Shown: positions 1-64,000 of the stretch, piece after piece
Numbering within the stretch: the first letter of the stretch is position 1
Layout of the letters: each line of letters begins with the position of its first letter
Origin: Oscillospiraceae bacterium
GTDB taxonomy: Bacteria; Bacillota; Clostridia; Oscillospirales; Oscillospiraceae
Reading direction: 5' to 3'
Length of the DNA stretch: 64,000 nucleotides
Assembly: GCA_022846095.1 (NCBI GenBank)
Contig: AP025583.1
Location: 2,356,001-2,420,000 of the forward strand
Program-made: the position numbers and the translations under genes
Notes under the pieces: model-generated
Database searches by the model: none
The model's input: only the letters and a program-made list of their open reading frames with translations
Told to the model about the DNA's origin: nothing

Positions 1-319
1 AATGGAGCAGCTCCATACGGGGAATCGGAACCTGGGCTGATACCGGCGCGTCGAGGGAGACCTGGCCATACCGGGCGAAATCCAGCGCCGCCTTCTCCCG
101 CGCCAGCTTCTCATATATCACTTTGGCGGCCGCATACCAGCCGCGGCGGCCCTCCCCGTGGAAGCCGTCCGGCTGGCACTGGTAGACCTCCAGGAAGCCC
201 GTCCAGCCGATGTTCAGGCACTCAGAATCCCTGTCGTCCAGGCCCACCATCCGGCATATCTCACGGATCAGCTTCTCCACGCGCTCCCGGTCCCGCTTGG
301 AAAAATCACGCCTTTTCAC
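1..319 (-). CDS. Partial hypothetical protein, possibly sigma-70 region 2-like (C-terminus off the window)
   Basis: The frame reads openly from a GTG at 319 to the left edge, so about 106 residues are visible and the C-terminus is missing. The GTG sits inside the upstream gene's stop (GTGA), a translational-coupling overlap, so the two genes form one unit. The residues start MKRRDFSKRDRERVEKLI and continue with a WTGFLEVYQ segment and a GWYAAAKVIYEKL segment. That spacing recalls region 2 of small sigma-70-like proteins, but the match is by eye and weak. It could equally be an unrelated helical DNA-binding protein. No function is assigned. Confidence 0.55.
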   Translation of the reverse strand, partial: MKRRDFSKRDRERVEKLIREICRMVGLDDRDSECLNIGWTGFLEVYQCQPDGFHGEGRRGWYAAAKVIYEKLAREKAALDFARYGQVSLDAPVSAQVPIPRMELLH

Positions 320-735
320 TCTGCCTTACGTCCTTTCCGCCTCTGCGGCTGTATCAGCTGCCCGGCCGGGGGAGGAGACGGCAGATCCCCGCTGCAGCCC
401 ACCCAGCCGTTTTGCCCGCCGCACCACTCCAAGCGGTAGCTTACGGGCAGCTGAATCCCCCGCTCCAGCAGCAGCTCCTTCATCGGCCTGTGGGTGACCA
501 CCCCCTTTTCTGAGAAGCAAATATTGCCCTCCGCGTCGGAACACAGCAGGATATACCTGCCGTCTTTGCTGAACCGGATGCGGAATCTGCGCTGCTTGCC
601 CGCCTGCGTCTGAAGGGCCGTGTTCATGCTCAATACGCCCTGCGCCGTCATCGACAGCTTGGGGTGGTCATAAAACCGAACCGACTCCGGCACCTCGTCA
701 AATGACGAAAAGTCCAACGATGTAACGTCTATCAT
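316..735 (-). CDS. Hypothetical protein, 139 aa
   Basis: Starts MIDVTSLDFSSFDEV and has no recognised domain, signal peptide or membrane segment. The middle (about residues 45-75) is a beta-rich stretch with RFSKDGRYILLCSD. The C-terminal 20 residues are Pro/Gln/Arg-rich and probably disordered. A promoter (771-799) lies just upstream, and a purine-rich AAGAAGAG about 10 nt before the ATG is the likely ribosome site. It is translationally coupled to the partial gene downstream. The short AT-rich upstream region and lack of known homology suggest an accessory gene. Function unknown. Confidence 0.6.
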   Translation of the reverse strand: MIDVTSLDFSSFDEVPESVRFYDHPKLSMTAQGVLSMNTALQTQAGKQRRFRIRFSKDGRYILLCSDAEGNICFSEKGVVTHRPMKELLLERGIQLPVSYRLEWCGGQNGWVGCSGDLPSPPPAGQLIQPQRRKGRKAE

Positions 736-770
736 ATCCCTAATCTCTTCTTATCAATAAAGTTCCTCCC

Positions 771-799
771 ATTGTAGCTAAAAATGAATTTTATTTCAA
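771..799 (-). promoter_or_regulatory. Promoter of the two-gene unit at the left edge
   Basis: On the minus strand TTGAAA (799-794) is followed after 17 nt by TACAAT (776-771), in an AT-rich stretch directly upstream of the gene starting at 735. Confidence 0.6.
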
Positions 800-894
800 A
801 TTTTTATTTTTACGACATTTTCCCCTATTTTCACCCATTTTTCTCGCTATCTCACAATACTTTTTTGTAAGGTTTTTATGGCGCTGAAAACTGT

Positions 895-929
895 AAAAAG
901 GCTGCGGCAAATTGCCGCAGCCTTTTTTT
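895..929. terminator. Rho-independent terminator (bidirectional)
   Basis: A 9-bp perfect stem GGCTGCGGC/GCCGCAGCC with a 5-nt loop is flanked by an A-run on the left and a T-run on the right, so it can stop transcription in both directions. It lies just after the YeiH-family gene, which is read on the minus strand. Confidence 0.85.
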
Positions 930-933
930 GATA

Positions 934-1956
934 TTACCACAGCCCCAGGACCAGCTGCAGCGCCAGGCTCACCCCGGTGATGCCCACCCAGCAGCACAGG
1001 CCCATCAGCAGGGGCTTGCCGCCGGTTTTGACCAGCTTGACAAGGTCGGTATTCAGCCCGATGGCGCTCATGGCCATGACGATGAAGAACTTGCTCAGGG
1101 TCTTGACGGGGGAAAAGACCGACACGGGCGCGCCCAGCCCCACCGCCGCCGTGGTAACTACGCTGGCCAGGATGAAATAGAGGATGAAAAAGGGGAACAC
1201 CTTGCGCAGCTGCACCCTTGCGGCCCCCTCCTCCGCCCTCCGGGCGCGCAGCAGGGCCAGCACCAGGGTGATGGGAATAATGGCCAGGGTGCGGGTGAGC
1301 TTGACGGTGACCGCCTTGTCCAACGTGGCCGAGCCCAGGCGGTACATGGAATCCCAGGTGGAGGCCGCCGCGGTGACCGAGGAGGTGTCGTTCACGGCGG
1401 TGCCTGCGAAGATGCCGAAGGCCTCCCCCGACGTGGTGTCGAACCCCAGCAGCGCGCCGAGGGCGGGGAAGAATACGGCGGCCAGCACGTTGAAAAAAAA
1501 GATGACCGAGATGGCCTGGGCCACCTCCTCGTCGTCCGCGTCGATGACCGGGGCGGTGGCCGCGATGGCGGAGCCGCCGCAGATGGAGGACCCCACCCCC
1601 ACCAGGGTGGAGATCTTGCCGGGGATGTGCATCACACGGTGCAGCACGTAGGCGATCACCAGCGAGGTGGTGATGGTGGCCAGGATGATGGGCAGGGACT
1701 GGAGCCCCGTCTCGGCCACCACGGAGAGGTTCATACCGAAGCCCAGCAGGATCACGGCGTACTGGAGGATTTTTTTGGAGGTAAAGGCCACGCCGCTGCG
1801 GATTTTGGCCTTGTCCTTCCAGAACAGCGCGATTACCATGCCCGCCAGGATGGCGAACACCGGGGCCCCCACCACGGGAACCAGCTTCCCCAGGAACCAC
1901 GCGGGCACCGAAATTGCCAGGCACACCAGCAGGCCCGGCAGCATCTCTTTTTTCAT
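934..1956 (-). CDS. YeiH/YadS-family putative sulfate exporter (UPF0324)
   Basis: A polytopic inner-membrane protein of 340 residues, the usual size for the YeiH family (Pfam Cons_hypoth698). About ten hydrophobic segments are visible. The family signature region [14 protein letters not shown] is at roughly residues 121-134, and a second conserved stretch ([13 protein letters not shown]) at about 183-195. Family members are annotated as putative sulfate or sulfonate exporters, mostly by homology, and the substrate here is not shown by the sequence. It is monocistronic: a strong terminator follows and the next gene is divergent. No LysR regulator, the common neighbour, is adjacent. Confidence 0.88.
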
Positions 1957-2117
1957 GAAGTCATCTTCTCTCTGTCTCTACAAAAATCTGTCTGCCTGAA
2001 AATTTTTTAGCAGCGTTTCCCAGTGTACCACACCCCGGCGCAAAAATGAAGCTGTTTTTCTCGGTTTTTCTATGCTATGATGTTGGCTGCCGAAATCAAG
2101 CAAAAGGAGTTCCCGAA

Positions 2118-3158
2118 ATGAAGCACCGTATCCCCGCGCTACTCTGCGCCCTGCTGCTGATCCTGGGCCTCTCCGGCTGTGAGACGGCCCCCGCCGCCCA
2201 GGCCTCTCCGCCGCCGGAGGGCTCCACCCTGGCCGTCCACTTCATCGACGTGGGCCAGGCCGACGCCGCCCTGCTGCTCTGCGGCGGGCAGGCCATGCTG
2301 ATCGACGGCGGCAACGTGGCCGACAGCAGCCTGGTGGTCTCCTACCTGGAGCGGCAGGGGGTGGAGGCTCTGGACTACGTGGTCTGCACCCACGCCCACG
2401 AGGACCACGTGGGCGGCCTCTCCGGCCCCCTGAACACCTGCACCGCCGCCCACGTCCTGTCCCCCGTGACGGAGTACGACTCCAAGGCCTTCCGGGATTT
2501 TGCCAAATACACCGCCGCCCAGGGGCTGGAGCTGGAGATCCCCACTCCCGGGGATACCTTCCCCCTGGGGGAGGCGGAGGTCACCGTGCTGGGCCCCGTC
2601 CGGGACTACGGCGAGACCAACAACACCTCTCTGGTGCTGCGGGTGGAGTTTGGGGAGACCTCCTTCCTCTTCACCGGCGACATGGAGCGGGAGGCGGAGG
2701 CCGACCTGTTGGAGGCGGGCGCGGAGCTGGAGTCCACCGTGCTCAAGGTGGGCCACCACGGCAGCGACACCTCCACCAGCTACCCCTTTCTCCGCGCCGT
2801 GGCGCCCAGGTACGCCGTAATCTCCGTGGGGGAGGGCAACTCCTACGGCCACCCCACCGAGGCCGCCCTCAGCCGCCTGCGGGACGCCGACGCCACGGTC
2901 TACCGCACCGATTTGCAGGGCACGGTGGTGGCGGTGAGCGACGGCACTTCCGTCTCCTTCACCACCGGCCGGGACGCGGCCCCCGCCCCCGGGCGGACGG
3001 ACGAGGGCGAGATGCGCTACATCGGCAACGCCAACTCCCACGTATTCCACCTGGACACCTGTTCCGGACTGCCGGCGGAGAAAAACCGGGTGGAGTTCGC
3101 AAACCGGGCGGAGGCCGCGGCGGCGGGGTACACCCCCTGCGGCCGCTGCAAGCCTTAG
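2118..3158 (+). CDS. ComEC/Rec2-type metallo-beta-lactamase lipoprotein with a C-terminal Ada-like zinc-binding segment
   Basis: A 346-aa surface lipoprotein: the signal peptide ends in LGLSGC with Cys21 as the lipidation site. The metallo-beta-lactamase fold follows, with THAHEDH (H92, H94, D96, H97), FTGD, VGHHGSD and the NSYGHP motif typical of the soluble ComEC-C nuclease-like group. The last ~50 residues carry NSHVFHLDTC and CGRCKP, resembling the Ada N-terminal metal-binding fold often found at the end of such secreted hydrolases. The ATG at 2118 is chosen because AAAGGAG precedes it; an upstream in-frame ATG at 2046 would destroy the signal peptide. A TGC-TATGAT extended -10 is at 2073-2081. 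The likely role is hydrolysis of extracellular nucleic acid or another phosphodiester; the substrate is unknown. Confidence 0.88.
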   Translation: MKHRIPALLCALLLILGLSGCETAPAAQASPPPEGSTLAVHFIDVGQADAALLLCGGQAMLIDGGNVADSSLVVSYLERQGVEALDYVVCTHAHEDHVGGLSGPLNTCTAAHVLSPVTEYDSKAFRDFAKYTAAQGLELEIPTPGDTFPLGEAEVTVLGPVRDYGETNNTSLVLRVEFGETSFLFTGDMEREAEADLLEAGAELESTVLKVGHHGSDTSTSYPFLRAVAPRYAVISVGEGNSYGHPTEAALSRLRDADATVYRTDLQGTVVAVSDGTSVSFTTGRDAAPAPGRTDEGEMRYIGNANSHVFHLDTCSGLPAEKNRVEFANRAEAAAAGYTPCGRCKP

Positions 3159-3182
3159 AAAAGCGTCAGAGGAGGGACCTTC

Positions 3183-4760
3183 ATGTCCACAATCACCGTC
3201 CTGCGGGGGGACGAACTGCGCTCCATCCCCGCCCAACCGGGGGAGGCCCTGCTCTCCGCCCTCCAGCGGGCGGGCCTGCACGAGCCCGAGGCCCCCTGCG
3301 GGGGCAACGGCACCTGCGGCAAATGCCTGGTGGAGGCCTGGGGCGCGCTGGAGCCCCCCTCCCCCGCCGAGGCGCGGCTCCTCCCCCCCGGCGGGGGGCG
3401 CAGGCTGGCCTGCCGCGCCCGGGTGGCCGGGGACTGCTCCGTGCGCCTGTCGGCCGTGGAGGGCGCGCGGGTGGCTCTGGACGGCGGCCCACTCCCCTAC
3501 CCCCCCGACCCCGGCCGGGAGGGGCTGGGGGCGGCCATCGACGTGGGCACCACCACCGTGGCATGCTCCCTCTACGACCTGGGGACGGGGGAGCGTCTGG
3601 GCGCCCTGGGGGAGCTGAACGCCCAGCGGGCCTTCGGCGCGGATGTGATCTCCCGCATCGCCCGCTGCACCGGCAGCCCCGACGGCCTGGCGCTGCTCAC
3701 CGCCGCCATCCGGGAACAGCTGGCCGGGGCCCTGGCCCGGCTGTGCCGGGAGGCCGGGCGGCGCACGGAGGAGATCCAGTGTATCGCGGCGGCGGGCAAC
3801 ACCGTCATGGAACACCTGCTGGCGGGCCTCTCCCCCGCCTCCATCGCCGCGGCCCCCTTCACCCCCCTGTCCCGCTTCGGCTGCTCCCTCCCCGCGGCAG
3901 ACCTGGGCCTGCCCGCCGCGGCCGGGGCCCAGGTCTACCTGGCCCCCGCCGTGGCGGGGTACGTGGGGGGCGACATCACCGCCGGGCTTTTGGCCTCAGG
4001 CGCCTGCCGCGCGCAGCGGCCCGTCCTGTTCCTGGACGTGGGCACCAACGGGGAGATGGCCGTGGGCGGCCGGGACGGCTTCCTCTGCTGCGCCACGGCG
4101 GCGGGTCCCGCCTTCGAGGGGGCGGAGATCTCCTGCGGCATGTCGGGCACGGCGGGGGCGGTCAGCCGGGTGTGGCCCGAGGGGGAGACTCTCCGGTATA
4201 CGGTCATCGGCGGCGGGGCGGCGGCGGGGATCTGCGGCTCCGGGCTGGTGGATCTGCTCGCCGTCCTGCTGGAGTGGGGCGCGGTGGACGAGACCGGGCG
4301 GCTGCTGCCCCCCGGCGAGGCGCCCGCCGCCCTGCGGCCGTACCTGGAGCCCTCGGAGGACGGGGGCTGCGCCTTCCGCCTCTTCCCGTCCGGCCCCCTC
4401 CTCACCGCCGGGGACGTGCGCAAGCTCCAGCTGGCCAAAGCCGCGGTGGCCGCGGGGGTGCGTACCCTGCTGGACGAGGCGGGCCTCCGGGCGGAGGAGA
4501 TCTCCGCCCTCTGCCTGGCCGGGGGCTTCGGCGGCGCGCTGCACCGGGAGAGCGCCGCCGCCATCGGCCTGCTCCCCCCCGCCCTCCTGCCCCGCACCGT
4601 CTGCGTGGGCAACAGCGCCGCGGCCGGGGCGGCCGCGGTGCTGCTCTCCGGCGCGGCCCGGCGGGAGCTGGAGGCGCTGCGCGCCCGCTGCCACTACCTG
4701 GAGCTCTCCACCTGCCCGGCCTTCTCCGAACACTACATCGACTGCATGTCCTTCGGGTAG
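3183..4760 (+). CDS. RACo-type ASKHA-domain ferredoxin protein (DUF4445), corrinoid activation protein
   Basis: 525 aa. The N-terminus is a plant-type [2Fe-2S] domain: C39, C45 and C48 (CGGNGTCGKC) plus C77. From about residue 115 comes the ASKHA-like RACo domain, with AAIDVGTTTVACSLYDL as a phosphate-binding loop, then FLDVGTNGEMA and a C-terminal GGFGGALH. Proteins of this family use ATP to drive reductive reactivation of Co(II) corrinoid proteins in methyltransferase systems. It lies 24 nt after the lipoprotein gene with GGAGG before the ATG, so it may be co-transcribed. No corrinoid protein or methyltransferase gene is nearby, so the partner must be encoded elsewhere. It is about 100 residues shorter than many RACo proteins because the linker domain is small. 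Confidence 0.85.
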   Translation: MSTITVLRGDELRSIPAQPGEALLSALQRAGLHEPEAPCGGNGTCGKCLVEAWGALEPPSPAEARLLPPGGGRRLACRARVAGDCSVRLSAVEGARVALDGGPLPYPPDPGREGLGAAIDVGTTTVACSLYDLGTGERLGALGELNAQRAFGADVISRIARCTGSPDGLALLTAAIREQLAGALARLCREAGRRTEEIQCIAAAGNTVMEHLLAGLSPASIAAAPFTPLSRFGCSLPAADLGLPAAAGAQVYLAPAVAGYVGGDITAGLLASGACRAQRPVLFLDVGTNGEMAVGGRDGFLCCATAAGPAFEGAEISCGMSGTAGAVSRVWPEGETLRYTVIGGGAAAGICGSGLVDLLAVLLEWGAVDETGRLLPPGEAPAALRPYLEPSEDGGCAFRLFPSGPLLTAGDVRKLQLAKAAVAAGVRTLLDEAGLRAEEISALCLAGGFGGALHRESAAAIGLLPPALLPRTVCVGNSAAAGAAAVLLSGAARRELEALRARCHYLELSTCPAFSEHYIDCMSFG

Positions 4761-4773
4761 GGGCAAACCGACC

Positions 4774-4809
4774 AAAAAACCACCGCCGGGTCGCCCCGGC
4801 GGTGGTTTT
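4774..4809. terminator. Bidirectional terminator between convergent genes
   Basis: A 13-bp stem (ACCACCGCCGGG/CCCGGCGGTGGT with flanking A-T pairs) and 4-nt loop, with an A-run on one side and a T-run on the other. It separates the RACo-like gene (+) from the diguanylate cyclase gene (-). Confidence 0.85.
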
Positions 4810-4814
4810 CCGCA

Positions 4815-6668
4815 CTATGTCTTTTCCGCGAAACGGCTGGTGTGCTTGCCGTCCTTCTTGGCCTCGTACATCGCCCGGTCGGCCGCCCGGTAGAGGCTCT
4901 GGAAGTCCGTCCCGTCCCTGGGGCACTCCGCCACGCCGATGCTGCACGAAAGGCCCGGCCCGCCTTCCCCGTCCCGGCCCAGGGCGGTAATGCGCTCCAG
5001 CAGCAGCTCCGCCTTGCGCTGGGCGGCAGCACGGTCGGCGCACCCGGGCATGAAGGCCACAAACTCGTCGCCCCCCACCCGGCCCAATAGATCCCCCTCC
5101 CGGAACACCGAGCGGATGACCCCGCCGATATGGGAGATAACCCGGTCCCCCGCCTGATGGCCCAGGCGGTCGTTAATCTGCTTGAAGTCGTCGATGTCCA
5201 CCATCAGCAGGAAGCCCCGCGCCCCCTCCTGGAGGCAGCGCTCCACCCGGCGCACCGCGGCCGCCTTGTTGTACAGGCCGGTGAGCGCGTCGGTCTCCGA
5301 GCGCGCGATAAGGCCCAGCTCCCGCTGCTTCTGCTGCGTGATGTCCACCAGCTTGCACAGCAGCAGGGAGGCCTGGCCCCGGTCGTCGTAGACCGCCTGG
5401 TACTGGAACATACACCAAAAATAGTCCCCGTCCGCGCCGCGGACGCGCAGCTCCCGGCTCCCCTGCTCCCCGGGCGGGGGCCTGTCCCCAGCCAAATCCC
5501 GCGCCGCCTCCCGGTCCTCCGGGTGGAGCAGCTCCGCAAACCCGCCGCCGGCGGCAAAGCGGTCGATGCGCAGCTGCGTGAGCCCCAGCAGCGCGCTGGC
5601 GTTGGGGGAAAAGCGGGCGATGTCGGCGGCGTATTCGTACTCCATGAGCACGGTGTCGGAGAATTGGGCCAGGATGGCGTAGCGGTCCCGTGCCCTGTCC
5701 AGGGCCCGGCGCTGGCGCCGGAGCTGCCAGAGCAGGAAGCCGCCGGCCCCCGCCGTCAGGATGATGACCGCCCCGCAGGCCAGGACCGTATAGCGCAGGA
5801 TGCTTTTGGAGTGGCTGGACACCTCGTCCGCCAGGGTGAAGTTCACGATATGCCAGCCGTTATAGCCCAGGTAGGAGGTGGAGATAAAGACAGCCCGGCC
5901 GCTGTCCAGCTCCACCCGGTAGGTGCCGCTGCTGTCCTCCTCCAGCCCCCGGCGCACCCGCTCCACCGCGCCGGGCTCGGCCGCGTGGGCTGTGAGGTAC
6001 TCCAGCACGTTGGCCTCCAGCCCAATTTCCGCGTCCCGCACGGGCACCAGGCCGCCGTCCTGCCGGAAGATGTAGCTGGCCACCGAGTCCCGGAAATAGC
6101 CGGTCTGCACCGTCTGTACCAGCTTGTCGGCCGCCAGCAGGCTGCGCAGCGCCCCCACCACCTCGCCCTCCCGCCACACAGGGACGGCGATGCTGAAATA
6201 GTAGTGGTCCCCCATGCGCTTGGACAGGCGCACGTCGGACACCACCTCCTCCCCACGCCGGAGGGCCTCGTAGGTCTCCCAGTCCGCCGGGATAATCCCG
6301 GGGCCGTCCAGCCTCTGCCGCAGGTCCGCCATGGACAGGTAGGTGATGGCGTAATCCACCCGGGTCTCCCCCAGCTGCTCCAGATAGCTGGTCAGCCACC
6401 GGCTGTCCGGGTCCACGTCGGAGGCCTCCAGCATGGCGGCCACCGCCTTGAGGGTGCCCTCCACGTCGTTGATGGCCGCCTGTACCTCCCGGTGCTGCCC
6501 CTCGGCGTAGGCCGTCAGGTTCTCCTGCACCAGGACGTTGAACTCCCCGTCCAGGCGGGCCCGGTACCAGCTGAACACCAGGGCCAGAAGGGCGCAGAAC
6601 ACCGCCAGGCACAGGGTGAATACCAGGGTCTGCCTCCCCAACGCCCGCCGCTCCCGCTGTTTCCGCAT
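4815..6668 (-). CDS. Membrane diguanylate cyclase: Cache-type sensor, PAS and GGDEF
   Basis: 617 aa. One N-terminal membrane helix (about residues 15-35) is followed by a ~250-residue extracellular dCache-like sensor, a second helix (about 280-305), a PAS-like region and a C-terminal GGDEF domain. The active site is GRVGGDEFVAF. The allosteric I-site RxxD is present as REGD five residues before GGDEF, so product inhibition by c-di-GMP is likely. It makes c-di-GMP from two GTP in response to an extracellular ligand. I start at 6668 because GGAGGG lies 6 nt upstream; an in-frame start 21 nt earlier has no ribosome site. A TACAAT -10 lies in the AT-rich upstream region. No EAL or HD-GYP partner is adjacent. 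Confidence 0.9.
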   Translation of the reverse strand: MRKQRERRALGRQTLVFTLCLAVFCALLALVFSWYRARLDGEFNVLVQENLTAYAEGQHREVQAAINDVEGTLKAVAAMLEASDVDPDSRWLTSYLEQLGETRVDYAITYLSMADLRQRLDGPGIIPADWETYEALRRGEEVVSDVRLSKRMGDHYYFSIAVPVWREGEVVGALRSLLAADKLVQTVQTGYFRDSVASYIFRQDGGLVPVRDAEIGLEANVLEYLTAHAAEPGAVERVRRGLEEDSSGTYRVELDSGRAVFISTSYLGYNGWHIVNFTLADEVSSHSKSILRYTVLACGAVIILTAGAGGFLLWQLRRQRRALDRARDRYAILAQFSDTVLMEYEYAADIARFSPNASALLGLTQLRIDRFAAGGGFAELLHPEDREAARDLAGDRPPPGEQGSRELRVRGADGDYFWCMFQYQAVYDDRGQASLLLCKLVDITQQKQRELGLIARSETDALTGLYNKAAAVRRVERCLQEGARGFLLMVDIDDFKQINDRLGHQAGDRVISHIGGVIRSVFREGDLLGRVGGDEFVAFMPGCADRAAAQRKAELLLERITALGRDGEGGPGLSCSIGVAECPRDGTDFQSLYRAADRAMYEAKKDGKHTSRFAEKT

Positions 6669-6786
6669 ATCCGTCCCTCCTGTCCGCACCAGTCACCTGT
6701 CACGACAGCGTTTGTTTTTTTTCTAATTGTAACATATTTTTCAAACAGTTGCATAAATAAATCAAAATTGATTTCTTTTTACCCAT

Positions 6787-6822
6787 AAAAAAACCGGGCC
6801 GCACGGTGCGGCCCGGTTTTTT
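6787..6822 (-). terminator. Terminator at the end of the sialic acid locus
   Basis: A 13-bp perfect stem AACCGGGCCGCAC/GTGCGGCCCGGTT closes with a 2-nt loop, and a run of seven T on the minus strand follows. It lies 8 nt after the ABC ATPase stop codon. It can also act on the plus strand (T-run on that side too). Confidence 0.9.
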
Positions 6823-6829
6823 GGCGAAA

Positions 6830-7948
<1,119 letters not shown>

Positions 7949-8077
7949 GTACGAGAGCCGTAGGGGCAATGCCTCCGCAAATGCCCCCTTGCCCGCGCAG
8001 AGCGAACCTGCGCGGACGTTACGGCAGGTCTCCACACTGCCGCACCGCCGGCCCGGCGGGTTTGGTCTCCTCCTTTT
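7949..8077 (-). repeat. Four consecutive hairpins between a ribosome site and the ATPase start codon
   Basis: Read on the minus strand: AAAAAAGGAGGAG (around 8071-8062), then CCGCCGG/CCGGCGG, CGGCAG/CTGCCG, CCGCGCAG/CTGCGCGG and GGGGCA/TGCCCC stems, then CTACGG, then nine bases and the ATG. The last unit (about 7959-7988) matches the GGGC...GCCCCTACGG repeat found inside the two MITE-like elements at 20.7 and 37.3 kb. It looks like a small repeat insertion that separated a Shine-Dalgarno from its start codon, or a structured leader. Confidence 0.55.
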
Positions 8078-8157
8078 TTATGGATCCCCCGGCCCGATAG
8101 GAATGGAGTCGTGCCGGAGCCCCTATTTAAGCGGCGCCCCGCCGCTGGGAAACGAAG

Positions 8158-9285
8158 CTAGAGCTCGCAGGACGCCAGCGCGCCGCGGAAGACCACGGCC
8201 CGCAGGTCCAGATTTTTGTCCAGCACCGCCAGGCTGGCCAGCTTGCCGCAGTCCAGGCTGCCGGTGCGGCTGTACATGCCGATGGCCTTGGCGGAGTTTA
8301 CCGCCGCCGCGCGCACCGCGTCGGCCAGGGGGACCCCCATGCCGACGCAGGTCTTGAGGCAGCCCATCAGGTCGGTAACCGACCCGGCCAGGGTGCCGTC
8401 CGCCAGGGTGGCGCGGCTCCCCTTCACCGTGACGGCCTGGCCGCCCAGGGTGTACTCCCCGTCTGGCATCCCCGCCGCCCGCATGGAGTCGGAGATCAGG
8501 ATGACCCGGTTTGCGCCGAACATCTGGAAGGTGGCGCGCACCACGCTGGGGTGGACGTGCACACCGTCGCAGATCAGCTCCACCTTGCAGGCCGCGGTGT
8601 CGAAGGCCGCGCCCACCACGCCGGGGGCGCGGTGGGAGAAGGGCGGCATGGCGTTATAGAGGTGGGTGACCTGCCGGGCGCCGGCCCGGAAAGCCTCCAT
8701 GGCGGTGTCGTAGTCCGCCGTGGTGTGGGCCAGGGAGACCGTGACCTCCTCCCCCACCGCGCGGATGAAGTCGATGGCGCCGGGCAGCTCGGGGGCCACG
8801 GACACCAGCTTCACCAGGCCGTGGGAGGCGATGAACAGCTCCCGCAGCAGCTCCGCGCTGGGATCCTGGAGCCACGCGCCGTTCTGAGCCCCCTTTTTCG
8901 CCAGGGAGAGGAAGGGCCCCTCCAGGTTCACGCCGCACAGGGCCGCGCCGGGGCGGTTTTCCGCCCGGTGGGCGGCGGCGTTTTTACAGATGCGCAGCAG
9001 CTGCTCCCGCTCCAGGGTCATGCCCGCGGGGCAGATCTGGGTCACGCCGCGGCTGAGCTCGTACTCCGCCATGGCCCGGAGGCCCTCGGGGTCGCCGTCG
9101 CTGAAATCGGCCCCCTTGCAGCCGTGGAAATGTACGTCGGTCAGGCCGGGGATGATGTAGCAGCCCGCCGCGTCCAGCACGGCGTCGTCCCCGCTGCGGG
9201 CACTCAGCAGCCGCCCGTCGGTGCACACGTCCCGGGCCACGAAGCCCTCGTGAACGTCAAAGGCCAGGCCACCCGTTATCCGCAT
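8158..9285 (-). CDS. nagA: N-acetylglucosamine-6-phosphate deacetylase
   Basis: 375 aa, normal for NagA. It removes acetate from GlcNAc-6-P in the cytoplasm to give glucosamine-6-P, the second-last step of this sialic acid route. Amidohydrolase motifs are visible: DVHFHGCKG near residue 55 (metal site), LEGPFLS near 122 (metal-ligand Glu), CDGVHVHPS near 230 and the catalytic Asp in LISDSMRAAG near 263. Its start overlaps the end of nagB by 10 nt, so the two are translationally coupled. A 209-nt gap separates it from the ATPase gene. Confidence 0.93.
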   Translation of the reverse strand: MRITGGLAFDVHEGFVARDVCTDGRLLSARSGDDAVLDAAGCYIIPGLTDVHFHGCKGADFSDGDPEGLRAMAEYELSRGVTQICPAGMTLEREQLLRICKNAAAHRAENRPGAALCGVNLEGPFLSLAKKGAQNGAWLQDPSAELLRELFIASHGLVKLVSVAPELPGAIDFIRAVGEEVTVSLAHTTADYDTAMEAFRAGARQVTHLYNAMPPFSHRAPGVVGAAFDTAACKVELICDGVHVHPSVVRATFQMFGANRVILISDSMRAAGMPDGEYTLGGQAVTVKGSRATLADGTLAGSVTDLMGCLKTCVGMGVPLADAVRAAAVNSAKAIGMYSRTGSLDCGKLASLAVLDKNLDLRAVVFRGALASCEL

Positions 9286-10028
9286 ACGTCCTCACCCGCC
9301 TCGATCAGCTTCCCCAGGGCGGCCTTGTCGGCCACCAGGGTCACGTCGGGATGGAGCTGGAGGATGGAGGCGGGCACCTCCGGGGTGACGGGGCCGCGGA
9401 AGGCCCTGTACACCGCGTCCGCCTTGTCGGCGCCGCTGGCGGCCACCAGGATTTTGCGGGCGGCCATGATGCAGCCCACGCCCATGGTCAGGGCCTGGCG
9501 GGGCACCTCGTCCGCCGAGGCGAAGAAGCGGGCGTTGGCGTCGATGGTGTTCTGGGTCAGATCCACCACGTGGGTGGGCACCACGAAGGCCGATCCCGGC
9601 TCGTTGAAGCCGATGTGGCCGTTGCGGCCCAGGCCCAGCAGCTGAAGATCGCTGCCGCCCAGGGACTTGACCAGCGCGTCGTAGCGCGCGCACTCCCCGT
9701 CGGCGTCGGCGGCCAGGCCGTCGGGCACGAAGGTGTGCTCCGGGCGCACGTCCACGTGGTCGAAAAGGTTGTGCTGCATGAAGTACCGGTAGCTCTGGTC
9801 GTGGGTGGGGGCGAGGCCCTTGTACTCGTCCAGGTTGACGGTGGCGGCCTCGGCAAAGCTAATATCCCCGGCCCTGCACAGCTCCGCCAGCCGCTGGTAG
9901 GCCCCCACGGGGGTGGAGCCGGTGGCGAGGCCCAGCACACAGGCGGGCTTGGCGACGAGCTGGGCGGCGATGATATTGGCGACGCGGCGGCTCATGCCCT
10001 GATAGTCTTCAGCGCAGTAAATTCTCAT
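9276..10028 (-). CDS. nagB: Glucosamine-6-phosphate deaminase
   Basis: 250 aa. It converts glucosamine-6-P to fructose-6-P plus ammonia, feeding glycolysis. Family motifs: LATGSTPVGAYQRL near residue 35 (phosphate binding), NLDEYKGL near 65 (catalytic Asp) and GLGRNGHIGFNEPGSAF near 130. Like other Firmicute NagB proteins it lacks the C-terminal allosteric extension of the ~266-aa E. coli enzyme. It has its own promoter (10064-10092), so nagBA can be transcribed apart from the upstream transport genes, useful when amino sugars come from sources other than sialic acid. Confidence 0.94.
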   Translation of the reverse strand: MRIYCAEDYQGMSRRVANIIAAQLVAKPACVLGLATGSTPVGAYQRLAELCRAGDISFAEAATVNLDEYKGLAPTHDQSYRYFMQHNLFDHVDVRPEHTFVPDGLAADADGECARYDALVKSLGGSDLQLLGLGRNGHIGFNEPGSAFVVPTHVVDLTQNTIDANARFFASADEVPRQALTMGVGCIMAARKILVAASGADKADAVYRAFRGPVTPEVPASILQLHPDVTLVADKAALGKLIEAGEDVCG

Positions 10029-10063
10029 AAAGTCAGACTCCTTTGTCTCCCTTTGATTTGTCT

Positions 10064-10092
10064 ATTATAGCTCAGAACAGGCCCCGCGTCAA
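10064..10092 (-). promoter_or_regulatory. Internal promoter for nagBA
   Basis: Minus strand TTGACG, 17 nt, TATAAT, with the -10 about 36 nt before the nagB ATG. GACAAAT and GACAAAG repeats follow the -10 and could be an operator, but no regulator can be assigned. Confidence 0.7.
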
Positions 10093-10129
10093 AGGAAACA
10101 AGCGCTATCTGTTGCCGATTTTTGCCCGG

Positions 10130-11044
10130 TCAGCAGCAGGCCCTGACGATCTGCTCAATCCAGAGCGCCGCGGTGTCCACCACGGCCATATCGCTGTCGA
10201 TAAGGCCCGGCATGGGCGCGCGGACGCTGCCGCACGCCACGCCCTGCTTGGCCAGGATGGCCTTCATGACGGCGTAGAGGTTGCCGTGGGCGGAGCACAT
10301 CTTATAGATGATGCGGCAGATCTCGTTCTGCACGTCCCGGGCCTCGTTGACCTTCCCGGCGGTGAACAGCTCATAGGCCTTGAGGTAGAGCTCCGGCATG
10401 ACGGCGTAGGTGCCGCCGATGCCGCCGGTGGCGCCCATGGCCAGGCCCGAGATGAACTGCTCGTCGGGCCCGTTCATCACCACGAAGTCCGGCCCCCCCT
10501 CGTCCTTCCACATCTGGATGTCCTGGGTGGGCATGGAGGAGTTCTTCACGCCGATGACCCGGGGGTTCTCCCGCATCTTCTTCAGCAGGGGGATGGACAG
10601 GGCCACCCCGGCCAGCTGGGGGATGTTGTAGATGATGAAGTCGGTGTTGGGGGCGGCGGCGGAGATGTCGTTCCAGTACTGGGCGATGGCGTGGTCGGGC
10701 AGGTGGAAGTAGATGGGCGGGATGGAGGCGACGGCGTCCACCCCCAGGGACTCGGCGTGGCGGGCCAGCTCCCGGGAGTCCGCGGTGTTGTTGCAGGCTA
10801 CGTGGGCGATGACGGTGAGCTTGCCCCCCACCTCGGCCATCACGTTCTCCAGCACGGCCTTGCGCTCGTCCACGCTCTGGTAGATGCACTCGCCGGAGGA
10901 GCCGCCCACGTACAGGCCCTTGACCCCCTTGTCCAGCAGGTGCCGGGCCAGGGCGCGGGTGCGCTCGGGCGAGACGCTGCCGTCGTCCTCATAGCAGGCG
11001 TAAAAGGCGGGGAAAATCCCCTGGTAACGCTCCAATTTGCTCAT
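10130..11044 (-). CDS. nanA: N-acetylneuraminate lyase (DapA/NanA family)
   Basis: 304 aa class I aldolase of the DHDPS/NAL family. It splits N-acetylneuraminate into pyruvate and N-acetylmannosamine. Motifs: YVGGSSGECIYQS near residue 44 (carboxylate-binding GxxGE), the catalytic Tyr in IIYNIPQLAGV near 135 and the Schiff-base Lys in VIGVKNSS near 165. Context (nanE, a ROK kinase, nagA and nagB) supports a NAL role over dihydrodipicolinate synthase. The start at 11044 is chosen for the AGGAG 10 nt upstream; an in-frame start 54 nt earlier runs through an intercistronic hairpin. Confidence 0.9.
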   Translation of the reverse strand: MSKLERYQGIFPAFYACYEDDGSVSPERTRALARHLLDKGVKGLYVGGSSGECIYQSVDERKAVLENVMAEVGGKLTVIAHVACNNTADSRELARHAESLGVDAVASIPPIYFHLPDHAIAQYWNDISAAAPNTDFIIYNIPQLAGVALSIPLLKKMRENPRVIGVKNSSMPTQDIQMWKDEGGPDFVVMNGPDEQFISGLAMGATGGIGGTYAVMPELYLKAYELFTAGKVNEARDVQNEICRIIYKMCSAHGNLYAVMKAILAKQGVACGSVRAPMPGLIDSDMAVVDTAALWIEQIVRACC

Positions 11045-11068
11045 AATAACCGATCTCCTATGCGGAAA

Positions 11069-11091
11069 GGGCTGTTTCCAGGAAACAACCC
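11069..11091 (-). repeat. Intercistronic hairpin before nanA
   Basis: GGGCTGTTTCC and GGAAACAACCC form an 11-bp stem with one mismatch and a 1-nt loop between the permease gene and nanA. There is no U-run on the minus strand, so it is likelier an mRNA-processing or stabilising hairpin than a terminator. Confidence 0.5.
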
Positions 11092-11109
11092 TCTCCATAA
11101 AATTTTAAC

Positions 11110-11994
11110 TTAGCCTTTGACGGCGCCCATCGTGATCCCCTGGGTGAAGTACTTCTGGAAAATCAGGAACACGACGATGATGGGGATGGCGGCCAGGGCC
11201 GCGCCCGCCATCAGCAGGCCGGTGTCCACCGAGGTCTCCGCCTGGAGGGTGGCGATGCCCAGCGGCATGGTGAAGTTGGAGCCGCTGGTGAGCATAATCA
11301 ACTGCATGAAGTAGTCGTTCCAGGAGTTGATGAAGGTGAAGATGGCCAGCGCGCCCACGCCGGGCTTGATCATGGGGAATACGATGGTGCCGAAGGTGCG
11401 CAGCTCGCTGGAGCCGTCCACCCGGGCCGCCTCCAGAATCTCGTCCGGGATGCTCTCGGCGAACTGCTTCATCAAAAACACGCCGAAGGGCCAGCCCACG
11501 GTGGGGAAAATCACCGCCCACAGGGTGTCGTAGAGGCCCAGGGCGGACATCTCCCGCAGCAGGGGGATCAGGATGACCTGCTTGGGCAGGGCCATAGCGC
11601 ACACAATCAGGCCGAAGAGGATGGCCCGGCCGCGGAAGCGCTTCTTAGCCAGGGCGTAGCCCGCCATGGCGGCGGTGAGGCAGGTGAGCAGCATGGCCGC
11701 CACGGACATGAACACGGTGTTGATGAGCCAGCGGAAGGCCGCGGGCGCGGAGGGGCCCTCGATGCCGAAGATCTGGAAGAGGGGCGCCGTGCGCTTGTTG
11801 AACAGGTTCTGGAAGTTGGTGATCACCCACTCGGTGGGGAAGAGCTTGGGCTCCTTCGCGTAGATGTCGGTGGCGGGCTTGAAGGCGCCGGTGACAATCC
11901 AGTAGAGCGGGAAGAGGAACAGGAGCGCCAGGATCACCAGAATGACGATGGAGGCGATTTTATACGCCGTACTGCGTCCGGTATTGCTTTTCAT
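11110..11994 (-). CDS. Sugar ABC transporter permease, MalG type (CUT1)
   Basis: 294 aa with six hydrophobic segments. The EAA loop that contacts the ATPase is in the stretch IPDEILEAARVDGSSELRTF near residue 190 (EAAxxDGA-like). It forms the membrane channel with the MalF-type partner encoded just upstream. The start is put at ATG 11994, 7 nt after GGGGGT; a GTG at 12003 is in frame but lacks spacing for that ribosome site. The predicted substrate is sialic acid, from gene context (nanE/nanA/nagA/nagB) and the general SatABC-like layout. Confidence 0.88.
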   Translation of the reverse strand: MKSNTGRSTAYKIASIVILVILALLFLFPLYWIVTGAFKPATDIYAKEPKLFPTEWVITNFQNLFNKRTAPLFQIFGIEGPSAPAAFRWLINTVFMSVAAMLLTCLTAAMAGYALAKKRFRGRAILFGLIVCAMALPKQVILIPLLREMSALGLYDTLWAVIFPTVGWPFGVFLMKQFAESIPDEILEAARVDGSSELRTFGTIVFPMIKPGVGALAIFTFINSWNDYFMQLIMLTSGSNFTMPLGIATLQAETSVDTGLLMAGAALAAIPIIVVFLIFQKYFTQGITMGAVKG

Positions 11995-12006
11995 CTCTCC
12001 CACCCC

Positions 12007-12918
12007 CTACTTTTCTTTCGCCAGCCGGAACTGCACGGCGGACAATATGGCGATGAAGATGGCCAGCATCACGCCCATGGCGTTGGCGTAGCCGAAGTGG
12101 CCGACCGTCTCGGTGAGCTTGAAGGCGGTGTAGTAGATGTAGTACATCACCGTGTTCGTGTCCGAGCCGCCCTGGGTCAGCAGTTGGATCAGCGCGAAGC
12201 ACTGGAAGGAGTTGATGGTGGTGATGACCAGGATGTACAGGGTGGTGGGCATCATCTGGGGCCACTTGATCCGCCAGAAAACCTGGAACTTGGTGGCGCC
12301 GTCCACCTCGGCGGCCTCGATGAGGGTCTGGTCCACGTTGCCCAGGGCGGAGACGTAGAGCACGATGGGCTGGCCCACGGAGGTGGTGAACAGGATCAGG
12401 ATGATGCACCACAGGGCGAAGCGGGAGTCCCCCAGGAAGTTGATATTCTTGTCAATGAGGCCGACGCCCTTGAGCACGGCGTTGAAAATGCCGGTGTAGT
12501 TGTCGTACATCCACTTCCAAACCACCGTCACGGCCACGGAGCCGGTGACCACGGGCAGGTAGAAGATGCAGCGGAAGGCGGAGAGCACCGGGCCCTTGAG
12601 CTTGTAGATGGCCGAGCCCACCCACAGGGAAAAGGCGCACACCGTGGGCACGCTGACCACCACGATAAGGAAGGTGTTTTTCAGCGCGTGCAGGAAGGTG
12701 TCGTCCTGCCAGAGGTTGACGAAGTTCTTCATGCCCACGAAGTGGACCGCGCTCGGGTGCATATTGGCGTCGGTCAAGCTGTAGAAGATGCAGATGAACA
12801 TGGGGATAATGACGAAGCCCACGAAGAAAATGAGGCTGGGCAGCATGAACAGGTAGCCGTTGACGTTCTCACGGCGCTGCAGCGCCCGGCTCATGGCGGG
12901 CTTGGAACGGTTTGCCAC
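12007..12918 (-). CDS. Sugar ABC transporter permease, MalF/UgpA type (CUT1)
   Basis: About 303 aa with six hydrophobic segments, the first at NGYLFMLPSLIFFVGFVI. The EAA loop is DQTLIEAAEVDGATKFQVF near residue 200. It pairs with the MalG-type permease 12 nt downstream. Two GTG starts are possible. I prefer 12918, which is 8 nt after AGAGGGG; the one at 12927 directly abuts that site. A large hairpin (12953-12985) separates it from the binding-protein gene, which usually allows more binding protein than permease. Confidence 0.88.
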   Translation of the reverse strand: MANRSKPAMSRALQRRENVNGYLFMLPSLIFFVGFVIIPMFICIFYSLTDANMHPSAVHFVGMKNFVNLWQDDTFLHALKNTFLIVVVSVPTVCAFSLWVGSAIYKLKGPVLSAFRCIFYLPVVTGSVAVTVVWKWMYDNYTGIFNAVLKGVGLIDKNINFLGDSRFALWCIILILFTTSVGQPIVLYVSALGNVDQTLIEAAEVDGATKFQVFWRIKWPQMMPTTLYILVITTINSFQCFALIQLLTQGGSDTNTVMYYIYYTAFKLTETVGHFGYANAMGVMLAIFIAILSAVQFRLAKEK

Positions 12919-12952
12919 GGTGAGCACCCCTCTCTATCTCAGATATGGGGGA

Positions 12953-12985
12953 CGCCCCTCCCCCGCACGGCGCGGGGAAGGGGCG
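12953..12985 (-). repeat. Strong intercistronic hairpin between binding protein and permease genes
   Basis: A 14-bp stem with a single mismatch (CGCCCCTCCCCCGC against GCGGGGAAGGGGCG) and a 5-nt loop. There is no following U-run, so it probably protects the 3' end of the binding-protein message and lowers expression of the permeases. Confidence 0.7.
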
Positions 12986-13012
12986 CGCAATTCCCCTCAA
13001 AATGCGGGGCGG

Positions 13013-14392
13013 TTATTTTGCGGCCGCGTTGGCCTCAGCCGCATAGGTGGCCACGGTCTCGGCAACGTCGGCGCCCTCGCCCACCTTCTGGAGCATGTTC
13101 CACCAGGAGGTACGGGCCTGGGCCCAGCCCTTGGTGACCTGGTAGTAGTCGCCCAGCTGGGGCATCAGCACCTGGTACTCGTCCATGATCTCGTTGTCGG
13201 CCCAGATGGTGCTCAGGTCGGTGCCGCCGGCGGCGGAGCGGACGGGGAAGTAGTTGGCGGTCTTGACGGCGTCCACGGTGTGGGCGGAGTCGGCCATGTA
13301 AGTAATGAAGGTCTTGGCGGCGTCGATGCGGGCCTGGTCGCCGTTGTCAAAGATGCCGAAGCCCCAGATGCCGCCCTGCAGCTTGGAGTCGCCGGTCTCG
13401 GAGGGGAAGCTCATGAAGGCGATCTGCTCGCCGGCGATGGTCTTCTCGGCGCCGGTGTTGGCGGTGTTGGGGTTGAGCTGCTGGGCGATGTTCCAGCAGA
13501 AGGCCATCTTCAGGGAGCCCTGATAGAACTTGGCGATCTCGTCGCCGCCGGCCAGGGAGGCGTCGAACGCGATGCCCTTCATGCTCTTGAGCTGCTCCAG
13601 GGCCTTGACGTTCAGGGGGTCGTCCCAGGTGTACTGGGTGTGGCCGGCGTCGGTGAAGGTGCCGCCGTAGAGGTTATTGACCAGGGCACGCGTGCCCTGG
13701 TCGCCGCCCTGCCCCTGGCAGTAGACGGCGCCGACGGTGTCGCCGAAGTGGGCGTACAGGGCGTCAACGGCCTTGATGAAGTTCTCGGTGGTCCAGGTGT
13801 GGGTGGTCAGGTCCAGATACTGGTCGGCCCCGGCCTCCTTGAAGGCGTCCAGGTTGACGGCCATGCAGTGGGCGGTCATGACCAGGGGGTACTCGTACAC
13901 GGAGCCGTCCGCGGCGGTGCAGGCGTCCAGCACGGAGGCCTGGATCTCAGCGCGGTCCCCGGCGTCCAGCATGTCGCTCAGGTCCACCATGTAGCCGCTG
14001 GCGCCCCAGTTGGCCACCAGGCGCTCGGGGCCCTCCATCACGAGGTCGGGCGCCTGCCCGGCGGTGATGGCGGAGTTGACCTTGTCGTCGCCGTCGGCGT
14101 AGGCCAGGTACTCCACCTTGACGGTGATGCCGGTCTCGGCCTTGAAGGCGTCGGTGAGGGCCTTGACGGCGTCCTCCTGGCCCCAGTTGCCGATGGGGTA
14201 GGTCCACAGGCTGATCTCAGTGGCCGCGGCGGGGGCCTCGGGGGCCTGGGAAGCGGGCGCCTGGGACTCGGCCTGGGGGGCCTGGGACTGGGGGGCGGGG
14301 GTGGCGGCGCTGCCGCCGCCGTTGGAGCAGCCGGCCAGGCCCAGAGTCATGCTCAGCGCGAGGGCCAGTGCAAGAATTCGTTTCTGCTTCAT
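13013..14392 (-). CDS. Extracellular solute-binding lipoprotein, family 1 (candidate sialic acid receptor)
   Basis: 459 aa. A lipoprotein signal peptide MKQKRILALALALSMTLG ends in LAGCSNGGG with the lipidated Cys near residue 22. An Ala/Pro/Gln-rich linker of about 30 residues follows, then the family 1 (CUT1) fold starting at TEISLWTYPIGNWG. It delivers the sugar to the two permeases. It is the first gene after the promoter at 14458-14486 and has a very good ribosome site (GAGGAGG). The binding-protein family is CUT1 rather than a TRAP SiaP, so uptake here resembles the pneumococcal SatABC system. The substrate is inferred from the surrounding genes. Confidence 0.88.
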   Translation of the reverse strand: MKQKRILALALALSMTLGLAGCSNGGGSAATPAPQSQAPQAESQAPASQAPEAPAAATEISLWTYPIGNWGQEDAVKALTDAFKAETGITVKVEYLAYADGDDKVNSAITAGQAPDLVMEGPERLVANWGASGYMVDLSDMLDAGDRAEIQASVLDACTAADGSVYEYPLVMTAHCMAVNLDAFKEAGADQYLDLTTHTWTTENFIKAVDALYAHFGDTVGAVYCQGQGGDQGTRALVNNLYGGTFTDAGHTQYTWDDPLNVKALEQLKSMKGIAFDASLAGGDEIAKFYQGSLKMAFCWNIAQQLNPNTANTGAEKTIAGEQIAFMSFPSETGDSKLQGGIWGFGIFDNGDQARIDAAKTFITYMADSAHTVDAVKTANYFPVRSAAGGTDLSTIWADNEIMDEYQVLMPQLGDYYQVTKGWAQARTSWWNMLQKVGEGADVAETVATYAAEANAAAK

Positions 14393-14447
14393 TGAATTAT
14401 CCTCCTCGTTTCAATTTCGCTAAAATGTACTTATGGTTCGGGTTTCG

Positions 14448-14486
14448 CCTTGTACAAATTGTATAAGGCCAACGGCGGTTTGTCAA
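14448..14486 (-). promoter_or_regulatory. Promoter and palindromic operator for the sialic acid transport genes
   Basis: Minus strand TTGACA (14486-14481), 17 nt, TACAAT (14463-14458). A 21-bp near-perfect palindrome, CCTTrTACAA-n-TTGTAyAAGG (14448-14468), covers the -10. Its position implies repression, and the RpiR-type regulator encoded 110 bp upstream is the natural candidate. Confidence 0.75.
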
Positions 14487-14542
14487 TAGAAAATAGAAAA
14501 ATTTTTTCCAGTTTTTCTTTTTAAAAAAAATTTCTCCAAAAG

Positions 14543-14579
14543 TGCGCAGAATCCCCCCTCGCGCGGGGCGGAATTCCGC
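14543..14579 (-). terminator. Possible weak terminator after the RpiR gene
   Basis: Minus strand imperfect hairpin with GGAATnnnnCCCC and GGGGnnATTC arms directly after the stop codon. A run of eight T begins about 20 nt later. It would separate the regulator unit from the transport unit. Confidence 0.4.
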
Positions 14580-15443
14580 TTAAAACAGCTTGTTGAGCAC
14601 CGAGGCGGAGGTCTTTTCGTTGTTCTCGCTGCACACGGCGAAGTTGCGGCGGTAGTACTCGGTATAGAGCAGATCCGTTACGAACGCCTGGCAAATATCC
14701 GCCCCCGCGGAGCCGCCCTGGAGGGGGCTCTCGTTGGCGCCGCAGAGCAGCACCTCGTCGGTGAACTCGATGAGGGGGGACTTTTGGAAACGGGTGATGG
14801 CCACCACCTTGGCCCCGCTCTCCCGGGCCAGGCGGGCCACGAAATTGGTGTCCTTGGTGGACCCGGAGTAGGAGAACACCAGGGCCACGTCGTCCGCCGT
14901 CATGGTGGCGGCCACCATGGCCTGCATGTGGGCGTCGTTGACGCACAGCACCTTTGAGGAGATGCGCAGGAACTTGTGGGCCGCCTTCTGGGCCGAGGTC
15001 AGGCTGGAGCCCACCCCGAAGAAGGTGATCCGCCGCGCGGCCACCAGCAGGTCCACCGCCCGGTCCAGGGCGGCGGGGTCCAGCATGGCGGCGGTCTCGG
15101 CCAGGGCGCGCTGGCTGGCGGAGAGCAGCTTTTGGATCACGGCGGGCACGTCGTCCTCGGGCGCCACGTGGCCGGACAGGGGCCCCGCGTCCTGCTCGCT
15201 GTCCCGCATCCCCAGGGACATCTGCATTTTAAACTCCTGGTAGCCCCCCAGCCCCACCGTGCGGCAGAAGCGGAAGACGCTGGTCTCCCCCACCCCGCAG
15301 GAGTCGGCCAGCTCGGTGATGGACATGAACAGAATCTCCCTGGGGTGGGAGATCACATAGTCGGCCACCTTTTTCTCCGCCCTGGTGAACTGGTTGTAGA
15401 CCGAGCGGATTTTTACGGTAAAATCGCCCTGGCTCTCCGTCAT
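14580..15443 (-). CDS. RpiR/MurR-family regulator (HTH_6 + SIS)
   Basis: 287 aa. The N-terminal HTH_6 domain is residues 1-80, with the recognition region ITELADSCGVGETSVFRFCR. The SIS sugar-phosphate domain (about 110-250) contains ITFFGVGSSLTSAQKAAHKF and VFSYSGSTKDT. Family members sense phosphosugars such as ManNAc-6-P or GlcNAc-6-P. The ATG at 15443 is preceded by AGGAG, which lies inside the end of the kinase gene, so the two are coupled. It probably controls the palindrome at 14448-14468 and perhaps its own operon. Confidence 0.88.
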   Translation of the reverse strand: MTESQGDFTVKIRSVYNQFTRAEKKVADYVISHPREILFMSITELADSCGVGETSVFRFCRTVGLGGYQEFKMQMSLGMRDSEQDAGPLSGHVAPEDDVPAVIQKLLSASQRALAETAAMLDPAALDRAVDLLVAARRITFFGVGSSLTSAQKAAHKFLRISSKVLCVNDAHMQAMVAATMTADDVALVFSYSGSTKDTNFVARLARESGAKVVAITRFQKSPLIEFTDEVLLCGANESPLQGGSAGADICQAFVTDLLYTEYYRRNFAVCSENNEKTSASVLNKLF

Positions 15444-15448
15444 CTTCG

Positions 15449-16360
15449 TCACTCCTCGTTTTCTTCGCCCGGCTCCAGCAGCTGTTCCGCCAGCCGGGCC
15501 GCGCCGTAAAGCCCGGCCATGTTGCCCAGGCTGGCCCCCTCGACCCGCACCCCCCGGAAGCCGGGGATCAGCCGCTCCGCCACCCGGCGGCGGGCCCCCT
15601 CGATGGCGTAGGGCTGCTCCATGACCCCGCCCCCCAGCACCACGCAGGGCACGTTGAAGGCGTGGACCAGGGTGCAGATCCCCGCGGCCACCTCGTCCAG
15701 CCAGCGGTCCACCACCCCCTTCACCAGGGGTTCGTCCAGCCGGGTGAACAGCGCCCGCCCGCTGGTGAGCGCCGGGTCTGCGGCCTGGGCCGCCGCCATG
15801 AGGGCGGTGGTGGAGGCGTAGCGCTCGTAGGTGCCGGAAAAGGCGTCCCCCGGCACGACTTGTTCCGGGTGGGTCAAAATCCCACCCAGCATGACCCCGG
15901 CGGAGGCCCCGGCGCCGTAGTACAGCGCCCCGTCCAGCACCACGCCGCCGCCGATGCCCGTGCCGTAGGTCAGGCAGATGTAGTCCCGCTCCCCCCGGGC
16001 GGCCCCGTGGGTACCCTCCCCCAGGGCGGCGGCGTACACGTCGTTCAGCACGGCCACCGGCCTTGCGAAGCACTCGGTAAACCAGCCCTTCACGTCGGTG
16101 CCGGTGTAGCCTTTGATATTGTCGTTGGCGTAGCGGATGGTGCCCCACGCGGGGTCCACCTGCCCGGCGGTGCTGACGCCCAGGGCGTCGAAGGCCCCGA
16201 AGCCGCGCAGCACCCCGGCCGCGTTGGACAGCAGCCGCCCGCCGCCCTGCCGGGCCTCGGAGTCGGTCTCCGCGCGCTCCACGCACACGCCGTCCTCAAA
16301 GAGGCAGGCCTTGATCTTCGTGCCGCCCATATCCACGGCGGCGATACGCGCCCCGGCCAC
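15449..16360 (-). CDS. nanK: ROK-family sugar kinase, probable N-acetylmannosamine kinase
   Basis: 303 aa. The ATP site DMGGTKIKACLFEDG is at residues 10-24 and the second phosphate loop YGTGIGGGVVLDG near 130. By position between nanE and the regulator it most likely phosphorylates ManNAc to ManNAc-6-P, the substrate of NanE. The ROK zinc motif (CxCGxxGCxE) is absent: the corresponding stretch GDAFSGTYERYAS has no cysteines. Such zinc-less ROK kinases occur among NanK and glucokinase-like proteins. It abuts nanE (2-nt gap). The NanK assignment rests on context; glucokinase is the alternative. Confidence 0.82.
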   Translation of the reverse strand: MAGARIAAVDMGGTKIKACLFEDGVCVERAETDSEARQGGGRLLSNAAGVLRGFGAFDALGVSTAGQVDPAWGTIRYANDNIKGYTGTDVKGWFTECFARPVAVLNDVYAAALGEGTHGAARGERDYICLTYGTGIGGGVVLDGALYYGAGASAGVMLGGILTHPEQVVPGDAFSGTYERYASTTALMAAAQAADPALTSGRALFTRLDEPLVKGVVDRWLDEVAAGICTLVHAFNVPCVVLGGGVMEQPYAIEGARRRVAERLIPGFRGVRVEGASLGNMAGLYGAARLAEQLLEPGEENEE

Positions 16361-16362
16361 GC

Positions 16363-17061
16363 CTAGCCCAGGGCCGCCACGAACCGGCGGGTGATCTCCA
16401 GGGGCCGGGTGATGGCGGAGCCCACCACCGCGGTCAGGATGCCCAGATCCATGGCGCGGCGCAGCTCCTGGGGCGACCAGATGTTGCCCTCGGCCACCAC
16501 GTGCTTCCCGCTGTGCTTGACCAGGTACTCGATCATATCGAAGGGCGGCAGGGAGACCCCCTGGGTATAGGGGGTGTAGCTGGCCAGGGTGGTGCCGATG
16601 AGATCGAAGCCCAGCTCCGCGGCCGCCATGCCCTCCTCCACGTCGGAGCAGTCCGCCATAAAGAGCTGGTCCGGGTACTTGGCGCGCACCTGGGGGAAAA
16701 ACTCCTTGATGGTCAGCCCGCCGGGGCGTACCCGCCGGGTGGCGTCCAGGGCGATGACCTCCACCCCGCAGGCGGCCAGGGCGTCCACCTCCGCCATGGT
16801 GGGGGTGATATAGAGGTCGGGGTGGTCCTCGTAGACCTGTTTGATGATACCGATGACCGGCAGATCCACCGTCTTGCGGATCTCGGCGATGTCCTCCACC
16901 GTATTGGCCCGTATTCCCGCCGCGCCGCCCAGGAAAGCCGCGTAGGCCATGCGGGACATGATGTAGGAGCTGTGCAGGGGTTCGTCCGGCAGGGCCTGGC
17001 AGGAGACGATCAGCCTGCCCCGCACCTGTTCCAGAAAGGCTTCCTTATTCATTACTCCCAT
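16363..17061 (-). CDS. nanE: N-acetylmannosamine-6-phosphate 2-epimerase
   Basis: 232 aa TIM-barrel enzyme that turns ManNAc-6-P into GlcNAc-6-P for NagA. Typical stretches are LIVSCQALPDEPLHSS near the N-terminus, GAAGIRAN, LPVIGIIKQVY, the catalytic Lys/Glu region ALDATRRVRP and VVAEGNIWSPQ. It is the first gene of its unit. Of three possible starts, the ATG at 17061 has AGAGGTG at the right distance; the GTG at 17070 lies in that site. Confidence 0.93.
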   Translation of the reverse strand: MGVMNKEAFLEQVRGRLIVSCQALPDEPLHSSYIMSRMAYAAFLGGAAGIRANTVEDIAEIRKTVDLPVIGIIKQVYEDHPDLYITPTMAEVDALAACGVEVIALDATRRVRPGGLTIKEFFPQVRAKYPDQLFMADCSDVEEGMAAAELGFDLIGTTLASYTPYTQGVSLPPFDMIEYLVKHSGKHVVAEGNIWSPQELRRAMDLGILTAVVGSAITRPLEITRRFVAALG

Positions 17062-17107
17062 CTTTAACACCTCTCGACAACCTATTTTTGTCCACTATGT
17101 CCATACC

Positions 17108-17136
17108 ATCATACCATTGGAGAACATTTTTTTCAA
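17108..17136 (-). promoter_or_regulatory. Promoter of the nanE-kinase-rpiR unit
   Basis: Minus strand TTGAAA, 17 nt, TATGAT, 47 nt before the nanE start. TGGTATGATGGTATGG directly at the -10 contains two GGTATR repeats, a pattern that could be an operator. Confidence 0.7.
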
Positions 17137-17172
17137 TACTATTCTTTGGGCGAAAAAAAGATTTTTTCCGTC

Positions 17173-17201
17173 TTGCCCTCCCCGCCGCCCCGTGCTATAT
17201 T
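17173..17201 (+). promoter_or_regulatory. Promoter of the SGNH hydrolase gene
   Basis: TTGCCC, 17 nt, TATATT with an extended TGC just before the -10. It is divergent from the nanE promoter. Confidence 0.5.
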
Positions 17202-17238
17202 GGGAGCAGAAAAAAACACCGGAAAGGGAGCTGGCGTC

Positions 17239-17895
17239 ATGAAAAAGCATATCGTCTGTCTGGGGGATTCCAACACCCACGGGTACTGCGCAGACCCCGG
17301 CGACTGCGCCGACGGCGCGCTGCTGCGCTTTAACGAGGAGGAGCGGTGGACCCGCAGGCTCCAGGCCGCCCTGGGGGACGGGTTTTTGGTCCTGGAGGAG
17401 GGCCTCTCCGGCCGCACCACCGTCTTTCAGGACCCGCTGTACGAGGGGCTGGCCGCCATCGACTACCTGACGCCCTGCCTCAAAAGCCACGAGCCGGTGT
17501 CCCTGCTGATCGTCATGCTGGGCACCAACGACGTCAAGGAGCGCTTCGGGGCCAACGCCTCCTGCATCGCCCTGGGCATGGAGCGGCTGGTGCGCAAGGC
17601 CGGGACGGTGGACTGCTGGGGCCCCGGCGGCAGGCCCAACATCCTGGTTGTCGCGCCCCCGGCCATCGATCCCCGGATGGAGGCCTCCCCCGTGGGGGGC
17701 GCCATGGGGGCCGGGTGCGCCGAAAAGTCCGCGGCGCTGACCCCGCTGCTGCGGGCCTGCGCCGAGCTGACCGGGTGCCACTTCCTGGACGCGGGGGAGT
17801 GCGAGTTCAACCAAATCGACTACATGCACCTCACCCGCCGGGGCCACGCCCGGCTGGCGGAGCTCCTCTGCGCCCTGGTGCCCACCCTCGTCTGA
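17239..17895 (+). CDS. SGNH/GDSL hydrolase
   Basis: 218 aa, no signal peptide, so cytoplasmic. Block I GDSNTHG carries the nucleophile Ser10. Block III is GTNDVKERFG, and the catalytic Asp/His pair is DYMHLTRRGH near residue 195. The family acts on esters of carbohydrates, lipids or thioesters. It sits back to back with nanE, so a deacetylase for O-acetylated sialic acid is possible, but that is inference only. The ATG at 17239 has AAAGGGAG 8 nt upstream. Confidence 0.85.
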   Translation: MKKHIVCLGDSNTHGYCADPGDCADGALLRFNEEERWTRRLQAALGDGFLVLEEGLSGRTTVFQDPLYEGLAAIDYLTPCLKSHEPVSLLIVMLGTNDVKERFGANASCIALGMERLVRKAGTVDCWGPGGRPNILVVAPPAIDPRMEASPVGGAMGAGCAEKSAALTPLLRACAELTGCHFLDAGECEFNQIDYMHLTRRGHARLAELLCALVPTLV

Positions 17896-17900
17896 ACGGA

Positions 17901-17938
17901 AAAAAGCGGCGGCAAGCAGTGCTTGCCGCCGCTTTTTT
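17901..17938. terminator. Bidirectional terminator
   Basis: A perfect stem AGCGGCGGCAAGC/GCTTGCCGCCGCT with an A-run on the left and T-run on the right, between convergent genes. Confidence 0.9.
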
Positions 17939-17949
17939 GCTTAATCTAC

Positions 17950-18828
17950 TCAGCGCCCGCCGGAGGCCCACTCCCCCGGGCAGATGTCCAACACCTGCCG
18001 GCCCGGCTGGATCAGGGCGTCCTCGTACTGGCAGCGCCACTGGACCTTCTGATCAATCCAGCCGTCGGTCAGACCGTCGATGGTCTCCCCGCTCTTTATC
18101 GGCACGTCGTTTTCAAAGAGGTAGCCCGCCACGTTATAGGCGTGGTTCACCACCCAGTTGGGGTCCAGGCCGTGGAAGTGGTACTGCACGTCGGGCAGGC
18201 CCAGGGCGTACATGCCCAGCGTGTCCACCACCATGTCCTGCGTGCCCTGGATGGTGAAGAGGCGGGCGTTCAGCCCCCAGTACAGGAAGCGGGAGGCCCC
18301 CTGTGCGCCGTGCGCCCGTATCTTTTCGGGGGTGAGCAGCTTCCAGGCCGAGGGCACCCACACCGCCGCGCACTCCGGCGTCAGGGACAGCACCGCGTCC
18401 AGCCACCCGGCCAGCAGGGCGCAGCGCTGCCGGTAGGGCAGGCCCCGGGCCATGAAGTCGGTCAGCGTGAGCTGCCAGCGGCACTCCTCCAGCAGCGCCG
18501 CCCCCTCCGGGCAGTCCCAGAGCTGGCTGCGCTGGATGGGGGTGAGCTTCGCCCCCTCAAAAGGGCTGAACTGGGTCATAAGCGCCTGGGCGGGCACCTG
18601 CTCGCCCCCCTTGTACTCCACCGGCAGGCCCTTTACCGCCAGCGTAATAAGGGCGTCCCGCCCCACCAGGTCGCACGCGCCCAGGCGCTCCTCCAGCGCC
18701 GTTTTAAGCGCTTCGGCGGAGGGCCGCTCGCCCCGCTCCCGGAAGAGCAGGCAGATCTGGAATAGGCCCGGCTCCGCCTGCTCCTCCAGGTTTTGCTGAA
18801 ATACCCCGTCTTGCCCCGTGCCGCTCAT
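17950..18828 (-). CDS. DUF4261 domain-containing protein
   Basis: 292 aa, soluble, no signal peptide. The C-terminal two thirds show the DUF4261 pattern: WVPSAWKLLTPEKI, then FTIQGTQDMVVDTLGMYALG near residue 200, YHFHGLDPNWVVNHAYN and KSGETIDGLTDG near 255. The role of this family is not known. The start at 18828 follows GAGGCG; an earlier in-frame start adds 17 Lys/Arg-rich residues and has no ribosome site. It is followed by a terminator and preceded by a 76-nt gap to the stalk-domain gene, so the two may be co-transcribed. Confidence 0.75.
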   Translation of the reverse strand: MSGTGQDGVFQQNLEEQAEPGLFQICLLFRERGERPSAEALKTALEERLGACDLVGRDALITLAVKGLPVEYKGGEQVPAQALMTQFSPFEGAKLTPIQRSQLWDCPEGAALLEECRWQLTLTDFMARGLPYRQRCALLAGWLDAVLSLTPECAAVWVPSAWKLLTPEKIRAHGAQGASRFLYWGLNARLFTIQGTQDMVVDTLGMYALGLPDVQYHFHGLDPNWVVNHAYNVAGYLFENDVPIKSGETIDGLTDGWIDQKVQWRCQYEDALIQPGRQVLDICPGEWASGGR

Positions 18829-18904
18829 CGCCTCACAGCCTTTCCTGTTTTTTCCGCGGTTGTAAGACCATCCTACCATGTCCGTCCTCCGCGCGCAACA
18901 GGTT

Positions 18905-19588
18905 TTATTGCGCCAGCGCCTCCACCGCGTCCCGCAGGTTCTGGATACAGCCGCGCAAATTGCCCAGCTTCTCCCCCGTCATCCACGTAAAGGCGTCCAT
19001 GCCGCCGAATCCGGCGGCGGCCCGCTCCGCCGCAAGCGTGGTCTCTCCCCGCTCCAGGCGCTGCACAAGCCCGTCCAGGTACGTCTCCCGCAGCTCCCCC
19101 GCCGATCCGATCACCGCCTGGCAGCGGTCGCGGGCATAGGGGGTCTCCGGCAGCGCAAGCCCCTGTATGTCATCCATCAGCCCCTGCAGCGTCCGCAGGC
19201 CGGCCAGGGCCTCCCCCTCCTCCAGCCCCGGGAGGCCGTCCACCAGCGTCCGGGCGGCGCCGTACAGCCGGGCGCACGCATTCAAAAAATCCTCCAGCGC
19301 CCGGCGCTCCCCCTGCGTCAGCGGCCTGTGCAGATAGATGGCGTCCAGCTCCCCCGGCACCCAGGCCGCCTCGCGGCCGCACAGCCCGGCCACGTTTCGC
19401 ACCGGCAGATAGGTGACGCCCTGTACCACCAGCGGATACACCGGCTCCCCCCCGGCGTTGGTGAAGCGCTGCTCCACGCCGTCCACCAGCACCGAGATGC
19501 CGGGGCTGAGCACGGCCTCCACGCCCTGCTCCAGGCGCCGCGCCAGCGCGCACAGGGCTGCTGCCATGCCGCGCAGTTTGCTTTTCAT
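18905..19588 (-). CDS. Stalk-domain (copper amine oxidase N-like) protein without a clear signal peptide
   Basis: 227 aa. Residues 25-75 (ISVLVDGVEQRF..., then PLVVQGVTYLPVRNVAGLCG) look like one 'copper amine oxidase N-terminal' stalk unit, a cell-wall or surface module common in Firmicutes. The remainder is helical with Glu/Arg-rich segments. The N-terminus (MKSKLRGMAAALCALARRLE) is only weakly hydrophobic, so export is doubtful. AAGGAATG precedes the chosen ATG at 19588. Function unknown. Confidence 0.65.
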   Translation of the reverse strand: MKSKLRGMAAALCALARRLEQGVEAVLSPGISVLVDGVEQRFTNAGGEPVYPLVVQGVTYLPVRNVAGLCGREAAWVPGELDAIYLHRPLTQGERRALEDFLNACARLYGAARTLVDGLPGLEEGEALAGLRTLQGLMDDIQGLALPETPYARDRCQAVIGSAGELRETYLDGLVQRLERGETTLAAERAAAGFGGMDAFTWMTGEKLGNLRGCIQNLRDAVEALAQ

Positions 19589-19845
19589 GCAATCACATTC
19601 CTTCCACGCCGAATTGTATGGGCGGGTACCCTTCCCTGCCCTTAAAACAAACGGCGGGCCCAAAATATGACGCATGTGCTCCATAAAAAACATATTATGC
19701 GAGGTCGAAAGCATACGTTACTTTTGTTTTTCTTGTCCGTCACATAAGCAGAGGCAGGTGTACCCGGCAACGGCGGACGTAACCCGTTTATCTTGACATT
19801 GACGAGGGCAGCCGGCTTTGCTACTTCGTACAACTGAGGAAAGTA

Positions 19846-19874
19846 ATAGAAAAATCTATATTAGGTGATATAAT
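19846..19874 (+). promoter_or_regulatory. Promoter of the acquired GNAT gene in an AT-rich 324-nt gap
   Basis: TATAAT at 19869-19874 with extended TGA; the -35 (ATAGAA) is poor. From about 19690 on, base composition turns sharply AT-rich compared with both sides. I see no other gene between 19589 and 19912. Confidence 0.5.
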
Positions 19875-19912
19875 ATAAACCTACAAAGTGACAAATTTGT
19901 GGAGGATAAAGA

Positions 19913-20371
19913 ATGGTTATACAAGTTGAAGATACCAAAGCAAAGGAGATAATATCCCGCAAAATATTAGAGAGCTTACCTGAATGGTTCGGCATTTCAG
20001 AAGCAAGGGAAAAATATATTAAAGATAGTGTAAAGCAACAGTTTTTTGCTGCTATGAAGGAAGAAAAGCCAATAGGCTTCCTTTGCCTTAAAGAAACCGG
20101 AAAAGATACAGTAGAGCTGGCTGTTATGGGTGTATTAAAAGAATTTCATCGCCGCGGGATAGGACAGAAGCTATTTATGCTGGCAAAAGAAAAAGCCGCT
20201 CAAGATGGATTTTCTTTTATTCAGGTAAAAACTGTTCAAATGGGACGATATGAGGAATATGACAATACAAACAAATTTTACATGAGCCTTGGTTTCAAAG
20301 AATTTGAGGTATTTCCGACTCTTTGGGATGAATCGAACCCCTGCCAAATTTATGTAATGGCCTTATCATAA
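19913..20371 (+). CDS. GNAT-family N-acetyltransferase (AT-rich, likely transferred)
   Basis: 152 aa. The acetyl-CoA site is the V/L-x-x-x-RRGIGQKL stretch (EFHRRGIGQKLFMLAKEKA) near residue 85. The end NKFYMSLGFKEFEVF is the usual C-terminal GNAT segment. Codon use is strikingly different from its neighbours: many AAA, ATA, TTA and GAA codons in a genome that otherwise ends codons in G or C. This points to recent horizontal transfer from a low-GC Firmicute. GGAGG stands 7 nt before the ATG. Substrate unknown. Confidence 0.85.
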   Translation: MVIQVEDTKAKEIISRKILESLPEWFGISEAREKYIKDSVKQQFFAAMKEEKPIGFLCLKETGKDTVELAVMGVLKEFHRRGIGQKLFMLAKEKAAQDGFSFIQVKTVQMGRYEEYDNTNKFYMSLGFKEFEVFPTLWDESNPCQIYVMALS

Positions 20372-20662
20372 ACATCTTATCCTATCGGTTTTAGTCTCTG
20401 TAATGACTTTTATGCAAGGCTTATTGAAGCTCTGGTGTGTAACAAGGATGGCGTTAACAATGTTACCTTAAATTTCCTTTGTTGGCGGGTTAGCACCGTC
20501 ATTTGCTCGTATATATCCTTCTATTTGTGGTGCTAAACAAGAACAATGAAGATATGCGAAAAACCTTGATTTTAAGACATTTTCTCATGGTATCATAAAC
20601 ATTTATGAAGATTTGTAAGAAGATTTCCGTCTATCAAATCAATAAAGAAAGAGACCCGACTC
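20372..20662. other. AT-rich non-coding flank of the GNAT gene
   Basis: No supportable gene. The AT-rich composition continues to about 20650, then switches abruptly back to high GC at the MITE-like element. It probably marks the right arm of the transferred segment. Confidence 0.5.
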
Positions 20663-20900
20663 AGGCGGATAAGGCGCACGATGATGGACGGGCGATTCAT
20701 GAATCGCCCCTACGGGGCTGGAACAGCGGGCCGATGAGGGCATCGGCCCCTACGGTACGGGGATGGGACGGATTGCCACGGGCCTGCGGCCCTCGCAATG
20801 ACGTAGGGTGGGGGTCAGGGTGCCCGGGGGACACCCTGATAAAGTTCCCTTCTTCCATACCCCGTTTGCCCCTGCCGTCCTTTGTGCGCCTTATCCGCCT
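20663..20900. mobile_element. MITE-like element 1 with 17-bp terminal inverted repeats
   Basis: The ends AGGCGGATAAGGCGCAC (20663-20679) and GTGCGCCTTATCCGCCT (20884-20900) are perfect inverted repeats. Inside lie unit A (20690-20715, GGGCGATTC...GCCCCTACGG), unit B (20728-20755, GGGCCGATG...GGCCCCTACGG) and unit C (20769-20802, CGGATTGCC...CTCGCAATGAC), each a hairpin. There is no coding capacity. The element at 37326-37760 has the same ends and the same unit order, so this is a dispersed, non-autonomous repeat family. No clear target duplication is visible. Confidence 0.75.
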
Positions 20901-20940
20901 TAGTTGTAACAGCGCCGCCCGCATCCTGCGCGGCAACCTG

Positions 20941-20970
20941 AAAAAAGGGCCGCGGCATCAGCCGCGGCCC
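20941..20970 (-). terminator. Terminator of rubrerythrin gene
   Basis: Minus strand GGGCCGCGGC/GCCGCGGCCC 10-bp stem, 4-nt loop, followed by six T. Confidence 0.9.
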
Positions 20971-20987
20971 TTCCCTTTTTATGTAAC

Positions 20988-21521
20988 TTAATAATTCTTG
21001 CCGCACAGCTCAAAATAGGCCTGGGGATGCGCGCACACGGGGCACACGCCGGGGGCCTCTTTGCCCACATGGATGTGCCCGCAGTTGCGGCACTTCCACA
21101 TGTACTCGTCGCCGCGCTTAAAGACCACGCCCTCGTCCAGGTTCTTCAGCAGAGTCAGGTAGCGCTCCTCATGCTCCTTCTCGATCTTGGCGACGCCCTC
21201 GAACAGGAACGCCAGGCGGTCAAAGCCCTCCTCCTTGGCCTCCTTGGCCATGGTGGCGTACATGTCGGTCCACTCGTAGTTCTCGCCCTCGGCGGCCGCC
21301 TTCAGGTTCTCCGCGGTGGTGCCGATGCCGCCCAACTCCTTGAACCACAGCTTGGCGTGCTCCTTCTCGTTGCCCGCGGTCTCCTCAAAGATGGCCGCGA
21401 TCTGCTCGTAGCCCTCCTTCTTGGCCTTGCTGGCAAAGTAGGTATACTTGTTGCGCGCCTGGGACTCCCCCGCAAATGCGGTCCACAGGTTCTGTTCGGT
21501 CTTGCTGCCTTTCAGCTCCAT
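20988..21521 (-). CDS. rbr: Rubrerythrin
   Basis: 177 aa: an N-terminal ferritin-like diiron domain (Glu-rich helices with [22 protein letters not shown] and [12 protein letters not shown]) and a C-terminal rubredoxin-like [Fe(SCys)4] site, CRNCGHIH...CPVCAHP. It reduces hydrogen peroxide to water in the cytoplasm of anaerobes. It is the last gene of perR-dfx-rbr (66-nt gap from dfx) and is presumably PerR-controlled. An AAGGAAG ribosome site precedes the ATG. Confidence 0.95.
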
Positions 21522-21587
21522 TTCAAAAACTTCCTTTCCATGTCATAGCGTTCTCTCTAAATCTTTTGCTAAAACAGGGCCGGGCGG

Positions 21588-21974
21588 TTAACCCTCGCCC
21601 TTCCAGAAGCCGTGGAGGTTGCAGTACTCATAGGCCTCCACCTTTTCGCCCTTGACGCCGGTCTTGAGCTCCGGCTTCTCGCCGGGCCCGGGCAGGCGCA
21701 CCGTGACTGTGTCGCCATCCACAGCCGCGATGATCTGGATGAAATGCTCGGGCAGCATGGGGTGCTCCACGGAGCCCACCTTCACGGTGACGACGGAGCC
21801 GTGGCCGTGGGCCACGCGCTCCACCACGGGGACGTGCTTCTCCAGCGCGCCGTCGGTGGTGTTGGGCACCAGCTCCTGCATGGGCTCGCCGCAGCAGATC
21901 ACGGGCACTCCCTTGTCCACCAGCTTCCAGACGACATTGCCGCAATGGGCGCAACGGTACAACTTAAATTCCAT
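21588..21974 (-). CDS. dfx: Desulfoferrodoxin (2Fe superoxide reductase)
   Basis: 128 aa. The N-terminal desulforedoxin site has CAHC (Cys8/Cys11) and ICC (about Cys28/29). The C-terminal superoxide reductase centre has EKHVPVVE with the ligand His and Glu, then EHPMLPEHFIQ and CNLHGFW (Cys and His ligands). It reduces superoxide to peroxide, which rubrerythrin next door removes. It lies 50 nt after perR and has AGGAGG before the ATG. Confidence 0.95.
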   Translation of the reverse strand: MEFKLYRCAHCGNVVWKLVDKGVPVICCGEPMQELVPNTTDGALEKHVPVVERVAHGHGSVVTVKVGSVEHPMLPEHFIQIIAAVDGDTVTVRLPGPGEKPELKTGVKGEKVEAYEYCNLHGFWKGEG

Positions 21975-22023
21975 AGGTAAAACCTCCTATTCGATATGAC
22001 TATAACACTTTTTTCCTCTAAGA

Positions 22024-22407
22024 TCAATGGGTCACTTTACAGTGTACGCACGTCCCGTGGAAAAGCAATTCGTGACCCCGCACAACGTGGCCGGCGGCCT
22101 GGGCGGCCTTCTCGTCCAGCGAGGGGTCGTAGGGCAGGTCCAGGTCGTACACGCCCCCGCAGCAGGCGCACTGGAAATGGGGATGGGGCCTGGTGTTGGC
22201 GTCGTACCGCTCCACGGGGAAGGCCATGCGCGTGATGGTCCCCTCGTCGGCCAGCAGGTTCAGGTTGCGGTAGACCGTGCCCAGGCTCAGGTTGGGATTG
22301 GCGGGCTTGAGCCAGCTGTAGACCATCTCAGCCGTGGGGTGCTGGTCAGTGCCCATCAGGGCCTGATAGATCATCTCCCGCTGACGGGAATAGCGCTTTC
22401 CGTTCAT
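22024..22407 (-). CDS. perR: Fur-family peroxide repressor PerR
   Basis: 127 aa, slightly short for the family. A winged-helix DNA-binding domain spans residues 1-75 (QREMIYQALMGTDQHPTAEMV). The dimerisation and metal domain contains HPHFQCACCG and CVHC, the two Cys pairs of the structural zinc site. Adjacent superoxide reductase and rubrerythrin genes make PerR far likelier than Fur or Zur. The palindrome at 22441-22455, 34 nt before the ATG, is probably its own operator. Confidence 0.88.
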   Translation of the reverse strand: MNGKRYSRQREMIYQALMGTDQHPTAEMVYSWLKPANPNLSLGTVYRNLNLLADEGTITRMAFPVERYDANTRPHPHFQCACCGGVYDLDLPYDPSLDEKAAQAAGHVVRGHELLFHGTCVHCKVTH

Positions 22408-22440
22408 AGGTCACCTCTTATCTCATTTCAATTTCATAAC

Positions 22441-22455
22441 CAGTAACTATTACTG
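22441..22455. promoter_or_regulatory. Candidate PerR box upstream of perR
   Basis: CAGTAACTATTACTG is a 7-1-7 near-perfect palindrome (CAGTAA/TTACTG exact arms) in the AT-rich perR promoter. The 7-1-7 layout and ATTAC core resemble the Fur/PerR box, known in Bacillus as TTATAATnATTATAA. Confidence 0.6.
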
Positions 22456-22609
22456 TTATTGTCAATATAACAGATTTCACCTGCCAATGCAAGCCCCTAT
22501 CGAAAATTTTTTCCGGGTGTAATGCACCAAGCGCCGCGCATACTAGGATGCGGATGGAGATTCCTAACGAACATTTTAAGAAATAAGCGCAAATACAGGA
22601 GGATGCGGA

Positions 22610-23011
22610 ATGAAAAGGACTATGACGACTCTGCTCCTGGCCGCGGCGGTTTGCCTGTCCATGGCCGGCTGCACCAGTGACAAGGCCCCCAACGTGACCC
22701 CGACCCCCACCCCCGCGGTGACGTCCACCCCCAGCGCCATTCCCAGCGCCACCCCGAGCACGGAGCCCAGCGGTATGCCTGAACAGACCCCCGCCGACCT
22801 GCCCGAGGGTACGCCCGGTACGGGCGCCGTGGGCGGCGCGGCCGGGGCCTATACCGGCCGCGGCAACGGCATGACCCGCGCGGCTGACGACGTGGCCCGC
22901 GGCGCCGGCGATGTGGTGCGCGGCGCCGCCGACGGCGTCGGCGACATCGTAAACGGCGTGGGCAACGCCGCCCGCGACGTGGGCAACGGCGTGAAGAACG
23001 CCGTCCGCTAA
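22610..23011 (+). CDS. Small lipoprotein with Thr/Pro linker and amphipathic C-terminal repeats
   Basis: 133 aa. The signal peptide ends in LSMAGC (Cys near 22). Then come a Thr/Pro/Ser-rich linker (about 26-70), a glycine patch (GAVGGAAGAYTG), and roughly four ~11-residue repeats of the pattern DDVARGAGDVVRGAADGV / GDIVNGVGNAARDVGNGV. The repeats put Val/Ala on one face and Asp/Arg/Asn on the other, so they should form amphipathic helices. It has GGAGG before the ATG and is monocistronic. No known family; perhaps a surface or envelope-stress protein. Confidence 0.75.
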   Translation: MKRTMTTLLLAAAVCLSMAGCTSDKAPNVTPTPTPAVTSTPSAIPSATPSTEPSGMPEQTPADLPEGTPGTGAVGGAAGAYTGRGNGMTRAADDVARGAGDVVRGAADGVGDIVNGVGNAARDVGNGVKNAVR

Positions 23012-23031
23012 CCATTAACGCAACGGCAAAC

Positions 23032-23067
23032 AAGGGGAGGAGCGCACGGCGCTCCTCCCCTTCCTCA
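23032..23067 (+). terminator. Terminator of the small lipoprotein gene
   Basis: A 14-bp stem AAGGGGAGGAGCGC/GCGCTCCTCCCCTT with a short loop. The T-run after it is weak (TTCCTCATTT). Confidence 0.7.
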
Positions 23068-23179
23068 TTTCGTAAGCTCCTTTTCATAAATTCGTAAGGC
23101 TTTGGACGCGCCTTTTTCCGAAAGTTCAGGATTTTTCCCATTATAATGTCCTCAATGAAGAAAAACAGGAGGAATTCTT

Positions 23180-24232
23180 ATGAAAAAGCCGTCCATCGCC
23201 ATCCTCTTCGGCGGATGCTCCACCGAGTACCCCGTCTCGCTCCAGTCCGCCCACGCGGTGATCACCCACCTGGACCGGGAGAAGTACGAACCTGTGCTGC
23301 TGGGAATCACCCGGGACGGGCGCTGGTTCCGCTACACCGGGCCGGAGGACGCCCTGCTGGACGACACCTGGCACACGGACGCGCGCCACCTCACCCCCGC
23401 CGTAATCTCCCCCGACCGGGGGCTCCACGGCCTGCTGCTGCTCTCCACCGCGGGCCCCTCCTCCCTGCGGCTGGACGCGGCCTTCCCCGTCCTCCACGGC
23501 AAAAACGGCGAAGACGGCACCGTGCAGGGCCTGTTGGAGCTGGCGGGCATCCCTGTGGTGGGCTGCGGGGTGCTCCCCTCCGCCGTGTGCATGGACAAGG
23601 ACGTGGCCCACCGCCTGGCCGCCGTCGCCGGGATTGACGTGCCCCCCTCCGCCGTGTTTTACGGCTGGGAGGCGCTTTCCCTTCTGGCGCAGCGCACCGG
23701 CGGGCTGGCCTACCCCCTCTTCGTCAAGCCCGCCCGGGCCGGCTCCTCCTTCGGCATCACCCGCATCGAGGGCCCGGAGGATCTGGAGGGCGCGGTGCGC
23801 GCCGCGTTGGAGCACGACGACAAGGTGGTGATTGAGCAGTCAGTCCCCGGCTTTGAGGTGGGCTGCGCGGTGCTGGGCACCCAGGTGCTCACCGCCGGGC
23901 GGGTGGACGAAATTGAGCTGGCCGCCGGTTTTTTTGACTACACGGAGAAGTACAATCTGATTACCTCCAAGATCCACATGCCCGCCCGGATCTCCCCGGA
24001 GCTGGAGGCCCGGGTGCGCGCCGCCGCCCTGGCGGCCTACCGGGCCCTGGAGTGCCGGGGCTTCGCCCGGGTGGACCTCTTTCTCACCCCGGAGGGCCGG
24101 GTGGTGTTCAACGAGATCAACACCATCCCCGGCTTCACCGCCCACAGCCGCTACCCCAGTATGATGGGGGGCGTGGGGCTGGACTTCTCCGCCCTGGTGG
24201 AGGCCCTGGTCAGCCAGGCGGTGGGCGCATGA
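23180..24232 (+). CDS. vanG: VanG-type D-alanine-D-serine ligase
   Basis: 350 aa ATP-grasp ligase. N-terminal AILFGGCSTEYPVSLQSA is typical of the VanG/VanC branch. The omega-loop FFDYTEKYNL contains EKY, the signature of D-Ala:D-Ser ligases (ordinary Ddl has a K-x-Y/F motif and D-Lac ligases a His there). Metal ligands lie in VDLFLTPEGRVVFNEINTIPG. It makes D-Ala-D-Ser for cell-wall precursors with low vancomycin affinity. It overlaps vanXY by 4 nt. A TATAAT at 23142-23147 is a likely -10, and AGGAGG precedes the ATG. No VanR/VanS pair is within this window. Confidence 0.9.
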   Translation: MKKPSIAILFGGCSTEYPVSLQSAHAVITHLDREKYEPVLLGITRDGRWFRYTGPEDALLDDTWHTDARHLTPAVISPDRGLHGLLLLSTAGPSSLRLDAAFPVLHGKNGEDGTVQGLLELAGIPVVGCGVLPSAVCMDKDVAHRLAAVAGIDVPPSAVFYGWEALSLLAQRTGGLAYPLFVKPARAGSSFGITRIEGPEDLEGAVRAALEHDDKVVIEQSVPGFEVGCAVLGTQVLTAGRVDEIELAAGFFDYTEKYNLITSKIHMPARISPELEARVRAAALAAYRALECRGFARVDLFLTPEGRVVFNEINTIPGFTAHSRYPSMMGGVGLDFSALVEALVSQAVGA

Positions 24233-24972
24233 GCGCCGAGGCGCTGAGCCGCACGGGCGCGCTGATCCTGGTCAACGCGGATCACCCCCTGGCCGCCGAT
24301 CCCCCGCCCGAGGAACTCACTCCGGTGGACGCCCGGCACCCGGAGATCCTGCTCCACGTCCGGGCCAGGGCCATGCTGGAGCTGCTGCTGCGGGAGGTGG
24401 ACGGCGCGGGGGGCATCGTGCCGGTGAGCGGCTACCGCCCCCTGTCCGAGCAGCGGCAGATCTGGGAAAACTCCCTGGCCCGCGAGGGCCGCGCCTTTAC
24501 CGAGACCTACGTGGCCCGGCCCGGGTGCAGCGAGCACCAGACCGGCCTGGCCATCGATTTGGGGGAGAACCGGCTCGACATCGACTTCATCCGCCCAGCC
24601 TTCCCGGACACCGGGGCGTGCGGCGCCTTCCGCCGCCGGGCGGCGGACTACGGCTTCGTCCTGCGCTATCCCGCCGGGAAGGAGTCCGTCACCGGCATCG
24701 GGCACGAGCCCTGGCACTTCCGCTACGTGGGCTGGCCCCACTCCCGCATGATGGAGGACCGGGGGCTGGTGCTGGAGGAGTATTTGGATTACCTGCGGGG
24801 CTTCTCCCCGGAAGCGCCGCTGCGCTGCCGGGCGGCAGGCCGGACCTTTGAGATCTGCTACTCCCCCCGCCCGGCCGGGCTGGAGGGCCGCCTCCCCGCC
24901 GGGGTGCCCTGCCAGTGGTCGGGGGACAACGCCGGGGGCGCGGTGCTCACGCTATGGAGGGACGCGGGATGA
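24229..24972 (+). CDS. vanXY: VanXY/VanY-type D,D-peptidase
   Basis: 247 aa zinc peptidase of the VanY (M15B) family without signal peptide, so cytoplasmic like VanXY. Zinc and catalytic motifs: SEHQTGLAIDLG (His and Asp ligands) near residue 102, and GIGHEPWHFRYVG (catalytic Glu and His ligand) near 158. It removes D-Ala-D-Ala dipeptide and/or terminal D-Ala from precursors, so that only D-Ser-ended ones remain. ATG overlaps the vanG stop (ATGA) and its own stop overlaps the vanT start, giving a tightly coupled operon. The last ~60 residues are an extra domain beyond the peptidase core. Confidence 0.86.
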   Translation: MSAEALSRTGALILVNADHPLAADPPPEELTPVDARHPEILLHVRARAMLELLLREVDGAGGIVPVSGYRPLSEQRQIWENSLAREGRAFTETYVARPGCSEHQTGLAIDLGENRLDIDFIRPAFPDTGACGAFRRRAADYGFVLRYPAGKESVTGIGHEPWHFRYVGWPHSRMMEDRGLVLEEYLDYLRGFSPEAPLRCRAAGRTFEICYSPRPAGLEGRLPAGVPCQWSGDNAGGAVLTLWRDAG

Positions 24973-27125
24973 TGGGGGCCAAGTCCAAGACCGGGGGGCT
25001 GGACTGGTTCCGGCCCGTGGCCGCCCTGCTGGTGGTGGCCGTGCACACCGGGCCGCTGCTCTCGGTGAGCGCGGGGGCCAACTACCTGATCACCGACATT
25101 CTGGCCCGGCTGGCGGTGCCCTTTTTCTTCGCCGTGTCGGGGTACTTCCTGGCGCCCAAGCTGGACGCGCAGGGCGCGGCCGCCCTCCTCCCCTTCCTGA
25201 AAAAGACCGCCATCCTGTATGGTGCTTCCACTTTACTCTACCTCCCCATCCGTTTTTACAGCGGCTACTTCCAGCAGCCCGGCCTGCCCGGGCTGATCCT
25301 GCGGGACATTTTCCTGGACGGCACCTTCTACCACCTGTGGTACTTCCCTGCGGCCATGCTGGGAGCCTGTCTGGTCTGCCTGCTGCTGCGCCTGTGCCGC
25401 AGGCCGGGGATCGCCCTGGGCGTCTGCGCCGGGCTGTACCTGCTGGGGCTGCTGGGGGACAGCTACTTCGGCCTGGCCGCCCTGCTGCCTCCCCTGGGCG
25501 CGGCCTACGAGAGCTACTTCGCCCTCTTCGGCCTGACCCGCAACGGCGTCTTTTTCGCCCCGATCTTCCTCCTGCTGGGCGGTATGCTGGCCCGGCGCCC
25601 GGCCCGGCGGACCCCAAAGCAGTATGCCGCCGCCCTCTGTGGGGCGCTGGCGCTGCTGATCGCCGAGGGCATTACTGTAAAGCAGTTTAGCCTTGCACAC
25701 TTCGACGCCCTCTACCTGTCCCTGCCCCTCTGCGTGGCCCTGCTGATCCTGTGGCTGCGGGGGCTGAACCTGGACGGAAAGCCCGCCCTGCGCACCTGGG
25801 CCGCGGCGGTCTACGTCCTGCATCCCCTGTGCATCGTGCTGGTGCGGGGCGCGGCCAAGGTGCTGGTCCTCACCGCCTTGCTGGTGGAGTGCAGCCCCGT
25901 CCACTATCTGGCGGTGGTGCTGATCTCCGGCGCGCTGGCCCTGCCCTTCGCCCTGTGGGGGCGGCGGTGCGGACGGGCCGCGCCGCCCCGGAGGGGCCGG
26001 GCCTGGACGGAGATCGACCTGGACGCCCTGCGGCACAACGCCGCCGCCCTGAGCGCCCTGCTGCCCGAGGGCTGCTCCCTCATGGCCGTGGTCAAGGCCG
26101 ACGCCTACGGCCACGGGGCGCCGGAGACCGCCCGCGCCTGTACGCGGGCGGGCATCCACGCCTTTGCGGTGGCCACGGCGGAGGAGGGCGTCCAGCTGCG
26201 CCGCGCCGGAATCAGGGGTGAGATCCTGGTGCTGGGGTACTCCGGCCCGGAGTACGCCCCCCTCCTCTCCCGCTGCCGCCTGACACAGACAGTGGTCAGC
26301 GCCGGGCACGCCCGGGCCCTGGACGGGGCCGGGTTCCCACTGCGGGTGCACCTCAAGGTGGACACCGGGATGCACCGGCTGGGCATCCCCTGGGACGACG
26401 CCGGGGCGCTGGAAGGGGTTTTCGCCTGCCGCAGCCTGCGCGTGTGCGGCATGTTCACCCACCTGGCCGCCGCCGAGACCCTGGACGAGGCCGGCGAGGC
26501 CCGCACCCGGGAGCAGATCCGCCGCTTCTACAGTACGGCGGAGGCCCTGGAGCGGGCCGGGCACGCCCCCGGCGCCCTCCACATCCAGAACAGCTACGGC
26601 CTGCTGAACTACGGCCCCCTGCCCTGCGCCTACGTCCGGGCGGGCATCTCCCTCTACGGGGTGTACAGCGCCCCCGGCGACCGCACCAGGACGGCCCCCG
26701 CCCTGCGGCCCGTATTATCCCTCCGCGCCCGGGTGGCCCAGGTCCACACCCTGGAGGCCGGAGAGCGCGCCGGGTACGACGGGGCCTACGTGGCCAGGCG
26801 GCCCAGCCGGGTAGCCCTCCTTACCGTCGGGTACGCGGACGGCTACCCCCGCGCCTGCTCCTGCGGCAAGGGGCGGGTGCTCCTCCACGGGCAATACGCC
26901 CCGGTGGCGGGGCTGGTGTGCATGGATCAGCTTTTGGTTGACATAACGGACATCCCCGGCGTGGAACCGGGGGACATCGCCACCCTGATCGGCCGGGACG
27001 GGGATCAGCTCCTCTCCGCCGAGGAGGTGGCCGGGGCGGCGGGCACCATAACCAACGAGCTGCTCTCCCGCATGGGCGGGCGGCTGGAGCGGGTTTTCCT
27101 TGCCAGCGGAGGCAATCCGGGGTAA
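24969..27125 (+). CDS. vanT: Membrane-bound serine racemase VanT
   Basis: 718 aa, as in VanT of vanC/vanG clusters. Residues ~10-340 are an acyltransferase-3-like membrane domain with about ten helices (GLDWFRPVAALLVVAVHTGP to the Arg-rich loop WGRRCGRAAPPRRGRAW). Residues ~345-715 are an alanine-racemase fold: the PLP Lys is in AVVKADAYGHG and the second catalytic base in RAGYDGAYV and VGYADGYPR. It takes up and/or racemises L-Ser to D-Ser for VanG. The start at 24969 has GGAGGG 7 nt upstream and overlaps the vanXY stop. Confidence 0.92.
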   Translation: MMGAKSKTGGLDWFRPVAALLVVAVHTGPLLSVSAGANYLITDILARLAVPFFFAVSGYFLAPKLDAQGAAALLPFLKKTAILYGASTLLYLPIRFYSGYFQQPGLPGLILRDIFLDGTFYHLWYFPAAMLGACLVCLLLRLCRRPGIALGVCAGLYLLGLLGDSYFGLAALLPPLGAAYESYFALFGLTRNGVFFAPIFLLLGGMLARRPARRTPKQYAAALCGALALLIAEGITVKQFSLAHFDALYLSLPLCVALLILWLRGLNLDGKPALRTWAAAVYVLHPLCIVLVRGAAKVLVLTALLVECSPVHYLAVVLISGALALPFALWGRRCGRAAPPRRGRAWTEIDLDALRHNAAALSALLPEGCSLMAVVKADAYGHGAPETARACTRAGIHAFAVATAEEGVQLRRAGIRGEILVLGYSGPEYAPLLSRCRLTQTVVSAGHARALDGAGFPLRVHLKVDTGMHRLGIPWDDAGALEGVFACRSLRVCGMFTHLAAAETLDEAGEARTREQIRRFYSTAEALERAGHAPGALHIQNSYGLLNYGPLPCAYVRAGISLYGVYSAPGDRTRTAPALRPVLSLRARVAQVHTLEAGERAGYDGAYVARRPSRVALLTVGYADGYPRACSCGKGRVLLHGQYAPVAGLVCMDQLLVDITDIPGVEPGDIATLIGRDGDQLLSAEEVAGAAGTITNELLSRMGGRLERVFLASGGNPG

Positions 27126-27158
27126 AATGGGAAAAAGGCTTGAAAGGTGGTCCCCGCT

Positions 27159-27830
27159 ATGGAGCATCAGGTGCGCTTTTTCGTCACCCGCCACGGCCAG
27201 ACCCTGCTGAACACGCTGGACAAGGCCCAGGGCTGGGCGGACAGCCCGCTCACCGCCCAGGGCGCGCAGGCCGCGTCCCGGCTGGGGCGCGGCCTGTTTG
27301 CCGCCGGCGTGCCCTTCTCCGCCGCCTACGCCAGCGACAGCGGCCGGGCCCTGGAGACCGCCCGGCTGGTGCTGGAACCGCTGGGCCCCGCCGCCCCCGC
27401 CCTGGAGGCCGACCCCCGCCTGCGGGAGTGGTGCCTGGGCAGTCTGGAGGCCGAGCCCAACCCGGTGCTGATGAAGGCCCTGCGGGAGAACGTCTCCGCC
27501 GACATCGGCCGCGGCTTCGCCTGGCTCAACCTCCACATGGACGAGGTGGCCCAGGTGGTGTACCGCCTGGACAAAACCGGCATGGCCCAGCCCTTTGAGG
27601 ACATCCGCGCCCGCCTCACCGGCTTTCTGGACGAGGCCGCCCGCCGGGCGGGGGGCGGGAACGTGCTGGTGGTCACCCACGCCTTCGTCATCAAGACCCT
27701 GCTCTTCCTCTTCGCCCCGGACCGGGTGAACGAGAAGGCCAAGATCGAAAACGCCAGCATTACCATGGTGGTCTGGGAGGACGGCGCCCTGCGGGTGGAG
27801 GAGATCAGCGACACCCATTACAGCGCGTAA
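27159..27830 (+). CDS. Histidine phosphatase (phosphoglycerate mutase-like)
   Basis: 223 aa. Catalytic FVTRHGQTLLNTLDKAQGW at the N-terminus (RHG motif), acid residue region LREWCLGSLE near 90, and the second His in VLVVTHAFVIKTL near 175. Cytoplasmic. It lies 33 nt after vanT on the same strand with no terminator between, so it is likely co-transcribed, although it is not a known vanG-cluster gene. AAAGGTGG is 8 nt before the ATG at 27159. Substrate unknown. Confidence 0.87.
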   Translation: MEHQVRFFVTRHGQTLLNTLDKAQGWADSPLTAQGAQAASRLGRGLFAAGVPFSAAYASDSGRALETARLVLEPLGPAAPALEADPRLREWCLGSLEAEPNPVLMKALRENVSADIGRGFAWLNLHMDEVAQVVYRLDKTGMAQPFEDIRARLTGFLDEAARRAGGGNVLVVTHAFVIKTLLFLFAPDRVNEKAKIENASITMVVWEDGALRVEEISDTHYSA

Positions 27831-27875
27831 AAGGAGGCCTCCGCCGGCTATAACCGGCGGAGGCCTCCTTTTTGC
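27831..27875. terminator. Terminator after the vanG-type operon (bidirectional)
   Basis: A 17-bp perfect stem AAGGAGGCCTCCGCCGG / CCGGCGGAGGCCTCCTT with 7-nt loop and T-run on the plus side. The stop codon of the convergent gene lies at its right edge. Confidence 0.92.
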
Positions 27876-29422
27876 TATTGCGCAACGAACACCTGGAGCG
27901 TGGCGGTGAGCTCCCGGCCGGGGGCGGCGATGGTCTTACCCTGGCAGTACATGGCGGCGGAGGCCCCGCCGTCCAGGTTGACCGCGTCCACGCAGCCCAG
28001 CCGGAGCATCAGCTCCCGCATCTGCTGGGTGCTGGCGGAGGGCACGTTGACCAGCAGCAGCTTCCCGTCCGCGGTGGTGCCCACGGCGGTGCGTGGGGTG
28101 ACCGCGGTGGTGAAGCGCGCCTCGGAGAAGCCGGAATCCGTGCTGTGGTCCTCCGCGCCGTCCTTCACCAGCCGGGGCGCGCCGGAGACCATGGTCTGCA
28201 CCCCGTCCAGGGAGAAGCCCTCGCCGTCCTCGGTGTAGAGGTAGGGCTCCAGCGCCACGGCCCGGCCCAGCTCGGGGGCGCGGTAGTAGCTGGTGGAGAT
28301 GACCTCGGTACTGGAGTAGAGTACGAAGCCGTCGGCGGGGATGTCCACCGTCTCCCCCGGCGCCACGGCCCGGTAGGCGGTGGTGACCCCGTGCTCCACG
28401 GTGAGCGCCGCCCCGGCGTAGGTCACCGGGAAGGAGCCCCCCCGGGCGGGGGTGTAGAGCACCGACTGGTTGGCAAACTGGCTCAGCACGTTGACCTCAA
28501 AGGCCGCCCACTGCTGGGCCGTGCCGCCGTCCGCCGTCTTGACCCGGACGAAGACCGCCGGGCGGCCCCAGCGCAGTTCCCCGGAGGCGGTGATCCCCAG
28601 GGAGGAGATGCCGGAGGAGGCGTAGACGAACTGTCCGTCGATCATCAGGTGGCCGATAGGGTCCTTGATCTCCTTGTACGCCTCGAAGAAATTGGCGTTG
28701 ATAACCGCCGCCGCCCCCGCGCCCGAGACGATGGAGGAGAAGGCGCGGGTGTTGTTCAGCTTCCCGTCGGGCAGGGCGGCGCGGACGCTCACCCGGCTGT
28801 CGGCGGGGTTCACTGTGATCACGTTGGCGCTCACCGTGCCCGAGGGCAGGGTGTACTTCTGCTGGCTCAGCGTCAGAGGCTCCTCCCTGGGGGCGGTCTT
28901 GTCCAAAAGCGCCTTCACCTGGGGCAGGGCGGACAGGTTGTTTTTGTCCAGCGCCCCGTCGGCCACCACCACGATCTGGTGGGCGGTCTCGTACTCCACG
29001 GTGAGGCCCAGCCCCTCCAGCACCGCCCGGACGGGCACGTAGGTGCGGTTGTTCATGGCCCTGGCGGGCACGTCCATGGCCCCCGGCTCGCCATCCACGG
29101 TGATGGCAGCCGATCCGATTTGCAGCTCCACCCGGTGCTCCCCCCGGGTGAAGACCACGTTGTTGGTGGCGGCGTCCCACGAGGAGGCGCCGCCGAAGGC
29201 CTGGACGATGGGGCTCACGGGCAGGAGGGTGCGGCCGTTCTCGGCTACCGGGAAAACCGCCGCGCTCTGGGCGTCCACCTGCCGCACCTCCTCCCCCACC
29301 ACGCACCAGGGGCTGTTCAGCCGCAGGGCGGCCACCAGCGCGGGCTGGGCGCCCAGGGCGGCGGGGGCCAGGGAAAGGAGCAGGGCAAGGGCCGACAGCA
29401 GGGGCAACACGCGCTTTTTCAT
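27875..29422 (-). CDS. Secreted stalk-domain plus phosphodiester glycosidase (NAGPA-type) protein
   Basis: 515 aa. A signal peptide (MKKRVLPLLSALALLLSLAP, cleavage near ALG-AQ) is followed by a copper-amine-oxidase-N-like stalk (about 45-155, with RTLLPVSPIVQAFGG and RTYVPVRAVLEGLGL). The phosphodiester glycosidase domain then runs to the end (about 195-515): AVINANFFEAY, and VNLDGGASAAMYCQG near 485 with the conserved Asp. NAGPA-domain proteins cleave GlcNAc-1-phosphodiesters, and bacterial ones are linked to cell-wall or teichoic acid-like polymers. The stalk suggests wall retention. AGGGAAG stands before the ATG. Confidence 0.88.
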   Translation of the reverse strand: MKKRVLPLLSALALLLSLAPAALGAQPALVAALRLNSPWCVVGEEVRQVDAQSAAVFPVAENGRTLLPVSPIVQAFGGASSWDAATNNVVFTRGEHRVELQIGSAAITVDGEPGAMDVPARAMNNRTYVPVRAVLEGLGLTVEYETAHQIVVVADGALDKNNLSALPQVKALLDKTAPREEPLTLSQQKYTLPSGTVSANVITVNPADSRVSVRAALPDGKLNNTRAFSSIVSGAGAAAVINANFFEAYKEIKDPIGHLMIDGQFVYASSGISSLGITASGELRWGRPAVFVRVKTADGGTAQQWAAFEVNVLSQFANQSVLYTPARGGSFPVTYAGAALTVEHGVTTAYRAVAPGETVDIPADGFVLYSSTEVISTSYYRAPELGRAVALEPYLYTEDGEGFSLDGVQTMVSGAPRLVKDGAEDHSTDSGFSEARFTTAVTPRTAVGTTADGKLLLVNVPSASTQQMRELMLRLGCVDAVNLDGGASAAMYCQGKTIAAPGRELTATLQVFVAQ

Positions 29423-29432
29423 CGAACTTCCC

Positions 29433-31376
29433 TCATTTTTTCTTCTTGTTGGGCCGGGCGTTCTTCTTCGGCTTGGCGGAGGCCCAGCCCTTCTTGCTCC
29501 GGGGCTTGGCGGAGGGGGCGGCGGGGGCCTGTCCCCGCCCCGCGGGCTTGCCCTTGGGTTCGGCGGCGGGGGCGGGCCCCCGCCCTACGGGGCGGAGGAG
29601 GCAGTTCTTCCCGAAGCCGATGAGATCCTCCCGGTGGGCGGCGTGGAGGGCCTCCAGCACCAGGCGGCGCTTCTCGGGCCGTTTCCACTGCATCAGGGCC
29701 CGCTGCATGGCCTTCTCGTGGGGGTCCTTCGGCACGTAGACCGGCTGCATGGTGCGGGGGTCCAGCCCCGTATAGTACATGCAGGTGGACAGGGTGCCCG
29801 GCGTGGGGTAGAAATCCTGCACCTGCTCGGGCTGGCGGCCCGTGCAGTTGAGCCACTCGGCCAGTTCCACCGCGTCGGGCAGGGTGCAGCCGGGGTGGGA
29901 GGACATGAGGTAGGGCACCAAAAACTGCTTCATGCCGTACTTCTGGTTCAGGCTGTCGTACTTCTTCCGGAACCGCTCGTACACGTCGATATGGGGCTTG
30001 CCCATATAGTCCAGCACGCCGCCCACGCAGTGCTCCGGGGCCACCTTGAGCTGGCCGGAGACGTGGTGCTTCACCAGCTCCCCGAAGAACTCCCCGTTCT
30101 TGTCCTGGAGCATGTAGTCGAAGCGGATGCCCGAGCGGATGAAAATCTTCTTGATACCCGGGATCTCCCGCAGGCGGCGCAGCAGGGCCAGGTAGTCGGA
30201 GTGGTCCGCGTCCAGGTTGGGGCAGGGCGTGGGGGCCAGGCAGGCCCGGTTCTTGCACATGCCCGCCTTGAGCTGCTTTTTGCAGGACGGGTGGCGGAAG
30301 TTGGCGGTGGGGCCGCCCACGTCGTGGATATAGCCCTTGAAGCCGGGGTGCTTCGTCAGAGCGGTGACCTCCCGCACCACGCTCTCCTGGCTGCGGCAGG
30401 TGATCATGCGGCCCTGGTGGAAGGCCAGGGAGCAGAAATTGCACGCCCCGAAGCACCCCCGGTTGTGGGCCACCGAGAAGCGCACCTCCTCGATGGCGGG
30501 CACGCCCCCCCGCTCGTCGTACATGGGGTGGGGCTCCCGCGCGTAGGGCAGCTCGGCCACGAAGTCCAGCTCCGCCGTGCTCAGGGGCATGGCGGGCGGG
30601 TTGACCACCAGCAGCTGCGCCCCGTGGCGCTGGAGGATGGCCTTCCCCCGCACCGCGTCGTGCTCCTCGTACTGGATGCGGTTGGCCTCGGCGTAGGCGC
30701 GCTTGTCCGCGCACACTTCCTCAAAGGAGGCGCACTCCACCCTGGGGTAGGCGCACTGGGCCGGGTTCTTCGCCGCAAAGCAGGTGCCCCGCACGTCGGT
30801 GATCTCCCCCGCCGGGGTGCCGGAGGCCAGCCGGGCGGCGATCTCCCGGGTGGCGTTCTCCCCCATGCCGTAGACCAGCAGGTCGGCCTGGCTGTCGAAG
30901 AGGATGGATCTGCGCACCTTGTCCTCCCAGTAGTCGTAGTGGGCGAAGCGGCGCAGGGAGGCCTCCAGCCCCCCGATGACAAGCGGGATGTCCCCAAAGA
31001 CCTCCCGGACGCGGTTGGCGTAGACGATGGTGGCCCGGTCGGGGCGCAGACCGGGCAGGTTGCCCGGGGAGTAGGCGTCGTCGTGCCGCCGCTTTTTGGC
31101 CACCGTGTAGTGGGCCACCATGGAGTCGATGTTGCCGCCGGAGACCAGCACGCCCAGCCGGGGGCGGCCCAGCGCCGTAAAGGCGGAGGGCTTGCGCCAG
31201 TCCGGCTGGGCCAGGACCGCCACCCGGTAGCCCTCGGCCTCCAGCACGCGGGAGATGATGGCGGGGCCGAAGGTGGGGTGGTCCACGTAGGCGTCCCCGG
31301 TGATGACCAGGAAATCATACCCGTCCCAGCCGCGCGCCTTCATATCCGCCTTTGAAACGGGTAGAAATGGATTCAT
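29433..31376 (-). CDS. YgiQ-family radical SAM protein
   Basis: 647 aa. An N-terminal B12-binding-like region (FLVITGDAYVDHPTFG...) is followed by the radical SAM core with CFGACNFC (CxxxCxxC) near residue 317, flanked by the family motif HNRG. A C-terminal HhH-like part and a very basic Lys/Pro-rich tail end the protein. YgiQ proteins are widespread in anaerobes and their reaction is unknown. It lies 10 nt upstream of the secreted glycosidase gene, so the pair may be transcribed together with the upstream fusion gene (9-nt gap). Confidence 0.9.
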   Translation of the reverse strand: MNPFLPVSKADMKARGWDGYDFLVITGDAYVDHPTFGPAIISRVLEAEGYRVAVLAQPDWRKPSAFTALGRPRLGVLVSGGNIDSMVAHYTVAKKRRHDDAYSPGNLPGLRPDRATIVYANRVREVFGDIPLVIGGLEASLRRFAHYDYWEDKVRRSILFDSQADLLVYGMGENATREIAARLASGTPAGEITDVRGTCFAAKNPAQCAYPRVECASFEEVCADKRAYAEANRIQYEEHDAVRGKAILQRHGAQLLVVNPPAMPLSTAELDFVAELPYAREPHPMYDERGGVPAIEEVRFSVAHNRGCFGACNFCSLAFHQGRMITCRSQESVVREVTALTKHPGFKGYIHDVGGPTANFRHPSCKKQLKAGMCKNRACLAPTPCPNLDADHSDYLALLRRLREIPGIKKIFIRSGIRFDYMLQDKNGEFFGELVKHHVSGQLKVAPEHCVGGVLDYMGKPHIDVYERFRKKYDSLNQKYGMKQFLVPYLMSSHPGCTLPDAVELAEWLNCTGRQPEQVQDFYPTPGTLSTCMYYTGLDPRTMQPVYVPKDPHEKAMQRALMQWKRPEKRRLVLEALHAAHREDLIGFGKNCLLRPVGRGPAPAAEPKGKPAGRGQAPAAPSAKPRSKKGWASAKPKKNARPNKKKK

Positions 31377-31385
31377 AAACAGCCT

Positions 31386-32558
31386 CTATCTTCTTTTCTC
31401 AATTTCTTCCGGGTCGTACCCGATGTATTTTTCCAGCAGGTCCAGGGGCACGCGGGCCCCCTCGGCCTGGCCGATCTTGCGGAAGCCGTAGCGCCGGTAA
31501 AAGCGCTGGGCCACCTCGTTGTCCGGCGCGCAGCGCAGGCGCAGGTACTGCCGCCCCAGCGAGCGGTAGGTGGACACCGCCTGGCCCAGCAGCTGCACCC
31601 CCAAGCCCTGGCGGCGGCTGTCGGGCAGCATGTAGACGAAGGGGATGTACCCCACGCCGGCCTCCGCGTCCCGCTCCAGGTCCAGCTGGAGCACCCCGGC
31701 GATCTTCTCCCCCCGCAGGGCGCACACCACCGCCCTGTGGTCGCAGGCCCAGCAGCGGCGGGCGTCGTCCAGGAAGCCCGCGCCGTCGAAGTGGCGCAGG
31801 GAGCCGTGGATGTCCTGCCAGGCGTCCTTCCGGGCGTCGAAGTAGACCCCGCTCTCCCCCTCCATGTCCAGGGGGCGGAACCAGAGGTTCACGTCGTACT
31901 TCTTGGGGTCGGACTTCCACCAGTGCTGGTGGGCCAGGGTGGAGATCTCCTCCGGCAGGTGGGAGTTGTCGTTTTCAAAGACGATGTTGTGGCGCTCGTA
32001 GCCCACCTCCACGCAGGTCACGCCGGTGTTGTCGCACTGGCCCAGGCCCTTCATGTCCTCGGGGGCCATGTCCCGCAAAGCGCCCTGGAGGCAGCGGATG
32101 GCCGAGCCATGGGAAAAGACCGCCACGGTCTGCCCGGGATGGGCGTGGGCGATCTGATAGACGGTGTGGCGCATACGCTCCATCACCTCCGCGAAGGACT
32201 CCCCGCCGGGGGCGCGCCAGTCGGAGGAGCTGCGGTAGAACAGGGCCAGCCGCGCCCCGTCCGCGCGCTCCATCTCCCCCCAGGTGCGGTCCTCCCAGTC
32301 CCCGAAGCCGATCTCCCGCAAACCCCGGCGCTCCACCGGCTCCATGCCCCGGGGGGCGCAGACAGACCCCGCGGTGGTGCGGGTGCGGAACAGGTCGCTG
32401 GTGTAGACCGCGTCGATGCGCTCGCCCGCAAAGCGCTGGCGCAGGGCGGCGATCTGGCGGTAGCCGTTTTCGGTGATCAGGCTGTCGTACCAGCCGTGGG
32501 CGCGGCGGTAGATGTTGCCCTCCGCCTCGGCATGTCGGACGATGTAAATCCGGGTCAT
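31386..32558 (-). CDS. Fusion of histidine phosphatase and GNAT acetyltransferase
   Basis: 390 aa. Residues 1-195 are a histidine phosphatase (IVRHAEAEGN near residue 6, second His in VAVFSHGSAIRC near 140). Residues ~235-390 are a GNAT domain, with the acetyl-CoA loop in DSRRQGLGVQLLGQAV near 325 and the terminal FYRRYGFRKIG. The linker FRPLDMEGESGVYFDARKDAW is unrelated to either. The frame is open across the junction, so this is a real fusion and not two overlapping genes. Fused domains suggest two consecutive steps or a regulated pair; the substrate is unknown. Confidence 0.86.
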   Translation of the reverse strand: MTRIYIVRHAEAEGNIYRRAHGWYDSLITENGYRQIAALRQRFAGERIDAVYTSDLFRTRTTAGSVCAPRGMEPVERRGLREIGFGDWEDRTWGEMERADGARLALFYRSSSDWRAPGGESFAEVMERMRHTVYQIAHAHPGQTVAVFSHGSAIRCLQGALRDMAPEDMKGLGQCDNTGVTCVEVGYERHNIVFENDNSHLPEEISTLAHQHWWKSDPKKYDVNLWFRPLDMEGESGVYFDARKDAWQDIHGSLRHFDGAGFLDDARRCWACDHRAVVCALRGEKIAGVLQLDLERDAEAGVGYIPFVYMLPDSRRQGLGVQLLGQAVSTYRSLGRQYLRLRCAPDNEVAQRFYRRYGFRKIGQAEGARVPLDLLEKYIGYDPEEIEKRR

Positions 32559-32576
32559 AATGGTCTCCCCTTTTTG

Positions 32577-32596
32577 TAAAAGCCCGCGCGCGGGCT
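32577..32596 (-). terminator. Terminator after the DUF6054 gene
   Basis: Minus strand AGCCCGCG/CGCGGGCT with no loop spacer, followed by TTTTAC. It is short but close to the stop codon. Confidence 0.5.
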
Positions 32597-32601
32597 ATGA
32601 G

Positions 32602-32955
32602 TCAGGCCTCGATTTGATAGGGCGAGAGGGCCTCCATGGCCGCGCCGGCGAAATCCTCCGCCGCGCCCCAGTCGAAGCGGAACAGCCCCTCTCCCCCGCC
32701 GCCCCCGATGCAGTGGACCCTGGTCTTTCCCGCCAGGTTGTCCATGGTCACGGTGAGGGTGAGGCGGTTGCCCGCCCGGTAGTAGTGCTTTTCGTAGACC
32801 GCCACCACGCATAAAAGCCCGTCCGGGCCCTGGGCCGCGTAGTGGTCAATCAGCTCCCCGGTAATGCTCCCCTCCACGACGGCCTCGTGGACCAGCTTGG
32901 CGCAGTCCTCGATGGACAGGGAGACAAACAGGGTGTTTTCGTCGTCCATTGCCAT
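32602..32955 (-). CDS. DUF6054-like protein, 117 aa
   Basis: A small cytoplasmic protein with the layout of DUF6054: an N-terminal helix (EDCAKLVHEAVVEGSITGEL), CVVAVYEKHYYRAGNRLTLT in the middle, and a C-terminal GGGGGEGLFRFDWGAAEDF. No function is known for the family. Two starts three codons apart are possible; GAGGAG fits either. It follows pyrD by 32 nt on the same strand and may be the last gene of the pyr operon. Confidence 0.65.
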   Translation of the reverse strand: MAMDDENTLFVSLSIEDCAKLVHEAVVEGSITGELIDHYAAQGPDGLLCVVAVYEKHYYRAGNRLTLTVTMDNLAGKTRVHCIGGGGGEGLFRFDWGAAEDFAGAAMEALSPYQIEA

Positions 32956-32987
32956 GCACTCCTCTCTAAACAGCCCTTAACCGGCCC

Positions 32988-33905
32988 CTACCAGGGCCGC
33001 ACCGCCCCGGTGAGCTGGGAGACGCGCGCAAGCCCCTGCTCCCGGGCGATTTTCTCCAGCCCGTCCCGCACCCGGATGGGCGCGAAGGGGTCGGTGAAGC
33101 AGGCGGTGCCCACGGCCACGGCGGAGGCGCCCGCCAGCATGAGCTGGGCCGCGTCCTCGGCCTTGGCCACGCCGCCCATGCCCAGAATGGGCAGCTTCAC
33201 GGCGTTGGCCACCTCCCACACCATGCGCACCGCCACGGGCAGCACGGCGGGGCCGGACAGGCCGCCGGTGTTCATCTTCAAAATGGGCCTGCGGGTCGCC
33301 ACGTCGATGCGCATCCCCCGCAGGGTGTTGATCAGCGACAGGGCGTCCGCCCCCGCGCCGGCCACGGCGCGGGCGATCTCGGTCACGTCGGTGACGTTGG
33401 GGGAGAGCTTCACCATCACGGGCACCGTGGAGTGGCGCCTGGAGATCTCCGTCACCTCGGCGGCCAGCTCCGGCCGGGTGCCGTAGGCCAGCCCGCCCGC
33501 CTTCACGTTGGGGCAGGAGATGTTGACCTCGATCATGTCCACCCCGGCCTCGGAGAGCTTTTCGCACATCTCGCCGTACTCCTCCGGGGTATTGCCGGAG
33601 ATATTGGCCACCACGCGGGCGCCGCTGCGCTTGAGCGCGGGCAGCTCATCGGTGATGAAGTCGTCCACGCCGGGGTTTTGCAGGCCCACCGAGTTGAGAA
33701 TGCCCATGGGGGTCTCCGCGATGCGGGGGGAGGGGTTGCCCTCCCGGCGCAGGGGGGTCAGGCCCTTGGCGCAGATGCCACCCAGCTCGCCGAGGTCGTA
33801 GAACTCCCCGTACTCCCTGCCGAAGCCGAAGGTGCCGGAGGCCACCAGCACCGGGTTTTTGAACGACACCCCGGCCAGCTCCACCGACATATCCACTTTA
33901 TTCAT
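32988..33905 (-). CDS. pyrD: Dihydroorotate dehydrogenase B, catalytic subunit
   Basis: 305 aa FMN TIM-barrel, class 1B. It oxidises dihydroorotate to orotate and passes electrons through PyrK to NAD+. Visible motifs: ASGTFGFGREYGEF near residue 25, the catalytic Cys in VNISCPNVKAGG near 130, VKLSPNVTD near 165 and GMGGVAKAEDA near 245. The start at 33905 has GGAGGT 8 nt upstream and overlaps the end of pyrK by 8 nt. Confidence 0.94.
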   Translation of the reverse strand: MNKVDMSVELAGVSFKNPVLVASGTFGFGREYGEFYDLGELGGICAKGLTPLRREGNPSPRIAETPMGILNSVGLQNPGVDDFITDELPALKRSGARVVANISGNTPEEYGEMCEKLSEAGVDMIEVNISCPNVKAGGLAYGTRPELAAEVTEISRRHSTVPVMVKLSPNVTDVTEIARAVAGAGADALSLINTLRGMRIDVATRRPILKMNTGGLSGPAVLPVAVRMVWEVANAVKLPILGMGGVAKAEDAAQLMLAGASAVAVGTACFTDPFAPIRVRDGLEKIAREQGLARVSQLTGAVRPW

Positions 33906-34656
33906 CCCAGTCCACCTCCGCCGCGTCAAAGACGGGGCCGTCCTTGCAGGCGTGGAGCATCCTGCCGTCGGCCATCCTTACCGCGCACACCAGGCAGGCC
34001 CCCACGCCGCAGCCCATCCGCTCCTCCATGGACACCCGGCAGGGGGTATTGTGCTCCGCCGCCGCCTTGGCCACCGCGCGCAGCATAGGCTTGGGCCCGC
34101 AGGCCAGCACGGCGGTGAACTCCTCCTCCGCCAGCTTGCGGCGCACCGCCGCGTCCACGTAGCAGTGCTCCCCCAGGCTGCCGTCGTCGGTGCAGATCAC
34201 CGTCTCATGGCAGCGGGCGGAGATCTCGTCCAGCAGCAGCGCGTGGTCCGCCGAGCGGAAGCCCAGCACCGCCGTGGCGCCACCCCGCGCCGCCCTGGCG
34301 CAGGAGAGCATGGGGGGCACGCCGATACCGCCCCCCACCAGCAGCACCTTCTCCCGCGGCTCCACCCGGAAGCCCACGCCCAGCGGGCCCAGCACATCCA
34401 GGGTGTCCCCCCGCCGCCGCTTGGCCAGCCATCCGGTGCCCTCGCCCCGGATCTCAAAGACCAGGCGCAGGCGGTTCCCCTCCCAGTCGCAGATCGAGAT
34501 GGGGCGGCGCAGCATGTGGCCGGTGCCGCATTTTATGTGGACGAAGCGGCCGCAGGTCATCCCCTGAAAGGGGTGGGGGGCGGCCAGGGTGATGGAATAG
34601 GCGTGGGGGTTGAGGTCCACAATGTCCACAACCTCGCAGTCAAGCTGCTGCGTCAT
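33898..34656 (-). CDS. pyrK: Dihydroorotate dehydrogenase B, electron-transfer subunit
   Basis: 252 aa. An FAD domain (RPISICDWEG near residue 52), an NAD-binding stretch (VLLVGGGIGVPPMLSCA near 102) and the C-terminal [2Fe-2S] cluster, CGVGACLVC plus a later Cys in LHACKDG. It partners PyrD and makes the reaction NAD+-dependent, as expected in an anaerobe. It is coupled to pyrD. Confidence 0.94.
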   Translation of the reverse strand: MTQQLDCEVVDIVDLNPHAYSITLAAPHPFQGMTCGRFVHIKCGTGHMLRRPISICDWEGNRLRLVFEIRGEGTGWLAKRRRGDTLDVLGPLGVGFRVEPREKVLLVGGGIGVPPMLSCARAARGGATAVLGFRSADHALLLDEISARCHETVICTDDGSLGEHCYVDAAVRRKLAEEEFTAVLACGPKPMLRAVAKAAAEHNTPCRVSMEERMGCGVGACLVCAVRMADGRMLHACKDGPVFDAAEVDWDE

Positions 34657-34671
34657 TGGCGCTCCCCCCTC

Positions 34672-35595
34672 TTACCGGATGCCGACGAAGCGGCAGATGT
34701 TGTCCCGCATGGCGGCGGCGGCGTCCCGGGCGGCCTGCTGGTAGTCCGTCCCGTCCCCGCCGGTCTTTTTCCAGGCGCACATGATGCTGCGGGAGGCGTT
34801 GACGATTGCCCCGCGGCCGTCCTTGCCGAAGGCGTACTGCACGTCCTCGGCGGTGCCGCCCTGGGCGCCGTACCCGGGCACCAGGAAGAAGGTGTGGGGC
34901 AGGCGGGCGCGGAGATCCCGCAGCTCCTCCGGGTAGGTGGCCCCGGTCACCGCGCCGCAGGGGGTGAAGCCGTATTTGCCCACCGCGCCGCCGCCCAGCC
35001 GCTCCACCAGATCGCCCATGACCTGGTAGACCATGCCGCCCTGGGCGGGCACGTTCTGCAGCTCGCCGGAGCCGGGGTTGGAGGTCTTGACCAGCACAAA
35101 GACGCACTTGCCCCGCGCCTCGCAGTCGACCAAAAACGGCTTGACGCTGTCCGAGCCCATGTAGCCGTTGAGGGTGACGCAGTCGGCGTTGAAGGCGGAC
35201 TGGTTCTGCCCCCCCACCTGCGTGGCGCCCAGCCAGGCGTCGCTGTAGGCCTCGGCGGTGGAGCCGATGTCCCCGCGCTTGATGTCCGCAATGACGAAGA
35301 GGCCCTTCTCGTGGGCGTAGCGGATGGTGCGCTCCAGCACCTCCAGCCCGCGCCAGCCCAGGCGCTCATAGTAGGCCGCCTGGGGCTTGACCGCAGGCAC
35401 CACATCGCACAGCGCGTCGATAAGACCCTTGTTGAACTCCCAGACCGCGGCCGCCGCGCCCATCAGGCTCTCCCCGAACATGGAATAGCTCTTTTCCAGG
35501 ATGTGGGGAGGAATCTGCTCCGGCTTGGGGTCCAGGCCGGCCACCGTGGGGTTTTTCAGCGCGATGATTTTCTCCTGTAAGGCGTCGAAAGACAT
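34672..35595 (-). CDS. pyrF: Orotidine 5'-phosphate decarboxylase, type 2
   Basis: 307 aa, the longer PyrF subfamily 2. The start region NPTVAGLDPKPEQIP and the catalytic FVIADIKRGDIGSTAEAYSDAWL (Asp-x-Lys-x-x-Asp) near residue 98 are clear. It makes UMP from OMP. AGGAG is 10 nt before the ATG; it follows pyrC by 4 nt. Confidence 0.94.
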   Translation of the reverse strand: MSFDALQEKIIALKNPTVAGLDPKPEQIPPHILEKSYSMFGESLMGAAAAVWEFNKGLIDALCDVVPAVKPQAAYYERLGWRGLEVLERTIRYAHEKGLFVIADIKRGDIGSTAEAYSDAWLGATQVGGQNQSAFNADCVTLNGYMGSDSVKPFLVDCEARGKCVFVLVKTSNPGSGELQNVPAQGGMVYQVMGDLVERLGGGAVGKYGFTPCGAVTGATYPEELRDLRARLPHTFFLVPGYGAQGGTAEDVQYAFGKDGRGAIVNASRSIMCAWKKTGGDGTDYQQAARDAAAAMRDNICRFVGIR

Positions 35596-35599
35596 GTAT

Positions 35600-36877
35600 T
35601 TATTTCTCCTTATAGATGATTTCACCGTTTACCACGGTGTACTTCACTTTCCCTTTGAGCTTCCGGCCCGCGAAGGGGGTATTGCGGCCCTTGGAGGCGA
35701 ACCGGTCCGGGTGGACCGTCCACTCCTCCTCCGGGTCGAAGACCACCATGTCCCCGTCCGATCCGATGGCGAGGCGGCCCTTGGGGATGCGCAGGATGCA
35801 GGCGGGGTTGATGGTCAGTTTGCGCAGGATGTCGGAAAGGCCCATCTCCCCCGTGTGGTAGAGCGCCGTGAGGGCCACCGCCAGGGCGGTCTCCAGCCCC
35901 ACCATGCCGCTGGGGGCCTCGGCCAGGGGTTTCGCCTTCTCGTCGGCGGTGTGGGGGGCGTGGTCGGTGGCGATGGCGTCGATGGTGCCGTCCTTGAGCC
36001 CCTCGATGATGCCCTCCATGTCGGACTTGGTGCGCAGAGGGGGATTCACCCGCGCCATGGTGCCGTGGGTGAGGATCTCGTCCTCGGTCAGGGAAAAATA
36101 CTGGGGGCAGGTCTCGCAGGTGATGCGCACCCCCTTCTTCTTGTAGCGCCGCACCAGGGCCACCGACTTGGCGGTGGAGATATGGCAGATGTGCACCGCC
36201 GCGCCGGTCTCCTCGGCCAGCATGGCGTCCCGGGCCACCATGATCTCCTCCGCGATGGCGGGCCGCCCGGTCAGGCGGAGCTGGCGGGAGACCCGCCCCT
36301 CGTTCACCGCATAGTTTTTCACCATGTCCGCGTCCTCGCAGTGGGAGAGGATGGTCAGCTCCTGCCGGTGGGCCAAAATCAGGCCGTCGCGCATGATGTT
36401 TGCGTTCTGGATGGGCACGCCGTCGTCCGACAGGGCCACCGCCCCAGCTCCCTTGAGGGCCTCGAAGTCGGTCAGCCGCGCGCCCCGCTCCCCCTCCGTC
36501 ACCGCGCCGATGGGCCAGATATGTACCCCGCAGGCCGCGCCGGCCTTTTCCCGGATGTAGTCCAGCACCTCGGGGCAGTCCGCCGCGGGGCTGGTGTTGG
36601 GCATGCAGGCGATGGAGGTAAACCCGCCCCGCGCCGCCGCCATGGCCCCGGTCTCGATGGTCTCCTTGTGCTCGAAGCCGGGCTCCCGCAGGTGGACATG
36701 CATGTCCACAAGGCCCGCGCACACCGTCAGGCCCCGGGCCTCGATGACCTGGGCGTCCGGCTCGTTGATGTTGCTGCCGATGACGGCCACCCGGCCGTTC
36801 TCAATCAAAATGTCCATAACGCCGCCGATGCCCCCCACGGGGTCCACCAGACGGCCCTGGCGTATGAGCAGTTTCAC
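35600..36877 (-). CDS. pyrC: Dihydroorotase
   Basis: 425 aa, class I (metal-dependent amidohydrolase). It cyclises carbamoyl aspartate to dihydroorotate. Metal motifs: DMHVHLREPGFEHKETI near residue 58 (the two His), HCEDADMV near 185, HICHISTAKS near 230 and ATDHAPHTADEKAKP near 305. I start at GTG 36877, which follows AAGGAG by 7 nt; ATG starts further upstream add unrelated sequence. It is the first gene of pyrC-pyrF-pyrK-pyrD. Confidence 0.94.
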   Translation of the reverse strand: MKLLIRQGRLVDPVGGIGGVMDILIENGRVAVIGSNINEPDAQVIEARGLTVCAGLVDMHVHLREPGFEHKETIETGAMAAARGGFTSIACMPNTSPAADCPEVLDYIREKAGAACGVHIWPIGAVTEGERGARLTDFEALKGAGAVALSDDGVPIQNANIMRDGLILAHRQELTILSHCEDADMVKNYAVNEGRVSRQLRLTGRPAIAEEIMVARDAMLAEETGAAVHICHISTAKSVALVRRYKKKGVRITCETCPQYFSLTEDEILTHGTMARVNPPLRTKSDMEGIIEGLKDGTIDAIATDHAPHTADEKAKPLAEAPSGMVGLETALAVALTALYHTGEMGLSDILRKLTINPACILRIPKGRLAIGSDGDMVVFDPEEEWTVHPDRFASKGRNTPFAGRKLKGKVKYTVVNGEIIYKEK

Positions 36878-36969
36878 CCTACCACTCCTTTTAGTCTGCG
36901 CATGGAAAAAGGGACCAGGTAACACCCCCGCCCCTTTCCTCTTAAACTCATTATTCTGATCGTGTGTAC

Positions 36970-36998
36970 ATTATAACGTGAAACGCAGATTTTAGCAA
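36970..36998 (-). promoter_or_regulatory. Promoter of the pyr operon
   Basis: Minus strand TTGCTA, 17 nt, TATAAT; the leader to pyrC is about 85 nt. I could not recognise a PyrR-type anti-antiterminator in it. Confidence 0.75.
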
Positions 36999-37059
36999 CG
37001 GATTTTTCCGCGTTTTGGGACACAATAATACCGTACTCGAATGTGGGAGGTATGTGTAA

Positions 37060-37230
37060 ATGGAACAACACCAGTTCCTCAAGGGCGTGGGCATCGGCAT
37101 GGCCGCCGGGGCCGCCCTGGGCATGGCGATGGCCCCCAAGAAAAAGACCAACCTGAAAAAGGCCGCCGGGCGGGCGATCAAGACCGTGGGCGAGGTCGTG
37201 GAGAACATCTCGGACGCCATCGACATGTAA
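37060..37230 (+). CDS. Small YtxH-like protein, 56 aa
   Basis: The sequence starts MEQHQFLKGVGIGMAAGAAL and ends VGEVVENISDAIDM. A Gly/Ala-rich hydrophobic stretch (about 9-26) followed by a Lys-rich segment resembles YtxH-type small membrane-associated proteins. It has an excellent ribosome site (GGGAGGT, 9 nt before the ATG) and its own terminator, which support expression. It is divergent from the pyr operon. Function unknown. Confidence 0.7.
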   Translation: MEQHQFLKGVGIGMAAGAALGMAMAPKKKTNLKKAAGRAIKTVGEVVENISDAIDM

Positions 37231-37237
37231 ACGGAAA

Positions 37238-37269
37238 ACGGGCGGGCAGCGTGCGCTGCCCGCCCGTTT
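37238..37269 (+). terminator. Terminator of the 56-aa protein gene
   Basis: A 14-bp stem ACGGGCGGGCAGCG/CGCTGCCCGCCCGT with a 2-nt loop, then TTTC. Confidence 0.8.
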
Positions 37270-37325
37270 CTGTCGGGAAACCAGATAAACGAGATTTGGT
37301 GCACAAGATGCAATCATCGCAACTT

Positions 37326-37760
37326 AGGCGGATAAGGCGGCCGATGGAGGACGGGCGATTCGTGAATCGCCCCTACGGGCCTGGAGCGGCGGGCCGATGT
37401 GGGCATCGGCCCCTACGGATGCCAAGCGCTGTACGGGGAATGGCAGTACGGGCGGCTTTTCAGGCACTTCTTGAATAGAAACTACTTTCAAGTCTGGGCG
37501 GGTCATGTGCCGCGTGGGCGGCAGCCCCATTTACAGAGGGCACAGGCCGAACCGAGCCCTGAGCGCTGCCAAGTCTTGCAGGTTACCTGAACCGCACCGC
37601 CGCCGGACCCCGGGTCCAGGGGCCGAAGCCCCTGGTTGTTTCTTCCCGGGGTTCTTTGCAACCAAAGAATCCCGCCGCCGGAGGCCGGGCCTCCAAAAGA
37701 CGGATTGCCGCGTCGGCCCCGCGGGCCTCCTCGCAATGACAGGGGCCGCCTTATCCGCCT
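37326..37760. mobile_element. MITE-like element 2 with 17-bp terminal inverted repeats
   Basis: The ends AGGCGGATAAGGCGGCC (37326-37342) and GGCCGCCTTATCCGCCT (37744-37760) are perfect inverted repeats, and 14 of 17 bases equal those of the element at 20663. Internal unit A (37353-37378), unit B (37391-37418) and unit C (37701-37740) occur in the same order as there; about 200 extra bases lie between B and C. It fills the gap between the 56-aa protein gene and the ThiF-like gene. No coding capacity. Confidence 0.75.
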
Positions 37761-37789
37761 TAGCCGCATCTCTTGTGCAAGCGTCCTTT

Positions 37790-38476
37790 TTATGTTAACG
37801 CGATCTCCTGGCAGTCCCCCCGCAGCAGATCCAGCTCGAAGAGCCGGTCCCGGCAGATCCCGCCCCGGTCCAGCAGCACCTTCACCGTCTCGGCGGCCTG
37901 GATGCCCCCCACCACGGCGCAGGTGAAGCTGAGGTTGCCCGTGACCACCTCGTCGCCCCCCTCGCCGGGCAGGGCCGCGCCGTAGAGCAGGTCCAGGGTG
38001 CCGTCCCCCGGGTAAAGCACCGACACCCGGCCGTACCACCCGGCCACCGCCCCGTGGACGTAGGGGATGCCCAGGGCCGAGGCGGCGGCGAAAATAACCC
38101 GCCGCGCGCGCACGCTGTCCACCGCGTCCACCACGGCGCCGCACCCGGCCAGCAGGGCCGGGGCGTTTTCGGCGGTGAACATGGCCTCCACCGCCGTGAC
38201 CTTGACCAAGGGGTTCACCCGCCGCACCCGCTCGGCGGCGGCCAGGGCCTTGGGTTGTCCCAGGTTCTCCACGCCGGAGAGGAGCTGGCGGTTTAAGTTG
38301 CTCTCCTCGAACACGTCGCCGTCCACCGCCACGATGTGGCCCACGCCCACGCGGGCCAGGCACTCCACCACGTAGCCCCCCAGCCCGCCGCAGCCCGCCA
38401 CCAGGACGGTGCGCTCCGCCAGCGCCGCCTGCTCCGCCGCCGAAAGGGCGCTGCGGTTGCGCCGGTAGCGCTCCAC
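37790..38476 (-). CDS. ThiF/MoeB/HesA-family adenylyltransferase
   Basis: 228 aa. ATP site VLVAGCGGLGGYVVE near residue 25 and the DGDVFEESNLNRQLL motif near 52; the catalytic Asp is in VVDAVDSVRARR near 115. The family adenylates the C-terminal Gly-Gly of a ubiquitin-like carrier, and the gene 3 nt upstream encodes one, so it most likely activates that MoaD-like protein for tungsto/molybdopterin synthesis. The CxxC zinc pairs of MoeB are not visible, as in some short ThiF proteins. Its end lies 30 nt from the MITE-like element. Confidence 0.88.
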   Translation of the reverse strand: MERYRRNRSALSAAEQAALAERTVLVAGCGGLGGYVVECLARVGVGHIVAVDGDVFEESNLNRQLLSGVENLGQPKALAAAERVRRVNPLVKVTAVEAMFTAENAPALLAGCGAVVDAVDSVRARRVIFAAASALGIPYVHGAVAGWYGRVSVLYPGDGTLDLLYGAALPGEGGDEVVTGNLSFTCAVVGGIQAAETVKVLLDRGGICRDRLFELDLLRGDCQEIALT

Positions 38477-38479
38477 GCC

Positions 38480-38728
38480 CTAGCCCCCGCCGCAGATGGG
38501 CAGGAAGCCCACCCGCGCGCCGTCGTGGAGGGGCGTGTTGAAATTTTGCAGCAGGGTGACGCTCTTGCGGTCCACCACCACCAGCATTTTTTTCGCGTGC
38601 CTGTGGGCCTCGGCCCCGTAGGCGTTTTTGATGTGGCGCAGCACGTCCTTCACCCTGGCGGCCTCCAGCGCCTCGCCGGGCACGCCGGTGAGGCCCGCCA
38701 GCTCCCCCCTGTATTCCACGTAGACCAT
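38480..38728 (-). CDS. MoaD/ThiS-family sulfur carrier, 82 aa
   Basis: A beta-grasp protein starting MVYVEYRGELAGLTGVP and ending in the required Gly-Gly (ICGGG). About 82 residues. It overlaps the aldehyde oxidoreductase stop by 1 nt (TGATG) and is 3 nt from the ThiF-like gene. The likely role is sulfur donor to the dithiolene of the pterin cofactor used by the neighbouring oxidoreductase. The tail has three glycines, so the exact C-terminus for adenylation is GG after the first. Confidence 0.86.
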   Translation of the reverse strand: MVYVEYRGELAGLTGVPGEALEAARVKDVLRHIKNAYGAEAHRHAKKMLVVVDRKSVTLLQNFNTPLHDGARVGFLPICGGG

Positions 38729-40611
38729 CACGCTATCCCCAATCTGGCCAGCTTTTTGGGCGTGGGCGCGCCGTGTTCGTCCCAGCCCCTGGCCCTGTAG
38801 TATTTGGGCAGCATCTCGCCCAGCGGGACCACCGTGTCCGGCTGCCCCGGCTCCTGGGGCTCCTTGGTCAGCCGGTCGGGCAGGCTGTCGTCCGCCGCGG
38901 TGAGGCCCTCCCGCAGGTTGAACATCCGCTCCAGGTTGAAGGCGCGCTCCCCCAGGTCGATGAACTGCCCCGTGTACATCCGGATGCCCGTGGCCCGGCG
39001 GATCGCCTCGGCGTGGGGCAGCAGGAAGAAGGAATTGAAGCACAGCAGGTTGGTCATGCGCAGCATGAGGCGCACCCCGCCCCCGGCGTGGGTGGCGATC
39101 TTCCCCACCAGCCGGGTGAACCAGTGGGCGGGGCCCAGATGGAAGAAGATGGCCGGGACGAAGGTCTGGGCGGAGAAGAGGCAGCACCCCGCCGAGGAGA
39201 CCGCCTCCAGCGCGTCCTGCATGAAGATGGTCAGCTCCGCCTTGCTCTTGGGGCTCTGCGCGTCGGTGGAGAGCACGCCCACCGACTCCAGCAGGGCCAG
39301 GTAGCCCCCGTTCAGGTGGCAGCCGCCCCGGTTGGAGGTGGCGTACCCCAGGCCCATGCCCACCGAGCGCCGGGGCTCGTAGGAGGCCATCTCCAGCCCC
39401 TTGGCGTTCATGGCGAACTCCCTGCCGCCGTATTTCTCCGCCAGCCACTTGCTGCCGTTGGCCAGCTCGGAATACTTACCCTCCCGGACGGCCAGCTTGC
39501 GGATGGCCTGCTCCAGATTGTCCAGCCTGCCGAACTCCAGCCCGAAGTCGGCCAGCCCCCGCTCCTTCAGCTCCATGGCGAAGGCCAGGGTGGAGGCGCA
39601 GGAGATGGTGTCCAGCCCCAGGGTGTCGCACAAATAGTTCAGATCCAGCACCTTACGCAGGTCGTGCCCGTCGATGTTGGGGCCGAAGAAGCCCAGGGTC
39701 TCGTACTCCGGGCCCTTGACCTCCTTCCCCGCCACCTTCACCCGCCGCTCGCAGCGGATGGGGCAGGACACGCAGCCGCTGTTGCGGGTGAGCTCGGTCT
39801 CGGCCAGGGTCTCGCCAGACACCGCGTCCGCCCCGTCGTCGTGGCCGAATTTGAAGTTGTGGGTGGGCAGGGCGTAGGTGGCGTTGGCCTTGCTCACCAG
39901 CCCGGCGCTGCCGTACCGGGGCAGGGCCTCCCCGGTCATGGGGTGCTTGCGGATGAATTTGACCCATTTGCCCAGGAATTTATCGAAGCCCGCCCGGTCG
40001 TAGACCTCCGGGCGCCGGGTGCCGTAAGCCAGCAGGGCCTTCACGTTCTTGGAGCCCAGCACCGCGCCGGTGCCGCAGCGCCCCGCCATCCGCTCGCCCG
40101 AGGCGGCGGAGGCGTAGCGCACCAGGTGCTCCCCCGCCGGGCCGATGACCAGCTTGGCGTAGTGGGCGTTCAGCCGCTCCTGGGTCTGCTCCATGTCCAG
40201 GCCCCACAGCTCCTCCGCCGGACTTATGGTAACCTCACCGTCCACAATCTCCACCAGGCAGGGGCGCGGCGAACGCCCGGTGAGGATAATGCCGTCGTAC
40301 CCCGCCTTTTTCAGCATGACGCCGAACTGGCCCCCGCAGTTGGAGGAGGCCACGCCCCCGGTCATCACGTTCTTGAAGGAGAGGTTGAACCGGCTGGAGG
40401 ACGGGGCCCCGGTGCCGTTGAGCGGCCCCGTGTTCAGAATGAGCACGGCCCGGGGGTCCAGCGGATCCAGCCCCGCGGGCATCAGGTCCAGCAGCAGCCT
40501 GGCGGCCAGGCATTTACCCCCCACGTACTTTTTGAAGTAGTCCTCCGGGATGGGGTACTCCTCCCTGGTCCCGGCGGTCAGGTCAATCTTTATGTAAACC
40601 GGCAGCTTCAC
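38728..40611 (-). CDS. Tungsten aldehyde ferredoxin oxidoreductase (AOR family)
   Basis: 627 aa. The N-terminal domain carries YPIPEDYFKKYVGGKCLAARLL and FNLSFKNVMTGGVASSNCGG, a pterin-binding stretch. The [4Fe-4S] cluster is SGCVSCPIRCERRV near residue 282, with the fourth Cys in the DTLGLDTISCAST stretch near 338. It oxidises aldehydes to acids with ferredoxin, or the reverse. The GTG start at 40611 overlaps the ferredoxin stop, and GGAGGGG stands upstream. The adjoining alcohol dehydrogenase suggests alcohol-aldehyde-acid interconversion. Confidence 0.92.
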   Translation of the reverse strand: MKLPVYIKIDLTAGTREEYPIPEDYFKKYVGGKCLAARLLLDLMPAGLDPLDPRAVLILNTGPLNGTGAPSSSRFNLSFKNVMTGGVASSNCGGQFGVMLKKAGYDGIILTGRSPRPCLVEIVDGEVTISPAEELWGLDMEQTQERLNAHYAKLVIGPAGEHLVRYASAASGERMAGRCGTGAVLGSKNVKALLAYGTRRPEVYDRAGFDKFLGKWVKFIRKHPMTGEALPRYGSAGLVSKANATYALPTHNFKFGHDDGADAVSGETLAETELTRNSGCVSCPIRCERRVKVAGKEVKGPEYETLGFFGPNIDGHDLRKVLDLNYLCDTLGLDTISCASTLAFAMELKERGLADFGLEFGRLDNLEQAIRKLAVREGKYSELANGSKWLAEKYGGREFAMNAKGLEMASYEPRRSVGMGLGYATSNRGGCHLNGGYLALLESVGVLSTDAQSPKSKAELTIFMQDALEAVSSAGCCLFSAQTFVPAIFFHLGPAHWFTRLVGKIATHAGGGVRLMLRMTNLLCFNSFFLLPHAEAIRRATGIRMYTGQFIDLGERAFNLERMFNLREGLTAADDSLPDRLTKEPQEPGQPDTVVPLGEMLPKYYRARGWDEHGAPTPKKLARLGIA

Positions 40612-41036
40612 GCGCCCGCGCCCCCCTCCGTCATGGAAATCGCCCCCAGGGGGCACTCCGCCTCGCACAGCGCGCAGCCCACGCACTTCTTCGGCTCCGC
40701 CAGCTCCGCGAACACGTGGATGTCCCCCCGGTGCTTAGGCAGGGAGATGGCCAGGGCTCCGGCGGTGCAGACCGCCACGCACATGGAACAGGCGCTGCAC
40801 AGCGTTTCGTCGATAACCGGCTTGCGCCACCGGGGCCGGGGCACCGGGGCGCAGGCCGCCCCCCCGCCGTCCAGCACGGCCCCCTTGGGGCAGGCCCGGC
40901 CGCACACCCCGCAGGAGACGCAGCGGCGGGCGTTCACTTCGTGCCTTGCGCCCCGCTCCCCCCGGATGGCGAAGACCGGGCAGAGCCTGGCGCAGGCGGT
41001 GCAGCCGATGCAGTCCTCTGTGATGGAATAGGGCAT
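40608..41036 (-). CDS. Polyferredoxin with four [4Fe-4S] motifs
   Basis: 142 aa with four CxxCxxCxxxC motifs: CIGCTACARLC, CVSCGVCGRAC, CSACSMCVAVC and CVGCALCEAEC. It is a duplicated two-cluster ferredoxin (about 1-60 and 75-142) joined by a Pro/Arg linker. It is the likely electron acceptor or donor of the AOR-family enzyme, which it overlaps by 4 nt. Ribosome site AGGGGG. Confidence 0.92.
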   Translation of the reverse strand: MPYSITEDCIGCTACARLCPVFAIRGERGARHEVNARRCVSCGVCGRACPKGAVLDGGGAACAPVPRPRWRKPVIDETLCSACSMCVAVCTAGALAISLPKHRGDIHVFAELAEPKKCVGCALCEAECPLGAISMTEGGAGA

Positions 41037-41051
41037 CGTAATCCCCCTCTG

Positions 41052-42263
41052 TTATTTGATCCGGATTTTTTCAATCACCGCGCGGTAGCGGTCCGGGCTG
41101 TAGAGCACAGGCACGGGGTAGACCGGGTTGGCCTCCTTGCCCGCCCAGGCGATCATCTGGGGGATGTCCTCGTCCCGGATGAAGTCGAAGCCCTTGGGGA
41201 TGCCCATGCGCTCATTCATATCGTAGATGGCCTGGATGAAGGCTCTGGCCCGCTCCGCCTCGCCGCCGTCCGCCTTCACCCCCGCGATAGCGGCCAGCCG
41301 GGCCAGCTTGGGGTAGACCGCCTCGCCGTAGTCCTCCAGCACGATGGGCAGGATGACCGCGTTGGCCAGGCCGTGGGCGGTGTTGTACAGCCCGCCCAGG
41401 GTATGGGCGATGGCGTGGACGTTGCCCACGCCCGCCCGGGTGAAGGCGAAGCCCGCCTTGAAGGAGGCGGTGAGCATATTCATCCGCCCCTCCACGTCGC
41501 CGCCGTCCCTGTAGACCCGCTCCAGGTTGTCGAAAATCAGCTTGACGGCCTCCTCGGCGAAGCGGATGGACTCCTTGGTGTTGTAGGTCCAGCACAGGTA
41601 GGCCTCCACCGCGTGGGTGAGGGCGTCCATGCCGGTGGCCGCGGTGATGTGGGGCGGCAGGCCCACCGTCAGCTCCGGGTCCAGCACCGCGTACAGGGGG
41701 ATCAGGTGCAGGTCCATCAGGGCGTACTTGTGGTGGGTGTCCTGGTCGGTGATGAGGGCGGCGATGGTGGTCTCCGACCCGGTGCCCGCCGTGGTGGGCA
41801 CCGCCACGAAGGGGGGCAGCCGTCTGCCCACCTTCAGCAGGCCCCCCATGCGCCCCACGCTCTTGTTGGGGTTGACCGCCCGGGCCGCCGCGGCCTTGGC
41901 CGCGTCCATGGAGGATCCGCCGCCGATGGCCACAAAGCTGTCGCACCCCTCCTTCTGGTAGAGGGCGTAGATCTCCTCCACGATCTTTACCGTGGGGTTG
42001 GGGGCCACCGTGTCGAAGAGGACGCAGGGCACCCCGCCCTCCTCCAGCACCTTCAGCACCGCGGGGGCCACCCCCGCCTTCATCAGGCCCGGATCGGTCA
42101 CCACCATGGGACGTTTGACACCCCGCTGTCCCAGCAGCTCCGGGATCCGCCCAATCGCGCCCGCGCCCTCGACCCGCTCCGCCTTGCGCCACGGCATGCA
42201 GCGCGCCCCGAAGTTGAACACAAACTGGAATGTGCGGTAATACGCCTTTTTTGCTCCCCACAT
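41052..42263 (-). CDS. Iron-containing alcohol dehydrogenase
   Basis: 403 aa, type III ADH. NAD(P) motifs GGGSSMDAAKAAA near residue 117 and PTTAGTGSETT near 158. The iron ligands are in DALTHAVEAY and NVHAIAHTLGGLYNTAHG near 285. It interconverts an alcohol and aldehyde and shares an operon with the AOR-family enzyme, so the aldehyde could pass from one to the other. It is the first gene after the promoter at 42319-42347, with a GGGAGG ribosome site. Confidence 0.93.
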   Translation of the reverse strand: MWGAKKAYYRTFQFVFNFGARCMPWRKAERVEGAGAIGRIPELLGQRGVKRPMVVTDPGLMKAGVAPAVLKVLEEGGVPCVLFDTVAPNPTVKIVEEIYALYQKEGCDSFVAIGGGSSMDAAKAAAARAVNPNKSVGRMGGLLKVGRRLPPFVAVPTTAGTGSETTIAALITDQDTHHKYALMDLHLIPLYAVLDPELTVGLPPHITAATGMDALTHAVEAYLCWTYNTKESIRFAEEAVKLIFDNLERVYRDGGDVEGRMNMLTASFKAGFAFTRAGVGNVHAIAHTLGGLYNTAHGLANAVILPIVLEDYGEAVYPKLARLAAIAGVKADGGEAERARAFIQAIYDMNERMGIPKGFDFIRDEDIPQMIAWAGKEANPVYPVPVLYSPDRYRAVIEKIRIK

Positions 42264-42318
42264 ACCCTGTTTCCTCCCTTTTCACACAAATGAACCACAC
42301 GGTATAGCACTACCTATT

Positions 42319-42347
42319 ACTATAGTGCAGCAGGGCGTTTTTGTCAA
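42319..42347 (-). promoter_or_regulatory. Promoter of the ADH-ferredoxin-AOR-MoaD-ThiF operon
   Basis: Minus strand TTGACA, 17 nt, TATAGT. GCACTA and TAGTGC arms 10 nt apart (42306-42327 region) overlap the -10 and may be an operator. Confidence 0.75.
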
Positions 42348-42579
42348 ACCAAAGGCCCCGGCTCCCCCCCCTCTGCCGGCTCTCTTTTGCCGGTTGAACC
42401 CGGCAGTCTGGCCCGGGACGTAAAAAGCAGGATCTTCCAGCTTTTAACCATGCTTTCCAACAAAAAAGATTCTCAAAAACGCCGGATTCTTCTCTAAACG
42501 CCCGCCGTCAATCCGGCGACTCGTCAGTTCAATTCTTAATTTTTGACATGCCGTTGGTGCGATTTGACGGAAACAACGC
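42348..42579. other. Non-coding spacer between divergent operons
   Basis: No gene. It contains a 9-bp inverted repeat CGCCGGATT...AATCCGGCG (42480-42518) with a 21-nt loop and two TTTGAC-like stretches near 42543-42568. I assign no function to these. Confidence 0.4.
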
Positions 42580-42608
42580 TTGACTGCCCCCTCCTCTTAT
42601 GCTAATAT
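42580..42608 (+). promoter_or_regulatory. Promoter of aldolase/dehydrogenase pair 1
   Basis: TTGACT, 17 nt, TAATAT with extended TGC before the -10. Confidence 0.75.
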
Positions 42609-42622
42609 GATGGCAGTTTCAT

Positions 42623-42652
42623 GACATATGTAATTTATAAGTTACATGTGTC
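42623..42652. promoter_or_regulatory. Candidate SorC-type operator at pair 1
   Basis: GACATATGTAA and TTACATGTGTC form an inverted repeat (10 of 11 positions) with an 8-nt centre, starting 15 nt after the -10. TTACATnTGTC half-sites recur at 44612 and 50437 before co-located genes. Confidence 0.65.
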
Positions 42653-42684
42653 GCAGCATTTGTTACAGAAAGGGAGAGATCGTA

Positions 42685-43482
42685 ATGGCACAGACCGCTC
42701 AGCGCATGAACCACATTTTCCAGCCCGACGGGAAGACCTTTATCCTGGCAATGGACCACGGCTCCAACTTTAAGGTGCTCCCCGCCATGAAGGACAGCAA
42801 GAAGCTGATCCACGACATCGCCTCCGCCGGTGCGGACGCCTTCCTCTCCACCATCGGCATGGCGGATAAATTCCAGCCCGACTTCCTGGGCAAGGGCATC
42901 ATCCTGCGCATCGACGGCGGCGTGTCCTGCCTGAGCAAGCCCACCAAGGCCATGCAGATCGTGGCCAACGCCGAGGACGCCCTGCGCCTGGGCGCCGACG
43001 CCGTCATCACCATGAGCTTCCCCGGCTCCGTCTTTGAGAACGAGGTGCTCTCCAACATGGCCCGCGTGGCCCTGGACTGCCACAAGTGGGGCCTGCCCGT
43101 GCTGGCCGAGGCCCTCCCCCGCGGCTTTGAGCCCGCAGAGGACGCCCGCACCCCCGAGAACATCACCTTCGCCTGCCGCCAGAGCGTCGAGCTGGGCGCC
43201 GACATGGTCAAGACCAACTACACCGGCGACCAGAAGTCCTTCGCCGAGCTGTGCGAGAGCGTCTACGCCCCCGTCGTCATCCTCGGCGGCGCCAAGAAGG
43301 TCCCCGAGCGCGAGCTGCTCCAGGAGATCAAGGAAGCCCTCGAGGCCGGCGCCGCAGGCGTCGCCATGGGCCGCAACATCTGGGGCAACGACGACCCCGT
43401 CCACTACGCCGCCGCCATCGCCAAGCTCATCCACGAGAACTGCTCCGTGGACGCCGCCCTCAAGGAGATGGGGAAGGCCTAA
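42685..43482 (+). CDS. Class I aldolase, DhnA/FbaB/LsrF type (copy 1)
   Basis: 265 aa TIM barrel. The start FILAMDHGSNF matches the DhnA-type phosphate/metal loop, and the Schiff-base Lys is in MVKTNYTGDQKSF near residue 178. GGAKKVPE and VAMGRNIWG near the C-terminus bind the phosphate. The family includes fructose-bisphosphate aldolase, LsrF and related retro-aldolases, so a phosphorylated sugar-like substrate is expected. The dehydrogenase gene follows after 57 nt. Compared with copy 2 at 50498, about 25 differences lie in residues 1-153 and none in 154-265, pointing to gene conversion. AAGGGAGAG precedes the ATG. Confidence 0.88.
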   Translation: MAQTAQRMNHIFQPDGKTFILAMDHGSNFKVLPAMKDSKKLIHDIASAGADAFLSTIGMADKFQPDFLGKGIILRIDGGVSCLSKPTKAMQIVANAEDALRLGADAVITMSFPGSVFENEVLSNMARVALDCHKWGLPVLAEALPRGFEPAEDARTPENITFACRQSVELGADMVKTNYTGDQKSFAELCESVYAPVVILGGAKKVPERELLQEIKEALEAGAAGVAMGRNIWGNDDPVHYAAAIAKLIHENCSVDAALKEMGKA

Positions 43483-43539
43483 GGCGGGTGCTTGCCCCCG
43501 CCGCCTCTTCGCAAAGACATAGAAAGGAAGTCATTTCTT

Positions 43540-44571
43540 ATGGATACATATAAGGTCAGCGTACTCACCGCCCCCGAGACCATCGAGGTGCGCGAGCTGG
43601 AGAAGAAGCAGCCCACCGGCCGCCAGGTCCTTATCAAGGTCGAGTCCTGCGCCATCTGCACTCTGGAGCAGCGCGTCTACAAGGGCATCATGAACAAGTA
43701 CCCGTTCGCCGGCGGCCACGAGGCCGCGGGCACCGTCGAGGCCGTGGGCCCCGCCGTCAAGGGCGTCAAGCCCGGCGACAAGGTGGCCGTGCGCCTGCTG
43801 AACTCCTGCGGCGAGTGCTACTACTGCCGCAACGGCCACGAGAACCAGTGCGTCGTCTCCTTCATCGCCAAGACCCACGACGGCCTCATGGGCCCCGGCG
43901 GCCTGGCAGAGTACATGATGGCCGACGCCAAGGACGTATACAAGATGGCCGACGACCTGGACAGCGACCACGCCGCCCTCAGCGAGCCTCTGGCCTGCTG
44001 CGTCCACTCCGTGCGCCGGGGCCAGATCGAGCTGGGCGACGACGTCGTGGTCGTGGGCTGCGGCATCATGGGCGCCTTCCACATCAAGCTGGCCAAGCTC
44101 AAGGGCGCACGCGTCATCTGCTCCGAGGTCGACCCCAAGCGGCTTGAGGTCGCCAAGAAAATGGGCGCCGACATCCTCATCAACTCCAAGGAAGAGGACG
44201 CGGTGGCCAAGGTCAAGGAGCTCACCGACGGCCGCGGCGCTGACGTGGTTTTCTGCACCGTCGCCATCTCCGCCATCGCCCAGGACGCCGTCAACATGGC
44301 CGGCAAGCTGGGCCGCGTCGTCTTCTACTCCTCCTTCCATCCCGACAACCCCATCGACCTGCTCCCCGGCAAGATCCACTCCGGCGAGCAGATCCTCACC
44401 GGCTCCGTCAACCCCAACCAGAGCGACTTCCTCATCTCCACCCGCCTGCTCTCCTCCAAGGTCATCAACGTCGAGGACCTCATCTCCGACCGCGTGCCCC
44501 TGGCAGACATTGAGCGCGCCTTTACCGAGGCCGTAGACCCCTTCACCTACCGCATCATCGTCAAGCCCTAA
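43540..44571 (+). CDS. Zinc-dependent alcohol/polyol dehydrogenase (copy 1)
   Basis: 343 aa medium-chain dehydrogenase. The GHEAAGTVEAVG motif holds the catalytic-zinc His/Glu. The structural-zinc lobe has CGECYYCRNGHENQC. The Rossmann motif is VVVGCGIMGAFHIKLAKLKGA near residue 170. It likely oxidises a polyol or hydroxyl group of the aldolase pathway intermediate with NAD(P)+. It differs from copy 2 by only about three residues. AGAAAGGAAG is the ribosome site. Confidence 0.9.
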   Translation: MDTYKVSVLTAPETIEVRELEKKQPTGRQVLIKVESCAICTLEQRVYKGIMNKYPFAGGHEAAGTVEAVGPAVKGVKPGDKVAVRLLNSCGECYYCRNGHENQCVVSFIAKTHDGLMGPGGLAEYMMADAKDVYKMADDLDSDHAALSEPLACCVHSVRRGQIELGDDVVVVGCGIMGAFHIKLAKLKGARVICSEVDPKRLEVAKKMGADILINSKEEDAVAKVKELTDGRGADVVFCTVAISAIAQDAVNMAGKLGRVVFYSSFHPDNPIDLLPGKIHSGEQILTGSVNPNQSDFLISTRLLSSKVINVEDLISDRVPLADIERAFTEAVDPFTYRIIVKP

Positions 44572-44575
44572 GCGC

Positions 44576-44622
44576 TTGCAAATGCCGTCGGATTCCGCTA
44601 CAATCATTCTATTACATCTGTC
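44576..44622 (+). promoter_or_regulatory. Promoter and operator half-site of the SorC-type regulator gene
   Basis: TTGCAA, 17 nt, TACAAT (44576-44604), with TTACATCTGTC at 44612-44622, just downstream of the start of transcription. This implies autoregulation. Confidence 0.65.
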
Positions 44623-44666
44623 ATATTATTTTTTCCATATTTTTTAAATTGGAGGGTGTATCAGGA

Positions 44667-45623
44667 ATGAAGAAGGGGAATTTGACGGCCAGAGAGCTTG
44701 AGGAATACACGCGCGTCGCCTACTACTACTACAAGGCGGACTTCACGCAGGAGGAAATCGCCAAACGTATGCAAATGTCACGGCAGAGGGTGAACAGAAT
44801 CCTCGCCTCCTGTATCGATCTGGGCATTGTGAAGATCTCAATCGCCAATCTGGGCAGCGATCTGGAGCTGGAGACGGCGCTGGAGCGCAAGTACGGGCTG
44901 CGCTGCGTCCGGGTTGTGGAGAACGTGGTGGAGAGCAAGGTGCACGAGGACCTGGGCATCGCCGCGGGCGAGTGCCTGGCCAGTTTTATCAGGAAGGGGG
45001 ACATCATCGGCTTCACAAGGGGCCGGTCCACCTCCGCGCTGGTGGATTACATGCCGCCCGTGTCCAAGGATAACCTGACCATCACCCAGCTTTTGGGCAG
45101 CGCGCACAAGGACACGCGGGCCTCCTCCCATCTGGAGGTGGACGACATTGTGTACCGCTTCTCCCTCAAGCTCCACGCCAAGCCCAGTATGCTCTACGCC
45201 CCCGTCATCGTCCAGGACGCGGCGCTGCGGGAATCCCTGATGAAGGACCCCTATTTCCAGCAGGGGTACGACATCATCAAGGCCTGCAACATCGCGGTGG
45301 TGGGCATCGGCACGGCCGACAGCCAGGTGGGCTTCATGACCGAGGTGCTGGGCGAGGCCCCCACCAGCGAAAGCATGGACTGGGCCCGGGACGTGGCCGG
45401 GGAAATCTGCACCCACTTCTTCGACGCCCAGGGGCGCGAGGTCTTCCCGCCCTTCAGCGACCGCATCATCTCCATCTCGCTGGAGGACTATATCAAAATC
45501 CCCATCCGGATCGGCGTGGCCGGCCTGCCCTACAAGGCCGGCGCCATCCGGGCCGCCATCAAGGGCGGCTACATCAATGTGCTCGTCACGGACAAAAAAA
45601 CCGCAAGCATCCTAATCGGATAA
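44667..45623 (+). CDS. SorC/DeoR-type sugar-binding transcriptional regulator
   Basis: 318 aa. The N-terminal HTH (FTQEEIAKRMQMSRQRVNRIL) is at residues 30-50. The C-terminal sugar-phosphate-binding domain has DIIGFTRGRSTSALVDYMP near 115, AVVGIGTADSQVGFMTE near 215 and GLPYKAGAIRAAIKGGYINVLVTD near the end. Family members (SorC, DeoR-like, LsrR) release their operators on binding a phosphorylated sugar. It sits in the middle of the duplicated catabolic genes and most probably reads the TTACATnTGTC sites at all three promoters. The start at 44667 follows GGAGGG by 10 nt. Confidence 0.88.
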   Translation: MKKGNLTARELEEYTRVAYYYYKADFTQEEIAKRMQMSRQRVNRILASCIDLGIVKISIANLGSDLELETALERKYGLRCVRVVENVVESKVHEDLGIAAGECLASFIRKGDIIGFTRGRSTSALVDYMPPVSKDNLTITQLLGSAHKDTRASSHLEVDDIVYRFSLKLHAKPSMLYAPVIVQDAALRESLMKDPYFQQGYDIIKACNIAVVGIGTADSQVGFMTEVLGEAPTSESMDWARDVAGEICTHFFDAQGREVFPPFSDRIISISLEDYIKIPIRIGVAGLPYKAGAIRAAIKGGYINVLVTDKKTASILIG

Positions 45624-45691
45624 CCCCGGGCGCATACACACCTGGGGCTTCCGGCTCATATCCAATTTCCTTGGCAATATGAAAGGAGGAT

Positions 45692-45712
45692 ATGGCGGAA
45701 TCTCTCCGCCAT
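45692..45712 (+). promoter_or_regulatory. Stem-loop between ribosome site and start codon, permease 1
   Basis: ATGGCGGA, 5-nt loop, TCCGCCAT (8-bp perfect stem) between AAAGGAGG and the ATG at 45722. The same stem with a changed loop stands before permease 2. Folding would shorten the ribosome site to ATG distance from 32 to 11 nt. Alternatively the first ATG is used and the arm codes for MAESLRHVCI. Confidence 0.6.
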
Positions 45713-45721
45713 GTGTGTATT

Positions 45722-47077
45722 ATGTCTGAACAAGTGAACGACGGCAAGTTGGGACTCCTGTCCGCAACTACCATGCTGATCGGCGGCATGATCGGCTCTG
45801 CAATCTTCTCCCTGTCCGGCCTGACCATGGCCGTGGCCGGCCCCGCCTCCGTGCTCTCCTGGCTCATCGCCGCCCTGGTCATGCTGCTCTACGGCATGAT
45901 TATCTCGGAGCTGGCCAGCATCTTCCCCCGCTCCGGCGGCCTGTACATCTTCCCCGCCAAGGCGTTCGGCGGCAAGGCCGGCCAAATCTGGGGCTGGCTG
46001 TCCTGCTGGGGCGGCTGCATCACCAACTGCATCGCGGTGGCCTTCTCCGCCATCTACGTGTCCACCTACCTGGGCGTGAGCATTCCCGCCCTGAATAACC
46101 TGCAGGTGCCCCTGGCCGTGGGCTCCGTGGCCCTGTGCCTGATCCTCAACGCCATCAACTTCTCCACCACCGGCAAGATCAACAACGTGCTGGTGGGCTT
46201 CATGGCCCTGGCCATGCTGGTCTTCGTGGCCGTGGGCTTCTTCGGCGGCCAGTTCGACGGCTCCATCATCACCCCGTTCTTCACCCAGGGCAGCGGCGGC
46301 GCCTCCGGCTTCCTGTCCATGGTGCCCACCGCCATGGTCGGCTACGGCTCCGTGGTCTCCATCGCCTTCATGGTCTCCGAGATCCGCGACCCCAACAAGA
46401 ACGTGTCCAAGTCCATGCTGATCGCCATGGTGGTCGTCACCGCGCTGTACGCCCTGACCATCTTCGCCACCATCGGCCTGGTTTCCACCCAGTTCCTGGC
46501 TGAGAACCCCGGCATGCAGTACATCCCCCTGTACGCGGCCTGCTTCACCACCCTGGCCGGCTATCCCTGGCTGACCGCCGTGGTCACCGCCGCCGCCGTG
46601 CTGGCCCTGATCACCACCATGCTGGTGTGCATGGCCCTCACCGCCCGCTCCCTCGAGGCCGCCGCCGACGACGGCATCCTGCCCAAGCCCTTCGCCAAGT
46701 GCAGCGACAAGACCGGCGTGCCCCTGTTCTCCACCGTGATCGTGGCCATCGTGGCCGGCGCCGTGGCCTCTTTCCCCCAGTTCACCGCCACCATGGTCTC
46801 CTTCGGCGCCATCTTCTCCGTGTTCACCATCGTGGTCAACATCATCGCCCTGATGGTCGCCCGCAAGAAGAACCCGTACGTGCCCGGCAACTTCCGCTGC
46901 CCCGGCGGCTCCGCCGTGCCCGTCATCAGCCTTATCCTCCTGCTGATCTGCAACGCGTCCGACATCATCAACGGCAGCTGGGTCGTGTGGCTGTACACCG
47001 CGGGCTGCTGCGTGGTGGGCCTCATCATCTACTTCACCAGCCGCGCCGGCCGCGGCCTGGCCGAGTCCAAAATTTAA
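45722..47077 (+). CDS. APC-family permease (copy 1)
   Basis: About 451 aa with 12 membrane segments. The APC hallmark is LIGGMIGSAIFSLSG in segment 1 (about residues 18-32), then SELASIFPRSGGLYIFPAKAFG. It is an amino-acid/amine-type secondary transporter by family; the substrate here is not known. Start choice: the ATG at 45692 lies only 2 nt after AAAGGAGG, whereas the ATG at 45722 (MSEQVNDGKLG) becomes well placed if the intervening stem folds. It is paralogous to the gene at 48140. It follows the regulator by 69 nt with no terminator. Confidence 0.88.
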   Translation: MSEQVNDGKLGLLSATTMLIGGMIGSAIFSLSGLTMAVAGPASVLSWLIAALVMLLYGMIISELASIFPRSGGLYIFPAKAFGGKAGQIWGWLSCWGGCITNCIAVAFSAIYVSTYLGVSIPALNNLQVPLAVGSVALCLILNAINFSTTGKINNVLVGFMALAMLVFVAVGFFGGQFDGSIITPFFTQGSGGASGFLSMVPTAMVGYGSVVSIAFMVSEIRDPNKNVSKSMLIAMVVVTALYALTIFATIGLVSTQFLAENPGMQYIPLYAACFTTLAGYPWLTAVVTAAAVLALITTMLVCMALTARSLEAAADDGILPKPFAKCSDKTGVPLFSTVIVAIVAGAVASFPQFTATMVSFGAIFSVFTIVVNIIALMVARKKNPYVPGNFRCPGGSAVPVISLILLLICNASDIINGSWVVWLYTAGCCVVGLIIYFTSRAGRGLAESKI

Positions 47078-47116
47078 TCCACGGCGCCTATCATATCTGA
47101 ATCGAGGGTCACTGAA

Positions 47117-47980
47117 ATGAAACATCTCAACGCCATCGAGAAGATGGAGAACACCTGCATCGCCGTCGGCCACTTCGAGGGGGTCCACAGGGGCCACCTG
47201 GCCGTCGCCGCCAAGCTGGCCGAGGTGGCCAAGGAGCGGGGCCTGACCTCCGTCATCGTCAGCCTGTACGACCCCGCCGCCCCCACCCTCTCCACCGAGG
47301 CGGAGAAGGAGTACCTGCTCAAGGACAGCGGCGTGGACGTGCTCGTCAGCCTGGAGGAGTCCGCCATCCCCGCCGACCTGGCCGCCCGGCTGGGCGCCAA
47401 GGTGGTGGTCGCCTGCCAGTGCTGCGCCGAAAACCCCTATGTGAAGGGCAGCGGCTGCGAGGTCATCACCGTGCCCGGCGCCAAGGACGGGGACACCCCC
47501 ATCACCACCGCGCTGCTGCGCGAGGTGCTCCAGTCCACCGACATGCTGCGCTACGAGGCCCTGGCCGGCCACCCCTACCTGATGATCGGGCCCATCGTCC
47601 ACGGCGCCGCCAAGGGCCGCACCGTGGGCCAGCCCACCGCCAACCAGGGCGTGCCCGAGAACAAGATCAAGCCCGTGGACGGCGTGTACGCCACCATCTC
47701 CTACATCGACGGCCAGGTCTGGATGGGCATGACCAACATCGGCAAGCGCCCCTCTGTGGACAACTTCAACTACGTCACCATCGAGACCAACCTGCTGGAC
47801 TTCAGCGGCGACGTCTACGACAAGATCGAGGTCATGGAGGTCTACGACTTTGTCCGCGGCGTCATGAAGTTTGAAAACCTGGAGAAGGTCATGGAGCAGG
47901 TGGGCCGGGACAAGGAGAAGATCCGCACCCGCCTGGCCGAGATCGCCGCCTCCCACAACCTCCACTTCCACCTGAACTAA
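47117..47980 (+). CDS. Divergent RibF-like protein (FMN adenylyltransferase/riboflavin kinase fold)
   Basis: 287 aa. N-terminal nucleotidyltransferase domain: GHFEGVHRGH at residues 18-27 (normally GxFDGVHxGH). C-terminal kinase-like domain: GRTVGQPTAN near 172, NIGKRPSV near 208 and the catalytic-type Glu in VTIETNLLDF. The usual DFRFGKGR-like stretch of the adenylyltransferase half is replaced by a Cys-rich segment (ACQCCAENP). It lies between two permeases in a catabolic operon, unlike housekeeping ribF, which usually sits by truB/rbfA. It may make flavin cofactors on demand or phosphorylate another substrate. Confidence 0.8.
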   Translation: MKHLNAIEKMENTCIAVGHFEGVHRGHLAVAAKLAEVAKERGLTSVIVSLYDPAAPTLSTEAEKEYLLKDSGVDVLVSLEESAIPADLAARLGAKVVVACQCCAENPYVKGSGCEVITVPGAKDGDTPITTALLREVLQSTDMLRYEALAGHPYLMIGPIVHGAAKGRTVGQPTANQGVPENKIKPVDGVYATISYIDGQVWMGMTNIGKRPSVDNFNYVTIETNLLDFSGDVYDKIEVMEVYDFVRGVMKFENLEKVMEQVGRDKEKIRTRLAEIAASHNLHFHLN

Positions 47981-48109
47981 CGCGCTCCCCGCCGCGCCGC
48001 CGCGCTCCCCTACAGCCCAACGGCTGCCCGAGAACACGGCGGCGCGCCTTACTACATCCCCCCGTACCCGGCAATTGACAATCAACTACCGGTATTATGA
48101 AAGGAGGAT

Positions 48110-48130
48110 ATGGCGGATTTTCTCCGCCAT
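48110..48130 (+). promoter_or_regulatory. Stem-loop between ribosome site and start codon, permease 2
   Basis: ATGGCGGA/TCCGCCAT, identical to that before permease 1, with loop TTTTC. Ribosome site AAAGGAGG before it and GTGTGTGTT then ATG (48140) after it. Confidence 0.6.
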
Positions 48131-48139
48131 GTGTGTGTT

Positions 48140-49474
48140 ATGAGTGAACAAGTAAACGACGGGAAATTGGGTCTGGTCCCATGCGTCGCCATGATCGTCG
48201 GCGGCATGATCGGCTCGGCGATCTTCTCCCTGTCCGGCCTGACCATGTACAACGCCGGCCCCGCCGCCATCGTGTCCTGGCTGCTGGCCGCCCTGGTCAT
48301 GCTGATCTACGGCCTGATCGTGGCCGAGCTTTCCAGCATCTTCCCCAAGTCCGGCGGCGTGTATGTGTTCCCCTCCAAGGCCCTGGGTAAAATCTGGGGC
48401 TGGATCTCCTGCTGGGGCTACATCATGTCCAACATCGTGGCCATCGCCTTCGCGGCCATCTACGTTTCCACCTACCTGGGCGTGAGCTTCCCCGCCTTCG
48501 CCGACCTCCAGGTGCCCCTGGCCGTGGCCGCCGTGGCCGTGTGCCTGGTGCTCAACATGATCAACTTCTCCACCGCCGGCAAGATCAACACCATCCTGGT
48601 GGCCCTGCTGGCCGTTACCCTGGGCATCTACATCTGCGTGAGCCTCTTCGGCGGCTCCTGGGACGCCTCCCTGCTGGTGCCCTTCTTCGGCCAGGGCGCG
48701 GGCGGCCCCACCGGCTTCCTCTCCGTGGTGCCCACCGCCATGGTGGGCTACGGCTCCATCGTCGCCATCGCCTTCATGGTCAGCGAGGTGCGCAACCCCA
48801 ACAAGACCGTGCCCAAGGCCGTGCTCATCGCCATGATCGTCGTGGTCTGCCTCTACGGCCTGACCATCCTGGCCACCGTGGGCCTGGTCTCCTCCCAGTT
48901 CCTGGCTGAGAACCCGGGCATGCGCTACATCCCCCTGTACGCCGCCTGCTTCACCAAGCTGGCCGCCTTCCCGTGGCTGGCCAAGGTGGTCTCCATCGCG
49001 GCCGTGCTGGCCCTGATTACCACCATGCTGGTGGTCATCGCCCTGAGCTCCCGCGCCATCCACGCGGCCGCCGAGGACGGCATCCTGCCCGCCAAGCTGG
49101 CCGAGGTCAGCAAGACCGGCTCCCCCATCCTCCCCGCCGTCATCGTGGCCATCGTCTCCGCCATCGTGGCCTGCTTCCCCCAGTTCACCGCCACGATCGT
49201 CTCCTTCGGCGCCCTGTTCTCGGTCATCACCATCATGATCAACATCATCTCCCTGCTGGTGGCCCGCAGAAAGAACGCCTACGTCCCCGGCAACTTCAAG
49301 GCCCCCGGCGGCTCCGTGCTGCCGGTCATCGCCCTGGCTATCCTGGTGGTCTGCAACCTGTCCGACATCATCGGCGGCGGCTGGATTATCTGGGCCTACA
49401 CCATCGGCGTGTACATCGTGGGCCTTATCATCTACAAGACCAGCCGCGCCGGCCGCGGCCAGATCGCCGCCTAA
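48140..49474 (+). CDS. APC-family permease (copy 2)
   Basis: About 444 aa, 12 membrane segments, very similar to copy 1 over its length (MSEQVNDGKLGLVPCVAMI, then IGSAIFSLSGLTM). It is slightly shorter in loops near residue 90. As with copy 1, the ATG after the stem-loop is preferred; the earlier in-frame ATG (48110) would add MADFLRHVCV. Two paralogous permeases in one operon suggest uptake of two related compounds, or import and export. A strong terminator follows. Confidence 0.88.
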   Translation: MSEQVNDGKLGLVPCVAMIVGGMIGSAIFSLSGLTMYNAGPAAIVSWLLAALVMLIYGLIVAELSSIFPKSGGVYVFPSKALGKIWGWISCWGYIMSNIVAIAFAAIYVSTYLGVSFPAFADLQVPLAVAAVAVCLVLNMINFSTAGKINTILVALLAVTLGIYICVSLFGGSWDASLLVPFFGQGAGGPTGFLSVVPTAMVGYGSIVAIAFMVSEVRNPNKTVPKAVLIAMIVVVCLYGLTILATVGLVSSQFLAENPGMRYIPLYAACFTKLAAFPWLAKVVSIAAVLALITTMLVVIALSSRAIHAAAEDGILPAKLAEVSKTGSPILPAVIVAIVSAIVACFPQFTATIVSFGALFSVITIMINIISLLVARRKNAYVPGNFKAPGGSVLPVIALAILVVCNLSDIIGGGWIIWAYTIGVYIVGLIIYKTSRAGRGQIAA

Positions 49475-49494
49475 CCTTACGATTCCTCTCCCTT

Positions 49495-49558
49495 GGCGCG
49501 CCGCCGCAATCCCATCAGCCTCCGGGCTGGCCCGGGTTGCGGCGGCGCGCCGCTTTTC
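49495..49558 (+). terminator. Terminator after the permease/RibF-like unit
   Basis: Perfect 15-bp arms GGCGCGCCGCCGCAA/TTGCGGCGGCGCGCC enclosing 27 nt with an inner CAGCC/GGCTG stem, followed by GCTTTTC. Confidence 0.8.
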
Positions 49559-49581
49559 TTCTGAAACGGAAAGGTGATATT

Positions 49582-50352
49582 ATGTCAACTGCATACGCCG
49601 CCCCCGCCTGCGCCCCCATCCGCCGCGCAGCCGGCAGCCGGGAGGCCTGCCTGTGCATCCACGGCTTCTGCGGCGCACCCGCCGTGTTCCTTCCCCTGGT
49701 TGATACCATTCTGGACGCGGGCTACGACTGCTACGCCCCCCTCCTGCCCGGCCACGGCACCCGGCCGGAGGACATGATCGACGTGAAGCTGGAGCAGTGG
49801 CTGGACACCGCCTCCGCCTGGCTGGACGAGCTGCTCCCCCGCTATGCGCGGGTCCACCTGCTGGGCCTGTCCCTGGGAGGCGCCATCGCCTCCTGGCTGG
49901 CGGGCACCCGCTCCGGCGACGGGCGCCTGGGCAAGGTGATGCTGCTGGTCCCCGGCTACGCCCTGCGCAACAAGGAGTTCTATCAGATGGACTTCGACGC
50001 TATGGGCGGCAGGCTCATCCCCCTGGCCCAGCAGGTGGACCTGACCCCCGAGCTGGAGGAGAGCGCCTTCCTCTACCCCTTCATGGCCGCCAAGTCCATC
50101 GGCCAGCTCCTGCGCCTGGGCGGATTGGCGCTGGAACAGGTCCCCCGCATCGTCCAGCCCACCCTGATGCTCTACACCGCCGCCGACCCGGTGGTGGACC
50201 CCGAGGTCTGCGCCCGGGCCGCGGGGGAGCTCCCCGGCCTGCGGGCAGCGCACTGCTACCAAAAATCGGGTCACAACCTCCTGCTGGATACCGAGCGCGC
50301 CGACGTGGCGGCCCGGCTGGAGGCGTTCCTCCGCCTGAGCTGGCCCCTGTAG
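49582..50352 (+). CDS. Alpha/beta hydrolase (carboxylesterase/monoacylglycerol lipase type)
   Basis: 256 aa, cytoplasmic. The oxyanion HGFCGAP is near residue 31, the nucleophile in GLSLGG near 95, the acid in ADPVVD near 200 and the His in KSGHNLLLD near 230. It acts on an ester or similar bond. It lies between the permease unit and aldolase pair 2, so it may release the substrate from an imported ester or conjugate; this is context only. GGAAAGGTGAT precedes the ATG. Confidence 0.85.
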   Translation: MSTAYAAPACAPIRRAAGSREACLCIHGFCGAPAVFLPLVDTILDAGYDCYAPLLPGHGTRPEDMIDVKLEQWLDTASAWLDELLPRYARVHLLGLSLGGAIASWLAGTRSGDGRLGKVMLLVPGYALRNKEFYQMDFDAMGGRLIPLAQQVDLTPELEESAFLYPFMAAKSIGQLLRLGGLALEQVPRIVQPTLMLYTAADPVVDPEVCARAAGELPGLRAAHCYQKSGHNLLLDTERADVAARLEAFLRLSWPL

Positions 50353-50392
50353 CGGCTTTGTGTAAAATTTCACAATATTTCGTTCCCAGCGC

Positions 50393-50421
50393 TTGCATTT
50401 CCCGGTGGCCTGTGCTATAAT
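50393..50421 (+). promoter_or_regulatory. Promoter of aldolase/dehydrogenase pair 2
   Basis: TTGCAT, 17 nt, TATAAT with extended TGC. Confidence 0.75.
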
Positions 50422-50436
50422 ATTTTCATAAGCCAG

Positions 50437-50469
50437 TTACATTTGTCATGCTAGTATTACATATGTAAC
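50437..50469. promoter_or_regulatory. Candidate SorC-type operators at pair 2
   Basis: TTACATTTGTC (50437-50447) and the perfect palindrome TTACATATGTAA (50457-50468) lie 16-47 nt after the -10. They share the TTACAT core with the sites at 42623 and 44612. Confidence 0.65.
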
Positions 50470-50497
50470 GTTTTCACTGAGAAAGGAAGATTTTACT

Positions 50498-51295
50498 ATG
50501 GCACAGACCGCACAGCGTATGAACCACATTTTCCAGCCCGACGGCAAGACTTTTATCATGGCCATGGATCACGGCTCCAACTTCAACGTCCTCCCCGCCA
50601 TGAAGAACCCCGGCAAGCTGATCCGTGAGATCGCCGCCGCCGGCGCAGACGCCTACCTGTCCACCATCGGCATGGCCGACAAGTTTCAGGCCGATTTCCT
50701 GGGCAAGGGCATCATCCTGCGCGCCGAGGGCGGCGTGTCCTTCCTGGGCGACCACTCCAAGCCCATGCAGATCGTGGCCGACGCCGAGGACGCCCTGCGC
50801 CTGGGCGCCGACGCCGTCATCACCATGAGCTTCCCCGGCAGCAAGTTCGAGAATGAGATCCTCTCCAACATGGCCCGCGTGGCCCTGGACTGCCACAAGT
50901 GGGGCCTGCCCGTGCTGGCCGAGGCCCTCCCCCGCGGCTTTGAGCCCGCCGACGACGCCCGCACCCCCGAGAACATCACCTTCGCCTGCCGCCAGAGCGT
51001 CGAGCTGGGCGCCGACATGGTCAAGACCAACTACACCGGCGACCAGAAGTCCTTCGCCGAGCTCTGCGAGAGCGTCTACGCCCCCGTCGTCATCCTCGGC
51101 GGCGCCAAGAAGGTCCCCGAGCGCGAGCTGCTCCAGGAGATCAAGGAAGCCCTCGAGGCCGGCGCCGCAGGCGTCGCCATGGGCCGCAACATCTGGGGCA
51201 ACGACGACCCCGTCCATTACGCCGCCGCCATCGCCAAGCTCATCCACGAGAACTGCTCCGTGGACGCCGCCCTCAAGGAGATGGGGAAGGCGTAA
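50498..51295 (+). CDS. Class I aldolase, DhnA/FbaB/LsrF type (copy 2)
   Basis: 265 aa with the same active-site stretches as copy 1 (MAMDHGSNF and MVKTNYTGDQKSF). The N-terminal half has diverged, notably at residues 82-89 (FLGDHSKP here, CLSKPTKA there), close to the sugar-facing loops, while the last 112 residues are identical. This fits two enzymes of different substrate range whose 3' ends were homogenised. GAAAGGAAG is the ribosome site. Confidence 0.88.
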   Translation: MAQTAQRMNHIFQPDGKTFIMAMDHGSNFNVLPAMKNPGKLIREIAAAGADAYLSTIGMADKFQADFLGKGIILRAEGGVSFLGDHSKPMQIVADAEDALRLGADAVITMSFPGSKFENEILSNMARVALDCHKWGLPVLAEALPRGFEPADDARTPENITFACRQSVELGADMVKTNYTGDQKSFAELCESVYAPVVILGGAKKVPERELLQEIKEALEAGAAGVAMGRNIWGNDDPVHYAAAIAKLIHENCSVDAALKEMGKA

Positions 51296-51352
51296 GGCGG
51301 GTGCTTGCCCCCGCCGCCTCTTCGCAAAGACATAGAAAGGAAGTCATTTCTT

Positions 51353-52384
51353 ATGGATACATATAAGGTCAGCGTACTCACCGCCCCCGAGACCATCGAG
51401 GTGCGCGAGCTGGAGAAGAAGCAGCCCACCGGCCGCCAGGTCCTCATCAAGGTCGAGTCCTGCGCCATCTGCACCCTGGAGCAGCGCGTCTACAAGGGCA
51501 TCATGAACAAGTACCCGTTCGCCGGCGGCCACGAGGCCGCGGGCACCGTCGAGGCCGTGGGCCCCGCCGTCAAGGGCGTCAAGCCCGGCGACAAGGTGGC
51601 CGTGCGCCTGCTGAACTCCTGCGGCGAGTGCTACTACTGCCGCAACGGCCACGAGAACCAGTGCGTCGTCTCCTTCATCGCCAAGACCCACGACGGCCTC
51701 ATGGGCCCCGGCGGCCTGGCCGAGTACATGATGGCCGACGCCAAGGACGTATACAAGATGGCCGCCGACCTGGACAGCGACCACGCCGCCCTCAGCGAGC
51801 CTCTGGCCTGCTGCGTCCACTCCGTGCGCCGGGGCCAGATCGAGCTGGGCGACGACGTTGTGGTCGTGGGCTGCGGCATCATGGGCGCCTTCCACATCAA
51901 GCTGGCCAAGCTCAAGGGCGCCCGCGTCATCTGCTCCGAGGTGGACCCCAAGCGGCTTGAGGTCGCCAAGAAAATGGGCGCCGACATCCTCATCAACTCC
52001 AAGGAGGAGGACGCGGTGGCCAAGGTCAAGGAGCTCACCGACGGCCGCGGCGCCGACGTGGTCTTCTGCACCGTCGCCATCTCCGCCATCGCTCAGGACG
52101 CCGTCAACATGGCCGGCAAGCTGGGCCGCGTGGTCTTCTACTCCTCCTTCCATCCCGACAACCCCATCGACCTGCTCCCCGGCAAGATCCACTCCGGCGA
52201 GCAGATCCTCACAGGCTCCGTCAACCCCAACCAGAGCGACTTCCTCATCTCCACCCGCCTGCTCTCCTCCAAGGTCATCAACGTCGAGGACCTCATCTCC
52301 GACCGCGTGCCCCTGGCCGAGATTGAGCGCGCCTTCTCCGAGGCCGTAGACCCCTTCACCTACCGCATCATCGTCAAGCCCTAA
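51353..52384 (+). CDS. Zinc-dependent alcohol/polyol dehydrogenase (copy 2)
   Basis: 343 aa, differing from copy 1 by about three residues (for example A for D in VYKMAADLD, and E and S for D and T in LAEIERAFSE). The 57-nt spacer to the aldolase gene is identical in both copies. Zinc and Rossmann motifs as in copy 1. Followed by a strong terminator. Confidence 0.9.
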   Translation: MDTYKVSVLTAPETIEVRELEKKQPTGRQVLIKVESCAICTLEQRVYKGIMNKYPFAGGHEAAGTVEAVGPAVKGVKPGDKVAVRLLNSCGECYYCRNGHENQCVVSFIAKTHDGLMGPGGLAEYMMADAKDVYKMAADLDSDHAALSEPLACCVHSVRRGQIELGDDVVVVGCGIMGAFHIKLAKLKGARVICSEVDPKRLEVAKKMGADILINSKEEDAVAKVKELTDGRGADVVFCTVAISAIAQDAVNMAGKLGRVVFYSSFHPDNPIDLLPGKIHSGEQILTGSVNPNQSDFLISTRLLSSKVINVEDLISDRVPLAEIERAFSEAVDPFTYRIIVKP

Positions 52385-52399
52385 CCGGGGCCGGACACA

Positions 52400-52437
52400 G
52401 CCGCGGGGGGCGCATATGCGCCCCCCGCGGCCCTTTT
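52400..52437 (+). terminator. Terminator of aldolase/dehydrogenase pair 2
   Basis: GCCGCGGGGGGCGCAT and ATGCGCCCCCCGCGGC are perfect 16-bp arms, then CCTTTTATT. Confidence 0.9.
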
Positions 52438-52438
52438 A

Positions 52439-52467
52439 TTGACAAAACCGTCCGGTCTGCCTATAAT
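52439..52467 (+). promoter_or_regulatory. Consensus promoter of the MgtC-like gene
   Basis: TTGACA, 17 nt, TATAAT: both hexamers match the sigma-A consensus fully. Confidence 0.85.
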
Positions 52468-52502
52468 GACTTATCTTAATAAGCATGGAAGGAGGCGGGC
52501 TC

Positions 52503-53177
52503 ATGCGAGCATTTATCCTGACCCAGGCGGAGTTCCTGCTGCGGCTGGTGGTGGCCGGCCTGTGCGGCGGCCTCGTCGGGTATGAGCGGAAAAACCGGCT
52601 CAAGGAGGCCGGCGTGCGCACCCACCTGATTGTGGCGCTGGGAGCCGCGCTCATCATGATTGTGTCCAAATACGGCTTTGCCGACGTGACCGGCCTGGCC
52701 GGTGTGGCCCTGGACCCCTCCCGTGTCGCGGCCCAGATCGTCAGCGGCATCGGCTTTTTGGGGGCGGGCATGATTTTTGTGCGGCGGCTCACCGTCAACG
52801 GCCTGACCACGGCGGCGGGCATGTGGACCACCGCCGGGGTGGGCATGGCCGTGGGGGGCGGCCTCTACGCCGTGGGCATCGCGGCCACCGCCCTGGTGCT
52901 GCTGGTCCAGACCCTTCTGCGCAGGAACTTCCGCTGGCTGCGCATCCCCGCCGCCGAGCAGATCGACCTGGTGTTCAGCGAGGAGACCGACGCCATCACC
53001 TACGTGCAGGAGAAGTTCGCCGCCACGGGCATCGAGATCCTCAACCTGAAGGCCGTGCGCAAGAACAGCGGCCTGCTGGACGTGAACCTCTTCGTCAAGC
53101 TGCCCCCCGCCTACGACGTGTCCAGCCTGATGAACCTCTTCAAGGACAACCCCCACGTCAAGTCCATCGAGTACTGA
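52503..53177 (+). CDS. MgtC/SapB-family membrane protein
   Basis: 224 aa. The N-terminal ~130 residues hold four to five membrane segments with the family's GLVGYERKNRLKEAGVRTH and GIGFLGAGMIF. The C-terminal ~80 residues are an ACT-like cytoplasmic domain (VQEKFAATGIEILNLKAV). The family is tied to magnesium homeostasis and acid or intracellular stress. Monocistronic. The start at 52503 has GGAGG 8 nt upstream. Confidence 0.9.
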   Translation: MRAFILTQAEFLLRLVVAGLCGGLVGYERKNRLKEAGVRTHLIVALGAALIMIVSKYGFADVTGLAGVALDPSRVAAQIVSGIGFLGAGMIFVRRLTVNGLTTAAGMWTTAGVGMAVGGGLYAVGIAATALVLLVQTLLRRNFRWLRIPAAEQIDLVFSEETDAITYVQEKFAATGIEILNLKAVRKNSGLLDVNLFVKLPPAYDVSSLMNLFKDNPHVKSIEY

Positions 53178-53363
53178 CGCGCTGACGTTTTTTTGCTGAA
53201 CCGGCGGGTTTTACATGAATTTGGGCGGAGGATTGCAGCTTTTGACCAAAATACCGCCGCCGCCCTCCTGGAAATTACTGCAAAATTGACCTGACAATTT
53301 CCGCCCCGATGTTGTAAAATAGGGGATGCAGGACAAGCATTGCGTACAAAGGAGGGAACCCCA

Positions 53364-53687
53364 ATGGCAATTACAAAAGCGAAGAGCGAGCCCGTCAAGG
53401 CCGAGGCCGCCGCGCCCCAGGCCGCCCCCAAGGCCGTCAAGGCCCCAAAGGCCCCCCGCGCCGTCAAAAAGGCGGCGCCCAAGGCCGAAGTGAAGCTGAA
53501 CTTCGTGCTCCAGTACCAGGGCAGGGAGCTGACCCAGGAGGCCATGGTGGCCGCGGCCAAGGCCGCGTGGACCGCCGCAGGCAACGACGAGAAGGCCATC
53601 GAGACCATGGACTTCTACATCAAGCCCGAGGACGGCGCGGCGTACAGCGTCGTCAACGGACAGGAAAACGGCAAAATCGACCTGTAA
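53364..53687 (+). CDS. DUF6465-like protein, 107 aa
   Basis: An Ala/Lys/Pro-rich disordered N-terminus (about 1-48, with PKAVKAPKAPRAVKKA) is followed by a folded ~58-residue domain starting VKLNFVLQYQGRELTQEAM and ending YIKPEDGAAYSVVNGQENGKI, which matches DUF6465. The Lys/Ala tail recalls nucleic-acid-binding extensions. CTGACA-18-TAAAAT stands upstream and a strong terminator follows. Function unknown. Confidence 0.7.
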   Translation: MAITKAKSEPVKAEAAAPQAAPKAVKAPKAPRAVKKAAPKAEVKLNFVLQYQGRELTQEAMVAAAKAAWTAAGNDEKAIETMDFYIKPEDGAAYSVVNGQENGKIDL

Positions 53688-53700
53688 CAGACAGCGCAAG

Positions 53701-53743
53701 GCGGCGGGCCGTCCCCATGGGGCGGCCCGCCGCACTGTTTTTT
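53701..53743 (+). terminator. Terminator of the DUF6465 gene
   Basis: GCGGCGGGCCG/CGGCCCGCCGC stem around an inner CCCCATGGGG, then seven T. Confidence 0.9.
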
Positions 53744-53850
53744 AAATTTAAAACATCTGTAACAATCGCAGATTTCTTTATTAACATCTCCCGGTTATCA
53801 TAGAATCTGCAAGAGACAGTTTCTTTTCATTTCATTGTATCCTCTTTCCT

Positions 53851-53898
53851 TGGATCGGGCCGGACGTCAGGAGCAGGCGTCCGGCCCGATCCATTTTT
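53851..53898 (+). terminator. Orphan terminator without an upstream gene
   Basis: A 15-bp perfect stem GGATCGGGCCGGACG/CGTCCGGCCCGATCC, 11-nt loop, then ATTTTTCTT. The gene before it already has its own terminator at 53743, and no open frame lies between. It may end a small RNA starting after a weak -10 (TAGAAT, 53801-53806). Confidence 0.75.
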
Positions 53899-53964
53899 CT
53901 TCCCCCGCCTCCCCTCTTGTGCTATAATCGTCGTATCAAAGCATGTCAAGGAGGCTTTTTCACT

Positions 53965-54414
53965 ATGGTCAATCTGGCACAGCGCCTGGAGGCGCTCCGC
54001 ACCGAGCGCAACCTGAGCCGCCCCGCCCTCTCCGCGCAGCTGGGCTTCCCCAAGGGCGCGGTGGAAAAATTCGAGACCGGCCGGCAGACCCCCTCCCGCG
54101 AGCAGCAGGAGAAGCTGGCGGCCTACTTCGGGGTGTCCCTCTTCTACCTGCGGGGGGAGAGCAGCGACCGCACCCGGCAGGACGACTGGATGGACGCCGC
54201 GCCCGCCGCGGAGGAAACGCAGTACGTCCCCCGCCCCGCCCCCGCGCCCAAGCGCAAGAGCGCCGAGGAGCCCCAGGGCGCCCTGTTCGACGCCCTGCTG
54301 GCCAGCAAGCAGGTGCAGGAGCTGCTGCGCTCCATCGTGCTGGACACCCTCAAGTCCCCGGAGGGACAGGCCGTGTTGGCCCAGGCCGTCCGAAAGGCCC
54401 TGGAAAAGAAGTAG
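53965..54414 (+). CDS. XRE-family helix-turn-helix regulator
   Basis: 149 aa. The HTH (LSRPALSAQLGFPKGAVEKFETG) is at residues 16-38, followed by PSREQQEKLAAYFGVSLFYLRG. A Pro/Ala linker (about 75-100) leads to a C-terminal helix (LFDALLASKQVQELLRSIV). AAGGAGG precedes the ATG at 53965, and TGC-TATAAT (53920-53928) is an extended -10. The target is unknown. Confidence 0.88.
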   Translation: MVNLAQRLEALRTERNLSRPALSAQLGFPKGAVEKFETGRQTPSREQQEKLAAYFGVSLFYLRGESSDRTRQDDWMDAAPAAEETQYVPRPAPAPKRKSAEEPQGALFDALLASKQVQELLRSIVLDTLKSPEGQAVLAQAVRKALEKK

Positions 54415-54437
54415 CCAAAGAGACGGTACAGCGCGGA

Positions 54438-54475
54438 AGAGGCGCGGGGGTATGTTACCCCCGCGCCTCTCTTTG
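54438..54475. terminator. Terminator between convergent regulator genes
   Basis: A 15-bp perfect stem AGAGGCGCGGGGGTA/TACCCCCGCGCCTCT with a 3-nt loop, then CTTTGG. Confidence 0.75.
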
Positions 54476-54477
54476 GT

Positions 54478-55002
54478 TCAGCCCACCACCCGTGCGCCGG
54501 ACTGCTCCACCCGCCGGGTGATGTAGTCCTCCACCTCTTCGTAGGGGATGTTCAGAGCCACCGCCAGCTCGCCGTACACCAGGTCCTCGGCCTGCTTCTT
54601 GTACCGCTGATCCACCATACCCAGGCGCTTGCCCCGCTGGGCGGCGTTCTTGTTCTTCACGTACAGGGTCTTAATCAGGCCGATCAGATCCTCGCAGCGG
54701 TGGGTCTCCAGCACCGCGTGGTAGTGCTCCGTGAGCAGGCGGGGGTTGAACTCGCTGCACGTCTCCTCCTCAATCTCGGGGATCCGGTCGATCAGGGCCT
54801 GCGCCTCCTCAGCGCTGATCACCGGGCGCATAAAGACGGCGCCGTCCACCGGCGCGTAGATGATCCCCCCGCCGTGTACCAGGGACAGGCGGTAGTACAC
54901 CCGGTCCCGCTCGCCGCCCTTCGCCCCCTCCATGGGGCCCACCTCTTCCACCCGGCACACGCCGGAGCTGCCGTACACCACCAGGTCTCCCATCTGAAAC
55001 AT
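54478..55002 (-). CDS. CarD-family transcriptional regulator
   Basis: 174 aa. The N-terminal RNA-polymerase-interacting Tudor-like domain starts MFQMGDLVVYGSSGVCRVEEV, with YYRLSL and IYAPVD. The helical DNA-binding part ends YKKQAEDLVYGELAVALNIP. CarD proteins bind RNA polymerase beta and stabilise open complexes. The start at 55002 has GGGAGG 6 nt upstream. TGC-TATAAT (minus strand, 55069-55061) is an extended -10. Confidence 0.9.
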   Translation of the reverse strand: MFQMGDLVVYGSSGVCRVEEVGPMEGAKGGERDRVYYRLSLVHGGGIIYAPVDGAVFMRPVISAEEAQALIDRIPEIEEETCSEFNPRLLTEHYHAVLETHRCEDLIGLIKTLYVKNKNAAQRGKRLGMVDQRYKKQAEDLVYGELAVALNIPYEEVEDYITRRVEQSGARVVG

Positions 55003-55099
55003 GTCGAGCCTCCCATGCGTAAAATACGCCATCTGTATCATTTTACCCTATCTTGGTTTTATTATAGCATATTTCCAGCCGGAAAGGTAAGACAAACTT

Positions 55100-56536
55100 T
55101 TAAGCGTCAGCCGGCTGGGCGCCGGGCGTGTCCTCCGGGAGGCCCTGCGGCTCCTCCACGGGGCACCGCCCCGCCTCCCGGCGGATGGCCCGGTACTCCG
55201 TCCCCACCAGGATTACGGTGAGCATCAGCGCCAGCACGTCGGCTGCGGGGGCGGCCCAGAGCATCCCGGTGACGCCGAAGCGGCCCCCCAGCAGCAGAAG
55301 TCCCGGCACCAGGAACACCACGTCCCTGGACAGGGAGAGCGCCGTGGCCTTGACCGGCTTGCCCACGGCCTGGAGGAAAATGCTGCTGGCCTTCTGCACA
55401 CAGCACAGCAGGATGCCCGCCAGGAAAATGCGGAAGCACAGGCAGGCGTACTCATTGTAGAGGGCGCTCTCGTTGCCGAAGAGGCGGACGATGGCCTGGG
55501 GGCACAGCTCAAAGAGCAGCGTGGCCGCCGCGCCCACGCAGACGTTGGCCAGGATCACCAGCCTGTACGCGCCGAACACCCGGGAGAAGCAGCCCGCGCC
55601 GTAGTTGTAGCCGATGATGGGCTGCCCGCCCACGGCGATGCCCACCGAGAAGGCGATGACGATGCCGAACACCTTCATGACGATGCCCACGGCGGACAGG
55701 GGGATGTCCGGCCCGTAGGCCGAGTCCGCCCCCCGCAGGACGATGATGTTGTTGGCCACGCCCATGACCACCACGATGGCGATCTGGGTGATGAAGCTGG
55801 ACACGCCCAGCTGGGCGATGCGCGCCGCCGTCCGCCCCTTGAGGCGGAAGCTGTCCCGCCGGAAGCGGAAGGACTTGGGGCGGCGGAAGTAGAGCAGCGT
55901 GGCCGCGCAGGAGGCCACCTGGCCGATTACCGTGGCCAGGGCCGCGCCCTCCACTCCCATGTGGAGGACAAAGATGGCCACCGGGTCCAAAATCAGGTTG
56001 AGCACCGCCCCCAGCACCGTGGCGAACATGGAGTAGCCCGGCGCGCCGTCGGCCCGGATGCAGGAGTTCATGCCCGAGGTGAACACGTAAAAGGGGATGC
56101 CCAGCAGGATGATGCGCATATAGGCCCGGGCGTAGACGAAGCTGGCCTCGGTGACGCCGAAGAGGCGCAGCAGCGGGTCGGTCAAGGCCAGCCCCACCGC
56201 CGTCAGCACGATTCCGGCCAGCACGCTGAGCACCATGCCGTTGCCGATGCAGCGGTGGCTGGCCTCCCTGTCCCCCGCCCCCAGGGTCAGGCTGAGGAAG
56301 GCGGCGCTGCCGTCCCCGATGAGCAGGGCCAGCGCCAGGGCCACCACCGTGAAGGGGTAGACCACGTTGGTGGCCGCGTTGCCCAGGTAGCCCACGCTCT
56401 GGCCGATGAAAATCTGATCCACGATATTGTACAGCGCGCTGACCAGCATGGACAGTACGCAGGGGACCGAGAACTTGAGCAGCAGCCTGCCCAGCGGCTC
56501 GGTCCTGAGGTAGGAATTCGCTTTGAGTTCTTCCAT
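55100..56536 (-). CDS. MATE-family efflux transporter
   Basis: 478 aa, two MatE bundles of six helices. The start LGRLLLKFSVPCVLSMLVSALYNIVDQIFIG (given here in part) is typical for the Firmicute DinF/NorM-like group. It exports drugs or metabolites with Na+ or H+. It is preceded by GGAGGAG and by a leader with a small peptide frame and a terminator (56551-56646), so expression is probably controlled by attenuation. It has its own promoter at 56676-56705. Confidence 0.92.
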   Translation of the reverse strand: MEELKANSYLRTEPLGRLLLKFSVPCVLSMLVSALYNIVDQIFIGQSVGYLGNAATNVVYPFTVVALALALLIGDGSAAFLSLTLGAGDREASHRCIGNGMVLSVLAGIVLTAVGLALTDPLLRLFGVTEASFVYARAYMRIILLGIPFYVFTSGMNSCIRADGAPGYSMFATVLGAVLNLILDPVAIFVLHMGVEGAALATVIGQVASCAATLLYFRRPKSFRFRRDSFRLKGRTAARIAQLGVSSFITQIAIVVVMGVANNIIVLRGADSAYGPDIPLSAVGIVMKVFGIVIAFSVGIAVGGQPIIGYNYGAGCFSRVFGAYRLVILANVCVGAAATLLFELCPQAIVRLFGNESALYNEYACLCFRIFLAGILLCCVQKASSIFLQAVGKPVKATALSLSRDVVFLVPGLLLLGGRFGVTGMLWAAPAADVLALMLTVILVGTEYRAIRREAGRCPVEEPQGLPEDTPGAQPADA

Positions 56537-56550
56537 AAAATGTTCTCCTC

Positions 56551-56634
56551 CTAATTGCGCAAAAAAATAGTGTGCAATCCAGGCGGCTGACGCCGCCCCA
56601 AGACTACACACTCCAAAGGCTGGATCTTCGTCAT
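56551..56634 (-). CDS. Candidate 27-aa leader peptide of the MATE gene
   Basis: Minus strand ATG at 56634 reads MTKIQPLECVVLGRRQPP and ends LRN before TAG at 56551. It is preceded by a 3-codon frame (ATG TGC AAT TGA, 56646-56635) with GGAG six nt upstream; the TGA abuts this ATG, allowing reinitiation. The frame runs through the whole terminator hairpin, so ribosome stalling could open it. Confidence 0.45.
   Translation of the reverse strand: MTKIQPLECVVLGRRQPPGLHTIFLRN
56561..56612 (-). terminator. Attenuator terminator upstream of the MATE gene
   Basis: Minus strand: arms GTGTGTAGTC...GGCGGC and GCCGCCTGGATTGCACAC pair with GU wobbles around a GTCA loop, followed by TATTTTTTT. Just upstream, TGTGCAAT and ATCCAG (12 nt apart) are complementary to the 3' arm CTGGATTGCACA, giving an alternative anti-terminator fold. 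Confidence 0.6.
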
Positions 56635-56675
56635 TCAATTGCACATGGTTTCTCCACCGGATGCCCGGTCCCGCT

Positions 56676-56705
56676 ATTTTAGCAGAAATTCTCTGCAAAA
56701 TGCAA
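56676..56705 (-). promoter_or_regulatory. Promoter of the MATE leader
   Basis: Minus strand TTGCAT, 18 nt, TAAAAT with extended TGC. The predicted leader to the MATE start is about 130 nt. Confidence 0.6.
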
Positions 56706-56784
56706 GCAAAACTTTTCAGGCGCCCATCCGTTTTGCCCGCCTGCCGCCGGACGCGGACCCGAACGGGCCCGCGTCCGGACTTGC

Positions 56785-57525
56785 TTACAGGTTCTGCCGC
56801 AGCTCCAGCGCCGCCGCGCCGCGCCCGGGCGCGCGCCTGTGCTTGCCGCGCATGATGGTGCGGTACTCCCGCTTGCCGGGCAGGGACAGCCCCACCTGAT
56901 CCAGCGCCCGCTTCCAGGAGCCGAACAGGGCCTCGGCCTGGCGCACCCGCTCGGCGGGGCACTCCTGCCGCACCGGCGCACGGCCCAGGCGGCGGGCCTT
57001 TTGGCAGATCCAGGCCAGCAGCAACTCCCCGGCCTCCCCCGTCTGCGCCCGGACGGCGGGGTCCATCAGCAGCGGCGAGGCCTCGGCCACCGCGTACTCC
57101 CGCCCGGCCCGGGCCAGGTCCGCGCCGTTCAGCGCCTCCAGCCCGGCCGCCCGGCACAGCTCCGGCCAGCCCCCGCAGGCCCGCCACAGGGGCAGCGCCG
57201 CGCGCTCGGACAGCTCCGCCAGCAGCGGCGTGCGCCCCAGGGCCGCGGCCCGCAGGAGGACGGGCTTCAGCTCCTCCGCCGCCACGGGCCGCCCGTAGGC
57301 CCGCATCGCCGAGAGCAGCTCCACCGCCGCCCCCCTACCCTCCAGCGCCGTCTCCAGATACTGGCGCGCCTGGAGGGCGGCCCGGCGGGAGGGTCCGTGC
57401 TCGGGCAGCTCCGCCGCCGCCTGGATGCGGAACAGGGCCCGGTACTCCGCCTCCCCGGCCCGGCGCAGCCACTCCGCCGCCGGGCGCTGGAGGAGGGCCG
57501 CGGTTCCAATGATTTCGTACTCCAT
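56785..57525 (-). CDS. Homing-endonuclease-associated repeat (HNH_repeat) protein
   Basis: 246 aa. Two copies of the HNH_repeat pattern are visible: LRAAALGRTPLLAELSE...WPELCRAAGL (about 100-145) and QKARRLGRAPVRQECP...FGSWKRALDQVGL (about 185-232). These small helical units bind DNA in homing endonucleases and phage proteins. No HNH or other nuclease motif is present, so it is likely a DNA-binding protein without catalysis. It lies directly downstream of a cobalamin riboswitch and terminator, which is unexpected for this family. AAAGGAG stands before the ATG at 57525; earlier in-frame starts run through the terminator. Confidence 0.7.
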   Translation of the reverse strand: MEYEIIGTAALLQRPAAEWLRRAGEAEYRALFRIQAAAELPEHGPSRRAALQARQYLETALEGRGAAVELLSAMRAYGRPVAAEELKPVLLRAAALGRTPLLAELSERAALPLWRACGGWPELCRAAGLEALNGADLARAGREYAVAEASPLLMDPAVRAQTGEAGELLLAWICQKARRLGRAPVRQECPAERVRQAEALFGSWKRALDQVGLSLPGKREYRTIMRGKHRRAPGRGAAALELRQNL

Positions 57526-57551
57526 CGATACGCTCCTTTCCGCGCGCGTAC

Positions 57552-57587
57552 AAAAAAAGCTGTGGCGATCCCGAGGATCGCCACAGC
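57552..57587 (-). terminator. Terminator of the riboswitch expression platform
   Basis: Minus strand GCTGTGGCGATCC/GGATCGCCACAGC, 13-bp perfect stem, 3-nt loop, followed by seven T. It lies 27 nt before the downstream start codon and about 60 nt after the riboswitch core. Confidence 0.9.
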
Positions 57588-57649
57588 CGTTTTTCTGTGT
57601 GCGCAAACACGCGCCCTCCCCCGCCATGCGGCCGGGACGGCGCTTCTTC

Positions 57650-57838
57650 TTGTAGGTCTTCTGACTCGCACATAGGGGAGCATCTCCCTGCGCCCGCACT
57701 CCGCCTTCCCAGGTTCCCCCAGTGACTGACTTTCGTCAACGAGTGCGGCCTCCGTGCATACAGCGGCGGTTACCGTCCGGGATTCCCACCCGGTTCCCTT
57801 GTCCATCCCCGGAGACTGGCACGCCCCGGGGCCACAAA
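57650..57838 (-). promoter_or_regulatory. Cobalamin riboswitch (AdoCbl-type)
   Basis: Read on the minus strand: AGGGAACCGGGTGGGAATCC near 57800-57780, CGCCGCTGTA near 57765, CACTGGG then GGGAAGGCGGAGTGCG near 57727-57695, and the B12-box GAGTCAGAAGACCTACA at 57667-57651. The order GGGAA-GGTG-AATCC-CCGC-CTGT-CACTG-GGGAAGG-AGTCAGxAGACC is that of the cobalamin riboswitch. Promoter before and terminator after it complete a normal transcriptional switch. Confidence 0.88.
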
Positions 57839-57862
57839 AAGTAAGATTCACTTTTCCCCTCC

Positions 57863-57891
57863 ATCATAGCGCCGCGCCGCTGGATTGTCAA
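57863..57891 (-). promoter_or_regulatory. Promoter of the riboswitch transcript
   Basis: Minus strand TTGACA, 17 nt, TATGAT, about 25 nt before the riboswitch core. Confidence 0.8.
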
Positions 57892-57946
57892 GGGCTCTTC
57901 AAAACACGGCGGGTTTGCATGAGCGCATTTATCCTATTTTAACTGT

Positions 57947-57975
57947 TTGACAAGAGGGCGCAATGGTGCTATACT
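57947..57975 (+). promoter_or_regulatory. Promoter of the DEAD-box helicase gene
   Basis: TTGACA, 17 nt, TATACT with extended TGC, giving a leader of about 85 nt that could carry cold-shock-type control. Confidence 0.8.
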
Positions 57976-58068
57976 AATTGCGCATCATCGGTTGTATATC
58001 GGCTTTGACTGAAACGGGGAGTGTATCCTCGTTTTTTATTTTGTAGTTTTATGGAAATGAGGAGACCA

Positions 58069-59811
58069 ATGACAGACATGCAGTTTTCCCAGCTCGAGCT
58101 TGACCCCCGGATTGAAAAGGCCGTGGCGGCCCTGGGGTTCGACGCCGCCACCCCCATTCAAGCAGAGGTTATCCCCCTGATCCGCGCCGGGGCGGACGTA
58201 ATCGCCAAGTCCCAGACCGGGACGGGCAAGACCGCCGCCTTCGCCATCCCCGCGCTGGAGGCCATCGACGCCACCCAGGAGAAGGCCGTCCAGGTGCTCG
58301 TCCTCTGCCCCACCCGTGAGCTGGCCCAGCAGGCCGGGGAGGAGATCCGCAAGCTGGCCCGCTTCCTGCCCGGCGTCCGGCTGGCGGAGGTGTACGGCGG
58401 GGCGAATATGGAGCGGCAGTTTATCCAGCTCCGGCGGGCGAACATGGTGGTGGGCACCCCCGGGCGCATTATGGACCACATGCGCCGGGGCACCGTCAAG
58501 CTCCAGCACCTGAAGATGATCGTCCTGGACGAGGCCGACGAAATGCTAAACATGGGCTTCAAGGAGGACATCGAGACCATTCTGCGGGACACGCCCCAGG
58601 AGCGGCAGACCGTGCTTTTCTCCGCCACCATGCCCCCCGCCATCCTGGCCCTGGCCAAGACCTTCCAGCGGGATCCCCAGACCGTGGAGATCAACGCCAG
58701 CCAGGTGACGCTGGAGCAGATCGACCAGAGCTGCGTGGAGGCCCCCATCGCCAAGAAAAAGGAGGCCCTGAACCTGCTGCTGCGCTACCACCAGCCCAAC
58801 CGGGCGCTGGTGTTCTGCAACACCAAGCACATGGTGGACGAGCTGGGCGAGTACCTGAACACCCACGGCTTCAGCGCCGAGAGCATCCACGGCGACATGA
58901 AGCAGCCCCAGCGCACCCGGGTGATGAACGAGTTTAAGCGGGGCCGGGTGGCCATCCTCATCGCCACCGACGTGGCGGCCCGGGGCATCGACGTCAGCGG
59001 CCTGGACTACGTTTTTAACTACGACATCCCCATGAGCACCGAGTACTACGTCCACCGCATCGGCCGGACCGGGCGGGCGGGGAAGTCGGGCAGCTCCATC
59101 ACCCTCTTCTCCGGCAAGCGCCAGATGTACGCCCTGCGAGATCTGGCCCGGGCGGTCAAGGCGGAGATCCGCACGGACCGCCTGCCCACCCTGGAGGAGA
59201 TACGCGCGCGGGACAACGAGCGGAACGTGGAGGCGGTGGCCCAGGCCCTGGAGGCGGGGATGGGGAGTGGCTACGAGGCCATGGTGGAGCAGCTCGGGGA
59301 CCGGGGCTACCCGCCCGAGCGCGTGGCGGCAGCCGCGCTGGCGCTGTTCTTCCCCGCCGGGGACCTGCCGGCGGAGCTGTCTGTCCAGGCCAGCCGGGAC
59401 ATGCGCCGGGAGGCCGACCGCAAGGCCCCGCCCGCGTCCTACGCCGACGTGGTGGTGGACATCGGCTCGGCCAGCCGGGTGGAGCCCAAGCACCTGGTGG
59501 GCGCCATCACGGAGCGCTCCGGCCTGTCCAGCAGGGAGATCGGCAAGATTAGGATCACCCCCGACTACTCGGTGGTGGGCGTCCCCTCCGACCAGGTGGG
59601 GCACGTGCTGGAGACCATGCTGGGCTGCAAGATCTGCGGCAGGCCCACCCACACCGCCCGTCTGGCGGGAGCGGAGCGGGGTAAGGCCAGGCCCGCCCAC
59701 GCTGGGAGCAAGGCCGCCCATTTCGCCAGCCAGCGCCTCGCCAAGCGGCAGGCCGCCCGCGGCTCGGAGCCCGTGCGGCGCAAGGTGAAGATCCCCGATT
59801 TTGAAGGATAA
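58069..59811 (+). CDS. DEAD-box RNA helicase with DbpA-like RNA-binding domain (CshA/DeaD type)
   Basis: 580 aa. The helicase core has AKSQTGTGKTAAF (motif I), PTRELA, TPGR, LDEADEML (motif II), SAT and HRIGRTGR (motif VI). The C-terminal ~75-residue DbpA RNA-binding fold is VVVDIGSASRVEPKHLVGAI...ITPDYSVVGVP, and a basic tail ends the protein. It unwinds structured RNA in ribosome assembly and mRNA decay. GAGGAG sits 5 nt before the ATG at 58069. Monocistronic with a strong terminator. Confidence 0.93.
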   Translation: MTDMQFSQLELDPRIEKAVAALGFDAATPIQAEVIPLIRAGADVIAKSQTGTGKTAAFAIPALEAIDATQEKAVQVLVLCPTRELAQQAGEEIRKLARFLPGVRLAEVYGGANMERQFIQLRRANMVVGTPGRIMDHMRRGTVKLQHLKMIVLDEADEMLNMGFKEDIETILRDTPQERQTVLFSATMPPAILALAKTFQRDPQTVEINASQVTLEQIDQSCVEAPIAKKKEALNLLLRYHQPNRALVFCNTKHMVDELGEYLNTHGFSAESIHGDMKQPQRTRVMNEFKRGRVAILIATDVAARGIDVSGLDYVFNYDIPMSTEYYVHRIGRTGRAGKSGSSITLFSGKRQMYALRDLARAVKAEIRTDRLPTLEEIRARDNERNVEAVAQALEAGMGSGYEAMVEQLGDRGYPPERVAAAALALFFPAGDLPAELSVQASRDMRREADRKAPPASYADVVVDIGSASRVEPKHLVGAITERSGLSSREIGKIRITPDYSVVGVPSDQVGHVLETMLGCKICGRPTHTARLAGAERGKARPAHAGSKAAHFASQRLAKRQAARGSEPVRRKVKIPDFEG

Positions 59812-59813
59812 GC

Positions 59814-59848
59814 AAAAGGACGCGCTGATGACTCAGCGCGTCCTTTTT
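59814..59848. terminator. Bidirectional terminator after the helicase gene
   Basis: AAAAGGACGCGCTGA/TCAGCGCGTCCTTTT stem with a 4-nt loop between convergent genes. Confidence 0.9.
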
Positions 59849-61089
59849 TATGCCCTTACGCCCCCGGTGCCGCTGTCGGTGCAGCGCCAGAGGCCGTCCG
59901 CGTACGCCAGGCGGAATTCCAGGGCGGAGACGATATAGCCCTCCCAGTTCCCCTCGCCGTCCGAGCCGTTGCCCATCCACCAGAAGGAGGACGCGGGGTC
60001 CTCCGGCCTGACGGCCACGTCGCAGCGCAGGGCGAAGGCGTCCGTCCCCCGGTCGTAGATCTCCCAGGCGGGCGCCGCGAAATCCGTGACGCTGTACCGC
60101 CCCCCGGGGGCCATGGCCAGCAGGTTTTCCCCGTAGGCGGCCAGGAAGGCCGCCGCCACCTCGTCCCAGTCGTCCGTGTCCAGCGCCAGCGCCACACCGT
60201 CCCGCGCCTCCCGGACCTGCGCCCCGTCGAACTCCTCCCGCAGCAGGCGGTAGAGCGGGCCGTCCCCGCCCCCCTCCGCCCGGTACCAAAAATCAACCCC
60301 GGCCTCGTGATAGTTTACAAGGGCTTCGTCCGCGTAAAAGGTAAGGGTGTAATAGTGTTCCGGATTCTCCAGAACGAGCCTGTCCCCGCCGGGCGGCGCC
60401 TCCGGGGCGGGCCAGACGGGCGACCACGTACAGGCCCCGAAAAGGTACTCCAGGCGCGCCTCCCCCTCGCAGGGGGCGGAATAGACGCCGCCGTCCGCAA
60501 GCTCCAGCAGCAGTTCGGCCCGTCCCCGCCCCTCCTCAAAGATTCTACCCAGCGCCCGCAGCGGGGTCTGCACGGCGTCGGCCTCCCGCCAGAGGGCGTC
60601 CAGCCCCTCATAAAAGGCCTCGTAGTCCGGCGTGTGGAATTTACGGCTGAAAACCGCTCCATTTTCCCCGCTCTCCCGGAAGCTAATCTGCGGGCTGCCC
60701 AGGGAAGCAGAGAAAAACAGGCGGCCGCCTACCAGCCAGATAGCGTTTGCACTCCCCTCCGGCCCCTGGACCGGCTCCGATGTCTGGGCCGGGAAGTTGT
60801 CCTCCATACGTTCCCACGTGCAAGCCCGCACCAGCGCCTCCAGGCGGGGCAGGTACGCTTCACGGTCAAAATAGGCCCCCCACGGCCCGCTGCCGGGGAT
60901 AATCCACGGCCAGCACTCCGCCGTGCCGCCCTCCCGGCCGAAGAGGTCCGCCAGCAGGGCGGTGATCTCCTCCTCCGGGGTGGGCGGGCTGGGCTCCGGC
61001 GTTGGGGCGGGCTCCGGCGCCCGGGGTCCGCAGGCGCACAGGGACAGCAAAAGCGCGGCCGGGAGCAGCGCCGCCAAGATCCGTCTCAT
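59848..61089 (-). CDS. Hypothetical lipoprotein, 413 aa
   Basis: The signal peptide MRRILAALLPAALLLSLCAC ends in LCAC with a Cys at 20. A Pro/Glu-rich linker follows (PEPAPTPEPSPPTPEEE). The remaining ~360 residues seem to form two similar halves, each ending in a Trp/Tyr-rich beta region (YEAFYEGLDALW and WEGYIVSALEFRLAYADGLW). No family recognised. It is on the surface by its lipobox. GGAGGG precedes the ATG. Confidence 0.75.
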   Translation of the reverse strand: MRRILAALLPAALLLSLCACGPRAPEPAPTPEPSPPTPEEEITALLADLFGREGGTAECWPWIIPGSGPWGAYFDREAYLPRLEALVRACTWERMEDNFPAQTSEPVQGPEGSANAIWLVGGRLFFSASLGSPQISFRESGENGAVFSRKFHTPDYEAFYEGLDALWREADAVQTPLRALGRIFEEGRGRAELLLELADGGVYSAPCEGEARLEYLFGACTWSPVWPAPEAPPGGDRLVLENPEHYYTLTFYADEALVNYHEAGVDFWYRAEGGGDGPLYRLLREEFDGAQVREARDGVALALDTDDWDEVAAAFLAAYGENLLAMAPGGRYSVTDFAAPAWEIYDRGTDAFALRCDVAVRPEDPASSFWWMGNGSDGEGNWEGYIVSALEFRLAYADGLWRCTDSGTGGVRA

Positions 61090-61168
61090 AGGAATCCCTC
61101 CTTCGGCCCCATTCTACCCCATGCCCCGGTTACAAGGCAACCTCAGGCCGGTTACAAACCGCCCGCCC

Positions 61169-61197
61169 TTGCATTTCCCCGAAAAACGCGCTATCAT
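61169..61197 (+). promoter_or_regulatory. Promoter of the PHP phosphoesterase gene
   Basis: TTGCAT, 17 nt, TATCAT, 26 nt before the start codon. Confidence 0.6.
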
Positions 61198-61222
61198 ATC
61201 CGGGAGAATAGGAGTGAACACA

Positions 61223-61951
61223 ATGGAATTTCTTCTGGACAGCCACACCCACACCCTGGCCAGCGGGCACGCCTACTGCACCCTGCTGGAGATGGTGCGC
61301 GCCGCCGCAGACCGCGGCCTGAAGCTGATCTGCATCACCGACCACGCCCCCGGGATGCCCCGCACCATCCACAGGGACTACTTCTTCAACTTCGGGGTCA
61401 TCGACCGGGAGATCGGCGGCGTGGAGGTCATGATGGGCGCGGAGCTCAACGTGATGGACTTCGACGGCGGCGTGGATCTGGAGCCCTCCCTGCTGGACAA
61501 CCTGGATATGGCCATCGCCAGTATGCACACCCAGTGCATGCCCATGGGGGGCGGCGCGGACGCCAACACCCAGGCGTTTCTCAGGGCCATGAATTGCCCC
61601 AAGGTCTGCGTCCTGGGCCACCCGGACGACGGGCGCTACCCTCTGGACTACCCCGCCCTGGTGCGCGCCGCCGGGGAGCGCGGCGTGCTGCTGGAGGTGA
61701 ACAACACCTCCCTCACCCCCGGCTGCTTCCGGCAGGACTCGCCCGCCCACGTGCGCGAGATGCTCACCCTGTGCAAAAAGGAGGGCGTCAGCGTTGTGGT
61801 GGGCAGCGACGCCCACTTCGTCTCCACCGTGGGGGCCCACCAGTACGCCCAGGCCATGCTGGAGGAGCTGAATTTCCCGGAGGAGCTGGTGATGAACCGG
61901 GATCCCGCCCTCTTCAAGGCTTTTGTGCAAAAGCGGATGGCCCGCGCCTAA
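61223..61951 (+). CDS. PHP-domain phosphoesterase (YcdX type)
   Basis: 242 aa, the size of YcdX. Metal ligands: DSHTHTLASGHA near residue 6, CITDHAPG near 38, GAELNVMDFDG near 73, VLGHPDDGRYP near 130 and VVGSDAHF near 190. YcdX-like enzymes are trinuclear-metal phosphatases. It is followed after 12 nt by a lipoprotein gene on the same strand. AGGAG is 9 nt before the ATG. Confidence 0.9.
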   Translation: MEFLLDSHTHTLASGHAYCTLLEMVRAAADRGLKLICITDHAPGMPRTIHRDYFFNFGVIDREIGGVEVMMGAELNVMDFDGGVDLEPSLLDNLDMAIASMHTQCMPMGGGADANTQAFLRAMNCPKVCVLGHPDDGRYPLDYPALVRAAGERGVLLEVNNTSLTPGCFRQDSPAHVREMLTLCKKEGVSVVVGSDAHFVSTVGAHQYAQAMLEELNFPEELVMNRDPALFKAFVQKRMARA

Positions 61952-61963
61952 AGGGAGGGGACG

Positions 61964-62773
61964 ATGATGCGCCTCAGACGCCTGCTGCCCGCGCTTGCCC
62001 TTCTGCTCACGCTGACGGCCTGCGGACGGGACTCCCGGCCCGGCCCCACGCCCGTTCCCGCCACCCCCACCCCGGCGGCCTCCGCCCTGCCCACCCCGGA
62101 CTCCGCCGCCGACCGGCCCACGGTGCCCCGGGACGCGGCCGAGGGGATCGACTATCTCTACGATTTCCGCTTTTCGGAGCGGTACGACGGCCGGGTGTCC
62201 GGCGACTTCTCCCTCACGCTGCCCGAGGGCACCTCCCCCGGCGATAACCCCCTCGCCCTGTACGGGCGGTACCGCAACGAGCTCTCCCAGGTGACCGGGA
62301 CGCTCCACAGCGGGGACGGCATGGTGCCCTACAACCCCAAGACCTACCAATACGTGTTCGGCCCGGGCCGCCTGACGCTGGGCACCCACGCCTACGAGCC
62401 GGACGATCTGGAGTTTATCGCCTACCTCTGGTCCGACATCCCCGGCGCGGCCACCGGCCGGGGCGTGGCCGTGGGCAGTACCGAGGGGGAGCTGTTGGAA
62501 GCCTACGCCGAGAACCTGTATTATGTCAACAGGGAAGAGGCGGAGCCGGGCTGGATGGAGCCCATCGGGGACTTCGACTTCGACTGCGCCTACGTGTGGC
62601 AGCCCTTCACCCCCGAAACCAACGAGATCCGGGACGTGGCGTTTTACCTGCGGGACGGAAAGGTGGCCGCCGTCGAACTGATCTCCCCCTACGAGCTGCG
62701 CTATGTCTACGGCTACGACCGGGACGCGGGGCTTCGGTACGCCGAGGAGCGGCGGAGCGCCGGAATTCCATAA
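61964..62773 (+). CDS. Hypothetical lipoprotein, about 269 aa
   Basis: The signal peptide (LRRLLPALALLLTLTAC) has a lipidated Cys near residue 20. A Thr/Pro/Ala linker (about 25-55) is followed by a ~200-residue beta-rich domain (YLYDFRFSERYDGRVSGDFS to YELRYVYGYDRDAG). No family recognised. The first or second of two adjacent ATGs may be used; GGGAGGGG precedes both. It probably shares a transcript with the PHP gene. Confidence 0.72.
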   Translation: MMRLRRLLPALALLLTLTACGRDSRPGPTPVPATPTPAASALPTPDSAADRPTVPRDAAEGIDYLYDFRFSERYDGRVSGDFSLTLPEGTSPGDNPLALYGRYRNELSQVTGTLHSGDGMVPYNPKTYQYVFGPGRLTLGTHAYEPDDLEFIAYLWSDIPGAATGRGVAVGSTEGELLEAYAENLYYVNREEAEPGWMEPIGDFDFDCAYVWQPFTPETNEIRDVAFYLRDGKVAAVELISPYELRYVYGYDRDAGLRYAEERRSAGIP

Positions 62774-62806
62774 AAAGAGGGACGCGCCCGCGGGCGCGTC
62801 CCTTTT
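62772..62806. terminator. Bidirectional terminator
   Basis: AAAAGAGGGACGCGCCCG/CGGGCGCGTCCCTTTT, a nearly perfect palindrome between convergent genes. Confidence 0.9.
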
Positions 62807-62835
62807 CAGTCCGGCGGGGGCTTACCCCCGCCGTC

Positions 62836-63741
62836 TTATCCCTCTTCGGCCACAGCCTTGCGTTTGAACTGGAACTCGGACAGGAAGAGCCCCAGCATGG
62901 TCAGGGCGGTGCCCAGGGCGGCCAGGGGGGTGATCCGCTCGTGCAGCACCAGGGCGGAGGTGAAGATGGTCACCACCGGCACCAGGTAGATGTACACGCT
63001 GGTCTTAACCGCGCCCAGCCGCCGCAGGGCGAAATTCCAGGTGACGAAGCAGGCCGCCGAGGCCCCCAGGCCCAGGTACAGGAGGTTGAGCAGGTTCACA
63101 GGCCGGGACAGGGCGGCGGCGTTGGGGTGGAAGCCCAGCAGGGGCAGGGCGGGCAGCATGAACACCAGCCCGTAGAGGAAGATGCGCCTCGTGGACTGGA
63201 TGGTGTTGTAGCCGAAGGCGCCGATCTTCCGGGTGAGCACCGAGTAGCACGACCACACCAGTGCGGCTAGCAGGGCGAGAATATCCCCGATGGGGTTAAG
63301 CTGGAGCACGGCGCTGCCGTTGTAGGTGATGATCACCACCCCCGCCAGCGCGGCGGCCAGCCCGGCGAAGAACTGGGGCCGCAGCCGCTCCCCCTCCAGG
63401 AAGAAGTGGGCCAAAATGGCGGTGAAGAGGGGCGAGACGGAGACCAGCACCCCCACGTTGGAGGCCATGGTGTAGGTCAGGGCGATGTTCTCCATGAGAA
63501 AGTAGAGGGTCACGCCGCACAGACCCGCCCCGGCGAAGTAAAATTCCTGCCGCCGCTCGGCAATCCGCAGCCGCCTGGGGCAGGCCAGGCACAGGGCCAG
63601 CGCCCCCAGCGAAAAGCGCAAAAAGAGGATCTCCACCGGCGACAGGGCGCGCAGCAGCACCTTGGTGGAGATGAACGTGGTGCCCCACACGATGATGGTG
63701 GCCAGGGCCGCCCCGTGCCCGGCGGCGGTGCTTTTATCCAT
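62836..63741 (-). CDS. DMT-superfamily EamA transporter
   Basis: 301 aa with ten membrane segments in two EamA repeats (about 10-140 and 155-290). The first starts ALATIIVWGTTFISTKVLLR. Members export amino acids or other metabolites. The start overlaps the AraC-type regulator gene by 8 nt, so the regulator and exporter form one unit. Confidence 0.9.
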   Translation of the reverse strand: MDKSTAAGHGAALATIIVWGTTFISTKVLLRALSPVEILFLRFSLGALALCLACPRRLRIAERRQEFYFAGAGLCGVTLYFLMENIALTYTMASNVGVLVSVSPLFTAILAHFFLEGERLRPQFFAGLAAALAGVVIITYNGSAVLQLNPIGDILALLAALVWSCYSVLTRKIGAFGYNTIQSTRRIFLYGLVFMLPALPLLGFHPNAAALSRPVNLLNLLYLGLGASAACFVTWNFALRRLGAVKTSVYIYLVPVVTIFTSALVLHERITPLAALGTALTMLGLFLSEFQFKRKAVAEEG

Positions 63742-64000
63742 GGCTGGCGCGCTCCTTTCCCTCCCCGGCGAAGACCGCCCGGTACTGGCTGGGCGTGAGG
63801 CCGATGAGGGTCTTAAAGTGGTTGGTAAAGTGGCTCTGGTCGGAAAAGCCGGTCTGGAGGGCGGCGTCCACGGGGCGCACCCCCTCCTCCAGCAGGCGCT
63901 TGGCCCGCTCGATGCGCAGGTTTTCCAGGTAGCGGTAGGGGGTGATCCCCTTCTCCCGGGCGAAGGCCCGCAGCAGGTAGCCCTTGGACAGGCCCGCCAC
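63734..64000 (-). CDS. AraC-family regulator, C-terminal DNA-binding part (N-terminus off the window)
   Basis: 88 residues remain, containing most of the two-HTH AraC domain: GLSKGYLLRAFAREKGITPYR in the first HTH and PVDAALQTGFSDQSHFTNHFK, with the family signature GLTPSQYRAVF, in the second. The sensor domain and start lie beyond 64000. It overlaps the EamA gene and probably controls it. Confidence 0.88.
   Translation of the reverse strand: MAGLSKGYLLRAFAREKGITPYRYLENLRIERAKRLLEEGVRPVDAALQTGFSDQSHFTNHFKTLIGLTPSQYRAVFAGEGKERASHG

Follow-up and report, generated by a model that had tools for sequence, protein, structure and literature searches.

A probable first half of a fin-type pathway for anaerobic riboflavin degradation in an Oscillospiraceae genome

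A nine-gene island in an Oscillospiraceae bacterium probably encodes the first half of a fin-type anaerobic degradation of riboflavin, in which a kinase, a dehydrogenase and an aldolase would act in turn, with alternative fates for the resulting aldehyde and a SorC regulator as the switch. The island lies within a window of 64,000 nucleotides (contig AP025583.1 of assembly GCA_022846095.1, positions 2,356,001 to 2,420,000). Reports that gut microbes convert riboflavin to hydroxyethylflavin or lumichrome go back decades, with no anaerobic mechanism known, according to a 2026 preprint (PMC12934955), and lumichrome and related products are described as ligands of the immune protein MR1 (PMC12650265, PMC12338742). 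The riboflavin-linked fin neighbourhood has itself already been described (PMC12934955), what is new here is the proposed chemistry, a candidate operator, a range beyond the Lachnospiraceae, a split layout and an apparently gene-converted duplicate. The gene logic offers an enzyme-by-enzyme route, a prediction of product from gene content, and an operator motif and marker genes for finding the pathway.

The island and the fin neighbourhood

All nine genes are on the + strand, with the order and coordinates of the original prediction borne out. Profile searches also upheld the families: a DeoC/LacD aldolase, a Zn-dehydrogenase, a SorC-type sugar-binding regulator, two APC permeases on either side of a flavokinase/FAD-synthetase, an alpha/beta hydrolase, and a second aldolase and dehydrogenase. 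The features are as follows.

42580..42608, + strand: promoter-like site TTGACT-17-TAATAT 5' of aldolase 1 (consensus match only, 9/12 bases)
42622..42653, no strand: candidate paired SorC operator in a 20-bp register, 13 bp 3' of the -10 box
42685..43482, + strand: aldolase 1, FinC-like, DhnA/DeoC class I (family profile, conserved motifs)
43540..44571, + strand: Zn-dehydrogenase 1, FinD-like, putative FMN 4'-dehydrogenase (family profile)
44612..44623, + strand: single candidate operator half-site TTACATCTGTCA 5' of sorC
44667..45623, + strand: SorC/DeoR(Bacillus)-type regulator, putative repressor (family profile)
45692..47077, + strand: APC permease 1 (family profile)
47117..47980, + strand: RibF-like protein, FinB-like, putative riboflavin kinase (family profile, motifs)
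48110..49474, + strand: APC permease 2 (family profile)
49582..50352, + strand: alpha/beta hydrolase (family profile)
50437..50468, no strand: candidate paired SorC operator before aldolase 2 (23/24 positions)
50498..51295, + strand: aldolase 2 (family profile, identity to copy 1, motifs)
51353..52384, + strand: Zn-dehydrogenase 2, sharing 99% with the first copy (family profile)
52400..52431, + strand: terminator-like hairpin at the island end, 14 G-C pairs (8 such hairpins found in the region, 6.5 expected)

The duplication of the aldolase-dehydrogenase pair is real, with the protein copies being 92% (aldolases) and 99% (dehydrogenases) identical, the two permeases share 67%. In 100-base steps the DNA of the pairs is 81-91% identical over the 5' portion of the aldolase copies and 96-100% between ~43070 and the dehydrogenase stop, with at most 56% outside the duplicated pair. 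The pattern is that of an apparent older duplication, later homogenised by gene conversion.

The gene set is no chance association, because its members recur across 17 related loci: the dehydrogenase in all 17, relatives of SorC in 14, an APC permease in 13 and the RibF-like protein in 13, the other four contigs stopping soon after the last core gene, so that the RibF-like protein is found in 13/13 loci with a contig reaching far enough. The alpha/beta hydrolase is missing from every gene cluster of at least three related loci.

In the preprint a fin neighbourhood with a RibF homolog, a class I aldolase and an alcohol dehydrogenase is reported from Clostridium scindens, Faecalicatena fissicatena and Muricomes intestini, the C. 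scindens type adding an aldehyde dehydrogenase (AldDH) and two glycine-reductase-like genes, and in C. scindens, which converts riboflavin to lumichrome, the neighbourhood is induced by riboflavin in RNA-seq (PMC12934955). The island shares five core genes in the same order with the Muricomes intestini locus (L011), and the best window match of each is 73% (aldolase), 68% (dehydrogenase), 56% (SorC), 61% (APC permease) and 47% (RibF) identical, this comparison having been made against M. intestini and not against C. scindens sequences. From this likeness the island is assigned to the riboflavin-induced fin neighbourhood. It differs in that the aldolase-dehydrogenase pair and the permease are duplicated and in that the AldDH and glycine-reductase half is unlinked, together with an Fe-alcohol dehydrogenase (Fe-ADH). 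The preprint authors surveyed 792 Lachnospiraceae genomes and called a genome fin-positive on finB, finC and finG (PMC12934955); fin-like loci in the present search include labels other than Lachnospiraceae. The original prediction knew of no described pathway with this combination, which no longer holds, and it would have been undone by homologous clusters already assigned to a substrate, which is largely the case, the substrate being riboflavin and the enzyme roles still putative (PMC12934955). The sections of the preprint that were consulted set out no reaction sequence, and dihydroxyacetone, DHAP, retro-aldol, triose, acetyl, carboxymethyl, SorC, permease, operator and repressor go unmentioned in its main text.

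A proposed route from riboflavin to an aldehyde

Riboflavin would be taken up through an APC permease and/or RibU and converted to FMN by the RibF-like protein acting as riboflavin kinase. The Zn-dehydrogenase may then oxidise the 4'-hydroxyl of FMN, giving 4'-keto-FMN in which the ribityl chain is an analogue of a ketose-1-phosphate, and the class I aldolase would cleave this between C2' and C3' to dihydroxyacetone phosphate (DHAP), which would pass to glycolysis, and formylmethylflavin. This aldehyde could be reduced to hydroxyethylflavin by an Fe-ADH, recycling the NADH of the dehydrogenase step, or be oxidised by a betaine-aldehyde-dehydrogenase-like enzyme to N10-carboxymethylflavin. This product would be an N-substituted glycine, and its reductive cleavage by a sarcosine-reductase-like selenoprotein B (GrdB) with GrdA may yield lumichrome and acetyl phosphate. 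We infer every enzymatic step of this route. The original prediction was right about the catabolic role and the retro-aldol logic, about a substrate that is polyol-like and phosphorylated, about an unusual conjugated compound, and in its hint of something flavin-like. Its amino sugars and Amadori compounds are less good candidates.

It had also been stated that no sugar kinase is present, yet the RibF-like protein has intact riboflavin-kinase motifs and matches PF01687 (riboflavin kinase) at 4.6e-31. The motifs PTAN, NIG and the Glu of (I/V)E, the last at the catalytic position, are kept in 14/14 aligned fin RibF-like proteins, while the FG-loop, which together with HxGH marks a complete adenylyltransferase domain, is deleted in 10/14, the window protein included, and retained in 4/14. 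The window protein has HRGH and a shortened adenylyltransferase domain, thus it lacks the complete domain of a bifunctional FAD synthetase (RibF), and it is below the cut-offs for every NCBIfam model listed; a separate RibF is found elsewhere in the same genome. Its motifs point to a riboflavin kinase making FMN, which would be the supposedly missing kinase.

The Schiff-base lysine and the DH(G/A), GG and GRN motifs are kept in 19/19 aligned aldolases, with Lys176 aligning with Lys184 of MJ0400 and Lys177 of TtFBPA. The window aldolases share the Lys and phosphate-loop motifs of the DHAP-type class I aldolases of the DhnA/FbaB/LsrF group but not the YPRG Tyr, which both T. tenax FBP aldolase and MJ0400 have and which is replaced by Leu in 19/19, arguing for an acid/base chemistry different from that of both. 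They form a separate subgroup, under the cut-offs of all NCBIfam aldolase models listed, and the enzyme may be a 4'-keto-FMN aldolase yielding DHAP and formylmethylflavin. Sister aldolase-dehydrogenase pairs, ~41% identical, have as neighbours within ~10 kb either a PTS transporter or an FGGY kinase together with an ABC transporter, so that in the island RibF seems to take the kinase slot. In the DHAP shunt for 5-deoxyribose, which disposes of a sugar-containing by-product, a kinase, an isomerase and a DHAP aldolase act. The island has in common with it the logic of a kinase, the formation of a ketose phosphate and a DHAP aldolase, and differs in its kinase, its substrate and a dehydrogenase in place of the isomerase.

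A different role for the neighbourhood is raised as a possibility in the discussion of the preprint, namely the disposal of excess reduced flavin, with the RibF-like protein working backwards as an FADH2 pyrophosphorylase (PMC12934955). The adenylyltransferase loop kept in four of the proteins would suit this, as would the reported lack of benefit of ribose and ribitol to C. scindens, which leaves the growth benefit unexplained by either sugar (PMC12934955), an observation that also fits the release of DHAP and is no proof of it. What has decayed is the adenylyltransferase domain, though, with the kinase motifs kept, and the DHAP-type aldolase would be left unexplained, making flavin overflow unlikely as the main role. 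Physiologically, flavin overflow and retro-aldol cleavage do not conflict.

The same kinase, dehydrogenase and aldolase chemistry could serve another ribityl heterocycle or flavin analogue, as the proposed enzymes would touch the ribityl end only and sequence does not fix the ring. That substrate is quite improbable, with riboflavin reported as both inducer and lumichrome precursor in C. scindens (PMC12934955). The earlier proposal of sugar, amino-sugar or Amadori-compound catabolism with an incidental RibF-like gene draws on the sugar phosphates that the aldolase and dehydrogenase families serve, on the sister pairs near sugar transport systems, and on the similarity of the permeases to the fructoselysine transporter model FrlA (44.6 and 41.8 bits, cut-off 800), which is so weak that the Amadori/fructosamine version was rejected. 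The RibF-like protein of every locus with a long enough contig, its kinase motifs always kept, and the reported induction by riboflavin (PMC12934955) make a sugar substrate highly improbable.

The riboflavin route also differs from others that are described. RcaE of Microbacterium and Devosia is reported to be an O2-dependent monooxygenase that removes the ribityl chain, giving lumichrome and ribose (PMC12934955); ribityl removal and lumichrome are shared with the proposed route, the oxygen need and ribose release are not. Hydroxyethylflavin has been assigned, by correlation, to a different gene cluster in Sutterella (PMC8877437), with enzyme families that differ from those of the fin island. 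A hydrolase would presumably leave no two-carbon stub of the kind hydroxyethylflavin carries.

Uptake and regulation

In 12 of the 13 related loci that have a permease, APC permease 2 is its best match in the window, while in L023 there is no APC permease within the 20 kb examined. No riboflavin transporter family is known among the APC permeases, and a role of APC permease 1 as a riboflavin importer or riboflavin/product antiporter is speculative. Known riboflavin transporters are of the RibU-type family with an FMN riboswitch, whereas the island permeases are APC; the single FMN riboswitch match of the genome precedes a 196-aa ORF that looks RibU-like by inspection. Control of the island by such a riboswitch was rejected, there being no match at gathering score at 36-58 kb.

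A paired TTACAWATGTAA candidate operator is found 5' of both window aldolases and, clearly, of 10/17 related aldolases, the motif having been drawn by eye from the same sequences so that its test against 200 simulated sequences is not independent. It usually stands directly after the -10 box (12/16), which argues that SorC is probably a repressor. SorC would be bound just 3' of the promoter and freed by a phosphorylated intermediate, the island being switched on when this appears, and the half-site before sorC makes autoregulation possible. The single SorC regulator claimed for the island is supported by the matching sites before both aldolases and the half-site before sorC, whereas apc1, apc2 and the hydrolase showed no significant site ahead of them.

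A second gene run and the proposed fate of the aldehyde

About 1 Mb from the island is an unlinked run of four genes, Fe-ADH-AldDH-GrdB-GrdE (G000:C1, L046:6754-12782, - strand). Its AldDH is 72% identical to that of L011, giving the genome a finG-type AldDH although one unlinked to the island, and scores best with the betaine-aldehyde dehydrogenase model, below its cut-off. The GrdB has an in-frame UGA (selenocysteine) and an adjacent GrdE-type partner, and among substrate-specific models the two score best with sarcosine reductase, below cut-offs. GrdA is also encoded in the genome; no lumazine synthase was found there. SorC control of the run was rejected, no operator being found before it. 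In L023 AldDH-GrdB-GrdE-dehydrogenase-RibF-SorC-aldolase form one co-directional run, and its operator candidate stands before AldDH.

The fin-type GrdB is a group of its own, 52-92% identical among the seven beside fin loci and 57-78% to the window genome's copy, whereas identity to that genome's five further GrdB is 36-48%. A fin-type GrdB (at least 52% identical to that of L011) occurs in 9/17 genomes, with GrdA in 9/9 of them. The run shares selenocysteine GrdB, a GrdE-type subunit and GrdA in the genome with sarcosine/betaine/glycine reductase, but those systems act on small amines and the substrate proposed here is a flavin. That anaerobes carry out a retro-aldol cleavage of 4'-keto-FMN, after which a glycine-reductase-type selenoenzyme cuts N10-CH2-COOH to lumichrome and acetyl phosphate, has in our view an even chance of being right. 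If so, a vitamin cofactor would be a Stickland-type electron acceptor and a source of ATP, and the selenoprotein system, familiar from small amines, would have a large aromatic cofactor as its substrate.

Gene content would also, if the route is true, explain hydroxyethylflavin versus lumichrome output among gut anaerobes; it predicts lumichrome for Muricomes intestini and hydroxyethylflavin for Kineothrix alysoides. An adjacent fin-type Fe-ADH is found in seven loci and a fin-type GrdB (at least 52%) in 0/7 of these genomes (chance 0.0004), or, counting an Fe-ADH fragment further downstream in L010, which then has both, with a chance of 0.003, both figures coming from genomes of which many are incomplete MAGs and being uncorrected for relatedness. 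Clean exclusivity was rejected, with L010 and the window genome carrying both. F. fissicatena is reported to make hydroxyethylflavin, yet also has the AldDH orthologue finG (PMC12934955). Of the seven genomes with Fe-ADH, L016 and L020 encode GrdA plus an ordinary GrdB, and in L020 a fragment of the GrdE family adjoins the Fe-ADH.

The fin-type Fe-ADH enzymes are 36-84% identical among themselves. The Fe-ADH beside the island (41055-42263, - strand) was rejected as one of them, being only 28-37% identical, and is grouped with AOR/ferredoxin/ThiF genes.

The island and the described riboflavin neighbourhood

The original prediction of a catabolic set with duplicated aldolase-dehydrogenase pairs under one SorC-type regulator is borne out in gene families and order, with nine co-directional genes (the island) encoding aldolase, Zn-dehydrogenase, SorC regulator, APC permease, RibF-like protein, a second APC permease, an alpha/beta hydrolase and again aldolase and Zn-dehydrogenase. 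The features in and near it are, in window positions:

42685-52384 (+), the nine genes of the island
52400-52431, terminator-like hairpin after the island, with 14 G-C pairs
49495-49551, GC-rich strong inverted repeat in the gap between permease 2 and hydrolase, 18-nt arms (94%)
37790-42263 (-), on the other strand and adjoining the island, a group of aldehyde:ferredoxin oxidoreductase, 4Fe-4S protein, ThiF-family protein and Fe-ADH
57634-57849 (-), cobalamin riboswitch (RF00174, 70.9 bits)

Clostridium scindens is reported in a 2026 preprint to convert riboflavin to lumichrome without oxygen, with high riboflavin inducing almost only one neighbourhood, finA-K, that contains a RibF homolog (FinB), a class I aldolase, an alcohol dehydrogenase, an aldehyde dehydrogenase and two glycine-reductase-like genes (PMC12934955). 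The preprint names Muricomes intestini as bearer of a longer fin type (PMC12934955), and the locus of this species (L011) matches the window in five core genes in the same order. Because of this relationship the function of the island is probably riboflavin breakdown. The preprint itself proposes either an overflow of reduced flavin, in which FinB might act as an FADH2 pyrophosphorylase, or metabolic damage; no reaction sequence was found in it, and its main text has no match for dihydroxyacetone, DHAP, retro-aldol, triose, acetyl, carboxymethyl, SorC, permease, operator or repressor (PMC12934955). Among the open-licence papers searched, no other was found that links anaerobic riboflavin degradation to genes. 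What this analysis adds to the preprint, by inference, is the reaction chemistry, a Grd step, a candidate operator, a broader range and a layout divided between two loci.

The island is sporadic: in a set of 149 genomes, mostly of the family and counting its own, an aldolase match above 40% identity at E <= 1e-40 occurs nowhere else. When species genomes of bacteria and archaea were scanned with patterns from one protein, which reach close relatives only, 17 loci with aldolases 62-81% identical were found, a taxonomic spread that would be wider than that of the described neighbourhood. By record titles they come mainly from Clostridia MAGs and isolates (Kineothrix, Muricomes, Alkaliphilus, 'Amazonia massiliensis', Lachnospiraceae and Oscillospiraceae MAGs), with one contig labelled Spirochaetales for which a MAG binning error is possible. 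The dehydrogenase is present in all 17, SorC in 14, and APC and the RibF-like protein in 13 each; the RibF-less loci (L008, L013, L018, L019) are contigs ending shortly past the last core gene, L023 has no APC match within its 20-kb stretch and L015 no SorC match. The hydrolase does not recur in as many as three of the loci, and conservation of the 37790-42263 group with the island was not seen in their gene clusters.

The two window aldolases are the sole matches in their 4.31-Mb genome (E <= 0.001). The pairs are 96-100% identical in DNA from mid-aldolase to the dehydrogenase stop, the aldolase 5' parts 81-91%, and because of this near-identical 3' stretch beside a diverged 5' part the second pair looks like an older duplicate homogenised by gene conversion.

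Proposed route from riboflavin to formylmethylflavin

The RibF-like protein would convert riboflavin to FMN and no further. Riboflavin-kinase motifs are kept in all 14 RibF-like proteins aligned, and the adenylyltransferase FG-loop is lost in ten (kept in L010, L015, L016 and L017); the pathway would need a kinase that stops at FMN, which this protein appears to fit. The other RibF of the genome (L038:732-1643) has the loop intact, and since its kinase domain has PTVD where PTAN is expected, the two proteins look complementary.

Across 19 sequences the dehydrogenase retains a GHE motif and the cysteines of C-x2-C-x2-C-x7-C. It is similar to threonine, polyol and galactitol-1-phosphate dehydrogenases, with scores below every listed cut-off. 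It would oxidise C4' of FMN, which would turn the side chain into a ketose 1-phosphate that carries the flavin at its other end. The aldolase Schiff-base lysine and GG/GRN motifs, which in its relatives hold the DHAP phosphate, are found in 19/19 aligned sequences, and a Leu stands where two reference enzymes have Tyr. Cleavage between C3' and C2' would then give DHAP and formylmethylflavin, the latter being the immediate precursor of hydroxyethylflavin.

Two family members each have a sister aldolase-dehydrogenase pair with, no more than about 10 kb away, a mannose-type PTS (L050, 9017-15242) or an FGGY kinase and ABC transporter (L051, 2484-14682, with creatininase-family genes also near). 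It therefore seems that the phosphate donor changes with the substrate, riboflavin kinase filling that slot in the island.

Proposed fate of the aldehyde

An adjacent Fe-ADH of one group is found in seven loci (L007, L008, L009, L015, L016, L018, L020; family confirmed by Pfam for L007, L008, L015, L016 and L020), and GrdB with GrdE in seven, six of them with AldDH, which was not found in the stretch of L010 (Pfam was run on genes of L010, L011, L017 and L023). At the edge of its contig L020 also has a fragment of the GrdE family. In searches of the whole genomes, GrdA occurs in 11/17 and a GrdB at least 52% identical to that of L011 in nine, all with GrdA; such a GrdB is absent from all seven Fe-ADH genomes, of which those of L016 and L020 have GrdA and a GrdB of 47-48% identity. 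The split is strong, not absolute, as L010, one of the loci with GrdB and GrdE, has an Fe-ADH too, further downstream.

Among matches listed to 1e-60, the best model is betaine-aldehyde dehydrogenase for AldDH, general reductase selenoprotein B followed by sarcosine reductase for the GrdB stretch before UGA, and sarcosine reductase for GrdE, the specific models all scoring below cut-off. Betaine-aldehyde dehydrogenase and sarcosine reductase enzymes act on N-CH2-CHO and N-CH2-COOH groups. An in-frame UGA within (T/S)STUGTCTRC is present in each of the seven adjacent GrdB. These scores and the UGA fit a scheme in which formylmethylflavin would be oxidised to carboxymethylflavin, which would be cleaved reductively to lumichrome and acetyl phosphate.

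The window's own genome has six GrdB (L026-L031) and a GrdA with in-frame UGA, and six paralogues in one genome suggest several reductases for different N-substituted substrates. One GrdB, 77% identical to that of L011, sits in a run of Fe-ADH, AldDH, GrdB and GrdE about 1 Mb from the island. The pathway thus appears to be divided between two loci, and its end product in this genome could be hydroxyethylflavin, lumichrome or both. The genome is probably unable to make riboflavin, as lumazine synthase was not found by a search that found it in 14/14 control genomes. Its single FMN riboswitch precedes an ORF judged RibU-like by eye.

Candidate SorC operator and gene starts

Two 12-bp half-sites of the form TTACAWATGTAA lie 19-20 bp apart upstream of both window aldolases. 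Of the 19 aldolase starts compared, two in the window and 17 in the other loci, 12 have a pair that beats all 200 simulated sequences, with values of 0.025 at L019 and 0.06-0.09 at L021 and L022; it is not significant at L015, L016, L020 and L023. L015 and L020 have no sorC match, and in L023 the pair precedes AldDH, which opens the gene run there. With promoters taken as consensus matches only, the pair starts 7-16 bases past the best -10 box in 12 of 16 sites (L015, L020 and L022 left out), and because of this position the geometry would be that of a repressor. The window has seven matches to the half-site pattern (at most one mismatch; palindromes counted on both strands) against 0.4 expected, and the distant Fe-ADH/Grd run has none.

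Hairpins with the same stem and a different loop open both window APC genes (45690-45714 and 48108-48132), directly past the ribosome-binding site, and L007 has one of unrelated sequence at the same position (12937). Compared with 300 simulated sequences, each of the three reaches about p 0.01; hairpins in L008 (0.06) and L016 (0.08) are weaker, and the remaining 10 of the 15 starts have no significant one. For the two window hairpins the fold z-scores reach only -1.9 and -1.3. In both window genes the hairpin is followed by another in-frame ATG (MSEQV).
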